Assembly: GCF_001411555.2 (NCBI RefSeq)
Contig: NC_049901.1
Span: 27,050,372-27,114,371, forward strand
Origin: Juglans regia
Lineage: Eukaryota > Streptophyta > Magnoliopsida > Fagales > Juglandaceae
DNA: 64,000 bases
Reading direction: 5' to 3'
Below are positions 1 through 64,000 of this stretch, piece by piece. Made by a program: the position numbers and the translations under genes. Under the pieces are notes generated by a model. It did no database searches and was not told the origin of the DNA. It saw only the letters and a list, made by a program, of their open reading frames with translations. The first letter of the stretch is position 1; each line of letters starts with the position of its first letter.

Positions 1-158
1 GTTCCTATTTCAAGCTCAAATTAGAAATCTAGGATTTCTCAAGAACCACTCAATCAGACTTCACAAGGGGGGTGTGAGAACAAAGTGACCAAACTTGGAG
101 AACTGCTGAAAATCAACTGTGAACAGATTGCCTTTGACAACTTGTAGTTTGAAGAACA

Positions 159-207
<49 letters not shown>

Positions 208-1067
208 TAGGGCTTATGTGATGTTAAAGGATGGCGGCCACTACTAGTCACCGGCAGCGATGGATCTCGTTTAGGGATGCTAGGGTTTCAAGGAGAGAGA
301 GAGAGGAGACTAAGAGTGAGAGTGACTCAAGAGAGAGGAAACTGACTTCGATTGGGTAATTAATCTCGAGTTCAAAACGATGTCGTTTTGAAACAAAAGA
401 ATCAGGAAAAAAAAAAACACCCGACTTCGGATAATTGGATAAATAACTGAATCTGTAATCGGGTTTGGGCGGGTAGAATTTCTACCAACCAGGGTCCAAT
501 CCAAGCAGATAACCACTCGGATTCATCTAGATTTTCGAGTTCCGGACCAGACCGAAAAAATCTGATTCGGATGCACACCCCTACATATATCCTTTCATTA
601 ATTAAAATATTTTATGGCTCAACATCTATAATTAAATCCCAGAACAAAAAAATACTTCAATAAAAGCTTACAAGTCTAATTTATGGATCTCTACTTACAT
701 AGCATTCTTACTGTTTGGATACACAAACTCATCATTACAATTTTTCCAAACTCACACATAAAATATAATAAACAATTCAATTTTTTTAAATCCTTAAATA
801 ATAATAATATTAAAAATTATATTATAACAATATTTTATTTAATTTTCAACAAAACATCTCATCTGAACTGTATAACCAAACGAAACATTTTATGTTATTC
901 CTTAGTTGCTTTGATTTCTATGTAGTTAGTATAAAAATAATAAGTTCACAATTTTAAATTGATAATCACTTCTATCATGGCCCAGGTTTCTTTGTAGGAG
1001 AAAATGAGTAAATAATTAGATTAATAATATTCTGATAATGTTTTCTTAATACTTATAATATCACTTT
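1..1067. other. Non-genic flank with MITE debris and a GA microsatellite
   Basis: No convincing gene is visible. A (GA)n microsatellite lies at about 164-203. A stretch rich in 'ggaccagaccgaaa' ends at 583 with TGCACACCCCTA, which resembles the right terminus of the hAT-like MITEs found further along (TAGGGGTGTAA reversed); its left end was not found. About 711-885 looks like a diverged Tourist-like MITE: it starts CTGTTTGGATAC, ends GTATAACCAAACG, and its inside is AT-rich. The rest shows nothing recognisable. Confidence 0.5.
164..203. repeat. (GA)n microsatellite
   Basis: An almost pure GA dinucleotide run of about 20 units sits in non-genic sequence. Confidence 0.9.
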
Positions 1068-4000
1068 TGTTGATATCGTGTTTCGCAAGCCTTGACAATT
1101 TCACTCGGTCAATGCTCGTATGATCACCTGCACAGTGACAAAAGGGGGACCTCGGGGTCTGTTGATGCTCTGATGCTTAAGTCAGTTTGGAGCTAAGGTT
1201 GAAGATGAAGTATATTGACAATGATTATGTTAGATTACTTGTGGCGCCCTCGACCCCCACGTGTTATTTTAGTGGTGTTCATGACACCGGGATGATGACC
1301 ACACGGATCACGCACCCCATCGACCAGTGCTCAGAGTGTGTACAATATGCAAAAAGTGTACAAAATAATATTCGCAACAGAGAAATAAAAAGTCTTTCTT
1401 TATTAAGTACCAGAATTTGTTAAAAAAAAAATTAACTTTACAAGAATTATACAGTCATCCGACAGATAAATTAAAGATATGAAATATCATAAGGAAAATA
1501 AATCCCAAAATGCTGAACAACAAATTAGCAACTTATACTTCTAGCGGAGTCGGCCCCTCAGGTTCAAACTCGGGTTCTGCGTCAGACTCTACGGCACCAT
1601 AAAACGGAACCGTAGGGTAAAACACCATAATGAGATTATGACATCTCAGCAAGTAATTAACCAAAATAACATCCAAGAGATATATAAAAATCAAGTGTCC
1701 CCATACGGACATAATCCACATAAAACAACAGCACATATTCTTTTTCCCAAAATACCCTTTTTAAACCACCCACGCCAAAATCCCATTTTGGTCCAATCAT
1801 ATCTATTATTTTATTAAGCATGCGCCACAGTCTCCCCCATGGACCGTCTGCACGACTTGACTCTTTTCGTCACATCACGGGTAACGTCCGTGCATGAGAC
1901 TTCGCAACGAGCAATGCCCAGTTCCGCGCTCAGCGCGTACATGGCCAAGCATCCTCTAACCTCGCCAGCCAAAGGTCACAGAATTGGTACGAGAGCGTTA
2001 CCGTCTCGTCCGTTCCCGTCATCGCCCTGCGATAACTCAGGGGACGTCACGTCAGTCTGTTACCCTCTCGAGTAACTAGAGGAGCTCCACCTAGATAATG
2101 CCCTATCTCGACTTAGGGTCGTGAAATACATGCACCCACGCAACAGTATCAATTTCCAACAGACAATGTGACATCACCGCACAATTTAATAAAATGATAA
2201 ATATTCAATTCACCATTTAATTGGAATACAAAATTAATTAACTCAAATAATTACAGAAGTACAGTTGTATATTTACACGCGTAACCCGTCCTCCAATCCA
2301 GCCCAAGGCCCAACATCAAATCCGACCATAAACACAATTCAACATTATAACGGCCCAAGGCCCAAATCCAATAGATTAATACAATCAACAGTTCAACAAA
2401 AACCACAGTTTACAAAAATACAATTACAACAATTTTATTAATAAAACTGGAAAATTACATACACACGATGAATGGAAAAATTCTGAAAGATTAAGCGGAA
2501 GGGCGTTTGCTCAAGGCGGCAACTCAACGGCAACAATGATTTCAATAGTGACTTTTCTAGAAGGTTCTATCAAAATAAAATCGATCTACAAACAAGTGTG
2601 AAAAACTCACCCACGACAAGCCTCAAAACTTCACCCAAACGGATTGAATTTCAACAACAAAACAGAACACAACTTCATCAAGCTCACGGGTTCTCAATAA
2701 AAAACACAGAACAATTTTAGAACCAGAATAGCACTCGGCAAAGCTACACAAGCTTACAGTTTCACTACCAAAAACACAAAACCAACAACAAGAATAGACG
2801 ATGCCTCAAATCACAGAAGGAAAAGATGAACTCGGTCCCGATTTATAGTAGAACCCGTGCCCATTTATAGACTAAAAATGGCAGTTTAGAGGAGCTGCGT
2901 GTCGCACGGTTTGAAGAGGAGAAACATGACATCACAAGCCGTGGCAGTGCTGGTTGCGAGAGCTTGACAACAGATGCAAGAAGACCTTGCCAAAGGACAC
3001 GGAGGCATCTGATGAAGCTTGAGGTGGACGAAGGTGGCCGCGTGGAAGGGTAGCTGGACAACAAGGCTTCGGAAAGCACTAGCCGAAAGACACCGAGACG
3101 AGGAGGAAAGGTGGAGGTGGCTCACGACTGGGATGCTTGACCATGCGCGTTCGGCAGCAGCTGTGTGGAGGATGGAGCTCGGTGGAAGAAGAAGAAATGA
3201 AGAAGAATCTAGATGAGATGAAGAAGAAAGGAGAAGAATGGGGCTGCTGGCACACTGCGCTACAGAGAAAGAGATCCATCAAAACGGCATCACTTGGGTT
3301 AGTGGAGGGGGGGGAGGGGCTGGGTCACACGGGCCGCACGGCTGGGCTGGGTTTTCGGGCTGGGCTTCGGGCTTCTCAAAACCGGCTGGGTCAAATTTTA
3401 AACACACACACACACCACACACGGCCCAAACACAACAATTAAAACAACAAAAATTATAAGCCCACTAAAATAAAACACTACAAAAAGAACATCAATAATA
3501 TAAATAAAAATAGCATAAAAATAAAAACCCAACAAACCAAAATAAATAATAAAATAACACACTTAAAAATAAAATACGAAGAGTATAAACAACATAATTA
3601 AAATAACACAAATAAAATAACACTATTTAAGCAATGAATTATAAACATAGAAATTATGGATCTCACACTACCCACCTGTGTGTTGTTGGTTGTATTATTT
3701 ATACTTGCCGACCTGGTTTCCACACTAGTGGAGCATTGTATAGCAGGAGATCATATATTTATGTTGTCCTCTAGCCGAGCTATCCCTTTGCCTTCAGTTC
3801 ACCGAGCTATAGTGCCACTGAGTGTTCGAGCCTTGGGCCGCATTGAATTCCGCATATATTCTACCTTGGGACATTTCCATCTCATTAATGCTGGGTATGA
3901 ATGCCGCAAGTTTTCTCATCTCTCATTAAATGCTATGCTCCTTCCCTCTTAAGCCTTGCCTAGGCTTAAGATGTAAGCAAGATTCGACCCAAGTTTTATA

Positions 4001-4300
4001 CCCGAGCCTTGACCTAGGTGCTAACGTTCAACTTAGGCCATATTATGCACCTAGGCCTTAATCTGGGTCTTGTGTCCAGCCCGATCCAGCTTAAAACCCA
4101 AGATCTGGGTTCTAACCTAGGCCCTACCTTGTGGGATGGAAATTAAAAGAAGAAGGTTTTTTTTTTTTGCTAATCCCTATGAAGATTTCTAACCTGGGTG
4201 AAAGGGTTTGCATGCACTTATCTGTCTTCCCTCATATCTGAGGGGATGCAAACCGATCTCTGCCATTAATGAATAATCATTCTTTGCCACTATTAACTGA
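1068..4300 (-). repeat. 3' LTR of the Tat-like gypsy, split by a nested solo LTR
   Basis: Segments 1068-1239 and 3668-about 3870 match 12479-12650 and 12651-about 12850 in order, so together they are one LTR copy interrupted by the 1240-3667 insertion. The inner boundary next to the internal region could not be placed exactly; a pyrimidine-rich tract at 4468-4502 may be the complement of the polypurine tract. On the minus strand a TATAAATAA-type box lies in the matching part of the right copy (about 12668-12680). Confidence 0.7.
1240..3667 (-). mobile_element. Nested solo LTR, about 2.4 kb, gypsy type
   Basis: The insertion is defined by comparing the two LTRs of the surrounding gypsy. The uninterrupted copy reads GATTACCCAT at about 12646, while here GATTACT is followed by TGTGGCGCCC..., and homology resumes after ...CTCACA at CTACCCACC. 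The ends are TG...CA. The flanking 5-mers TTACT and CTACC each differ by one transition from the expected TTACC, as a mutated 5-bp duplication would. No gag or pol is visible. The minus strand has two TATAAAT motifs near 2840-2880, which suit an LTR promoter. The GC-rich ORFs between 2843 and 3459 are not convincing genes. Confidence 0.65.
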
Positions 4301-4568
4301 AGTTGTCCCCTGGCGGGAACCTCAACGTTGCTCGGGATTGGTCTGTTTCATGCACACGTGTGGTGGTTAAGCGTCGTTCTGTTTCTCTGTGGTGGACGTA
4401 TCCCTTCGTACTTCGTGCCTTCATTTTAGACACCTAACTGTTCCATTGCATTTGTTTTTATTCATTTCTTCCCCTCATTTCCTCTTCTATTTTCTTCTTG
4501 TCATTTTTGTTTCACCCTCCTTCATTTTTCTGAAAAAAAATACTCTAAACTTTCCGTATACTTTCACC

Positions 4569-7500
4569 ATGAGCAAACGAGGTGAGAACGATCCCCGCTT
4601 TAGATATTTTGCCAGGAAGGGTTGGACGTCGGCCATGACTAGTAATGAACTTCGTACATTCTGCAGAGAGTACTCTATCCCTCCAAAAATAGTTCTTGAA
4701 ATCCCTAGTCCTCGCATTTTGACGGTGGACGAGGATGGACTGGCGACAAAGGTGGCCCTTTATCCCCACATGTTTTCCAGCGGATTGCGCTTGCCATTTT
4801 ACCGTCCGGTGCGTGATATTCTAGATTTATTGCAACTAGCCCCAACGCAACTCAACCCCAATGCCTGGCGTTTCATTATGGCCAGTTGTGTGGCCTTTCG
4901 AATCGTTTTGGGTGATTTAGAAGACTATCCCGATCTTACTACTCGTGAGTTTCCATCTGTGTACCGCATCAATCAACAACTTGGAAATGTTTGTAGTTTC
5001 CAATCCCAATCTGTCGAAAAATGTTTCACTACTCTGGATAGGCGTTATTCCTCCATAAAAGATTGGCACCAGCGATTACTTTTTGTAAGAGGCCCTGACT
5101 GGGAGTTCCCAGAAAAAGATCGTGAATATGAGGAGTTTCCTGTCCGATCTGTCTGGGGTAAGGTTTTGACTACAAAATCTCTCTCCATTAAGTTATCGGA
5201 GAGAGAAGAGTTTAGGGTTGCTTCCGTAATGTCCTGGGCAACGGCTAATCCAACCCTTACTGAGTCGGATTAGTTGTTGAGCATTGAGAACATTCGTCGT
5301 TACATTGTTCTTGCCCACTGTGCAAATGTGCTAGGTTAAGACTTCTTAAAAGTTCCCCTTTCTCCTCCGAGGGAGAAGCACTGCACAGCTTCTTTGCCTG
5401 AAGACAATAGCTCAAAGAGGTCTCGCACAGATGAAGGTGCTTTTGTGCCCATTCAACCTACGTCTTCTCGAGCTGCTCCTTTGAAACCCTCGCATCCCCT
5501 TCCGCCGAGTGTTCCCCGTAAAGAGAAGAGGGACTCCCACCGAGCGGCTCCAAAGTCTAGCTCTTACCGTGTTGCTAAAGAGAGCAGTGCCCATCAAGCT
5601 GCTAAAGAGAGCAATTCCCACCGAACTACTAAGGAGAGCAGCTCTCGTCGAGCTGCTGAAGAAAGCAGTTCGCATCGAGATGCTAAAGAGAGCAGTTCTC
5701 ACCGAGCTGCTCTAGCTGGTAATCTCCTGAGAGGTAATTTCTTGAGATTTCTAAGATCCTTCCTCATTTTTATTGCGTTCATTTAAACCAAAGATAACAG
5801 AGTTTTGCCCTCTTTTTTAGGTCTTGCTAATAGAGATGAGGCTGACATTGCCATTGCTTTTCTCTTTTCTTCGATGTTTGACCAACCGGCGTCTCGGGGT
5901 TCTGGTCCAACGATGGGAGATTTCTCCTCCTTTGAGGAGGTTCTCGGTCAAGAGGAGGTTCCATCGCACAGGTTGCCAACTCCATTCGACGAAAGACTCG
6001 TCGAGGTTGAAGCTTCCTTTGGGGAGTGTTTGACTAACTCCCTCATTTTGCCTGTGGAGTCCTCAGGTCTGACTCCCCTTAGTTTACCTTCGGTCCCTAT
6101 TTCAACAGTTTTCACCACTCCTCCATTACTGCCCGTGGGAATGGACATGGAGGTTACCCCTATTGGGGACAATGAGGCAACTCCTCTTGAGACTGTGGAA
6201 CCACGTTCTGAGGAGCTTGCGGAATTGCTTGAGACTGGGGAACCGTGTTCCAAGGAGACTATGGAACCGATTCCTTCTGAAGTTTCGGTCTCTTCCTCAG
6301 TGTTGGAATTGCCTTTTGAGTCGGTCCCCCCAATAATCCCAGAAGTTACCCCTTCTCTTCCAATATTTCAGGTATTTGCTTCTTGCATCTTCACTTGAAC
6401 CCCCTTTTTACACTTGTTTGCATGACTCCGCGCCGTGAGGAGTCCATACATTGTATCTTACACTGAGCTGCTTTATTCATTACAGGAATGCTCAATTCCT
6501 CAAGTCGAGACCACTCCTCCGTTCCATGAAGACGTTGTTATGGTGGAGGACGGTCCCTCATTTGCTTCCCCTTCATCTGGGAACGGTTCTCCCCCTTTAG
6601 AGCCACTTAGGGCAGAGTTTGGTTCGGGCTGAGGAATGACCAAGCTCTTCGTCCGTGCCCTTCCAAGCTCCCTAAGTCGAAGTTCCTCTTCGACGTGATG
6701 AGGAATCCAGCCTGCCTTCCATACCTATTGAGGTTATTCTGCTGTTACCTATTGAGGTTATTCTGCCGTTGGTACGCGTAGAACCTTCTTCTTCTTCGTA
6801 GGAGCTCGGGCCAGGTTTTAAGAAGGCACTGGCAGAATCTTTTGAAGCCGAGGCTTGGAAGTTCAGGCCCATGTTCGCTAATGTAAGTGTTTGTTCTCTG
6901 TATGCTGATTTTCACTTTTTGCCCTTCTGCCCCCTAATTTTACCTTTTGCTTTCCTCTCAAGCTACAAACCAACCTGCTGATATGGTTTCTAAAGAGCGG
7001 GAGGCTCTTGAAGAGGACTTTAGAGTTTAGAAGGCTTTGAACCCCCTTATGCACTAGCAAGGGATGAAAATGGGCGAAGATCTCCACAACTTGACCGTGG
7101 AAAATAATTCTTTGAGGGAGGAGAACGAGTCCCATCGTCAGAAAAACCATGCCCAACGAAAGAAAATTGAGGAGAAAGTACGGATTATGAAGGCTTTGTA
7201 TCATAAGCTTGAGAAAATGGCTTTGGAAATCAAGCTCAAGGATAAGGAGATTCAGTCGAGGGACCTGGAGATTGAAGAAAGCAATACAGAGATTGCTTCT
7301 AAGGTCCAATCATTGGGGTCTGCCCAGAAGGAGATTGAAGATCTCCAAGTGCACTCCGAGCTCCTTCTGGCTGAAAGGGATAGCGCCCAAACCGAAGTGC
7401 AGAGGTTGGAGTGTGATTTAGAGCATCTCTAAGAAGAGCTGAAGCAGAGCAAGGAAGTCATAGAGACATTGGTGAAGGAAAAGAGGAGCACTATTGAAGT

Positions 7501-7814
7501 TCATTGCCGAATGTTCCACAAATATCTGTGGATCACCAAACAAGGAGACAAAATAAGAGCTTCAGCTCGGGTCAGGGTTTCCCTTTTGGAGTCTTCTTTA
7601 GAATAGGCTCGGCTTCATGCAGACCTTCTTGATTCCCAACTCAGAAAAGCTCCTGCCCTGCATGATAAATCCTGGATTAATGGGTGCAGGGAAGGTCTTG
7701 AGCATCTCTGAGAGGTGCAGGGAAGGACTTGTTCCGAATAAGTCCGCTTATGAAGAAATGTTGACCTGGGGTGTAGATGACATGCCTCTGGCCTTCCGTG
7801 ATGCTCATTCTTAG
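4569..7814 (+). pseudogene. Antisense ORF of the gypsy element (putative gypsy-type transposon domain plus coiled coil), multi-exon, broken
   Basis: A plus-strand, intron-containing gene lying antisense inside the minus-strand gypsy, between pol and the 3' LTR. The start ATG at 4569 has good context (CACCATGAG) after a pyrimidine-rich leader. Exon 1 (4569 to 5718 or 5733) encodes a region resembling the Pfam 'putative gypsy type transposon' family, then Ser/His/Arg/Ala repeats of the type KESSSHRAA. Exon 2 is 5821-6371 (acidic, Pro/Glu-rich) and exon 3 is 6486-6882, with GT/AG borders; phases agree for the first two junctions. After 6963 comes a long heptad-rich coiled coil (about 7064-7600), and a likely C-terminus at 7812-7814. 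Breaks: in-frame TAG 5271, TAA 5337, TGA 6630, TAA 7430, TAG 7601, and frameshifts near 6650-6800 and 7700. Such additional ORFs are known in Tat-lineage elements; their function is unknown. Confidence 0.7.
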
Positions 7815-8089
7815 CCTTCAGCTTTTTCTTTTTGTTTTTCCATTTCCAGTCCTGCAATCAGTCTTTGATGTAATTTTGATAATCCACGCAAAATAATGTA
7901 CCTATAATTTGTTTGAATTTGGCTGATTTGAAGCCTTTGATGTTTCTTCTTTTTCTGCCTACTGCAGTTGGTTGTTCTCCATTGTTGAACCCATGTTCAA
8001 GCGTAGTCTATTTTTTGTTTGAGGGAAATCTGAGCCAGCCTCTTTCTTGTTATGGGGATCTTTGCTAAGTTTCGTTGCTAAATATTTAT

Positions 8090-8200
8090 AGCGCAGCACC
8101 ACTTGCTGCATGTTTACTGCGTAGCTTCACTTTGCTACACTTTTACCGTGCGACACCACTTTGATGCGTGTTTACCGCACGGCACCACTTTGCACGTGGG
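8090..8200. repeat. ~36-bp degenerate tandem repeat
   Basis: About three units of the pattern 'tttaccg(c/t)g(c/t)g.caccacttt' follow each other: TTTACTGCGTAGCTTCACTTT, TTTTACCGTGCGACACCACT, TTTACCGCACGGCACCACTT. Confidence 0.65.
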
Positions 8201-8329
8201 TGTCTCGATCTAATTGTTGATTCCACGTTGATCCTAAGACTACATTTATTAACATCCTTTCAATTCCTGTTTGCTTTAGATGCCGTTTAATTCCTTCAGT
8301 GCAGTTATGCCTACTGTCAATTCCTCATT

Positions 8330-8640
8330 AATCTGGCATTTAATTCTATTATTAACTTCTCCATGAACTCTGTGTGGCACGTTGGTTGTATTTTCTGCAT
8401 CTAACCCTATCATTAACTTCTCCATGAACTTCATGTGGCACGCTGGTTGCAGTTTCTACATTTAACCCTGTCATTAACTTTTCCATGAACTTTGTGTTGC
8501 AATTTGGTTGCAGTTTCTGCATTTAACCCTGTCATTAAATTCTCCATGAACTTCGTGTGGCACGTTGACTGTAGTTTTAGCATTTAACCCTGTCATTAAC
8601 TTCTCTACAAACTCCGTGTAATACGTCGGTTTGAAGTTTC
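8330..8640. repeat. 61-bp tandem repeat, about five copies
   Basis: The anchor CCATGAAC occurs at 8361, 8422, 8483 and 8544, with a degenerate version at 8605, exactly 61 bp apart each time. Each unit carries 'aaccctgtcattaacttct' and 'tgtggcacgttggttg'. It lies in the 3' non-coding region of the gypsy element. Confidence 0.85.
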
Positions 8641-8775
8641 CGCCTTTTCCAAATCTCAAGGGTCTACTATTTCTCATGAGAGACACATGGACATTCTGGG
8701 AGGTCTTGGAGACATGTGGTCGCCCAAGGAGGTCTCAGGAGTTACGGTGCCCTGGGATGCCAAATGTCGCTCTCG

Positions 8776-8800
8776 CTTATAAAAGGGGCTTTTCCATTTT
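8776..8800 (+). promoter_or_regulatory. Plus-strand TATA-like box
   Basis: GCTTATAAAAGGGGC is a near-ideal plant TATA box on the plus strand, followed about 30 bp on by a pyrimidine-rich leader-like stretch. It faces the same way as the antisense ORF but lies downstream of it. It may be a displaced or second promoter of the same kind, or an LTR promoter fragment. No intact ORF follows. Confidence 0.35.
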
Positions 8801-9339
8801 CTTGGGGAATTCATCTCATTCCATTCTTCACCCATTCTTTCTAAGCTTTGGTGACCTCCAAATTCCCATGCCTTTCCTATTTCATACTTTTCACCATAAA
8901 GGGCGACGCCTTCTTCTATGGTGTTCAGGCTGTCGATGGTTATGGCGGTTTAAATATCAAAGAAGAAATAAGCTACCCATACTTCTTGTCCTTGCCTTTT
9001 TGCTTATGAAACCTCACTTATTCTTGCCCCCTTGTTTACGAAGGTCAACTCCCGTAGCTGTTGTACAGGAACCCACTGCCTACGAGTCATGTATAAAGCA
9101 TGGATAGGACAGTGGCATGGCGGTGAAGACCAAGGAGGACAAGAACAGACAGTTCATGGTGGCAATCAAATCTTTGGAGTTGATTTCTCTTGTTGCTCAA
9201 CCATCCGTCTGTCCTCCATGATGTCCACCCCCGTCAACCCCAAACCCAATTAGCTCTCCTGAGAACATTGGGTGGGGTGCCATTGGACTCCCCTCTTCCT
9301 GAGAAGGAAGATACAACAATGCTGAGCGTCCTACTTGGT

Positions 9340-9732
9340 GCTATGTGGGGATCGTTCGGGGTGGAGGCCTATCCACAATTGCTTTGACTTTTTCTAGGTT
9401 GGCCTCGATTCCTCATTCGGATACCATAAATCCCAAGAACTTCCCTGACGCAACTCCAAAAACACACTTCTATGGGTTGAGCTTCATTTTATACTTTCTA
9501 AGTACCGCGAAAGCTTCCCGGAGATAATCAATATGTTGTTCCGATTTCTTACTCTTAACCAAGAGGTCATCCACATAAACTTCCATGTTTCTCTGGATCT
9601 GGTTTTTGAACATTCGGTTGACCATTCGTTGGTATGTTGCCCTCGCATTTTTGAGACCGAATGACATTGCTCGGTAGCAGTAGAGGCCTCGATTGTGATA
9701 AATGCCCTTTTTTCTTCATCATCAAGGCTCAT
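9340..9732 (-). pseudogene. Gypsy reverse transcriptase fragment
   Basis: On the minus strand the conserved gypsy RT block is readable: a FGLKNARATYQR segment, then the catalytic YVDDLLVKS motif, then a thumb-like segment with KFLGF (about 9400). The polymerase YVDD active-site motif is intact, but the N-terminal palm is frame-shifted and everything after the thumb (RNase H, integrase) is missing. It is the most 3' surviving part of pol. Confidence 0.85.
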
Positions 9733-10147
9733 CTTGATCTGATTGTAACCAGAGTTTGCGTCTTTAAAGCTAAGTAGTGCCCGACCGTAGAGTCCACTAT
9801 CAAGTCTATCCTTAGGAGGGGAAACTATATTTAGGACAGGCTTTATTCAAATCGGTGAAGTCTACACACATTCTTCACTTTTCACTTGCCTCTTTGACCA
9901 AAATGACGTTGGAAAGCCATTTGGGATAATGAACTTACTGAAAGAACCACGCGGCCAAGAGGCGATCCACTTCCTCAGCGATGGCCGCATACTACTTCGC
10001 GCTGAAGCTGCGACGCTTTTGTTTGACCTTTTCTGCCTCAGGGTTCACACTAGGGCGGTGCTTGATTACCGACACATTGATGCCAAGCATTTCTTCGTGA
10101 CTCTAAGTGAACACATCTCGGTGTTCAATGAGTAGCTACTTCATAGA

Positions 10148-10849
10148 CTAGCTTAGTTCGATAGGCATCTTAGATCCCATTCGGATAGCCCATTCTAGTT
10201 TTTCAAGATCCATTGGTACAAAAACCACCAGTTCCTTGGGTTCTGCCTGCCTCAGTGCCTCTTCGTCTCTTACTTCTCTATCCAATTCTGTTAGCGTCGG
10301 AGGTGGCGGAAGGATTGCTTCCCCATGGTCCTCCTCAAGAGCCTGTATAGCTATTGCTTTAGACTTCATTTCTCGAGTGTAGCAGTCTCTTGCAGTCTGT
10401 TGTTCACCACGCATTTCACCCACTACCGATGGGGTCCGGAACTTTACCTTTAGAAGATACATGGAGGTTACAACCTTCATTTGATTCAAGGTCGGACGTC
10501 CAAAAATTACGTTGTATGAGGATGGGGCTTTCACCATTAGGAAGTCTGCCATAAGAGATTCTGTTTTGGGAGTCGTTCCAGCTAGCACGGACAGGGTGAT
10601 TGCCCCGATCGACTAGATTGTGTCCCGTGTGAAGCCTTTGAGGGGCGTAGGTGCAGGTCGCAACCAATTGTGGGCGATCCCCATTTTAGTGAATGCCTCC
10701 CAGAAAAGGACGTCAGCAAAGCTGTCGTTGTCAATCAACACTCTCCTGGTCCGATAGTTAGCAATTTGTGCTGTTACTACCAGAGCGTTATCGTGAGGGC
10801 GTGATAAAATTTCTCCATCTTTTTCATGAAAGGTTATAATGTACTCCAT
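10148..10849 (-). pseudogene. Gypsy protease and protease-RT linker remnant
   Basis: A minus-strand coding remnant in two frames. The segment near 10740-10770 reads RRVLIDNDSFADVLFW, matching the aspartic protease region of Tat-like gypsy elements, in which a (V/I)DNGSSADIL-type motif is usual; here the Gly is replaced. The following stretch contains NVIFGRPTLN and AVTSMYLLKVKFRTP-like residues typical of the protease-RT linker. A frameshift joins the pieces at about 10590-10610. Confidence 0.75.
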
Positions 10850-10982
10850 GGTCTGATTCTTGTGGTGAAGAGATGGTTTGTACGTAGAGAATACCTATTC
10901 GAATCTGGCTCTCCTTGCATGGACCTTCTGTGTCGAGGAGGTCGCTCCCCCTCCAGCATATCCTCCTGCTATGGTGCTAATT

Positions 10983-11350
10983 TCACCTATTAAAAGGTTC
11001 CTCTTTTCTTGAGTCCTTTCGATGCGGAATCTCCTTGCGCGGATTCGTTGCCTTTCTCCCGTTAGGGTTTCTATTTCTCCTGATGGGACTTTGGCTTATC
11101 CTGGTATCACTTGTCCTAGTAGAGCCTTGATCTCTACGACTCGGGCTATGATCCCTGTGAGGTGAACTCCGGCTTCTCCGAATGGGGCTCCGGTTCTGAT
11201 CTCTCCAAGAATAAGGTCGGTAGCCGCGTTGTGGTCCATCCCTCTTGTTTTCATATCGATCAGCGTGAGCCCTTGGTCTCCCATCTTTCTCTTCCACGTG
11301 TAGTAATCTTCAGTTTTATGTCCGCCACTCTTGTGAAACGAATAGTACAT
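10983..11350 (-). pseudogene. Gag C-terminal basic region with degenerate zinc knuckle
   Basis: The minus strand encodes YYSFHKSGGHKTEDY, matching the CxFHxxxGHxTEDC-type nucleic-acid-binding motif of Tat-like gag, but the Cys residues are changed to Tyr. A highly basic Arg/Ser-rich tail follows in another frame (SRRDQGSTRTS type). It lies between the gag capsid part and the protease, as expected. Confidence 0.65.
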
Positions 11351-11406
11351 GGGTCATGACGGACCTCGCCTTTGCTCTTCTAGCTGCTCTACCTCAACTT
11401 CCACCG

Positions 11407-12172
11407 TTAAGTTAGAATGTTTACGAGGACTGGGCTTTCCCTGTCGAACCTGTTTGCCTTTGTATTTAGTTTCGTAAGTCCATTTTTTTGGTCCACTCGG
11501 TTCAATCCTTTATGTCGGTCCGCTGTCTTTGTTTCTGCCCTTTCCAAGTCACTCCTTCTGGGGGTAGTCAGTGCTCGGAGCGTATCTTCTGCGTTTATGA
11601 ATCTTTTTGCGCGGTCCATAAACTCTTTTAGGGTGGTCGGGGTTTTCCGAGCGATTTCAGTCATGAAGGGGTTACGGGGCTAGACCCTCCTAACAGTGCA
11701 GCCAAGGTGATTTTCTCGTCTTGGTCGTCTGTCATCATTCGTTCTTTGTTAAATCGGGAGAGATATGACTTGAGGCTCTTGTCATCCCTTTGTTTAACAG
11801 TCAGAAGGTAAGTTGCTGGTCTTCTCCTCGTTCGATTGGCCATGAATTGTGTTAAGAAGAGACGTGTCAACTCATTGAAGCTGTCCACAGTTACAGGTCG
11901 TAAGGAACCAAACCACTTTCGTGCTGCTCCCTTCAAGGTGAGGGGGAAAGCCTGACATGCTACTTCGTTGGGGAAGTCGTGGAGGTCATATGAGTCTTGA
12001 AAGTCTCCAGGTATTCCAATGGGTCTTTAGTTCCGTCATATGCTTCCATTTGGGGGACTTTGAATTTCGGAGGTATTAGTATCGCCATAATCCCAACATT
12101 GTACGACAATTCAGCGTTGGTAAGGAGTTGATCTAAAGTTGAGGGCTGGCCCATTTGTTTAGCTACTTCCAA
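11407..12172 (-). pseudogene. Gypsy gag (capsid-like retrotransposon gag domain) remnant
   Basis: The minus strand carries the plant retrotransposon gag domain. First comes PPKFKVPQMEAYDGTKDPLEYLETFKT (12172-11960, two pieces), then GAARKWFGSL and LTRLFLTQFMANR, then DKSLKSYLSRFNKE, ending in a FMDRAKRFINAED-like helix. Gag forms the virus-like particle. The frame changes at about 11950 and 11665, so no continuous protein remains. The same domain order appears in the second element at 19948-20663. Confidence 0.85.
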
Positions 12173-12178
12173 CTGAAT

Positions 12179-12427
12179 TTATATATTGACTCTATGATGT
12201 TCTTCATCTACGGCGATCACGTGAGGACGGGCTTCAGAGTGATGAATCTGTTGATCCACCTCTGGTTCTCCTTTGCCCCTTCGTAAAGCTGCATTTTCTT
12301 GATGAAGGGTCTCCATTTCTGTCATAAGTTTCCGTATTGCTTCGATTTGTTCATTGAGTCTTGTTTCCATTGCTTCAGACCGTGCTACTTCAAGTTGCGA
12401 GCGCTGAGAGAGGGTTGTTGCTGGCAT
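12179..12427 (-). pseudogene. Gag N-terminal coiled-coil region
   Basis: A minus-strand ORF beginning ATG at 12427, about 50 bp from the LTR end and primer-binding region, so a natural gag start. It encodes a Glu/Arg-rich helix (EQIEAIRKLMTEMETLHQEN) that looks like a coiled coil, ending just before the gag domain piece at 12172 with a frame break. Confidence 0.6.
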
Positions 12428-12454
12428 ACAAAGGACACACTAGTTATGGGACAA

Positions 12455-12478
12455 TAGAGATCCCACAGATGGCGCCAC
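12455..12478 (-). promoter_or_regulatory. Primer-binding region of the Tat-like gypsy
   Basis: Directly next to the LTR end (TGTTGATG at 12479), the minus strand reads AGTGGCGCCATCTGTGGGAT, a string that follows the LTR in many plant Tat-type elements. I do not assign the priming tRNA. Confidence 0.65.
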
Positions 12479-12855
12479 TGTTGATGTCGTGTTTCACAGC
12501 CCTGGGCAATTCCACTCGATCAATGCTAGTACGATCACCTACACAGTGATAAAAGAGGGACCTCGGGGTCTGTTGATGCTCCGATGCTTAAGTCAGTATG
12601 GATCTAAGGTTGAAGATGAAGTATATTGACGATGATTGTGTTAGATTACCCATTTGTGTGTTGTTGGTTGTGTTATTTATACTTGTCGACCTGGTTTTCA
12701 CAGTAGTGGAGCGTTGTATAGCAAGAGATCATATATTCATGTTGTCCTCTCGCCGAGCTATCCCTTTGCCATCAGTTTGCCGAGCTATGAAGTGCTCAGT
12801 GCCACTGAGTATTGTTCGAGCCTTGGGCCACATTGAATGCGGCATATATCACTTG
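12479..12855 (-). repeat. 5' LTR of the Tat-like gypsy, truncated
   Basis: Homologous to 1068-1239 plus 3668-3870. A minus-strand TATA-like box (TATAAATAA) lies at about 12668-12680. Homology to the other copy stops near 12855, where a different LTR-like block begins, so the outer part of this LTR is lost or displaced. Confidence 0.75.
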
Positions 12856-12856
12856 C

Positions 12857-15800
12857 TTGTGTAAACAAGCACTATACTCCTATATCAACCTTCTCTTAAC
12901 CCGGCTAGCATGACTCTTCACGCTACCTGTCCCTTTTTGACACTTCATCTCAACACTTAACACGATAAGTCTCCATTCATAACTACGCCTTATATCACGT
13001 CATATAACTCGAGATTGCTCCAAAGCTATACCATGACCTTGTCACATCACCTGATATCCCATTACGTCATTCTTACATCAGCCCTTAACTCATCACGAGT
13101 ACGGTTCCTCATGTACTCCTATCACATCGTGACATCTCATCACGTTCCCATTACGCCATTCCTACACTCTAACACTTCACCCATCATAAGCATGACATCC
13201 AATAACCGTGTCACTTCATGACGTTGCCCAGTCATGCTTCCGCTGCGTACTCTCACACTTGTTCCGCTCCTTCGCCCTTCACAAGCACGACTACCAATAG
13301 TCATGTCATTTTGTGACATTCCCCAGTTATGCTTCCGCTGAGCACTCTTACACTTGTTCTACTACTCCACGTATACTCTTAGCCATAAGTCCATCACGGT
13401 GACACTTGTCACATCAGACTACCAGCTACGCTATAACTACTTCGAGACACTGTTACACATTTCTCGACACTACCCATCACGTTCCACGCCCATCAATCAC
13501 ATAACTATCTTTATCTCTACGACACATCACACGAAGTGTCGCTGCCACGTGGAGTACACTCCACGTATACTCTCTTCACATACGCCACATCATCACTATG
13601 GCATATCCGCCATATGGTGCATCACTATACCACATGGAGTACACTCCTTGTGTACTTCCTTCATATGCATTATGCCACATCACCATTATGGCATACCTGC
13701 CATATGGTGCATCAGTCTACTACATGGAGTACACTCCACGTGTACTCCTTTCACACGCACTACGCCACATCACCCCTATGGTGTACACGCCATATGGTGC
13801 ATCAATCCATCACATGGAGTACATTTCGCATGTACTCCCCTCATACACACCATGCCACATCACCATTATGGCTTACTCGCCATATGGTACATCACTCCAC
13901 CATACGGAGTACATTCCACATGTACTCCCTTCACATACGCCACATCACCACTATGGCATACCTGCCATATGGTGCATCACAATACCACATGGAATACACT
14001 CCACGTATACTCCATTCATATGCGTTATGCCACATCACCACTATGGCATGCACGCCATATGGTGCATCAATCCACCACATAGAGTACATTCCGCATGTAT
14101 TATTCTCATACACATCACGCCACATCACCATTATGGCTTACTAGCCATATGGTACATCACTCCACCACATGGGGTACACTCCATGTGTACTCCTTTTACA
14201 AGCACTACCCCACAGAGTACACTCCACTTGTACTCATCCCGTTCCACAATATGCCAGGAGGGTATATTTTACATATACTCTTCTTATCTCACACTACGCC
14301 ACACACACAGAGTACACTCAGCGTGTACTGTTCCTATTCCATCTGCCACCTACACAACACTTCATAGCACACTTCCCATCTATGCCCAACACATCACAAC
14401 GCACTACATAGATAAGCCCAACACTTCACATACACATCACATCACATCACATCACCACACTACACAGATATGCCCAACACTTCACTACACAAAATGCCCA
14501 ACACTTCATTATACAGAACATCCCAACACAGCGAACTCCACAATACTAACAGCACAGTTCACAACCTAATCAATTAATCAATATCTAACATAATTAACGA
14601 GGGATAGAGGGTTATACCATCGACGAGATAATCTATGCGTTGCTCGCTGATTGTCACAGCCGATGATGTCGGAAGCGTCGTACGTGGCGGCTAACCCACG
14701 TAAGGTGACTATTTGGGTATTTGGATAGCTAGGTGTGGTCTTGGAAGGGCTCGTGGTGGCCATGTGATGGTGGCAAGGAGCATAACACGGCAGATCTGGC
14801 AGTGTACAGTGGCGGTCAGCCATGCGCAATGGCTGTCCATCACATGCAGTGGCTACCCACCACATAAAGTGGTGGTTTGGACCTAGGGTTTGGCTAATGG
14901 AGGTGCGGTGGGACTCGTGGTGGCGTCAAGGTGGTGCCATGGTGACTCATGGCGGCAGATCTGGCTGCACGGTGGAGGAGAAGCCGTGGGAGAGTGAGAG
15001 AGAGTGTGCGTGCATGGGTGGCAGATCGGGGCTATGGGCAGTTGGGATAGCTCGGTGGTGGCCTAAGGAGGCTGGAGGTGGTGGTCATCTGCCGTGGGTG
15101 GCGGTGCATGGTGGTGGAGGGTGTGAAACCCGTGCGTGAGAGAGGGAGAAACCATGAGATGGAGGAGGGGGCTACTGGCCATGGGTTCAAGGGAGGAGGA
15201 AGGGGGAGACTAGGAGGTGCCTGTGGTGTTGTCTGGTGGCCAAGGTGGCCTCCCACGGCGGCGCTAGGAGCATCGGTGGCCTTGAAGCCGTGTGAACCCA
15301 TTTTCATGGGTATGGTGCATGTGCACGATGGAGGGGGAGAGGGAGGCTGAGCTCGCTAGAGGATAATGGCCGGTGGAAGGAGAAGCTGCTGTGGAAGTGG
15401 TGGCACCGGAGGACGGAGCACGGCGGCGCAGTAAGCACTAAGCCCGTTCGGGCTGTGCATGGCCAGCGGAGAGAGAGAGAGGGAGCGTGGGAAAGAGAGA
15501 CTTGCATGGGAGGGCTCGCCGAAGGGAGGAGGTGCCGGTGGTGAGGGTTGCCGACGCACAGTGGCGTCGGGCTGAGGCATGGAGCATTTGGCGAGGGGGA
15601 GAGGTCGCGTACTACGTATGCTTGAGGGAGAGAGAGGAAAGAGAGAGAGAGAACTGGGGAAAAGTGAGGGAGACAGAGAGAGGGTCTGGGTATTTAACTC
15701 AGTCCCTTCGTCTGGGGATCTACATAACGATCTAAAGATGGGGATTAAAACAGTAATTTGAAAATGCGTAAATATTAACTTAATTAAAAGCACTTAGAGG

Positions 15801-16313
15801 AATTAAGGTAGAATATTATTTAACTAACTTTAGTTTCTAAAATAATATTCCTTCATCATTAATAAAATGATGAAATGTTATTTAACTTATTTAAAAGGAT
15901 AAAACCATTTAATTAATTAAAACTTTCAACATAATTTAAATCCCATAATATTTCAAATAATTGAAATCATTTTAATAATATTATTAAAATGATTTTCGAC
16001 AATTATAATATTTTTGGAGCTCTTCAATAATATTATAATTGTCGTATTTAAGATCAATCTTAATTTAATAACACTGGAAATACTTCTTATAAATATTTCC
16101 AGCATATTTAAAATACTGGACGTGCCCTAGAAGTCACAAGATATCTTTCGAAACACGCCATCATGGTTTGACACGTATGACGAGGCTCACAGTCACTAGT
16201 GAGAAGGGCAGATGATCACATAATCTCTGCCCTCGGGATTTGCTTATGTCATAAAGAAGTAACGTACGTCAGAAAGAAGAAGCGTACATAAGAAGGAAGG
16301 TGCAGGGTATTAC
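12857..16313 (-). mobile_element. Long LTR-like block (probable solo gypsy LTR) containing a minisatellite
   Basis: It begins TGTAAACAAG at 12857 and ends GGGTATTACA at 16313, so TG/CA ends are present. On the minus strand it would start TGTAATACCCTGC, which resembles the TGTAACACCC starts of plant chromodomain gypsy LTRs. No gag or pol is visible. From right to left it holds an AT-rich part, a GC-rich part (14820-15700) and a 90-bp tandem array. Flanks (GCTTG and CTTAG) are not a clean 5-bp duplication, so the boundary call is tentative. The GC-rich open frames between 14820 and 15793 overlap on both strands and look accidental. Confidence 0.45.
13535..14270. repeat. 90-bp tandem minisatellite, about eight copies
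   Basis: The anchor CATATGGTGCATCA (or a one-base variant) recurs at 13611, 13701, 13791, 13881, 13966, 14056 and 14146: spacing 90 bp, once 85. Each unit holds an inverted pair GGAGTACA...TGTACTCC separated by about 7 bp, and a (G)CCATATGG palindrome. Because 90 is divisible by three, all frames stay open over long stretches, which gives false 240-320 residue ORFs. Confidence 0.9.
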
Positions 16314-18460
16314 ACTTAGCGACTTTGTTTGATGAGGCCAACGTTTCTCTGCATTCTCCTTGTGCTGATTTCCTTTTTTCATTGTCCATCTTTTATTTGG
16401 GCTTTACCCCGCCTGATTATTTTATTCTTCCACTTTGCGTCGTTGTGTTTTACTTGGGCATGCAGTCATCTCCGTGCTCTTCCCGTGTAGTTGGATAAGT
16501 AGGCTGGGCTGCTTTTTGCCGCGTTGATGGCCGAGGTCAAGTCATTGGGTAGTCGTGGGGCTGATCTTGCTCTCCACCACGGGGAGACAGGGCGACCTCT
16601 GGCTCAACCCATCTCCTTGGCTCGCGAGGAGGTAAGTCGTCCAGGCAGTTTGGAACTATACCCATCCTTCTCTGTTGGCATTTCGTATTTGATCCCTAAT
16701 TGGAAAACAAGGATGCTATCACCATTTGTCTTTAAGGGCAAGAGTTAATTTCGCAAACCTGGGCCTCCTGGCCTATATAGCGATGTGCTCGTTATTTCCT
16801 ATCATGCGCTGATGTATGTGTTCTTCGGTAAAATATTCGGGAGGTTGAATGACTTGGCCTGCTCTTCGCCGGGGAGAGGTCAAGACTCCTTAGTCCGACC
16901 TGCCCCTTTAACCCCCGATGAGGTAATTTCTTCAGGAGGCCTAAAGGTCGGACCCGCTCTCCTCCGAAGGAGGGTTTGAGTGGCCTCTTGCTCAACACGT
17001 CCCTGTTACCCTCCGGGAAGGTAATTTGTTCAGGCATGTTGAGTCGAAACCTGCTCCCGCTCGTCAACATTGTGTAGCCCCTTGTTTTGACTTTTCCACC
17101 TTGGAGATTTTGTTCATGTCGAGTAGTCGAAAAACTAGGGCCGCACTCCATTGGGGAGAGGTCGGGATGCCTCAAATCAAACCCACCCCTTTGGTTCCCC
17201 AAGGAGGTAACTTCTTCGGACGGCCGCGATTGGAGTTGGGGTAAGTATTCGGGTAGCCTAAAAGCCGAACCCACTCTCCTCTACGGGAGGGTTCGAGTGG
17301 CCTCTAGCTCGACTCACCCCTGTTACCCGGCGGAGAGGTAATTCGTTCGAGCAGTTTTAAGAGTGAACATGCTCCCGCTCGTTGACATCACAGAGAAATG
17401 TAGGATTTGGACCAGGCTGGTGCTAAACCCACTTTTCTTTCGCAATAGAGGTTAGGGTAAGTATTCAGGCCGCCTAAAGGCTAGACCCGCTCTCCTCCGC
17501 GAGACGGTCTGAGTGGCTTTTGGCTCGACTCATCCATATTACCCCAAGAGGAGGTAAGTTTTCAAGCAGTCTGCAACTAGACCCGCTCCCACGTGTTGGC
17601 GCTTACAAGGAAGGTAAGTCTTTTATTTTTGGGCAGCTGAGGACTGCTCCGCACTCTGCTGCAAGAGAGATAAGGCAACCTTTAGGCCTACATTTTTTCT
17701 GTGATATCCCGCGGAGGAGGTAAGTTCAGACATCGATATAGCCGATCTGCTCTTCGCCTCGATAGGAATTGGGATAAGTTGTTCTGGCCTCTGGGGTAGG
17801 ACCCGCTCTCCATCGCGGGAAGGGTAGGATGGCCTTTGGCCTAGTTCTCCCATTTGGTACCACGGGAGGTATGCTGTTCGGGGAGTTTGAGATTAAACCC
17901 GCTCTCACTCGTTGATATCATAGGGAAGGTAAGTGTTGGGTCAGGCTGACGCTGATCCCACTCTTCTTTGCGGCGGAGGTTGGGGGTAAGTTGTTCGGGC
18001 CATTAGAGGGCATGACCCGCTTTCCATCGTGGGAGGGGTATAACAGCCTTCGCCCTAGTTCTCCCTTTTGGTCCTGCGAGAGGTACGTTGTTCGAGTAGT
18101 TTGAGACTGGACCTGCACCTGCCTATTGACACTCTTAAGAAAGTTAAGCTTTCGTCTTCGGGTTGCCAAGGGCTGACCCGCACTCCGAAGTGGGAGGGAC
18201 AAGGCAACATTTTGGTCTACCTTTCTCGCGGGGAAGGTAACTTATTCGGACAGCGATGTGGCTGGTCCACTCTTCACTGCAATGGGGGTTAGGGTAAGTT
18301 ATTTGGGCCGTCGAGGGGGCAGGACCTACTCTCCATCGAGGGAGGAATAGAGCAGCCTTCGGCCTAGCCCTTGCCTTTGATCCCGAGGGAGGTACGTTGT
18401 TCGAGCAGTTTGGGAGTGGACCTGCTCCCGCATGCTTACATCGCAGGGAAGGTAAACATT
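16314..18460. repeat. Degenerate higher-order tandem repeat (~311 bp) rich in GAGGTAAGT
   Basis: The stretch is built from related subunits of the kind 'GGTAAGTTGTTCGGGCC...GACCCGCTCTCC...'. Good examples of the same subunit start at 17982 and 18293, 311 bp apart. GGTAAG/GGTAAT/GGTACG motifs occur at about 16629, 16917, 17018, 17204, 17241, 17335, 17455, 17551, 17611, 17716, 17925, 17982, 18079, 18232, 18293, 18390 and 18449. No sustained coding frame is convincing. By position it may be the 3' variable region of the gypsy remnant to its right. The first ~200 bp (16314-16520) show no repeats. Confidence 0.65.
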
Positions 18461-18640
18461 AATCCGGTGATGATTTTATTGTTGCAAATTTAGTTAATCA
18501 TAGATTGTCTTGTCGTTGTTTTGTTGATAACACAAAAGTTCGAAGTAGATGTGTTGTACTGTCCTGTAAAATCATGATTTTTCATTAAATAGTATAAATT
18601 TACAATACTAAAATGACATACTACAAAATAAAGGGGAACA
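18461..18640. other. AT-rich spacer at the edge of gypsy remnant 2
   Basis: AT-rich sequence with no coding signal. It resembles a transcript 3' end on the plus strand (several TTAAAT/AATAAA-like motifs) but nothing definite can be said. Confidence 0.3.
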
Positions 18641-18781
18641 AAGCTTTTGGCCGGGGAGCTTTCATTCGTTCTGCCTTTGCCTCTGGGGTCATGCACCTTC
18701 TCACTCCCCCCCGAGCTTGGTAGGGTGAGTAGCAGATGAAGGTCTGCCAGGGCTCTCCAAGCGGCACATGACCTATTTTTT

Positions 18782-19440
18782 CTAGGAGGTGCTGTTTGGG
18801 ATAAGCCCACCATCCGTCTGCTTTAGCTCTTGGATGTAGCATTCCCTTGCCAATACCTGTTCACCTCGAATTTCTCCCACTCTGCGAAGAGTTGGGAGTT
18901 TTATCTTGAGGTGGTAGGTTGACGTGACGGCCATCAAGCTATTAGGGTGGGCCTTCCAATGATGGCGTTGTATGACGACAGGGTCCTCACCACCAGGAAG
19001 TCGACCATGACCGAGGTCGTGCAAGGGGTGCTGCTGAAGAGGACTGACAGGGTGATGGTTCCCATAGGCTTAACCATACTCCCGGAGAAGCCTTTCAATG
19101 GCATGGGGGACGGGTGCAGCCGAGCATCATATATTCTCATTCTAGTGAAGGCCTCCTAGAATAGGATGTCCGCAGAACTCCTATTGGCAATGATGATTCT
19201 GCGGGTGGTAAAGTTGGCGACTAGCACAGTCACCACTAGCACATCTTCGTGGGGGTACATGACACCTTCCTCGTTGGCCTCCGTGAAGGAGATGACTGGG
19301 GCAGACTCACCCCTTCAATGCTTGGCGGGATGGTACTCGGCCGAGTACACCTCGTGGTAACGAGCCCGCTTGGCATGCGCTTTTCTGCTTGAGGAAGAAA
19401 CACCCCCACCTGCAAATCCTCCCGCTATGGTTCAGATTTC
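18782..19440 (-). pseudogene. Gypsy protease-RT linker remnant (element 2)
   Basis: Minus-strand pieces read SSYNAIIGRPTLIA (18934-19140) and then, in another frame, LMAVTSTYHLKIKLPTL and GEQVLARECY (18782-19024). These match the protease-RT linker of Tat-like gypsy and parallel 10148-10588 of the first element. The protease active site is not readable. Nothing of RT remains to its left. Confidence 0.65.
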
Positions 19441-19947
19441 TCCAAGTGGAGGTCCCCCCTGTGGTGGCAAGCGAGGATGATCTTGCTACGGCCCCACGCG
19501 ATGGTGGTTGCCACCGGTGGCTGTCTTCCCTCTTGCGCTAGTCGACCCGGTCCATGCTCCTTTCCATCAACCTTCCCCTTCTTTCTTGCTCCAGTCTTCG
19601 AGCAGAGGGATAACATTGCCTTTTCTGCTTCGCATGCTCCCTCCTCCCTTGCTGGGAGAAGCAATCCTCAGTTTTATGCGAGGTGGACCTGTAGTATGTG
19701 CAGTAGCTGCATGCAATACCCCGATCATGCTCCTAGCGAGCGGCGAAAGTGTCGGCCTCATGGATGGTGAACGTAGGCCTATCGAACCGAGGTCTCAGTC
19801 CCCTTGTCGGGGCTTCCTCCCTCCTCTTGTCTTGGGAACTTTTCTCCTGCTTCTCGTGGGCCTTAGCCTTAGCCGAGGCCTTCGCCTTCCTCTCTACTTG
19901 CTCCAGCTCTTTCTTTCTTGGCTCCGTCTGGGCCCGCAGAGTGTCCT

Positions 19948-20663
19948 CTACGTTGAGAAGTTGTCAGCCTGATCCATGAACTCTCGCAGTGTCATGGGAA
20001 TTCTCATTGCCAGTTCGGCCATAAATTGGGATCGCGACCAAACCCCTCCTAGAAGAGTTGCCAAGGTTATTTTCTCATCTTGGTCGTCAGTGGTCATGCC
20101 CTCCTTGTTGAATCGGGTCAGGTAAGACTTTAGGCTCTCGTCCTCCTCCTGTTTGATGGTGAGGAGGTACGCCTCTAGGCGCCGCCTCCTCCGACTCGAC
20201 ATGTACTAACTCAAGAACAGTCTGGCTAGCTCGCCAAAACTGTCTATGGATTCAGACCCCAAAGACCTGAACCATACTCTCATGCCGACCCCTTCAGGGT
20301 CAACGAGAATGCTTTGCATGCCACCTCACCCGGGAAGCCATGCAGCATCATGTGAGTCCTGAAAGTTTCCAGGTGCTTAAGAAGGTCCCTTCTTTCGTCG
20401 TACATTTCCATGGCTGGGACCTTGAACTTTGGTGGTAAGGGCACAACCATCACCTCCTCTGTATGGAGTAGACCAGTGCTCGTGAGCAGTTGGTCCATTG
20501 ATGACGACGTACCCGCCTTCCTTGTGATCTCTTCATATTTTCCTTTGAGACTACGGAGCTTGTCCTGCATGTTCTTTTGATCCTCCTCCCTATTTGGTTT
20601 AGCTTGTGTGTTCCAGGACCCCATGTGCTCACTATCGCAAGACTCTACTTCCCCATCCTGCAC
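19948..20663 (-). pseudogene. Gypsy gag remnant (element 2)
   Basis: The minus strand encodes PPKFKVPAMEMYDERRDLLK and HLETFRTHMMLHGFPGEVA (20663-20280). After a break near 20210-20280 it continues with LEAYLLTIKQEEDESLKSYL and a FMDQADNFST-like end (20202-19948). Domain content and order match the gag at 11407-12172, with moderate divergence. Confidence 0.8.
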
Positions 20664-21310
20664 TTATTGACGTTTTTTGAGTTCCTCGTTTTCTTTATGA
20701 AGTGTTTGCACCTTATCGGTCAGCTTCGTCACCCACTCCTCCATATTTTTCAATCTTGCTTCCATGGCTTCCTCCGTGTCTCTTCTGAGCTGTCCGGTAC
20801 GGGTTGTCGCAGGCATGTGAAATACATGTAAGATCTACAAAGATCCCACAAACAACGCCACTGTTAATGTCGTGTTTCGCATGCGTTTGGGCCAGGTTTC
20901 TGCAACTCAGGTCTTCAGGACTTAAGTCTGCAAAAGATGAGAAAAGAGGCAACTAGGAGAGGGCGGCCCTGAGGCAAGGAGTCTCCAATGCCAAAGTTGA
21001 TAAATTCTCTTGAAAGTTTGTAAATAAGTGAGAGAGTCTAGAGATCATAGAGTTTTCTTGTATCTATGACTTGCTATTTATACCATAAATCTGGGGGGAC
21101 AGATCGTGTCTGCCCCATGGAGTTCGTGTCCTTCGTACTGTTCATTTTGTCAGAATCCTTTAATGCGGGGTGGCTATGTGACGACGTCATTAATATGGCG
21201 TGTAGTTCAGGTGGTGGTTCCATTAATGTAGCGTGATTCTCCAATTTCCCTCACCCCGCTAGAGTCCTTGGTGGTCCTTTGATGCCCCTCCTGTCAAAGA
21301 ATTGAGGGTC

Positions 21311-22027
21311 TCCCGTACATTACGCCCACTACAAGGACAAACACTCAAGAGCTGGACATTATTCAAGGGATCTCCAAGGCAACGAGTCCCTCATGCAGGT
21401 TGTGTCCAGAGGAGCCTATCCATGGTCCAGGTTGGAGACTTTACTTATTATGGGCTGGGCCTTTGGTTCTTGTTCCTTTGGTTGCCATTTTCACTGAAGG
21501 GGGAACAATTCCCTTACAAAGGCATTGAAGATTAATTAATAAATCACTAGTTCTTTCTTTGAATTGAATAGATATTCTAATGCTCATCTATAAAATAAAT
21601 AATAAATAATAAATAAAATATATAAACATAAATAAAGAGAGAGAGTGTGTGATTTATGTGATTTGACATAAAAGCCTACGTCTACAGGAGTAAAATTTAT
21701 TATATTTGATGATTTTACCGTCTCTCATTATTTCCCAGAGTTCTTAATACAATGGAGAAAATAAAGTTGAAGAAGATGTTTTTCCTCTAGAGAGAGCCCC
21801 ACGAGTTGTAGAGTAATAGAGAGTTTTTCCTTGTAGAGTTGCTAGATTCTCCATATTTGTAGTAATTTCCTCCTTTTATAGATGTCTCATTCTTTCTTTA
21901 GAGTAACTAGTACTACTTGTCTTATGTCATTTTTACATTTTTATACCTTAGTTAATCTCTTTTAATTTTATGCTTTCATTTTATTTTTATTAATGGACTT
22001 TCGGTAGGCTGGACCCAATTCATTTTA
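21311..22027. other. AT-rich non-genic stretch, possible copia LTR fragment
   Basis: No gene seen. The part about 21660-21910 has 'ccacgagttgtagagtaatagag' and a minus-strand CTATAAAAGGAGG, which looks like an LTR promoter, but no second copy is present in the window to prove it. Confidence 0.35.
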
Positions 22028-22413
22028 GGTCTTGTTTGGATACACAGTTTAGATAAGATAATATATTTTGAATAGTAGTAAAATTTTTGAGTTAAAATGA
22101 GATGAAATAATTTGTAAAAAAAATGTGTGTTTGGATAGTGAGATGAGATGAGATAGTTTTTAATTTTTTAGATTTGAAAAAGGTGTAGGTCCCACTATTT
22201 TATAGAGTATCCGAATTTTTCACTGTTTTGTTCATGTACTGTTTACATTAGTTTTTGTACTATTTATGTCAGTGTTTACTATTTATTTACTGTTTATTTA
22301 AGTGAATATTTTTAAAATTTAAGAGAAAATATTACATTTAGATAGTTAAAATTACTATACGGTATAATTCTAGATAATATATTTTAATCTGTATTAACTA
22401 ATCAAACCGGGAG
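22028..22413. mobile_element. Tourist-like (PIF/Harbinger) MITE, long form
   Basis: It begins GGTCTTGTTTGGATACAC after TTA and is homologous, in reverse orientation, to the MITE at 53053-53412. Both contain the block 'gataatatattttgaatagtag', 'tttgaaaaaggtgtaggtcccac' and repeats of 'tactgtttat'. The right end (AATCAAACCGGGA) is diverged and the TTA duplication is not preserved there. It lies just upstream of the MEI2-like gene. Confidence 0.7.
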
Positions 22414-22439
22414 AACCTTTTTTTTCATTTTAAATGATG

Positions 22440-22898
22440 TAACACTCAGACAAGTGGAATATCTAGTTCCTTGTCAGTTTGTAAAAAGAGTAGCCTTGGC
22501 AACACAAAGCAAACAAAAAAGACTTGACTTGTAGCGAAACCACGAGGAGTTTATTATGTTATTTTCGTCTCGCTCTTGGTTGTTTATTTATAATAAACTC
22601 CAGCTCGGCATCTCTCTCTCTCTCTCTCACAAGCTTTCTATGGCTTGAGGGGGATTCTGTTCCCATTTTCTTACTTTTCTCTTTCTCTCTTGTTTCGCGG
22701 CGAGGGAGGAGGAAGTAGAGGAGTAGAAGAAATAAATTTCTCTCACTCTACGAAACTTCCTCTCTCTCTCTCTCAGCTTGACTTTTGATCGAAGACAGAG
22801 CTTTCTTCTTTATAATCTTTCAGACAGTGCGCCCATCCTCAAGTATGTGCTCTCCTTGACCACTCTATCGCTCTCTCTGTTGATTCTCTCCACAATTT

Positions 22899-22939
<41 letters not shown>

Positions 22940-23075
22940 CCTTCCTCTTTCTCTCTGTGTATACTTCTTAATAATTGGAGGTAATTCTGATTTTACAGGC
23001 TTTCTTTATCTTTCTTTTTTCAATCTAAGTTCTGGATGTTATTTATTCGTGACTTTTAATAAATCTTAAAGGAGA
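22440..23075 (+). promoter_or_regulatory. Promoter and 5' leader region of the MEI2-like gene
   Basis: This region is upstream of the inferred start codon at 23076. A possible TATA element (TTTATAATAA) lies at about 22588. Pyrimidine-rich CT/TC microsatellites at 22613-22630, 22757-22774 and 22905-22937 are typical of plant 5' leaders. Plausible leader-intron borders exist (GTATGT at about 22842; GGTAATT at about 22980) but the leader splicing cannot be fixed from sequence alone. Confidence 0.45.
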
Positions 23076-26000
23076 ATGGTGAAGTCTTCTGGGTTCGGGC
23101 TTAGTGAGTAGGTATTGGTGTGCTGAGATTGGACCACTTTGGTGGATTATTGCTTAATTTGAGTTTTGGTACTTGCTGACTACTGTAGTAGGTGAAGTTT
23201 ATAGCCTTATCTTCGTTTTTTTTTTTTTTTTGGGGTGTTGACGTGACTTTATATGAATGATTGGTTTTATGGTAACTGTTACTGCAGTAATTGAATCATA
23301 AGTTTGTGACGCGTTTGAAAACGTAATGGTGTGATTGGCCCCCTATGAAAGTTATTGGTATCCGTAACCAATTTCCAGGGGTTTAGGTGTTGAATTGGTG
23401 AACAATCACAATGCTCCGGATTTTTCTGTTCACCTTGATGAGATAAAAAGGGAAAAATGATGCTTGATCCGAGTTCCAGTAGGCTTTGAAACTCTTGGTT
23501 CTTCATGATCATGTTCAATATCCGTAAGATGATTGATGATACATAATTGGTCACTATAAAATATGTTTCGATGACTAATTGATAGAGAGTTACTTGGCCA
23601 CACGTGTGCTTTTTCACTACTCTTACCTCAATGCAATTTCTTGTACCATTTTGAAGAATTTGTGCATGAATTTAACTTCAACAAAGTTGAACATTAATTG
23701 ATTGCAAGTATCATACATTTCTTTCCTCCATATCAATTGCTGCATATTTACTAAAATCAATTGTTACATATTCATTTCTTCATGTATCTGAGAATGAGTT
23801 GATTGTTTTATAATAGCTTAACCTCCAGTTTTCTTTCACTCGGTGTCGTTAGAAATTATCTAGGTGGAGAAACCTCCAAAGTACTCCATGTTGGGTCATT
23901 CGGAAGGTGCCTAATCTTTCTTCAGCTCATGAAAACTAGTGTCATACCCATTGCTTCATTATCAAGTCTTTTTTAGGTCAATTCAACATTACATCAGTTA
24001 ATGTTCTTGAAGAAGATGGGACAACTGCTTGTGGAATCCCACTTGGAATTAGTGCATTTCATTCTGTACAATTTTATGGAGGGAAACTATTCTTCTTACT
24101 TTCATTCATTGATGTACGACAACATATATACTACATACACTTGACGATTATACCCTCACAAGTTACACTTATTACAACTATGTCATCTAACACTCCCCCT
24201 CAAGCTGGAGCATATATATCATATAAACCCAGTTTGAAACAAATAAGTTTCAACCGACTCCAACACAAAGACTTAGGACAGGTTTGGGGGGTGAGATGAG
24301 AATTTTGTGTTTTGTTTTAGTGTTTAAAATATTATATTTTAGTATTATTATTGTATTGGGATTTGAAAAAGTTGAATTGAGATTTGAAAAAATTGAATTG
24401 TTTATTATATTTTGTATGGAGATTTGAAAAATATGTAATGATGAAATGAGATGAGATGAGAATTTTGTGTCTCATCCCACCCCCCAAACCTGCCCTTAGT
24501 AAACATATTTGCGAGTTGATCGGCAGACTTCACAAAAGGTGTAGAAATGTCATCACTTAGTATCTTATCTCGAATGAAGTGACAATCAATCTTTATATGT
24601 TTAGTCCTCTCATGAAACATAGGATTAGAGGCAATATGCACTGCGGCTTGATTATCACAAAATAACTGGAGAGGGATTGGAGTTGGAAACCCAATCTCTT
24701 TAAGGAAGTGTTGCAATCATGTCAGCTCACTAGTAGTGTGAGCCATTGCCCTGTATTCAACTTCTGCGCTAGACCGAGCTACTATTGCTTGTTTCTTACT
24801 TTTCCATGTAACCAAGTTACTTCCCACAAAGGTACAATATTCAGTAGTAGATCTTTTATCTGAAAGAGATCTTGCCCAATCAGCATCTGAAAAGGCTTCA
24901 ACCTTAAGATGTCCATTTGATCGATACAGTAATCCAAGGCCAGGGGTTCACTTAAGATAACGAAGAATATGAATTACAACATCCCATTATGAGACCCTAG
25001 GCGTTTGTAAAAATTGACTTAGTACACTCATTGAATAAGAGATGTCCGGTCTAATGATAGTGAGATAATTCAATTTCCCAACAAGTCTTTGATACCTACC
25101 TGGGTCTCCAAACAACTCCCATTCCTCTTTCAAGAATTTACGATTTGGGTCCATAGGGGTGTCAATAGGTCGTGCACCCAACATTCCGGTTTCTTCCAGA
25201 AGGTCAAGTACATATTTCCTCTAAGAAAGGTTGATACCCTCTTTAGATCTACTGATTTCAATTTCAAGGAAATATCTATGCTTGCCTAAGTCTTTTGTTT
25301 GAAATTGATCATGTAAACACTGTTTCAGTCTAGCAATTCCAGCTGAGTCACTCCCAGTAATTACCAACTAGGTTTAAGTATGTTTGAGTGTAACTTGGAT
25401 AAAAGTCTCCTCGTAATTAATGCCATATGTTTGAGTGTAACCCTTAGCAACCAAGCGGGCTTTCAAACATTCCACCGAACCATCAGGATGAAATTTGATT
25501 GTATATATCCATTTACAGCCAACAAATTGCTTACCAGGTGGTAGTGGAACAAGATCCCATGTCCCATTATGGTGAAGGGCATCCATTTCATTTTTCATAG
25601 CTGTCCTCCATCCCAGATCAGATAAAGCATCCTGAAATGTCTTAAGAATAGAAAATTTTGGAAGTTGAGAAGTAAAACATGAGAATGAAGGAGATAATGC
25701 ATGATATGATACAAATTGACTAATCGGATGTTGAGTAACACAAGATCGAGTACCTTTGTAGAGAGCTATAGGTGGAGAGTCTGAAATACTGGGTAACCTA
25801 GGATCTGGTATCAGAGATCACGGTTGTCGGATGGTGGTAAGTGGTGGACAGTGGTTCATGCCAAAATCGAGCTCACTGTGGTTTGAACTCGTTGGAGTGT
25901 TTTCTGGCATCGTATCTAACTTTTGTCGCTAGATCTAAGCCCACCAGTGTTTGCAGCTGCCGGATTCGAGTTTGCTGACGTCCCCATAGGTGTTTGTTTG

Positions 26001-29000
26001 AAGTGCCTTCCCCTCTGTCATCGGCGGCCCCATAGGTGTTTGAAGTGTTTCCGGCGAGTTTCCAGTGTCTTCTTCGGTATTGGACACCAGGGGTGAGTTC
26101 CCCGTCATCGTCTGTTCATATTGGTGTGTTCCCCGTCGTCAGCAGCCGCCAGAAGTGCCGCCTGTCGATGTCAAGCAGTGAAGAAAAGTAGTGTTTGTTT
26201 GCGGGGATAACCAATCCCATCCTCAAATGCGGATAACCCCATCCTGGAGTAAAATCCTGTCCCTAATCTGGAATAACGCCTGTTTGGTAACGAGGATAAG
26301 GTAATTCCCATACCTCTCATTCTCGTTTCGGATAACCTAATCCAGTTTTGGGTTTAAGTTGAAATCGGTTTTGGACGATATGTGATACAAACCGGTACCG
26401 GCCAATACAAGCTCGATTTTATCCGATACATGCCGAAACATAACCGATACCGACCGGTTCCTAGCCGATATGGTCCGATTCTGGCCGAAACAGTCCAATT
26501 CAGAACCAATATAGTCCGATACAGTGTATTTCTGACTGAAAAAGACTGAAATATTATTATTCGGGTACTTGAGCTAAGATTCTACATTTTCAGAGTGTGT
26601 TTCTTGGATTCTCAAGTTGAATTGTGGTTTTTCTCATATATTGTGTGGAGTTTCAATCTCTAAGTTCAGTTGTGATATTTTTTCTGCATCAATGACAATT
26701 AAATTCGAGTTACAGTTATATGATGCAGTTGCCTCATATGTTGCTCCTGGTGGGAGTGGAGGCCGAGGTGGTAGAGGCTCGTGGGGGACGTGATGCCAAA
26801 GGTTATCGCACTCGAGGTCAAGAATCTCGTAAGTGCACCCATTGTGGTCGCATTAACCACTTGGTGAACTATTGTTGGGTTGCACATGGGTTTCATCTTT
26901 CACAACTACTCTTACCCGATCAGGTACAACGTCCACATGTCTTGCCTCATCCACTCAAGCTCCATGGATCATTGATTCAGGAGCTAATGAACATCTGACT
27001 GGTTTGTCCCTCTGTCTTATCTAAGTTGGATACTGTGACATCTTCAAAAAGTGTTACTCTTGCTAATGGTTCTCTTGCTAAAGTTACAGGCATTGGATCC
27101 ACTAAGCTTACTTACTCTATATCCTTGTCATCTATTCTATATACTCCTAGTTGTCCCTTTAGGTTGTTGTCCATTAGTAAGATTACTCAAAGTCTTCAAT
27201 GTTCAGTGACACTTTATCCATCTTCATGTGTCTTTCAGGATCTCAAGACGGGAAACTAGATTGGTACTGGGTATGAAGCTGGTGGTCTGTATTATCTTGA
27301 TGTTAAACAGTCACCCACTCGAGCTCTTACATCCTCCTTATCATTTGCTTATGAATGGCACTGTCGTATTGGTCACCCCTCTTTGTCTCTTTTAAAGCAT
27401 CAGGTCAGGAATCTAGGAAATGTGTCTCCCTTTCCTTGTGAAGCATTTCAAATTAGTAAACATCATCATGTGTCTTTTGCACCTCTGGTTGATAAACGAG
27501 CATCAAGTCCTTTTGAATTGGTTCGCTTTGATACCATGCACAATTTTATGGAGGGAAACTATTCTTCTTACTTTCATTCATTGATGTACAACAACATATA
27601 TACTATGTACACTTGACGATTATACCCTCACAAGTTACACTTATTATAGCCATGTCATCTAACACATTCATCAAATGATGTGGGCTTGTTTTCTAGCTCC
27701 TTGCTTGTTCTTCCACATGAAATATGTATGTCTAAGCTCATGTTTAGCGATATTGCAGATATCAACGGCTTATCACATATTTGAGGACTTATTTTTGTCA
27801 ATATGCAGTGAGTTTTATGGATTTTGAACATGGTGGTCAATCTGTTGATGGTTACTTGCCTAATTTAAATAAACTTCACCAAGTTAATGAGCCTATGAAT
27901 CCACTTGAAGATGTTGAAGCAAATGCAATAGGAAGGATGCTTCCTGACGATGAAGACGAGCTTTTTGCTGGCATAATGGATGATTTTGACCTAAGTGGTC
28001 TGCCTATTCAGCTGGAAGATTTGGAAGATGACCTTTTCAGCAGTGGAGGGAGCATGGAATTAGATTTTGAGGCCCAAGAAGGCCTTAGCATTGGTATCTC
28101 AAAATTAAGCATTTCTGATGGTATCACTTCAAATGGAATTAGTCACTATGCAGTTCCAAATGGTGTGGGAACAGTGGCTGGGGAACATCCCTATGGGGAG
28201 CACCCATCAAGGACATTGTTTGTGAGGAATATCAATATCAATGTTGAGGACTCTGAATTAAGAGCTCTTTTTGAGGTAATTTATCTTATAGTCGGCATGT
28301 TTTATTAAAGTTGTGACGGCCTATTTTCAACTATATTAAAATTTTCAGTGCCTATTTTCATCCTGCCTTGCTTATTTTGGGCAAGATCTTGGCATACATT
28401 ATGCTCTTATCAGAATTTTTCCAAACCCCACACTTGTGGTCTTCTGTGTATTTTGACATACTGCATTAAGAATTGTATAGCTGGAAAAGTATGATAAGAT
28501 TTTTTATTTACTTTCTCTAGATTACCAAGTTCCATATTATGTTCTACGGTTGGATTGTGTATCCAAGGTTTACTTTCCAGGAATTTCCAAAGGACCTACC
28601 TTGATGAGGTTCCACGCTATACAAAAAAATGTTCCACATATAATGGTAAGGAAGCCTGATCGTGCTTGCTACTGTCTGATAGAGAGAATATTTTCACTCC
28701 CCTGTTTCTTTTTTCCTCTATTTTCTTTCTCGGGGTGTCTCTTTTGTACTAACCTCCTGTACTAGCGTGGATCTCCTTCTGGCATTTTTCTAATGCATCT
28801 TTGCTTACAGAAATGCCATTTGCTGGTCTTTAAATCTCAACGAAACTAAGATTTTCAACTAGTATGTGCTGTTGGTCACCTCTTCTAATAAAAATATGCA
28901 TAACTCTACTTTTACATACTTGTTTTGGAGAGAATTGAGCCTGTGCCCTGTGTACTTGACTATGCCTACTTTCTATCATCATCAAATTTACCGTTGAAAA

Positions 29001-32000
29001 AAAATCTCAAGCCAAGGTTGAATGATATTGCCGTGAAAACGCTAGAAAAGTTTGGGAAAATCTTGGAAACTAAAGAAAAACTGGAAATAATTGGGAAATT
29101 TCATGAGTTTCTTGAGTGATGGTGGAGTGAGTTTGAAATTTTTTATTTTTTGAAATTTTGATTCGTTTTGTGATTTAGATTTCAATTTTAGGATTTTTTA
29201 AAATTATTATGATCCAATGGCTTGAAATAATTGATTCAGTTTTCAGATTGAGTTATATATTATGCTTAATGAGTTATGATAAAAAAAGACAAGTTAGTTA
29301 ACATGGTTAAGTGAATCTCCTTGAATCTAAATCAATGGATCAATTGTGTTTAAGATGAAGTGCAATTCCAACGGTTATAAATGCGACCACATCTTGAGGT
29401 GAGCAAAATTTTTGGCAGTTATCTAATCTCTCACTTTTGGTCTACTAAGAGAGTGATGTCGCAAGAGGAGAGAAAATTAATTTTTAAACCTCTCAATTTT
29501 CCTATAGATAGAGGGCCTCTCCTATTCAATTTCTCAGACCACTCAGTGGAGTTTCATTTTCCTTAGAAGAGTGAGTTAAGTGTTGCTTAGAGAGAGCTAC
29601 TAGAGAGTGACCATTCAACTTTCCAGCAATTAATGATACCTGCTTGGATCTTCAAAGAGCGTACGGTTAGATCCGTAGTAGTATTAATAGGCTGAACACC
29701 CAATAAACCAGTTTCTTCCAATAAGTCAAGTACATTCTTCATCTGAGATAGACTAATACCTTTACACCTACCAACTTCAATCCCAAGAAAGTATCTGTGT
29801 TTTTCTAAATCTTCAGTGTGAAACCTATCCTTGAAAAACTTTTTCAACCTGCCAATGGGATCGGTCACGTCCAGTAATTACAATATTGTACACAAACCAC
29901 CAACAAGGTATAACTTGCATCGGTGTGTAGGATGTAGGCAGAATATTAAATTGTTAGTCTGACATCTAAAAGATCAAAATCCAATACATCATAAGAAAAC
30001 TTCCCTAACCAGTCTTGGGGATTGCTTCAAGGCATATAGTGCCTTATTTAACTTGCACACAGTACCCTGATACTGCCTTTGAGCAACAAATTCAGATGGT
30101 TACTCCATGTAAACTTCCTCAAGTATGTCATCAGGTAGAAAGGCATTTTTAACATTCGATTGAATAGTGGCCAATCAAGATTAGCTGCAAGGAATATTCA
30201 ATACTTGAATGGAAGAGATTTTGGCAATGGGGTGGAGTGTAGAGTCAAGCTTTGAACATTGAACCTCTACTATGTATAATGTTAAATCACCACTGATTTG
30301 AAAAGCTTAACCTAATGGGAGAAGGTAAATTTAATTATTTAAATTATATCCTAACACTAGTAAACTGGAGTGGTTTGTTGTTAAGAATATATTGGAGTTT
30401 TATTTATAACATAGTTTACAATCTTTTAGACTATTTATCACTTTTCCCTTGGCTTCTTCTATCTGTAATATTTTGACAATACTTTGTTTTGCATAGACTC
30501 ATATAAACTTATTTTTTAAAGCTATTAGCTTTTTGGTTGGACTTATGATCCAACATACAATATGATGTATTGTTCTTGCTTAAAAACTTCTTGGGACATG
30601 TTCCTGCTATGACATAATGCGTGATGAAAGGAATGACTACTCTTGAGTAAAAGGAAAAAATACGCTGAAATTTCTAAGGAAGCTAATCCTTTAACCTCAG
30701 TGAGCTTTATATAATTAATCACAAAATGGGTATCACGATGTTAACTTAGTGGTGCCAACATCCTTGGGCTTTGGTCTAGATGTGTAATCTACTACACCCT
30801 CAATTAGACTTAGCTCTAGTAGTAGTTAATGATTCTGTTGGGCACTGTTGATATATTCATATATAGTTGTCAACAGTTTTACATTGTGTCATCTATAACT
30901 TATTGATAATGAAACTGCTTTTCGTGTATTTTTGTTGGCAGCAATATGGGGATATCAGGACTTTATACACTGCGTGCAAGCACAGAGGCTTTGTGATGAT
31001 ATCTTACTATGATATCCGAGATGCTCGTACTGCTATGCGTGCATTACAGAATAAGCCCCTGAGGCGAAGAAAACTTGACATTCATTTTTCAATTCCAAAG
31101 GTTGGAAACAGGATGCTTGTTTTAATGATTCAGTTGGAGACTTTTGATATGTGATTCTATCAATTTTTATAACATGCACCTTTATTTCTGCACTATAATC
31201 CAGGATAACCCATCAGAAAAGGATATCAACCAAGGAACTCTTGTTGTATTCAATTTGGATCCATCAGTATCAAATGATGACCTTCGCCAAATATTTGGGG
31301 TGTATGGGGAGGTCAAAGAGGTGCTACTTCTTGGACATATATCTTCTATATGTTTGATTCTTTAATGTTCATGAAATCAGCTTTGTATGTATACATGGCA
31401 TGCCATTTAGTTCTTTAAGTTATAATTTCCTTGGAATGAAATGCAGATCAGGGAAACACCGCACAAGAGACATCATAAGTTCATAGAATTCTATGATGTT
31501 AGAGCTGCAGAGGCAGCTCTTAGAGCATTAAATAGGAGTGACATTGCTGGGAAACGCATAAAGCTTGAACCTAGCCGTCCTGGTGGAGCACGCCGAAGGT
31601 AATTTTTATGTTACCGTTTCGTATCATTAGTGTTGCTGTTATTACAATTTGAGCTTATTCATCCTTGTTGGCATGAATTCTTGGTCCTTTTCTCTCTTAG
31701 AATAAGATTGGAATGTAAAGCTCTATTGTCTCCCTTTCCCAATCCCATCTACCACCCCAGCCAATTCCCAGCAGGTGCATGTAATTAGATTTGCATGAAT
31801 AAACGTAATGGGAAGCATTTTGGATCTCATGACAGAACAAAATGGATTTTTTCATCCCAATGCTTCCTAGAGCAAAAAGACCATTTGATAGTGAATTCAA
31901 ACACAATGGGTTACAGTTTGGCATGTAGTTCTCCTCAAATGTGTAAAGATGTCAAGGTTAGACTGCTTGGCCCAAGAATTGGATCCTTTTATGTAACAAC

Positions 32001-35000
32001 CAAAGAAACCCCAGGTCACATCTAGGTTGATACTCTAAAAAGAATAGTCATGGTTCAATTTGAGTTACTTGGAAACAGTATAAGAGACAAGAACTTCCCC
32101 TTCCAAGTATGTGGGATACCATCCACCACATTCTTATATTCAATTTATTGTATTTACTGCCTCCCCACTTAAATACCTGACATTCTCGATGGGCCATGCC
32201 ATTATAGGCGGCACGGCTCAAGTTACACTCTTTTTGTTGGATTTGTTTCTAATACCATTTGTAACGACTTAAAACTGCCCAAATCACATTTGGGCCTATA
32301 CTCCAAAAGATTAGTTGATGTTACGATTGCAGCTCCTTGGGACTCAATATCAAGGGCAAGAACTTCCCCCTTCTAGCAATGTGAGATTCAATACACGACT
32401 TTCTAATACTCGGTCCCGGGTATTACATTATCGAGTACAGCTACCCTCTGATGTTTTTTTCAACTGATAACTAATCAAATCCGTTCAGCCCACATGATTC
32501 AACTACAACAGCTATTGACTAGGATGTGCATCAAACAAGCTTGGTGGCTTGAACTATATGAATAAATATCATCAAGGAGTCGCTGTAGTGGGTTTCAAAC
32601 CCTGGTTCAGCAGCTCCTGGTATCATGGCTTGAGCGACTGGACGTTCGTAACATTTTTCCACCGTTTTGAGCTTGACTTATTAGAAATAACAACTAAAAT
32701 ATTTGTTTTTTGGGGGACATGAAACCAAGTTTGAAAGGCCTATAATACCGTAATACAACCAACATAGCTCGTGTACCTTGATGCTGATGTTACTGTAGAT
32801 CATGTATTTGTACTTTGCTCAACTTTAGGCATGGTAATGTTGCTTTTAATATGAAGGAAACCAGCCTGTCCACAATATAGACAGGCACTTTTATAATGTA
32901 GTATTGAGGACAAAATACTTATGTGCTGCATTTGAACTTCCTTTGGGGGTGGGTCTGGAGAAGAGACGAAATCTCACTTGTAATACACTAGTTTGAGAGT
33001 TGGAGGTGAAGACAAGCTTATATGGTGGACCTCTTGGAGATATCTAGTGATCTTCCCCAGTAGAATGTAAGATTTATCAGAGCAACTCATATGTAACACC
33101 CCATCCCCCTAGGGTTTTAAAAGCTAGAGAAACTGAGTGCTACTAAACTTAAATGTTTTTCCTTAGCACCAGATATAAAAGATTCCATTATCAAAGTTAT
33201 AAAACCAAAAGTACTTTATTGGAAGAAAACCTCCCTAACAAGGTTCACAGTAGCACTTATTGAAAAGGAGTCTAAAATTATGTGTTACAATAATTAGTTG
33301 TGGAAATAAAGCAAATAACAAAACCCAAAATCGTCAAGCCTTAGTCTCGTCCCCCTTGGCCATATCTTGTCCTGCAGCATCTTCATGAATATCATCACCT
33401 AGGACAAGCGCACACAAAAACAAAAATGAGTTGGAATACGTAATAAGAACTACATCATATAATAAACATAACAATAGTCTAGGTTTTTAGTCAAGCATTA
33501 ACAGTCAATCATCATCATCATAATACAATACATAACAATTAACCTCATAGAGACATACATTTTTTTTATTTTCATATCCTTAATGGCCATTACACGCTGT
33601 TACCCCGTGTGCTAGGGTTAGCGACCCTTGCTGTCTTGACTCTATCCGGGGGCTAGCGGGTAAGAACCTAGCCCTCCTCAGGAATGGCTGCCAGTCACGC
33701 ATTCCGACATTACAACCCAACCCTTAACCTCATGGTACCGTCTTCACTATCATGGCTAGTTCATTTATTTCCTCAAAAGTCAAATATGCAATCATTCCTT
33801 TCATTTGCTTTCTTTCCATTTAACCTTTCCTTACCTTATCTTTCATTCATTTAAAATATATAGTCGTACTATATACATATAAGCTATTGATGGTCATACA
33901 TTTACATGTCACATGCATCACATTAATAATAAGGGTTCATGTAACAGGGGCTGCCAAGAACAATCTATACATATATAGTTTTGAACATGTGCATATCTAT
34001 ACCGTAATGAAAATGACATTTCTCATTTACATAAAATGGTGGGAAAGGGTATGATCATAGTCACTTACCTAAAGTCTTATGCAAAGTAAGCTTAAATGCA
34101 CGTGTCTCAAAGCATCAAAAGGTACCTATAATAATTCATACAATCAAATAAACATTTTCTTACGCATAAATAAAACATGAATATAAAACATGCAACTATG
34201 CATAAAGGCTTCTTGTGATGTCTAACATCCTCTGAACTCAACCCTAATTACTGGTACAACTCTAAACCTACGTTCCTTATGACTCGCATTCTTCTTTTAT
34301 TCATCGCATAAAATCATTACATGACTTCCAAAGTATCACCAATCATTCTTGTGTAGCCTAAAATCGTCCACATGAAATAATCGACTCCAAAACACATTCC
34401 CCTGTCATTTCCAACATATTGCCCGAAATACTATAAGTGGGTGAAACCCTTAACGAAGCATTGCCATTAAATCACACCCAACTTGTTTAACCCACAACTA
34501 ACCCATGCAAGACTTTGAAATCTCAAACTTCAACCTACACTCATGGACACATCAACTCAAAGTCAACCCGCGTTGCACCAACATAAAACGTAGACATACT
34601 CCTACACAGTCACATACCACCTTCCTTCCACGTATGCTTTCACATACCTGAAGTCCCACTAATCCTCTCATACATTTGTAGGTATACCAACATCATGCAT
34701 ACACTGAGATGTAACTGCCCAGCCCTTACACGAACACTCTCCCCCTCGGTTCCATGTAGATGCACTCAAAACTCACATATACACACTCATATCACACGGT
34801 CACGGCCCTTACATCACTTGGTTACACTTAAACATATGTAAGAGAGGGAGGGAGGGAGAGAGTTTTTTACCTAGAGAGAGGCCTGAGCTGCCGCAAGGGG
34901 CGTGGCCAAGAGTTGCAATTTGTTGTATGTTTGCCTTGTTTCGGTTATCAAGAACAGAGAGTTACAAATTGGTGGTAATGGTACATGGGTGATACCGAGG

Positions 35001-38000
35001 GTTGAACCGAGGGAAGAGGGTGAGGAAACAATGGTTCACCAACCTGTTTTCATACCAGGTTGGGAGGTGGAAGGTGGTGTGCTACTGTGGGCTGCGATGG
35101 CTTGACCTATGTATCAATTCTTGGCTTGAAGCACGTTGTCTGTGCGCTGGGAATGGCTGGGGCTCTTCCTATTGGTCCAGATTAGTGGGGGCTGGTGCAA
35201 GGCGGCTTTGTGGTAGTGCTGTGAAGGATCAAGGTCATGCACAATGGTGTCATGGTGGTGGATGAAAGCTATGCACAAAACAGGGACTGGTGTTTAACAT
35301 GTATGCTGTGCAATGGTTATGGATTACCTACCAGTGGATGGCAGCGCACAGAGGAGTTAGGCAGTTGTGGTAGTGGCACAATGGAACAAACCACGAGAGT
35401 GGTGGTGGTGTAGGGTACAAGGAACCGACGTGAACCCAAGAGCCGATCATGATGTGTGTGCGTGTAGTGTGATAATTGTGCTTACCTGTTGGTGGTTGGG
35501 GGCTGTGCATGGAGGAGCTGGTGGATGCTGGAGGCCAACCTACTGGAGAGGAGCTATGGAGGATGTGGCCAAAAAACCCTAGGGTTGGAGTGAGTTTATG
35601 TGAAGGGGCCTATATATGTATATGGGTCCACTTTATACATGAAGCAAAGCGGATCGGATCTATAATTGGGTCATGCATATGGGTCCCGGTTTGGGCTCCC
35701 ATGCGGCTTCCTGCTCTGAGTGGTTGTTTCATCGCAGTCTCACCAATGAGATGGTTTTGTTACGAAGTACCTGCTCCTTCTGCTCCAACATCTCTATTGG
35801 TGATTCTTCATAAGTGATGTTGGTAGGATACAACTCCAACTCTCTCTAGTATCTCAAATGGCCTAATATACCTTAGGCTTAGCTTGCCCTTTTTCCTGAA
35901 CCACGTAATACCCTTCATCGGGTCAACCCTGAGGAACACCTTGTCCCCCTAACATAAAATAATACTAATAATAATAATATCAATAATTCTCTAAAATATA
36001 TCGGGGTGCTACATCATGACTGCAAGGTTGATGCCTCAACTAAATTCATTAATCTACTTTAATCCACTAGTTTGAGAGTAGGAGAAGAAGACATGCTTAT
36101 TTGGGCCCTTCTCAATAATCAAATGTCCAGCTAATTTGAAGTCTTTAATCTTCAAGCTAAAAGTCCTTTTCTTTGGAAGAGAATATGGCAGACTAAGGTC
36201 CTTTCAAGAGCTGTGTTTTTTTCCTGGACGGCCTTTCTTGGAAAGATTCTCAACATGGACAATTTGAGGAAAAGACACATTGTTGTGGTCGAGTGGTGCT
36301 GCATGTGCAAGAGGAGTGTGAAATCTATGGATTGGTTTTTACTCCCTTGTGAGATGACTATTGCTTTGTGAAGCAACTTTTTTAGTCTGATTGGTTTGAC
36401 TTGGTTCATGTCCAGCATAGTGGTGAACCTTGCTGACCTTGGAGAGGGTTAGTCGCAACTTAGTTGCAATAGTGTGAAACATGGCTTCTACTTGCCTCAT
36501 ATGGTCTATTTGGAGGGAAAGAAATAATAGAATTTTTTAGTACCTTAAGATTTTCTTTTTCAATACTCTCTCCATTAGACAGCTTTCTATTGACTTTAAT
36601 GGGCTCAATTTACATGATTTCCTTTATCTTTTTCTTCTAGATAGGCCTCTCTCTTGTATACATCCTATATATTTGGAGTGCGCCTTTTGTGCTTTCTCAA
36701 GAAATTTTATTAATTATCAAAAACAGTTTCAGATAGTAATTAATTTAATTGTTAATGAGCTAAGGGGAAGGGACAAGCTCCACATTTATGAAGCCCAAAA
36801 TAGTATCTTGGAATGTCCGAGGGTTTAATGTAGCAAATAAGCACCTTTGGGTGAAAAACCTGCTTCGTGAGTGGAAGACGAACATTGTGTGTTTACAGGA
36901 AACTGAACGGAAATTTATCACAAGGAGGATTGTTTGGAGTTTATGGAGCTGTACATATGTGGATTGAGCCTATCTTGCTTCTGATGGGGCATCGGGAGGT
37001 CTTTTGGTGATGTGGGATAGAAGGGTGGTGGAGAAATTGGAGGCGTTATTGGGGAGTATACAGTGGCATGTTCTTTTAAGAGTGTTGATGATAATTTTGT
37101 ATGGGCCTTCGTTGGCATTTATGGGCCAAATCTGGACAGCAGTAGAAGATTACTGTGGGAAGAACTTGCTAGAATCCATAGCTGGTGAATATCCCCCTCA
37201 TGGGAAGTGCTTATACGTGGTCTAGATTGGACAAATTCTTAGTCTCATCGGAGTGGGAAACACACTATCCGGAACTTTGCCAAAAGAGGTTGCCTCGCCC
37301 TTGTTCGGATTATTTTCCACTATTATTAGATTGTGGGGGCATTCAATGAAGGTGTCGGTAGTTTAAATTCGAAAATATGTGGCTAAAACCGAAGGTTTTG
37401 TGCAAAGGGTACCGCAATGGTGGTCTTCATATCAGATCCATGGTATCCCAAGTTTTATTTTCGCAAGTAAACTGAAAGCTCTAAAGAATGATTTAAAGTT
37501 GTGGAACACTTAATCATTTGGTGATGTAGGTGACCGTAAAATTTCATGTTGGAGGAGCTTCAGGAGGTAGAGAGGGCACAAGAGGGTTGGGCTCTCTCCC
37601 TGGAGGAAGTTTCTCGGAAGGTTGAATTAGTGGCAGAGCTAGATAGGGTTATGTTATTGGAGGAGATCTCTTGGCACCAAAAATAAGAGCATTGTGGTTG
37701 AAAGGAGACTGAAGTACAAAGTTCTTCCATAGAGTGGCCAACTCTCATAGGAGAACTAACAACATTGAGATGTTGAAAATAGATGGCAGGGATGACTGTG
37801 TAGAGGCTCTGGTGATTAGGGAGCATGTTACTGACTTTTTTGAACAATTGCATTGTGAGCAGGTGGGATGGCAGCCAAAACTCGATGGACTAGCTTTTGA
37901 GTCCCTTGATACACAACAAGCCTTGTGGTAGGAGAGGCCCTTTGAGGAGGTGGAGGTTCACAGCGTGGTAAGGAGAATGGTCAAAGATAAAGCATCTGAT

Positions 38001-40182
38001 CCAAATGGTTTTTCCATGGGATTTTTTCAAACATGTTGGGATGTGGTGAGGGAGGATTTAACAAGAGTGTTCCATGAATTCTTTTCGGTTGGGAAGTTTG
38101 AGAAAAGCCTCAACGCCACATTTATCGCACTTATTCCCAAGAAGCTTGGGGCATTGGAGGTGAAGGATTACCGTCTCATTAGCCTCGTGAATGGGGTGTA
38201 TAAAATCATATCGAAGGTGCTTGCAAATTGCCTAGGGGGAGGCCTTGAGGAGAATCATTACAAAACCCCAAAATGCATTTGTGAAAGGTAGACAAATTCT
38301 GGACTCAGTTTTCATTGCCAATGAATGTCTAGACAGTAGACTAAGGGTTGGTTTGGATAGTGAGATGAGATAGTTTTAGATGAAGGTTGAAAGTTGAATA
38401 AAATATTGTTAGAATATTATTTTTTAATATTATTATTGTTTTGGGATTTGAAAAAGTTGAATTGTTTATTATATTTTGTGTGGAAATTTAAGAAAATTGT
38501 AATGATGAGATGAGATAAGATAAGATGAAACACTATCTGAATCCAAACGAGCCCTAAAATTTGAACAGTTGAGGATTCTATGCAAATTAGATATGAAGAA
38601 GGCGTATGATCATGTTAATTGGGAGTTCCTACTTTATTTGCTTAGGAGGTGTGGGATTGGGGAGAAATGGTGCTCGTGGATTAGATGGTGTATCTCAACG
38701 GCGAAGTTTTTAGTCTTGGTAAATGGCAGCCCAAATGGTTTCTTTAACAGCCCTCGAGGTCTAAGACAAGAAGATCCTTCATCCCCACTTCTATTTGTCA
38801 TTGTTATGGAGGCGCTTAGCAAAATGTTTTTAGCCTTGGTGAACAGTGGATTTATTGATGGCTTCTCAGTTGGTAATCCTACTAGGGGCTCCGTTATTAT
38901 ATCTCACTCATTGTTTGCAGATGATACATTGATCTTTTGTATCACAGAACAAAACCAAATTCAAGCATGAAAGGCGTTATTACTCTGTTTTGAAGCGGTA
39001 TCAGGGTTGAAAGTGAATTATCATAAATCAGAGTTGGTACTAGTGGGTAATGTTCGCAATATCCTAGGAGTGGTAATATGTGACATAATCCTTTAACCCA
39101 ACACGAACACGACATGATCAAAGTGGGTTTGGGTTGGTCTTAACGGGTTTGGGTCAAAACGGGTTGACTCATTATGACCCGTTAAGAAAGTTGAATTTAC
39201 ATTTATACCCTTAGACCTAAGATTGTAATATTAATATTTTACAATGTGTGTTAATCATATTTGGGATTGTAACTTTAATATTATTACAATTTGTGTTTAT
39301 CATATTTGTGTAATTGTGTTTATCATATTTGGTACTGTTGGGGTTTTAATCTCAGTATTTTTATTGTTTGGATTGTAATTTTAGACTTGTAGTTAGTTTA
39401 TTTTTATTTTTTATAGATATTGTTTATATTTTAATATTTATATAAAATTAATCAGGTCAAACGGGTCAAACAGGTTGAAACGGGTCAGGTCGGGTCGTGC
39501 CAATCTATTTTGTATTCAATAATGGGTCAAAACGGGTCGTGTCATGTCAATCCGTTATCTTAATAGGTCGTCTTAGGATTTGAGATTTTGACACGAAATC
39601 CTTAATGTGTCATGTTCGGATTGACCCATTAAGTATAATGTACATTTCTTGACACGACACGAACACGATTTGATACCCCTACAATATCTGGCAATTGGCT
39701 AATACCCTTGGATGTAAGGTTTCTTCTCTCCCCATGAATTATCTTGGTCTTCCCTTGGGGGCAACTGCAAGGTCTATATCGTTTTGGGATACAGTGATTG
39801 AGAAGATTGAATGCAGACTGACAGGTTGGAAAAGATTGTATTTTTCGAAAGGTGGCAGGATCACTCTAATCAAAAGTATTCTTTCTAATATGCCAAATTA
39901 CTTTTTATCTGTATTCCCAATCTCAACAAGTGTGGCGAAATGCATCGAGAAACTTTATCGTGATTTTCTGTGGAGTGGGTTAGGAGATGAATTCAAGTTT
40001 CACCTAGTCAAGTGGGATAAAGTTTGCTCTCCAGTCTCCTCCGGTTGGTTGGGTATCAGAAAGTTGAAGATTTTCAATCGAGTCTTATTTGGAAAGTGGA
40101 TGTGGAGATACATCATGGAACCAGAGGCCTTATGGAACTCGGTGATTGATCTTAAATATGGAGGTATGTCGCCCCGGTGGGG

Positions 40183-40214
<32 letters not shown>

Positions 40215-43200
40215 AGTGCACTAGAGAAGTTCATGGGCCTTATGGAGTTGGAATTTGGAAACATATTAGAGGAGGGTGGGGGATTTTTATTAGGCACACT
40301 TGGCTGTTGTTGAGTAATGGGTCTAGAAGAAAATTTTGGACTGACCGGTGGTGTGGAGATCATGCTTTAAATGATTCTTTCCCTTCAATTTTTAGAAGTG
40401 CACGTGAGAAAGATACATCAGTGGCTAATTGTATGGAGTTCTCTAGGGATCTATTCCAATGGAATATGAATTTCACCAAGGCGGCCCAAGATTGGGAAGT
40501 TGGCGGCATTGAGGAGTTTTTTGGTCTTCTATACACCATGATACCGAGAGCAGAAGACGCTGACACGATATGGTGGATACCCATCGGTAGAGGTATATTC
40601 TCAGTTCGCTCTTTTTATAAGACTCTCACACAACCACAGAACACTAAGTTCCCATGGAGAAGGATTCGGCGAAATAAGGCGCCTCCTAAAGTGGCATTTT
40701 TTGTATGGGTAGCAACATTGGGTAAGATCTTGATTTTGGACAACTTACGGAAACGAAGGGTGATCATAGTAGAGTGGTGTTGCATGTGTAGGAAAAATGG
40801 TGAAACTGTGGATCACTTGCTGTTGCATTGTGAGGTCGCTAGAACGTTATGGAATGAAGTGTTCAACAGGTTAGATCTTGCTTGGGTGATTTCTGCCACA
40901 GTGATTGAACTCATGGCCAGTTGGACCAATTTACAAGGTCTCCCACAAATCTCAGCGGTGTGGAAAATGGTTCTGATATGTATTCTGTGGTGCCTGTGGA
41001 AGTAGCGAAATGACCGGACGTTTGAAGACATGGAGTGTTCATTGGAAGAACTTAGATTATTTTTTGTCAGCACTCTTTTTCTATGGGCCACATCTGTGGA
41101 TTTTCGTGGTCTCAATTTTCATGATTTTCTAGTTTCTATTTCCTCTTCCTAAATAGGTGTTACCTTTTGTATACCATCTTGTGTACTTCTATTCATATCA
41201 ATATAATCATTTACATAAAAATAAAAAAATAAAAAATTGTTTATGACATCACAATCTGACCACGAAAATTGGACCCTTGATCGTCTCTTCTAGGTTATCA
41301 AACAAATTGGCAGAATGATATGAGGTGCGATGTTTTAATTAAAAACTTTCTAAAATTAGCCAATTTGGAAGAGAACTTCCTAAGTATAGTTACTTCTGGC
41401 TGCTATCAGGAATACTTAAAAATCAAACCGTAGAAATAAGTAACTGAAGAAGATGGTATAATTACACTTCTACCCATTGCAGTCTAAAAAGTAATATACT
41501 TATGCACTTCTTTGTTGGAAGCATGGCTGCAGACTGTTGTATAATTTAGTTTGATCTACAAAGCTGAAATGAGGACTCACGAATAAAGGAAAATAGGAAG
41601 TAAAGTTGTTACACTTAAGTTATATCATGGGCAACTTGTATGAAAAACTTCCTCTGCTATTGTAATTCTTGGCTCCTGTTTCTTGAACGTATATTGTGAG
41701 CTATCAAGTCTCTCTGCAAATTTGTTTCCCTTGATAGTTGATACTTTTTCTGATGGGTCTTTTAATGTCTCTCTGCTCATTTTGGCATTATGTGAATTGG
41801 GCTCATAGATTGTTTTTCTAACCCCGTTTGCATTTTAATTGATGCCTTGTCACAAATTATTATTAATTGATTAAGCTGTGAAGAAATTAACCTAGTTGTA
41901 CCTTCTGATCTGTAGCTTGATGCAGCAACTAAGTCAAGAGCTAGAGCTAGATGAAGCTCGAGGCTTCCAATATCATGTGGGTTCACCTGTCACCAACTCT
42001 CCTCCAGGTATTTCTATCTCTAAACACATTGTATTTATTAGATAACATATTCTAAAGCTTATTCTCATTAATTTCTTGTATTGATAGTCTTGTTGGAAAC
42101 CCATTTTTGGTTATAAGTTGAAATTACTTAAGACTTTCATTACAGGTAACTGGCTGCAATTTGGCAGTGCAGGTGATCATAATCCTCTGCATGCTTTTAG
42201 CAAGTCCCCTGGTCGAGGAAATCTAAGCCCTTTAAGTAGCAACCAACTGCCTGGGTTAGCTTCAATCCTTCCGCGTCATCTATCTAACTCTGCAAAATTT
42301 GCACCAATTGGTAAGGACACCGGAAGGGTGAACCATATATTTCCTAACACTGGGCCAACGCAAGGAACAGCCTATCAGCATTCCCGTTCCTTTTCTGAGC
42401 AGAAATTTATTGCTAGTCCAGGAACCCTATCTCCATGTTCCGACATAAATCTGAATTCACCTGGCATTGGAACTTTATCTGGTCCTCAGTTTCTCTGGGG
42501 AAGTCCTGGCCCTTACTCTGAGCATATCAATTCTTCTGCGTGGCAAACATCATCTGTGGGGCACCCATTTGCATCCAGTGGACACGATCAGGGTTTTCCA
42601 TATACAGGTGAAAAAGATTCTTTTCTTGGCTTACATAACCACCATCATGTTGGATCTGCTCCATCTGTTGTTCCTCTTCATAGGCAGTTTGGCTTCGTCC
42701 CAGAGTCACCAGACACATCCTTCATGAATCCAGTTGCATTTTCGAACATGGATTCAAGTCGCAACAATGTTATGAACATTGGTGCTCGTGTAGGTCTTTC
42801 AGGAAAAGTAACTGAAAATGGTTCGCCCAGTTTCAGAATCATGTCCCTGCCGAGGCATGCTCCCATGTTACTTGGCAATGGTTCTTATCCAGGACCCGGA
42901 GCAACCGCCTATGAGGGACTAGGTGAATGTGGCCCAAGTCGGCGAGTTGAGAATAGTTGGAATCAGATAGATAGCCACAAGCAGTACCAGCTTGATTTGG
43001 ATAGAATTATCAGCGGGGAAGATTTCAGGACTACCTTGATGATTAAAAACATCCCTAACAAGTATGAAAAACATAGGATTAAAATTTTCAAATAATTGAG
43101 TTTTTGTGTTTAAATACAGTGGTCAAAATTCCTTGATGGCTTCACCTGATTTCTCCTACCAGGTACACTTCGAAGATGCTGCTGGCGGCTATTGATGAAA

Positions 43201-46200
43201 ATCACCAGGGTACTTATGATTTTATTTACTTGCCAATTGATTTTAAGGTAATACTACTACACTAATTTATGATGCATTCTTCTTAAAATCTCTCATGTTG
43301 AATTGCCACTGAAGTTTGAAGTTGACAATTGTCTGCTGCAGAATAAGTGCAATGTGGGTTATGCCTTCATCAATATGGTCTCTCCTTCCCACATTATCCC
43401 CTTCTATGAGGTTCAATTTTGATTATTTTCCTAGTCTCAAGTAGTAGCAATACACAGTTAATTTTAGATTTTCTTTTATGTCAATGTGGCAAAAGTTTGT
43501 GTGCTGTGGGCATGTTATATGGGTTCGGGTAAAAAATGAGTTGCATTGGCATGGCTTCCAGAGTTCCTTGTCATAAAATAACGTGGTATAAGTAGTATTT
43601 TGCTTGTATATTCATAAAAGGGTGATTCTGCCGTTCAACTGTTTTACAGTTGAAGGGAAAATTCTTTGCATTTATATATGACCGACTATTCACATAATTC
43701 ACAAAATTAATTTAGCTGGATCAAAATAATGAAATCCTTTATATATGCTAAAACCTATTCCATGAAATTTTGCAGGCATTTCATGGAAAGAAGTGGGAGA
43801 AGTTTAATAGTGAAAAAGTTTCTTCACTGGCATATGCGCGAATCCAGGGCAAGCCTGCCCTTGTGACACACTTTCAGAATTCAAGTCTAATGACTGAAGA
43901 TAAACGATGCTGGCCAATTCTCTTCTACTCAGGGGGACAAGAGATAAGTGATCAGGTAATAATTGTCTGAGTTGTAGAACTTTTCTTTTCATGAGCATGA
44001 CCGAAGTACCGGAAATTTTCTGCTGAATGACTTGGAATGTTAATGGCCAAAATGCAAGTTAAGCTTTGCTTTCTTAAAAGATTGATTTGGTGGGGATGCT
44101 TTATACAAATGTGCTTGTCTGGCTTTGTATAAGAAAGATGGGATTCAAATGGAGGGAATGAACTAGCTGATTGGTTTTGAAGATTTTGGTAGTCCTGTGG
44201 AAGGTGCTGGAATGGGAGCTTGCAGGTCAGGAGCTGTGTGCTCTTTTGGTACCTTTGGATCTTTCAGCAGACCACGGTCCCTGGTTATAACCTGTGGGTT
44301 TTTTCACTCTGGTGACCAGAATAGCCTTCTGGCAACCTTGGTAGCCAATTGCCTCCTCTATTTTCCAATAGCTAATACTCGGAGTTGGAGCTGTGCGGCC
44401 AGTGGACTTGTGAGAAGTTTGGGATTAGGCCAGGAGTCCTCTTATTTCTGCTGGGAGTTCTATACTATGGTTTCTGTGATTTGGACTAAGGGTAGTGATA
44501 GGGTTACTACCTATTTACTGCTTATAGTGTATTTATTTTTTTATCATTTTATTTTAAGTATTTTTTTAACATTCTTAATCATTAAGAAAAAAATTAAAAA
44601 AATATATAATTTTACTAATAGTCACTTCCTTAATTATTAAGTAAAATTAAAAATTAAAAAAAAAATCAAATACAAAAAGAACAGTAAATAGGTAGTAGGA
44701 GGGTAGTAACCCTATCATTTTCCTTGGACTAATGTAGGGAAGAGCGCTATTGTCAGGGTGAGATACAACAGCTGGTGAGGTAGGGGGCCTGTCTGATAAG
44801 ACTACAGAGAAAATTTATTAAGCGTCACATCATAGAAAAAGGGTGCACAGTTCTCAATTCTGTTATGTGACACCGCAGGTCAAGAAACTAAATAACTAAA
44901 TATGAGACTAACAGACATGCAATAATTTCGAGGGATTAAGTTTAGATTTTGTGGATATTTTTAGGGACCGAATATACACTTTAGCAATGAAAAAGTAATT
45001 ATAGCTTCATGCATATTTGTTTTGTTTTTTCTCTGTAATTGTTACATTGATGTCTACTGAGTATTCTTTTATGGTTTATTTACCGCATCTTATGTTTGAG
45101 CTTTGATGAAGTTGTATTTGGTCGCGGTTTTTTTTATTTTTTGTTTTTTTGGGTAAGTTAAGCATCTCACTTCATGCATAATCAGGCACTCAAGAGTACT
45201 TTTAACCATGAATTATTCTGAGGAACTATTCGATGCAAGATAAGCTAGACCCCAAAATTTAGATGGCACTAGGGATTTCTTTTGCTTTGCTTTATTTCTT
45301 TTTCTACCTCTTTCTTTAGGTATATGTCTAGGGTTTTAGGTTCTGACTCCATATAAAGGCTAGTGTTAACGGTTATTTTGTCATAACCTTGTTATTAAGT
45401 TTGTTTTAGAGTTATTTTGATAAAAGGCTAGTGTTCTTTGCCTCCTAGAACTACCACTCTTTGCAATAGAACCTCTAAACTGTCAACGTTGCCTCTTAGC
45501 CCCCCAATTTAAAACTTACAACGTAATTTACACCCTTCACTTAGATCTTGCCACTTCATCTATGTTTCCTCTATGTAAATGGTCGGATTTTACAAGGGTC
45601 AAATTTCAGCATATGTTTCAAATTGTGAGACTAATGGCTTTTGTGGTTTGAATATCATATTGCAAAAGCAATGGTATTTTTTCTGGAGGGAAGGAGAGAT
45701 GGGAAGAGTAAAGCATAGTCTTCCCTTTCCTTTCTATCGTTTTCACTGCTTTCGGTTTTTTTTTTTCACCACAGTTGGTCTCATACTGTCATGTTTAACA
45801 TTAAAAATGAAAGGAAAAAAGGATGCAAAAATGAAACATATATGCTTAGGATAATTTATGGAGAGGAGGAGAGGCAAATGTGTGCTAGAAAATTTAAATA
45901 TACAGGATTTTCCTTTGTTTTGGGTTGGGGAGCACAGCACAAGAGGGTGTCTGAGCTGATGGTTGAAGTAGCTAGTCCAAGGGTCAAGGCTGACTTCCAT
46001 TGTCCCATTGGCTTGTCTGATTCAAATTGATCTGAATAAAAAAATTATGAAGTTGCTAATAATACCGTTTTAGAGTTCCTAGACACAGGCAATTCTGTTC
46101 AAGATTGATCAGAAGGCAGCATTCCTTCAACTTGTCTTCTTGCAACCATATACTATTTTCTAACTGTTTCTGTCTCTTTATCCTCCAGGAACCTTTCCTT

Positions 46201-46305
46201 TCTAGAAACTTGAACATTTGTATCCGTCCACCAGATGGATCTTACTCACGGGATTCTTTGGAGAGCCCAAAGGGAAATGTGGAAAAGAAGCCAGAGAAAG
46301 ACTAA
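23076..46305 (+). CDS. ML5: MEI2-like RNA-binding protein (AML5/ML5 clade), exon 2 disrupted by a copia element
   Basis: Coding blocks: 23076-23103, 23977-24064 + 27670-27725 (one exon split by copia), 27809-28275, 30942-31100, 31204-31320, 31447-31598, 41916-42007, 42146-43061, 43163-43247, 43342-43410, 43776-43955 and 46189-46305 (TAA). All borders are GT/AG; phases agree and the sum is 2526 nt (841 codons plus stop), a usual length for the clade. RRM1 spans the 28.2/30.9-kb exons ([16 protein letters not shown]), RRM2 the 31.2/31.4-kb exons ([10 protein letters not shown]). The MEI2-type RRM3 spans 43.0-43.9 kb ([21 protein letters not shown]). In plants such proteins bind RNA and act in meiosis and growth. 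The first coding exon is inferred from GTGAGT and phase only. With the insertion, translation from the first ATG should end early; from ATG 27817 a 781-residue protein with all RRMs could still be made. Confidence 0.85.
23104..23976 (+). other. Intron 1 of the MEI2-like gene
   Basis: It begins GTGAGT after the inferred first coding exon and ends TTTTTTAG before GTCAATTC. A poly-T tract lies at about 23218-23231. No TE coding sequence is visible. Confidence 0.55.
24065..24192 (-). repeat. Copia 3' LTR (128 bp)
   Basis: It runs from TGTACAATTTTATGG to GTCATCTAACA and is a direct repeat of 27537-27664. It is followed by the polypurine-tract complement and preceded by the CATTC target duplication. 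Confidence 0.92.
24276..24495. mobile_element. Tourist-like MITE nested in the copia element
   Basis: 220 bp between TTA duplications (24273-24275 and 24496-24498). The terminal inverted repeat GGACAGGTTTGGGGGGTGAG pairs with GGGCAGGTTTGGGGGGTGGG on the other strand. The inside is AT-rich, with repeated 'gggatttgaaaaagttgaattg'. TTA/TAA duplication plus GGG(N)nGTTTGG ends are typical of PIF/Harbinger-type MITEs. It sits between RNase H and the LTR of the copia, so it is younger than the copia. Confidence 0.85.
24500..25800 (-). pseudogene. Copia reverse transcriptase/RNase H remnant, palm deleted
   Basis: On the minus strand, from right to left: pre-RT linker ([12 protein letters not shown] at about 25790-25750), RT N-terminus ([41 protein letters not shown], 25598-25374), and a gap where the catalytic YVDD palm should be. 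Then the RT C-terminus ([35 protein letters not shown], 25184-24987) and RNase H ([32 protein letters not shown], 24716-24500). Frame changes and stops separate the parts. Confidence 0.88.
25806..27536 (+). pseudogene. Inverted copia gag-protease-integrase block
   Basis: Plus-strand sequence inside a minus-strand copia. It starts with TGGTATCAGAGA (25806), the usual copia primer-binding sequence complementary to initiator tRNA-Met. Then come an untranslated leader-like part, a gag zinc knuckle [14 protein letters not shown] (26837-26880; CX2CX4HX4C), a protease start [13 protein letters not shown] (about 26956-26996) with the DSG catalytic motif, and a pre-integrase region ([27 protein letters not shown]). 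It stops at [10 protein letters not shown], where the integrase core should begin, and abuts the LTR at 27537. A low-complexity stretch at 26190-26560 within the leader seems to be a separate insertion. Confidence 0.8.
27537..27664 (-). repeat. Copia 5' LTR (128 bp)
   Basis: A direct repeat of 24065-24192, from TGCACAATTTTATGG to GTCATCTAACA. It directly joins the inverted block, whose minus-strand end reads TGGTATCAAAGCG, and the CATTC target duplication follows. Confidence 0.92.
28276..30941 (+). other. MEI2-like intron within RRM1, with TE fragments
   Basis: A 2.7-kb intron (GAG|GTAATT ... TTGGCAG|CAA) splitting RRM1. It contains the copia RT fragment at 29600-30180; the remaining sequence is AT-rich with nothing else recognisable. 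Confidence 0.75.
29600..30180 (-). pseudogene. Copia reverse transcriptase fragment in a MEI2-like intron
   Basis: The minus strand reads, with stops and frame changes, a [19 protein letters not shown] RT segment (about 30160-30100), [10 protein letters not shown] (about 30040-30010), then [20 protein letters not shown] and [20 protein letters not shown] (29868-29670). The YVDD motif is not readable. No LTRs lie nearby. It differs from the copia in exon 2, so it is a separate, older insertion or a fragment brought by rearrangement. Confidence 0.8.
31985..32450. repeat. Two diverged tandem copies, unknown origin
   Basis: The pattern '(g)taac(a/g)ac(t/c)...ggtc(a)cat(c/t)t...tagttgat...caagaacttccccttc..aagtatgtg' appears at about 31995-32115 and again, diverged, at 32260-32370. 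It may be part of an old transposon; I cannot name it. Confidence 0.4.
33091..36014 (-). mobile_element. Internally deleted chromodomain-type gypsy remnant
   Basis: The ends are TGTAACACCCC (33091) and, inverted, GGGGTGCTACA (36014), as TG...CA LTR ends would be. The flanks TCATA and TCATG may be a mutated 5-bp duplication. On the minus strand an integrase C-terminus and chromodomain-like tail are readable near the right end. The rest (33091-35640) is long, LTR-like and non-coding, with GC-rich parts at 34880-35600 and a TATATA-rich promoter-like stretch near 35610. Most of gag-pol is gone. The boundaries rest on the terminal motif and are moderately sure. Confidence 0.6.
35690..35947 (-). 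pseudogene. Gypsy integrase C-terminus and chromodomain-like tail
   Basis: The minus strand reads [17 protein letters not shown] and [20 protein letters not shown], the integrase C-terminal (GPY/F-like) region of chromodomain gypsy elements. After a deletion it reads [16 protein letters not shown], a stop, then [12 protein letters not shown], the characteristic (LRxKxIxLVKVxWxxxxxEEATWE) tail. Frame and stop damage make it a pseudogene. Confidence 0.8.
36030..36725 (+). mobile_element. 5'-truncated L1-type LINE remnant A
   Basis: A plus-strand 3' end of a plant LINE ORF2. The readable zinc-binding RVT C-terminal region contains [14 protein letters not shown] and EWCCMCKR (about 36225-36315), followed by a 3' untranslated part ending TTATTAATTATCAAAAACA, typical of plant LINE tails. 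It closely parallels 40720-40800 of LINE B, so the two are of one family. No RT motif remains. Confidence 0.75.
38345..38554. mobile_element. Tourist-like MITE nested in LINE B
   Basis: 210 bp between TAA duplications (38342-38344, 38555-38557). The ends are GGGTTGGTTTGGATAGTG and, inverted, GGGCTCGTTTGGATTCAG. It shares the inside 'gggatttgaaaaagttgaattg' and 'gtaatgatgagatgagat' with 24276-24495. It interrupts the LINE ORF2 and so is younger than the LINE. Confidence 0.88.
39065..39681. mobile_element. hAT-like non-autonomous element nested in LINE B
   Basis: 617 bp between CAATATCC (39057-39064) and CAATATCT (39682-39689), an 8-bp duplication with one change. The ends are TAGGAGTGGTA and, inverted, TAGGGGTATCA. 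The subterminal parts are rich in 'gggtcaaacgggt' and 'cacgacacgaacacga', as in a common plant hAT MITE type. It interrupts the LINE frame exactly at its duplication: the LINE reading continues with LANTLGCKV on the right. Confidence 0.85.
40179..40214. repeat. Poly-G tract (G6-A-G29)
   Basis: Six Gs, one A, then 29 uninterrupted Gs. It is the longest mononucleotide run noticed in the window. It keeps the LINE ORF2 frame open as polyglycine. Confidence 0.95.
43956..46188 (+). other. Last intron of the MEI2-like gene
   Basis: A 2.2-kb intron (CAG|GTAATAA ... CTCCAG|GAACC). It contains a short MITE-like inverted repeat (44496-44717); otherwise AT-rich sequence without recognisable coding parts. 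Confidence 0.8.
44496..44717. mobile_element. Short MITE-like inverted-repeat element
   Basis: 222 bp. The left end TGATAGGGTTACTACC...TATTTACTG pairs with the right end CAGTAAATAGGTAGTAGGAGGGTAGTAACCCTATCA, apart from an 11-bp extra block. The middle is T/A-rich. The wider flanks TTTGGACTAAGG and CTTGGACTAATG are similar to each other, but no clean target duplication is defined. Confidence 0.6.
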
Positions 46306-46860
46306 CAATGTAAGGAAATCTTATTCTCAGCCTTCAGAAATGGAGTTGGGAGCTTCTAAGTGTTGCATAGTCGTTATTGGTCTGTAAAGGTGAAGAGGAC
46401 AAAGTAACATGTATATAACTGCTCATACGATTGCATTGCCCCCTCTGGGGATGGATGCTTGAGAAATATCTCATGAAGAAGTATAGAAGGAAAAGAGACA
46501 GCATTGTGTGTATATAAAGCTAAGGATTGCTAATTGACAAGGGGGGGAAGAATAAAGTGAAGTATTGCTGAATTGTGAAGTTTATCTGCAGCAATATGCA
46601 TCACTCGTCGGTTTGTGCAGGCTCTCCTTCCGGATTTTCCTTTCCGTCTTACCTTTGGTTTTGTTTTTTTCCTGCCATTTGAAAATATGATTTACATATT
46701 CATGGGTAGATGTCTATAGAATATGGGGCTGTTAAAAACTGTACAGATAGGAGACGAACACAATATACTGTTCATGCGTTGTACAGTGTTGACGAAATGT
46801 GCCGTACGAAAATGTGTATCCGATAAAATATATGGTCGGTGCATTTGTTATTACTCTCTC
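46306..46860 (+). promoter_or_regulatory. 3' untranslated region and poly(A) signal of the MEI2-like gene
   Basis: Non-coding sequence after the TAA at 46303-46305. A canonical AATAAA lies at 46551-46556 and a weaker AATATA/AAAATA cluster at about 46680-46830. The exact end is unknown. Confidence 0.5.
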
Positions 46861-47404
46861 TCTCTCTCTAACCTTTTTGGATTCATCTTTGTTATGTTAT
46901 CTGAAGTGGGTGATCATGGTCAAAATTTTCTAGGTTTCTTACGTTGTTTAGGCCCAAAAAGAGATGTCATGCGTGACCAATACAACAGATTCATGGAATT
47001 TACGTGGTAGGAATGCATCGAGTAACATGGTCAAAGATGCCCAATATTGTGTGCAATAAAATTGTCACTTCGATACATAACATGACGTTGTTACTTACCT
47101 CCAGAGTAATTGCGACAAACAATAAAAGAGTGTGGAGTCGTCAGTATCAATTATTTTACTAATATATATCTATGGATTTTATTGGGTACCTAGGTTGAAG
47201 TTGTTTGTTGGTTTGATAAGAAAATGTGTTGGAATTGATGGGTACATTTGTTTTTTTTTTTTTAATGGTAAATGAGGAAGATTTGAAAAATGGATTTTCT
47301 ACTATTTGTGTGAATTCAAAGTTCTTATACTCTTATCTATATTTAGCATAAACATATCTATTGTGCTTAGATATAAGTTTATTTCACCTTTAGTCAATAC
47401 GTGG
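46861..47404. other. Non-genic stretch
   Basis: It contains a short TC microsatellite (about 46854-46869) and AT-rich sequence. I see no gene or mobile element. Confidence 0.5.
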
Positions 47405-47941
47405 TAGGGGTGTAACTAGTTCGGTTCGGTTTGATTTTGGACATATTTTATAACCGAACAGGTATATACCGGTTTTGAGATTTGAAGAACCGATACCGCA
47501 CCAGTTAAACCCATAAATTAGTACTTTCCATTTTACCAGTTTCGGTCCGGTATTATATTTATATATATATTATAGTATATAATAATATAGTGATATATTA
47601 TAGTATATTATAATATATAGTAATATAGTATTAGTATAATTACAAATACTATATAGACTATAGTGATAATATATACTTATTTATATATAGCAGATTACCA
47701 ATAGTATATATTAGTATTATATATACTATTAGTAATCCACGCTCATTATGACTCAGTATGAGTATACTAATACTATATATATACTATCTAGTGATATAAT
47801 GATATAATAATATGTACATAGTTATCTACTAATACTATATGTTAGTAGTGATATAGTATTAATATAACTACTAATACTAATACTATAGTGATTTATATTG
47901 TTATTTATATATATTGGATTACTAATAGTATTAGTATATTA

Positions 47942-47958
47942 GTGTGTGTGTGTGTATA

Positions 47959-47991
<33 letters not shown>
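47942..47991. repeat. (GT)n(TA)n microsatellite
   Basis: A GTGTGTGTGTGTGT run is followed by a TATATATA run of more than 25 bases, in an AT-rich arm. Confidence 0.9.
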
Positions 47992-47992
<1 letters not shown>

Positions 47993-48060
47993 TATCATAT
48001 TGTGATATAGTGTTTGATTATGTATATTAGTGATAATATGTTGGTTACATACATTTTTTA

Positions 48061-51000
48061 TGACGCCCCCAAATTCCGTTTAGGATTGAACGGACATATG
48101 AAGCGTTAGGACATGCAACACAAGGTTATATGCCCCCTGTTCATGACAGATAAATATGCAATACACCTAACATACATCTAATAGTATGCAATATTTGCAG
48201 CAGATAATTATTTTTTGGAGCAACACTATGTACCAAACTAAAGATATCTCAAATACTTGAAACATGATCCACAAATAATGAAATGCTAAACATCCATGAT
48301 TACAGTAAGAGTCTCGAAATGACTATAATCTCAAAAGTATGGGAGATCGAGCTCCATACAGACATCACCAAAACATAATTACTGTCTATAAATCTAACTA
48401 TGGAGGCCACATGCTCCGAGTTGCATCGGCGTAGCCTAATCAACCTCCTTTAGTCGGCTAGGCTCTGTTCTCTCTCCTAGTTCTGACACATTTCCTACCA
48501 TTGGGAGGGAATGGTAATTGAGACTATTAGAGTGAGATTTGAGTACAAATCTCAGCAAGTTAGCAGAAAACTTTCACACAGGCTAATGATGCATGCATCA
48601 TAGTAAATGCATGAATGCATAATCAAAGTCATAAGCATGCATAAAATAACTTGGTGTGTAACACGACATAATCTAACATGACTTGAACAGAAATGTGAAC
48701 TGAATTTGAAACTTGACATGACGTGAACTTGATCTGAACTTGGAACTAAAACATGGACTGAACGTGAACTTGAAACATGACTGAATGTGAAATACATGCA
48801 CTTGAACTGAGCATGACTGAAAGTGAAATACATGAACCAAGCATTGCATGAACATGAACGTGAAGATACACGAACTTGGAATCTTATTTAATAAGCATGA
48901 TAAATAAACGTGAACATATGGGTGTGAGACGATTTCCCCTTGATCTGTGTGTCCCTACCAATTACCGCATTACAACACAAATATCTGTATCAGCTACGAG
49001 TGCATTAACATACGTGCCAGTTCATAGGTATCTACACCTTTTGTGGACACACGTAATGTACGTATCCCTTTCCAGGTATCTACACCAACATGAGTACTAG
49101 GGATGTAACTGGTCCGATCCGGTTTTGAACAAAATCTAGGACCGAATCGGTATGTACCAATTTTGCATTTTTCAAAACCAATTACGCTCCGATTACTCTC
49201 CTAAACCAGTACCTTCAGTTTTACCTGTTTCCTGTCCGGTCCAATTTTCTGGTTTTTTTTTAAATGTAAAAAATATATAATAAAGTGTTACTTTTTATGA
49301 TAAAATGTTATCAATAATTTAATATATATATATATATTATGTTTAAAGCATATGATCAATTAAATTTTCATCTTTAAGATTAAACTTTTATTTGATAAAT
49401 TATAACAACATTATCTTATATATAATTATATTAATAACATATGATCAAACAAATTACAAATGTTCATATTTAAAATTAACATTTTATGTTATAAATTATA
49501 AATTATAATATAAAATTATTTCATATATGATATATAATTATATATATTATATATAAAAATTTAATATATAATTATATATTATATATATAAATATTTTGTG
49601 TAATATATAAAATTAATTTATATATATATTTTTCCAACCAGTCCGGTTCGGTTCGGTTCGGTTCGGTCCGGTCCTGGAAACTACGAAACCGAAATCGGAC
49701 CGAATCCGACCCGTTTTTATAAAATAGGAACTAGTTTCGGACCAGACTGGTTCAAAACCGGACCAACGGGTCCGGTTTGGACCGGTTTCCTGGTTTAAAT
49801 TTACACCCCTAATGAGTACGTATAGCATGAAATTGAAATGTGGATAGCACCATCGACGTTAGTGCTTGACTTCGCTTCAATGACCAGTTAATTAAGCCAC
49901 ATTCGAAGCCTATTGATCTTTACCTTGTCAACCTAGAAAATTTCACACTAATTTAGGCACTCCAGTGTGAACAAAAAAGTTTCATTAGGATATTACCAAA
50001 TCCTAGAACTTAGGGGTCGTGATAAACGAAAACAAACTTGACTTGACTTGAAAGGTTGTTCTCAAGATATACAAACTGTAGTCGAGACAAAACGTGATGT
50101 GAGATGATAGGACAGAAGCCCTAACATAACGTGACATGACATGAACGTGAGACGAAAGACATGATGTAATATGAGACAAACAATATTTTGTAGCATGGCA
50201 TAACTTGTAACAGACAACATTTTATAACATGACATAACATGTAAAAGATAACATTTTGTGACATAACATACGTGTAACAGATAGCGTTCTATGACATGAC
50301 ATACATGTAATAGATTTAATTACATGACAAAATAAATTGTGTAACATATAAGTATTTCGTGATAGTGTAATATGTAACAGACATACATGAGGCGACATGG
50401 CATAACATGGCATATAGGATAACATAAATACATAAACACTAGTTCCCTTACCCATCACACAAATACAGTAATTTGATAGTAAGTTAAGAGCTAACTTACA
50501 GTGATTGTCACGTTTACAGGGAAAATCATAAAACACGAGAAACTGTAAGTAGGAGGATTCTAAATGTTACAAACTTTATCACTAATAAATTCGTAACATG
50601 AAAAATGTTAACTTAGAGTAGAATTACTATTTTACCCTCTACATGTGAGAAAATGATCATTTTACTTATAACTTAAGGATTTCACATCCTAACTCCAAAA
50701 ATATCAAATTTTACATTCCTTGTATAAATTTTGTCATAAACTCAAACAAATAGTTAGAAAAAATTTAAAACAAATCATAACCATGAGAAACATACTATGG
50801 TCGAAACACCCTTAGGCCATTTCTCTTTATTTTTGTTGCAATTTTATCAAACCTTCAAACTCATGCTTAAACCAAAATATTACAACATAGATTATCACAT
50901 CCTATACTTAGAAGTATGCTTGATGCAACCAACAAAAATCCACTTCACAAAAACACAAAAATTTCTAGTAAAAAGATCCAAACTTTTTAACTAAAACATA

Positions 51001-51802
51001 AACCCTTGAATCTCAAGGCTTTGACTCTTTTTAAAACATATCCAAAAACTCCAAGAATTCAAAACTTTCTTTTAACATGTCTATAACACACTCCTAAGAA
51101 CTAACATGCTTTGAATCATCAAGTACAAATCACCAAAAGTCACAAAAATCCAACTTGAAGCACTTGGCTTTAACACTTCATCAAAACAGAATTTTTTTCA
51201 ACTTTAGTTTTTATCAAACCAGTTGATTCGAGACATGCCATGATAAAAATCATGAACTATCAACATCATATGGTTTAAAAATATGTCCTAAAGTAGATCC
51301 AAGCATTAAAATTAAGATCATATGGCAAAATTAAACCAAAACATGGATCTATAAAAAAACCTCACATTTTTTACTTAACTGAGTATCCTCATGCATAAAA
51401 ATCATATATTTACAAATAAACACCTAAAATCTCCAAACCAACATACTAACCTGATAATGCAACTCATTTATCAAAATTCAACTCTGAAGTGTCTTGAAAT
51501 AATCAAAATGTGTTTTCGAACAGATGTTTCATCTGAAAATCGAAAATAAGTTTATTATGCCATAAAATCCTAAATATTCAAAAGAAACTAATGACGCAAA
51601 TTGTATCTTATTTTGACACTTCAAACTACTTCAAATAAATACAAATCACATTTTTGGCCCCCTATTGAGTGACAACACTGACTGTGCTGATAGACCGAAA
51701 CCTATGCAATTGGTTAGTTGATTCATGAAAACATACGGAGTTTTCAAGAGGTCCCTAAAGCCTATAGAAATTCTACTATTGAATTTCTAGCGGCCTGTTA
51801 CA
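48061..51802 (-). mobile_element. Probable solo gypsy LTR (about 3.0 kb without its own insert)
   Basis: The left end is TGACGCCCCCAAATTCCG and the right end CGGCCTGTTACA. On the minus strand this would be an LTR starting TGTAACAGGCCGCTAG and ending GGGGGCGTCA, a familiar form for plant chromodomain gypsy LTRs. No gag/pol is visible. The flanks TTTTA and CTTTT lie in T-rich sequence and are not a certain duplication. It contains the 714-bp hAT-like element. The interior (50100-50400) has many diverged repeats of 'gacataacatgtaacaga'. Confidence 0.5.
49098..49811. mobile_element. hAT-like non-autonomous element, 714 bp, with 8-bp target duplication
   Basis: A perfect 8-bp duplication ATGAGTAC (49090-49097 and 49812-49819) flanks ends TAGGGATGTAA and, inverted, TAGGGGTGTAA. 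The subterminal parts are full of 'ccggttcggttcgg' and 'accggacc' motifs; the centre is AT-rich. There is no coding capacity. It sits inside the 48061-51802 LTR and is therefore younger than it. Confidence 0.9.
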
Positions 51803-52390
51803 CTTTTTATATGAGTGTATATAATCAAATGTATATAAATGTATTTACAAAAAGGATTATAATTTATAATTTATTATGCTATAAAATGTACTTATCCTTA
51901 ATATATATATAGTTTATATTAATAACATATGATCAAATGTTTATGTTTAAGATTAAGATTTTATGTTATAAAACTAAAATTCTTAATGATAATGTTATAT
52001 AAAATGTGAGATTAAGATTTATAAGATTAATTTTATGTTATATAAAATATTATATTAATTTTATGTTATTAAATTAATATTATACATGAATAATAGGATG
52101 TTGAAATTTAATGTTATATTAATTAGCAATTTAGCATATAATATAAAATTATTTTATATATAATTTTATATATTATATATAATATAAAATATCATAAAAA
52201 ATATATTTTAATATATATATGAACCGGTCTATTCCGATTCAGTTTGGTGTTAGAAAAAAGAAAAATCGAAACCGGACCAGTTTCGACCGGTTTTGAAAAA
52301 AAAAACCGGTACCGGACCAAATTGGTTTTGAACTGGACCGAACCCACCGGTTGGGTCCAGTTTACCAGTTTTTTTTTTTTTTTACCCCTA

Positions 52391-53052
52391 ATATGGGTGA
52401 GATGAGATCTATATTTAGCATAAACAAGCCATTGACTAAAATTGATTCCACATTTAGGATTGTTTGGCAACAGAGACCAGATGAGAAATTCTCAATACTT
52501 TTGAAAACTTCTAGCAATTTCCTTTCCAAACATTACTAAAACACAAAACACTTTCCAATTTTAAATCGTCAATTTTTCATCTAATCATTGCCTAATCATT
52601 ACAATTTTTACAAATTTCAAACCAAAACACAAAAACCAATATATCTTTTTCCAAATTCAAAAAAAAAATATTATTAAAAATTTATATTCAAATAATTGTT
52701 TAACTTTATAATAATTTTATTCAACTTTTTCTATTATTTGCAACAACTAATAAAATATTTTAAATCTAATTATTTCACTACTATCCACATACTATTTTAC
52801 TATTACTCACAAAATTTTGAGATACTCAAAATATTAAAACCAACCTAAATATTTCACAAAGCTTAGTGGGGACTCGGGAGCTCACTTATCTTTCTCAAGA
52901 AAATTAAGTTGCGACTGATTAAAAAAATATAGATATTATTTTGCAAAAGATGATCCCATCTCAATACTTTTTCATGTTTGCCACTTGTCACAATAATAAA
53001 AAAAACACTATAGCTAACTAAACTGTACATTTTATTAACTCTTTGAGACTTA
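52391..53052. other. AT-rich non-genic stretch
   Basis: No gene. The 20-mer beginning ATCTATATTTAGCATA at 52406 also occurs at about 47333, on the other side of the 47405-52390 element. A region at 52460-52850 has MITE-like words (GGATTGTTTGG; TCTAATTATTTCACTACTATCC) but no matching ends. Confidence 0.4.
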
Positions 53053-53412
53053 GGCCCGGTTTGGTTAGCCAATACAGATGAAAACATCTAATCTGGAGTT
53101 GTATCGTACAATAGTTTTGGCTATCCAAATACAATATTTCATCGCTTAAGTTTTGAAAACATCCACTTAAATGAATAGTAAATAAATAGTGAAAACTGAC
53201 ATGAACAATGCTTGAATAATGTCAAAACTGACATAAACAGTACATGAACAATGCATGAATAGTGCACAATTCAGGTACTCTATAAATACTGTGGGACCTA
53301 GACCTTTTTCAAATTCCAAAAAGTCAAAACTATCTCATTTCATCTTAACTCAAAAAATCTCACTACTATTTAGAATATATTATCTCATCTGAACTGTCTT
53401 TCCAAATCGGGC
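53053..53412. mobile_element. Tourist-like (PIF/Harbinger) MITE with TTA duplication
   Basis: 360 bp between TTA repeats (53050-53052, 53413-53415). The ends are GGCCCGGTTTGGTTAGCC and, inverted, GCCCGATTTGGAAAGACA. The interior has repeated 'catgaacaatg'/'cataaacagtacatg' units and 'gtgggacctagacctttttc'. It is homologous in reverse orientation to 22028-22413. Confidence 0.88.
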
Positions 53413-53415
53413 TTA

Positions 53416-54545
53416 ATGTTTGTTTCTTAGCCTTATCAATCTTCAAGATCTTCTTCACAATTTTTGCCCTTTCAGGAAGCTTGAATAATCCTCTTTCCTT
53501 AATAGCACCCTCGAGAGAGAATATTCACCATATGTCCAAGTTTTTATATTTAGAAGGGCTCAAGTGTGAAACTCCTTGGAACCCTTGTCAGTGATGGGGC
53601 ACTGAAACTTCCCCGTACATCCAAAATGCTGAAAGAAAAAATAATACAAAAATCCTAGACTTTACTAATATAAAAAAGAGAATTGAACTCTAGGGATGCT
53701 ACCGCATCTTATAGAGCGGGGTTGCCCCCAAAATCCGCCATTGCATTCCAAGGCCCGTGCCCCCCATCTGTGTGCTGGGGTGCACTGGTTTCTCTGCCCC
53801 ATCCACTGCCCACCCACAACTGTCACATCTAGAAAAAAACAAAACAAAAAATCAAAGAAAGAGAAAATTCACATCAAAATACAAAATCACAACAAAAATC
53901 ACAATAATGAATAAAATACAAATCAAATTTACAACACAATACACATAAAATCAGCCCCACGTGGGCACCCCTCCATCTAACGTCTCTCACTCGTACATAG
54001 TGGGCATGACCCCAGGTCTGCATCTCTATAATGTTCTCAATCTTGTTCATACAAGTAAATAGGCCGTGCGACCACCAAACACAAGGTGAGAGTACATACA
54101 CCAAATCTCTCCTAGAGAAGACCAGCATAGTAACATCCCTAAAGTGTCTGGTCATGTCCTAGATTCATTCGATCGCATCAAGATCAAGCATTTTTGAACC
54201 CTCTTGAGTTAAAAAACTCAGAACAATGTTTGACTACCTCCAAATCATTTCAATGTGTTCACAACCTTTAGCCGCTACTAAGATGTAGCATCATAGTTTG
54301 ATGTCAGCAAACACTATCGAAGATACGATATCGAAGAGTCTTCCATTTGCACTCATATCACTCAATTTTGGTCAAACCGCTTTCCCAACAATGCCTCTTT
54401 AGACCGTATCAATCATGGATATAGACAGCATGCTAAAGTAGCAGACATCGCAACCTCCATCTCGTAAAAAAAGTAAAGGATATTTTAAAAATGAGACTCA
54501 CATAGTGAAAAAGAGGGGAACCTTTTACTCACTTACTCATATGGT
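53416..54545. other. Unassigned stretch left of the hAT element
   Basis: No recognisable gene. A minus-strand segment at about 53430-53530 reads SLEGAIKERGLFKLPERAKI with a short open frame and could be a fragment of a coding exon, but I cannot name it. The rest is low-complexity, A/C-rich sequence. Confidence 0.35.
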
Positions 54546-54553
54546 CGTATCAG

Positions 54554-56150
54554 TAGGGCTGTAAAATAAACAAGCTACTCGATAGGCAGCTCGAATTCGA
54601 CTCGATTAAACTCGAAATCGACTCGGATCGAATATTAAATGGGCTGTTCGTAAACATAGAATTAGGCTCGATTATTAAACGATACAAACTCGTATAAAGC
54701 TCGATCGGCTCGATTAATGTTCGTGAACAAACTCATTTGAAGCTCGACTCGACTCGTGAGCTCGACTCGTATATATTTGTATATATATAATACAATATAT
54801 ATATATATATATATATAATAGCCAAAAGTTAGATATATATAATTTATAATATACATAAATATGTATATAGACTTAGTTTTATAGATTTATAGTCCACTAC
54901 ATATACAATATATAAATTTATAATATTAACTTCTAGTTTTATAGAACTAGAAGATATGATGAATATATGAGTCCAATAAATATATAACATTATAAATTTA
55001 CAAATTACACCATATGGTCCATATTATATATATATATATATTCATATTAGTATATGAATGTTAGAAAGATGGTATATTGATATTAGTAATAGTATATGTA
55101 TGTTAATATATTAGTGGTGTTAGAAAGATGATACATTGATATACTATTGCTAATGTATGGTAGTGTTACGTGTATGATATACTAATATTCTAATATGCTA
55201 ATATTAATATATGAAAGAAAGATGGTGATGTATTAGTATAAGTCTATAAGATATTAGTATATGTTACTATGTATGATGATGTATAATATTAACATGTCAT
55301 ATTAGTATTAGTATATACATATGGTGGTGTATCAATATTAGTGGTGTATTAGTATATATACATATGGTAGTGTATCAGTATTAGTGGTGTATTAATAAAT
55401 ATATAGTATTATTAATTTATTAGTAGTATAGTCTTACATAATATATAACATTATAAATTTACAAATTACACCATCTCCTTATCATATTTGTGTAATAGTA
55501 TTATAGTATTAGTATATAATAGATCTATAATATTATATTATGAATAATAGATTATAATGTTTGATAAAAGATAAAGTTAGATAATGTTATATACTTATAT
55601 AACATGTGTTATACTAATTAATATAAATATAATATGTTATAGTATTAGTATATAACATGTGTTACAACTTACATATTAATCTAGTTTTATATGGAATTAG
55701 TATAATAACACTACTATATTACACTAATTAATATAAATATAATATTATATTATGAGTAATAAATTATAATGTTCGACAAAATATATAAAGTTAGACAATG
55801 TTATCTTTATGAGGAGTATTATTATTATTTTTTATCTATTTTTAATAAAATATGAACTTGTAATAATATAAATTATAATGTTTCATCAAGCAATATAAAG
55901 TTGTTATAAAAAAATATATCTATATAATGTTAGAAAATATTATTAACTTATATATGTATTATTGTATAAAGTATAAATATTAAATATATAGTTTTATAAC
56001 TTTTATAACATATTTTACAGCCTTAATTCTTAGTCGTTGGATCTCTAAAAGTAAATCTGAGCCGTTTAATCATAAAGTTACATCCTTAATTCGTAGCCGT
56101 TGGATCTGTATGTTTAAATCTAACACGTTGATTCAAAAATTACCCTAGCC
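54554..56150. other. Left arm of the hAT element
   Basis: After the CTCGA-rich subterminal part comes about 1.2 kb of very AT-rich sequence with many 'attagtatatg' words and no coding frame. Confidence 0.7.
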
Positions 56151-58367
56151 ATAGCCCTAGCCGCCCCTCACTCGTTAGTCGTCAGTCCTTTCACCTTTCA
56201 CCTTTCACGCGTCTGCCGTTTCACCCGTTTCACTTTATCTGTTTCACACACAACTCTCACTTCCTCTCAGACTCATCGCGATTCACGATTTGTCAAACCC
56301 TAGCCTCCTTAGTCCGACGCTTCATCGCTTACCTTGTGATTTCCATGGAATGAAGCCTTGAATCAAGGCTTGAATCTTGATTCTTGAAGCCTTGCAGACT
56401 TGCAGTTGTCTGCGACTGCTCGAAACCCTCGTAGATGGAGGCGTCGGCCGTATTTGAGGCCCTGAGGGGAGCCGTGACTACAATCTCAATCTCAGAGATG
56501 GCAGTCAGGCCTCGAGGGATGGGTCATTAAATGCTAGCATTTATGACTCCTAACCAAGTGAATCCTTGATTTCGTGGTTCATGCTTCTCTGGTTCTATGT
56601 TTGGTTCGTCCATCAGTCGATTCGTTGGGTTTATTTTCCTGTTTGTAAGTTTCTAACCATTTTGTTGGGAAGTTGGGAGATTTGGTCCCGAAACTCCTGA
56701 TCTCCTTTGGAAGTTTGGAAGCACTTATATTTTTATTAGAGTATTTTTTAACCTCTGGTTTTCTCCTAACTATTTCTAAATTCTAGTATTGTAGATCTAA
56801 TCATGTGATTCATGTTTGTATTTGTAAACCCTAGTACGCCGAAATGGCATGACAGTGTGACATTGTCCTGCCATAGGCCCATATGATATATGCATGGTTG
56901 AATTATTCTGTGAGAGTCTGAGACTGTGATTGACTCAGATTTCTGTAAGACTGTAAGTGACTCCAATCTATCTGTTTCGAGTTTTATATCTGTCATACTA
57001 AAAGTATTGAGGGAAAAACCTTCTGAAGAAAGAAGTTAAAAGTTACAAATTTTTGCTTGAAAGTTGAAGCAAAACTTGCAGTCCACAACACAGTGAGTTA
57101 TATTTATTCTTCCTTGACTTGGTCCTGATCCTTTGTCTGCTGAAACAGTTTGTAAACATGCTTTGTTTAACATGTTTATCTGTTTATAAATTGTTTTGTT
57201 CTGTGTTTGTGTGTTTATAAAATTTGATGTTTTGTGTTTATGTGTTTATGAAATGGTGTTCTGTGTTGATGTGTTTATGTTCTGTTATGTGTTGATGTGT
57301 TTATAAATTGTTCTGTTATGCGTTGATGTGTTTATGTTTTGTTATGTGTTTATCCAATATGTCCTGTGTTTATACTTTCTTGAACCTGTTTTGGTTGATA
57401 AAAAATTATCATCTATGGTTTTTGCTTCAACTATTTAATTATGCAATCTTCAACATTATTTGGTTGATCAATCTTCAACAATCTGTTTTGTATTTATATT
57501 CTTACTTCAAGTCTTTAAATATGCTTTCTTGAAACTGTTTTGGTTGATTAAAAATTATCATGTATGGTCCTTGCTTCAACTATTTAATTATGCCATCTTC
57601 AACATTATTTGGTTGATTAGTCTTCAACAATCTGTTTTGTATTTATATTCTTACTTCAAGCCTTTAAATATGCTTTCTTGAAACTGTTTTGGTTGATTAA
57701 AAATTATCATGTATGGTCCTTGCTTCAACTATTTAATTATGCCATCTTCAACATTATTTGGTTGATTAGTCTTCAACAATCTGTTTTGTATTTATATTCT
57801 TACTTCAAGCCTTTAAATATGCTTTCTTGAAACTGTTTTGGTTGATTAAAAATTATCATGTATGGTCCTTGCTTCAACTATTTAATTATGCCATCTTCAA
57901 CATTATTTGGTTGATTAGTCTTCAACAATCTGTTTTGTATTTATATTCTTACTTCAAGTCTTTAAATATGCTTTCTTGAAACTGTTTTGGTTGATTAAAA
58001 ATTATTATCTATGGTTCTGTGTTTATGTTATTAAGGTGCCTTGCTTTGGAGGCACATTGAGCCACCAAGGCAAGAGTCTACTGAAACTGTTCGAGTCAAA
58101 ATTGTTTAACTCTAACATCTTTTGGTTGATTATATTAGCTGTACTAGCCTTGCCTTTTGGAGGCACATTGAGCAATCAAGGCAAGGCTGCCAAGGCACAA
58201 CTGTTGGAGTCAAATGTTTTTGACTTGAACATATTTTAGTGTCCTTGCTTTTGGAGGCACTTTAAGCCATCAAGACAATATTGTTTTCATTTTAGTTTTA
58301 TGGTCAATGTTTATATGCTTATTTTATATTTCTGGTTTTGTGTTTTAAAAATATTAGACCCTAGCAA
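56150..58367 (+). promoter_or_regulatory. Leader and probable 5' intron region of the hAT transposase gene
   Basis: A less AT-rich block (56150-56520) with pyrimidine-rich 'tttcacctttcacc' sequence and CTAG-type leaders looks like a promoter and 5' leader. The following ~1.8 kb up to the ATG at 58368 lacks a frame and contains the 149-bp array. An acceptor-like AAAATATTAG at about 58348-58357 precedes the ATG by ten bases, so this is probably a leader intron. Confidence 0.45.
57362..58010. repeat. 149-bp tandem repeat, about 4.3 copies
   Basis: The anchor GAA(A/C)CTGTTTTGGTTGAT occurs at 57382, 57531, 57680, 57829 and 57978, exactly 149 bp apart each time. Copies two to four are almost identical; the first and last are more diverged. 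Degenerate relatives continue to about 58280 with the word GGAGGCACATTGAGC at 58048, 58159 and 58253. Confidence 0.92.
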
Positions 58368-60470
58368 ATGGATGATCGTATGAATTTGGTTGATCCGATA
58401 GAGGTCCTGGAGGAGTATGAAAATGAAAACTCTATTGGGATTAGCCATGTAGAGCCCATATCTGATGATGGTGGAGACACTGCAAATACTGATGCCCCTA
58501 ATACTGTCTCTACTGAGGGCCCAATAGATGTTCAAACAGTAGTCAGTGAAAGAAAAAAGAGAAAGAGGACTTCCAATGTATGGAATGATTTTGTCGAACT
58601 TGAACGAGATGGGACTAAACAGCCTCAATGTAAGTGGTGTAAATCTTTATTTAAAGCATCTCGATCAAGTTCTACGACTACATTACGTAGGCACTTGCTA
58701 ACTTGTTTGCCATACATGGGGTCTAAGAAAAAACAGAAAGTCTTAGCAGTTGAGTCTAAGGAGAAAGATGGTGGCTTCACTGTCTCAAACTTTACCTATG
58801 ATCTACGTAGGGTCCGAGAGCTTGCCTCTCATATGATACTTTACCATGAATATCCATTTTCTTTAATAGAGCATGTGGTATTTAATAAGTTCATGAGTGC
58901 AAACACTCCATATTGGGAAAAAATGTCTCGGGCTGCTGCAAAGAAGGAATGCATGATAACTTATGAGACTGAAAAGACAAAGTTAAAGGCTTTGCTTAAA
59001 CCTGTTAACAAAGTTCATATCACAACTGACATGTGGACTTCTTGTCAAAAACTTTCATATATGGTAGTGACATGTCATTTTATAGATACTGATTGGCATC
59101 TTCAAAGGCGTGTTTTGAACTTTTGTAATGTGCCACCTCCACATACTAGCCTTCTTATTGCTGATGCTTTAGAAAAGTGTTTCTAAAGTTGGGGAATTGA
59201 GAATAAAATCAGTTCAATTACTGTTGACAATGCAAGTTCTAATGATGTTGCCATTAGGATCTTGAAAGATAATTTTAGATTGAAGAAAACATTGTCTGTA
59301 GGAGGGAAATTGTTTCATGTACGTTGTTGTGCGCATATAACTAATTTACTTGTGCAGTATGGACTTTGGGAGATTAGGGAGATTGTTGATTGTGTGAGAG
59401 ATGGTATAAAATATCTGGTAGCATAAGAGAGTAGGCTAAAACAGTTTAGTGAAATTGTAAAACAGTTGCAATTACCCTCAAAGAAACTGATTTTAGATGT
59501 GCCTACAAGATGGAACAGCACATATTTAATGTTAGATGCTGCAATTCAGTTCAAAGAAGTTTTTCCTAGATATGATGATAGAGATAGTAGTTTTGAATGG
59601 GTTCCAACTGTTGAAGAGTGGGGACAAGTTGAAAATGTTTGTCAACTACTTGCTATTTTCAATGAAGTAACCAATATTGTATCCGGAAGTGATTACCCAA
59701 CAGCAAACTTATTCCTTTCTGAAGTTTGGAGAATGAAGGACATCTTAGGTAAGAAGAGTAGAGATGAGAATGAATACATGAAATCAATGGTAAGGAAAAT
59801 GACTGCTAAGTTTGACAAATATTGGGGGGAGTGTAATTTGTTGATGGCAATCACTGCGGTGTTAGACCCTAGATTCAAAATGATCCTGATCCAATTCTGT
59901 TTTCCTTTAATTTATCAAGAGCCGGACGCTTCTAAGAATATTGATCATGTCTCCCAAGTATTGCATGAGTTATATGATGAGTATGTTCATGAATACAATT
60001 CAACTCTTGAGGCACAAATAGAGCAGGAAAATGCTCGAATAAATGTATCAAGTTGTTCCTCAAGTGTTGGGAGAAACATGCAGAGTGGCCAGTCATTATT
60101 TAAATCTTTTGTTAGAAGTGTTGATACCGTGCATCCTAATAAATCAGAACTGGACAATTATTTAGAGGAGAGTATATATATCTGTGAAGAGGGTTCAGAT
60201 GCAAGTTTCGATGCCTTAGAATGGTGGAAAGCAAATAGTCTTGAATTTCGAACTTTGTCCAAATTGGCCCGAGATATATTGGCTACACCAATTACCACAG
60301 TTAGCTCAGAATCAACATTCAGTGCAGGAGGCAGAGTAATTGATCCTCATCGAGCTTCATTGTCAACTGAAACTGTCCAGATGTTGTTATGTGGGTCTGA
60401 TTGGGTTAGAGCATTATATGGGCTTAAAAGATCATCAACAAATTCTGTAAGTGTAATTTATTTATTTTAA
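58368..60470 (+). pseudogene. hAT transposase with two premature stops
   Basis: One reading frame of 701 codons from ATG 58368 to TAA 60468-60470, broken only by TAA at 59184-59186 and TAA at 59424-59426; there is no frameshift. N-terminal BED zinc finger: CKWCKSLF with H and C in TLRRHLLTC (about residues 87-120). The middle carries the RNase H-like core with TTDMWTS and TVDNASSND motifs and LDVPTRWNSTYLML. C-terminal hAT dimerisation region: EWWKANSLEFRTLSKLARDI and ATPITTVSSESTFSAGGRV. The product would cut and paste elements with matching ends in the nucleus. Both stops could derive from single changes. The shorter 272- and 334-residue parts are unlikely to be active separately. Confidence 0.92.
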
Positions 60471-62394
60471 CTGTCTGTTGCTATTTTACTATTTTATTCT
60501 TAGTATTATTAATTTATTTACAAAAATACTAATGCCTGTTTTTTTCTTGTCAATAGAAGGATATTCCATCAGAAACTCAGATTCTCTTGCCATAGCCATA
60601 GGCCCATACAGACTCACAATCTGTTTTTTTTATCATGTTTAATCTATGGAGCATTTGGGCAGCATTCTAGTTTTATCTGGTCTGTATTATTTAATCTATA
60701 TGATTTGCTATCTGATATTTAGACAATTTGGTTTTTATATGTGATTTTGTTTGGGATGATATGAATCATGGCAGTTCAGGTAATTTCTAAATTCTAACTC
60801 TTTATCATCCAAATTTCCTAAATTTCTTTAAATGGCAAATTAAATTTTGCATTACAAACATCCCTTGACAATATTACTAAGTTAAAAGTACTTGAGTAAT
60901 GATGCAAGGGATTAAAAATGATATTAATATTTTTGACTGTATTAGTGTGTGCAAGTTGTCATGGTGATTTTCTGTAAAATTTGGGAACTTGCTGACTTCT
61001 GCCATGGTGAACTCAGATTTTGTATAAGTTTGGTATTTTCTTGTCATTGCGATTTTGATAAATTTTGGTAAGTGCATTCTGCAGTTGTTTGTCTGATTTT
61101 GTTGAACTTTGGTAACTTGTTGTGAACTTGTTTTGGTAAAAAAACAAGTTGTCTGGCTGATTTTTTCGGGCTGTTTTTGTTGAACTGTGGTAACTTGTTG
61201 TGAACTTCTTTTAGTAACTGCAGTTATCTGTCTTGGTTGTCTTGCTGATTTTGTTGAACTTTAGTAACTTGTTGTGAACTTGTTGTTACTTAACTTGTAA
61301 CTTCTTTGGTAACTTATTTGGTAACTGCCTCTGGTATTAGTGTATGCCTATTGAGTATTGCATACTGCTGCCTGCTGGTTGGCAGATTCGATTGTTCTTG
61401 TGGGTCTGTGGCTGACTGGCTGGTAACTGTCTGTTGTATTAGTCTATGCGTATTGAAGTTGTCAACTTGTCTACCTAATAGTTTGTTGTCTGGCTTATAT
61501 GAGTCATGCCTATTGTTGGGTCGCTGTTTTGGATTTGTTCTGTGGTAACTGCATTTGGTAACTGCAGTTGGTAACTTAGCTGAATCCCTGATGCACATCT
61601 TTCTATTTGATTTTGGGAACTTGCAGTTGCTGACTTTGTAACTCTATCACGGTGATTTTAGATTTCAATATGAGTCTGAACCCCTAATGCACATATTTGT
61701 TTATGAGATTGCTTGTATAGTTGTATTGTGTAACTTGTTAGAGATATGCCATTGATTTTTTAGGCAAATTAAGTTTTGCATTTTCTGTCAAACATCCCTT
61801 GACAGAATTACTAAGTTAACAGTACTTGAGCAAGGGATTAAAAATAACCTTAAATTTTTTAGTGTATTAGTGTATGCAGGGCAACAATATCAAGATTTCT
61901 GGCTCCATTCATCAACAAATGAGGACTTCATTCATTTCACGGCCTAATTTTTTTTTTTAAGTGTAATGTATCTTATTTCATAATTTATTGTTGTAATTTG
62001 TAAAGTATTTTTTGATTCAATAGTTCCATTATGATGTAAAAATTAAAAATGTCATTTAATGTACCATAGGTCTATAGTCAAATTACGCTCTTGAAGGTTT
62101 TATTATGTAAATTTTGTATTTAATTTTGTATTTTATTGATGCATTTATTTTAATTTTATATTAAACATTTTAATTTTTAAATTTTTGTCATAAGCGAGCC
62201 GAGCTCGGGCTCGGCTCATTAACAAAATCGAGCTCGAGCCGAGCTCGAACTTACTTCCCTTCTACACGAGCCGAGCTTGAACGCTATGATGTGCCCGACT
62301 AATAAACGAGCCGAGCTCGAGCTCGACTCGAGTAGTGAACGAGCCGAGCTCGCACACCCCAGGCTCGCTCGAGCTCAGCTCGTTTACAGCCCTA
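60471..62394. other. Right arm of the hAT element with degenerate repeats
   Basis: Non-coding. Imperfect repeats of 'ttgttgaactttggtaacttgttgtgaacttg' lie at about 61090-61330. A ~90-bp direct repeat 'acatcccttgaca.aattactaagtta.aagtacttgag' occurs at about 60859-60955 and 61792-61878. The last 200 bp are GAGCCGAGCTCG-rich. Confidence 0.75.
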
Positions 62395-62402
62395 CGTATC
62401 AG

Positions 62403-62645
62403 CACATGTAGTATGAACATGTTATGGTGGATTTCTCTTTCTTAAAGAGCATATGTCTTTATCATCTCTACTTGCTACTCAAGTGCTAGAGGTGATCGCT
62501 TGTGTGAGTGAGCAAATCTAAGCCTCTTAACATATCTTGTGTGTGTGTATTAGAAAAAATAATACGATAAAAACAAGAACTGAATCATATTGTATTAATA
62601 TACCAAAAGAAAGGTTACATCTCAATGTCATTTGAAACACAAATT
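62403..62645. other. Flank between hAT and copia, possible copia LTR part
   Basis: By position this is where the 3' LTR of the minus-strand copia would lie, and the hAT would then have landed in it. No second LTR copy is available to test this. Confidence 0.3.
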
Positions 62646-64000
62646 ACATTTACAGTCTACGCAGTCTTAGATTCATAACATGAGCCTTAAAGACATCTCT
62701 TGTAATAGGCTTCGTTAAGGGATCGACACCCATGCGACTAGTAAAAAGGTGTTTCAGAACCACTTCCTTTTGCATTACCATGTCTCTGATGTAGTGATAT
62801 CTGATATCTATGTGTTTGGTTCTTCCATGATACTTTGAGTCCTTAGCATATGCGAGAGCTGCCATGCTATCACAGAATATCGTCACCGAATCTGAAGTAT
62901 ATGTGCCCATGTCTAAATGATTGAGGAACCTCCGTAAACAAACAACTTATTGAACTCCTGCAGAACAAGCTATGTATTCTGCATCCATGGTGGATAAAGC
63001 TATACATGGTTATTTCTTATTGCTTCCTGTAATGGTGCCTTTGTTGAGCAGAAAGACATACCCAGTAGTTGATTTACGCTCATCTAGGTCACTACCCTAG
63101 TCGACATCACTGTAACCTCTCAACTACAAATCTGAACCCTGATAGTACAACACATAGTCTGCAGTTCCCTTGAGATATCGCATAATCTTCTTGACTACTT
63201 TCCAGTGAGCCAATCTGGGGTTAGATTAGAATCTACTCACTAAGCCAACTGCATAGCATATGTCAAGCCAAGTACACATCATTGCATACATCAGACTACC
63301 CACAACATTAGCATAAGGGACACAGGCCATCTTTTCCTTTTCACTTTGCGTCTTAGGACACAAATCTTTGGACAAGTTCTCGCTTGTTACAACAGGGATG
63401 TCAATGGGTTTACATCCACAAATTAGGAAGCGCTTGAGAACTTTCTTTATGTAAGTTTGTCGGGACAAACACAAAAATCCATTTGAGCGATCTTTGTAGA
63501 TCTTAACTCCCAAAATGTATTCTACCTCATCCATATCCTTCATCTCAAAATTGAAGGATAACCACTTTTTTGAGGTGACTATCAACTATTTATCATTTCC
63601 AGCTAGTAGTATGTCGTCAACATACAATGACAACATAATGAAACTCTTTTTAGACCTTTTGATATAGACACAATGGTCCTATATGATCATCGTAAACCCA
63701 TTCAAGAGAATAGCTCGATAAAATTTGAGGTACCATTGTCTAGATGATTGCTTTAGGCCATATATAGATCATTTGAACTTGCACACTTTGTGCTCTTGAC
63801 CTTTGACCACAAAACCCGTTGGTTGATCCATATAGATCTCCTCATCTAGTTCTCCATTGAGACATGTTGTCTTAACGTCCATCTGGTAGAGTACCAAATC
63901 CATGTTTGCTACTATAGCTAGAATTAGGCGAATTGAGACAAACCTCACCACTGGTGAAAATGTTTCCTCATAGTCTATACCCTCCTGTTGGGTATATCCT
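62646..64000 (-). pseudogene. Copia reverse transcriptase-RNase H pseudogene, runs off the window
   Basis: A single minus-strand frame can be followed from the window edge to the stop before 62650, interrupted only by several nonsense codons. [13 protein letters not shown] (about 63980), [20 protein letters not shown] (about 63890-63830), a LYGLKQ-like IYGLKQSSRQWYLKF (about 63760-63715), the catalytic LSLYVDDILLAG (about 63635-63605), then MDEVEYILGVKIYKD (63530) and VPYANVVGSLMYAM (63300). RNase H: YSDVD, STMDAEYIACS and FCDSMAALAYAKD to DPLTKPI (62870-62700). Gag, protease and integrase should lie beyond 64000. It differs from the copia at 24-27 kb. Confidence 0.9.

Follow-up and report, generated by a model that had tools for sequence, protein, structure and literature searches.

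The window, a 64,000-nucleotide stretch of Juglans regia DNA, carries a MEI2-like 2 gene whose coding exon 2 (144 nt) is split by a 3,600-bp Ty1/copia element at 24065-27664 (Table 1). With the element and one CATTC copy removed, the two halves of exon 2 rejoin into 48 codons, with AG before, GT after, and compatible phases. The insertion into a coding exon is confirmed: the LTRs, the TSD, the exact flanks, and the orthologous exon agree, and the gapless rejoining proposed in an earlier sequence-only reading is borne out. The restored gene model contains 12 exons encoding 838 aa and a stop, with 0 internal stops; that reading's whole multiple of three was retained, and its 841 codons were not, a small border difference. 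The MEI2-like assignment also held, but not the AML5-type label, as the closest of the named orthologs bear the name MEI2-like 2, with MEI2-like 5 used for some listed relatives. Exons 3-12 form an open reading frame with GT/AG splice borders throughout and encode all three RRMs, which were identified with Pfam as RRM_1 domains and a C-terminal RRM_2 on P0002 (this locus) and P0001, the proteins scanned in place of the rejoined window protein. The window has GTG at 23864-23866, where relatives such as Castanea have the start ATG. The deposited pecan isoform likewise begins at a later ATG.

Table 1. Features of the interrupted MEI2-like 2 locus (window positions)
Feature	Position	Strand	Basis or remark
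Exon 1, coding part (MLGHSE + 1 nt)	23888-23906	+	Gene model
Exon 2, 5' part	23977-24064	+	Borders of the same kind in exon 2 (144 nt) of walnut paralog L034
TSD CATTC, left	24060-24064	+	Repeat comparison
LTR (3' LTR in element orientation)	24065-24192	-	LTR pair
Element 3' half: purine-rich tract, RNase H-like region, RVT_2 reverse transcriptase (RT) fragments	24193-25805	-	RNase H-like region by eye; mid-RT missing
Nested inverted-repeat (MITE-like) insertion	24271-24500		Not present in the relatives L033 and L036
Element 5' half, inverted: PBS-like start, leader, gag, Pol_BBD, gag_pre-integrase, integrase start	25806-27533	+	gag CCHC knuckle a motif by eye without Pfam hit; integrase start by similarity to L036
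Transposon-derived first coding exon of F2P56_002099 (16 residues + 1 nt)	27355-27403	+	GT donor at 27404
12-nt PBS copy fused to integrase start (junction 2)	27525-27536	-	
LTR (5' LTR in element orientation)	27537-27664	-	LTR pair
TSD CATTC, right	27665-27669	+	Repeat comparison
Exon 2, 3' part	27670-27725	+	Gene model
Exon 3, in-frame ATG at 27817	27809-28275	+	Gene model
Exons 4-7	30942-31100, 31204-31320, 31447-31598, 41916-42007	+	Open, GT/AG borders
Exons 8-12	42146-43061, 43163-43247, 43342-43410, 43776-43955, 46189-46305	+	Open, GT/AG borders

The LTRs are 128 bp each, with TG...CA ends. The PBS, TGGTATCAAAGC (27536-27525, minus strand), adjoins the 5' LTR, and its counterpart in the same position of the relative L036 is TGGTATCAGAGC; we take the PBS to match a tRNA. 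A GAGGGGG tract on the minus strand adjoins the 3' LTR as the PPT. Pfam hits above the cut-off were obtained for gag_pre-integrs, Pol_BBD, and one RVT_2 piece, with a second RVT_2 piece below it, and five of the nine element pieces had none. The order gag-PR-INT-RT-RH does not run in one direction, the half from gag to the start of INT being inverted and the INT core missing; L036 displays the normal copia domain order. The element is a rearranged Ty1/copia member, unlikely to be autonomous, and the rearrangement is consistent with aberrant reverse transcription. A chromosomal inversion is not favoured as the source, because the two rearrangement junctions each coincide with PBS sequence and one of them is found again in another copy.

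The pecan ortholog, MEI2-like 2 isoform X4 (838 aa), aligns gap-free along all 838 positions with 789 identities. The exon 2 peptide is present at least in part in 112 of the 120 listed homologs (3 of the 112 being probes), so that orthologous proteins do contain the segment that the sequence-only reading took for coding. Exon 2 is uninterrupted in two walnut paralogs, on C4 and C3, and the insert, which might have proved to be an intron shared by relatives, is absent from these two genes. Annotation models lacking exon 2, joined at the same place, occur in Hibiscus (P0084) and Arachis (P0107), and the models from Sarracenia (P0096) and Persea (P0117) begin elsewhere; the exon-2-less models are annotations rather than tested isoforms. 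Among 90% cluster representatives, a set in which other cluster members are hidden, a search with pecan residues 1-62 gave a single match from 15 candidates, the pecan protein, and showed no other Juglans cluster carrying exon 2.

A public gene model of walnut, F2P56_002099, takes transposon sequence as its predicted first coding exon. Its first 16 codons come from the element and are spliced to exon 3 at 27809, a point that matters to users of the model; they correspond to part of the copia gag-pre-integrase region, in a frame other than the element's. Residues 1-70 matched seven proteins, and the transposon start was present only in P0002 among 120 representative homologs. The earlier list of outcomes (a null, a truncated protein starting at 27817, or an element spliced out) lacked this form, and its 27817 start is kept below as one route. 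The walnut v2.0 models were built, according to the excerpted text of PMC7238675, using PASA/TransDecoder with RefSeq and other J. regia transcripts, proteins, and Iso-Seq. We infer that F2P56_002099 derives from that annotation. RefSeq transcripts serving as annotation input may be predictions themselves, and the deposited exon could therefore be a modelling artefact. It is doubtful that the 16 residues are genuinely translated, have become fixed in walnut and, by replacing the conserved N-terminal segment, have altered the control of a MEI2-like regulator.

The explanation we consider probable is that a rearranged copia element inserted into coding exon 2 of walnut MEI2-like 2, has probably resided there for millions of years, and caused exon 2 to be lost from the mature message, leaving an N-terminally altered product of exons 3-12. 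The message would enter exon 3 from a new element-derived exon, the arrangement of F2P56_002099, or by a direct splice from exon 1, or translation would begin at the ATG at 27817; each of the three would keep the reading frame of exons 3-12. The product would retain three RRMs and lack the conserved 48-residue N-terminal segment. The gene may survive the insertion because exon 2, consisting of 48 whole codons, is frame-neutral and is absent from the models of some other plants. These features suggest a gene N-terminally altered rather than destroyed, null status not being proven; such transcripts would be expected in the plant, and the altered protein may be functional. The locus thus offers a testable case in which a gene may outlive an exonic retrotransposon.

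The age of the element bears on whether the insertion is instead recent and segregating, the reference tree representing one inserted haplotype and most trees an empty site. The LTRs differ at 7 of 128 positions, all transitions (K2P, 0.058), which corresponds to roughly 2 to 14 million years at assumed substitution rates and on a basis of 128 bp. This divergence, taken at face value, speaks against a very recent insertion, as does the further inverted-repeat insertion nested inside the element, and an age of some millions of years is probable. Recombination between family members can mislead LTR dating, as stated in the part of PMC5668417 consulted, and from this a new recombinant copy may seem old. 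Heterozygous scaffold variants were removed as duplicates from the published assembly (PMC7238675, excerpted text), and a second allele could therefore be missing from it. The search of the walnut assembly with the exon 3 region found no empty-site copy, and besides the locus itself this region has only two matches, at 75% and 70%. Given the LTR divergence and the assembly, the term "allele" in the sequence-only reading is unproven; a segregating insertion is improbable, and we infer that the element is fixed in walnut.

Two further alternatives concern the fate of the message. The gene may be null or decaying, with transcripts that run into the element, stop, and are degraded, and with the deposited model an annotation artefact. 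Read-through from exons 1-2 into the element does end after 113 aa, ahead of any RRM, but exons 3-12 are intact, a deposited model covers the locus, and walnut-derived amino-acid changes in the 838-residue alignment are fewer than pecan-derived ones (14 versus 23, with 12 unassigned). By this measure there appears to be no decay on the walnut branch, and we consider a null gene unlikely. No walnut-derived change falls in residues 1-54, where 3 changes are pecan-derived and 4 unassigned, a pattern that would also fit a younger insertion or an exon 2 still in use. In the latter case the element would be spliced out as a new intron, with or without some extra residues: 6 of the 48 GT/AG pairs tested around it leave the frame open, and the pair 24066/27649, whose AG is unique to the right LTR, adds just 7 residues. 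These sites score low, however. Ranked among all window GT, the donors used fall in the top 18% to 84%, compared with 3.8% for the donor of exon 1; ranked among all window AG, the acceptors fall in the top 24% and 16%, compared with 2.0% for the acceptor of exon 3. The splice score is a crude one, which places 2 of the 11 gene-model donors only in the top 25% and 41%. The deposited model uses none of these sites, and a new intron is, by a slight degree, the least probable of the alternatives. Loss of exon 2 with exons 3-12 preserved is the reading we retain.

Like plant MEI2-like (AML) proteins, the walnut copy has three RRMs, including the C-terminal RRM_2, and conserved N-terminal exons; it differs in that its exon 2 is interrupted and the customary start ATG is missing. 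The N-terminal 219 residues of Arabidopsis AML1 bind Raptor in yeast (PMC553980, in the portion available), and if the N-terminus governs TOR/Raptor binding in the same way, walnut would represent a natural N-terminal variant. In Arabidopsis RPP4-ATCOPIA4, as described in the available part of PMC10241880, a copia element is likewise lodged in a coding exon of a functional gene, with chimeric isoforms as well as isoforms that keep the original downstream frames despite an insert of ~4.7 kb. In walnut, by contrast, a 5' coding exon was hit, and the evidence consists of DNA and gene models. The walnut insertion is unreported in the listed titles and abstract openings of literature on walnut MEI2-like genes, Juglans transposable elements and chimeric transcripts, and Juglans LTR retrotransposon insertions in exons; it is clearly a new case of a type of event already known. 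The complex LTR elements attributed to template switching by Sabot and Schulman in 2007 (PMC1950507, excerpted text) fuse two parent sequences into a larger element, whereas the walnut copy is a single element with its PBS-to-integrase half inverted and its junctions at the PBS.

Exon 2 of the 12-exon walnut MEI2-like 2 gene is split by a Ty1/copia retrotransposon with 128-bp long terminal repeats (LTRs), which differ at 7 positions, all 7 transitions, and a CATTC target-site duplication. When joined without the element, the exon 2 halves give 144 nt with AG/GT borders and fitting phase. These features bear out a sequence-only reading that had placed a copia insertion in a MEI2-like coding exon; the restored frame, which it put at 841 codons, is open, with 0 internal stops once all exons are joined, but encodes 838 residues. 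A protein search reduced 7,991 candidates to 1,637 homologs, of which 120 were listed, the best match listed being Carya illinoinensis MEI2-like 2 isoform X4 (838 aa). Walnut and pecan align at 838/838 positions, 789 of them identical, across the insertion point. Exon 2 was scored by local alignment with the chestnut, pecan, and Prunus exon 2 peptides (cutoff score, ≥100; shuffled maximum, 38) and was found in 112 of the 120 homologs listed, counting the three probes and one protein (P0068) that begins inside it. Eight lack it, including P0002, the deposited walnut protein at this locus (F2P56_002099). Two walnut paralogs, on C4 and C3, carry unbroken exons of 144 and 123 nt, respectively, with similar borders. 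Because the pecan alignment spans the site and the 112 homologs and both paralogs carry exon 2, the insertion is exonic.

Features of the disrupted exon, the element, and its relatives
Feature	Position	Description
Ty1/copia element	24065-27664	3,600 bp; LTR pair and target-site duplication
Exon 2 halves flanking the element	23977-24064 and 27670-27725	
Junction 1 (breakpoint of the inverted 5′ half)	25805-25807	
Junction 2 (breakpoint of the inverted 5′ half)	27525-27537	Integrase start fused to 12-nt PBS complement and LTR
Second copy of junction 2	L033 4897-4922	
Relative with normal order	L036 2395-7049	

Where MEI2-like 2 usually has its start codon (MEQ...; 23864-23888), walnut has GTG. 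The start shift is probably older than the walnut-pecan split, since the deposited pecan isoform likewise begins at the later ATG (MLGHSEG).

P0002 matches the window translation from SFMDFEH (exon 3) onward, except for one 9-residue difference compatible with an alternative acceptor of exon 8, and its RRM domains are intact. Its first 16 codons plus 1 base correspond to 27355-27403, within the element, in a frame other than that of the gag-pre-integrase match; a GT donor follows directly, and the model resumes at 27809, where exon 3 begins. By a home-made splice score with consensus weights, this donor (27404) ranks within the best 1.3% of the window's 3,720 GTs, and an AG upstream of the transposon-derived exon (27238) within the best 0.25% of its 3,594 AGs; the ranking is crude, because 2 of the 11 gene-model donors reach only the top 25% and 41%. 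According to PMC7238675, the walnut v2.0 annotation was built with PASA and TransDecoder from RefSeq transcripts, further transcripts and proteins of J. regia, and Iso-Seq. We infer that F2P56_002099 derives from that annotation. RefSeq transcripts can be predictions, so a real transcript behind the transposon-start model is plausible but unproven.

A transcript reading into the element from the gene would meet a stop after 113 residues. In-frame splicing of the element is formally possible, as 6 of the 48 splice-site pairs tested would remove it in frame; GT 24066 with a right-LTR AG at 27649 (TTATTATAG) would do so with 7 residues added, and this AG, missing in the left LTR (24177), arises from two LTR differences. 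Such pairs score low, however. With Castanea, Corylus, and Liquidambar as outgroups, 14 derived protein changes fall to walnut and 23 to pecan, with 12 unassigned; these counts show no decay on the walnut branch. Residues 1 to 54 hold 0, 3, and 4, respectively, and the absence of walnut changes in this stretch would be equally compatible with an exon 2 that is still in use. Skipping of exon 2 would splice exon 1 directly to exon 3 with the downstream frame kept (MLGHSEVSFMDF...), because exon 2 has a phase-1 border at each end and a length of 48 whole codons. Among annotated models of other plants, those of Hibiscus (P0084) and Arachis (P0107) pass from an exon 1-like start directly to exon 3, and those of Sarracenia (P0096) and Persea (P0117) reach it from different starts.

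The related element L036 has the normal order (LTR, PBS, gag to integrase start, RT, PPT). The window element lacks the integrase core, and its half from PBS to integrase start is inverted. For junction 1 (145 first-look candidates, 40 scored), none of the 40 other places listed crosses by more than ~20 bases; 37 of them stop at query 294-327, and the remaining 3 start at query 307. Junction 2 (231 candidates, 40 scored) is common to 1 of 39 other scored places, L033, and the other 38 stop at query 218-235. L033 has LTRs 99.2% alike, a CTAAA target-site duplication, and no junction at the other of the window's two junction places. A short tree of 20 5′-half pieces (2 of 22 were left out as too short; L014 is the same place as L036) sets the window copy outside the L033-containing group (local support, 0.93), and it is closer to normal copies (93.5% to L036 versus 86.3% to L033). 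Integrase CTCTGATATATGG and PBS complement CTCTGATACCA have an 8-nt match, CTCTGATA, at which the PBS end of plus-strand strong-stop DNA may have mis-primed in integrase during reverse transcription. This perhaps happened more than once, since junction 2 recurs in L033, in another tree group, without the window's other junction. Junction 2 could also have been inherited from a common ancestor, with recombination later. For plant LTR elements, PMC1950507 already describes abnormal template switching.

The two LTRs have a K2P distance of 0.058, and the 95% interval of their raw divergence is 2.2-10.9%. Substitution rates of 1.3e-8 and 2.06e-9 per site per year give insertion ages of ~2.2 and ~14 million years (0.9 to 27 across the 95% interval), which are rough because the LTRs are short and differ by transitions only and because family members may recombine. 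Such recombination can mislead LTR dating, according to PMC5668417. A nested inverted-repeat insertion in the element (24271-24500) is missing from L033 and L036, which fits a later arrival. Apart from the locus itself, a DNA search of this walnut assembly with 27665-28290 matched just two paralogs (75% and 70%) and thus found no empty-site haplotype.

The 10-kb intron 6 holds LINE-like remnants that match RVT_1 and zf-RVT (38524-41005). At 58365-60470 lies a hAT transposase gene, made up of two long same-frame open stretches separated by 240 bases; its domains are a BED zinc finger, a hAT RNase-H-like domain, and a hAT dimerisation domain. Overlapping frames of 235-354 codons at 13342-14569 encode similar repetitive peptides in all three plus-strand frames, as expected from a tandem repeat.

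The segment lost from the walnut protein is N-terminal. The first 219 residues of Arabidopsis AML1 bind Raptor in yeast, as described in PMC553980; the walnut N-terminus may behave likewise. Chimeric transcripts of TE and gene are already known, as are copia insertions in exons, and the walnut locus is a fresh case of this kind, well delimited at the DNA level and known here from DNA and a deposited model. The nearest known system found is RPP4-ATCOPIA4, as described in PMC10241880.
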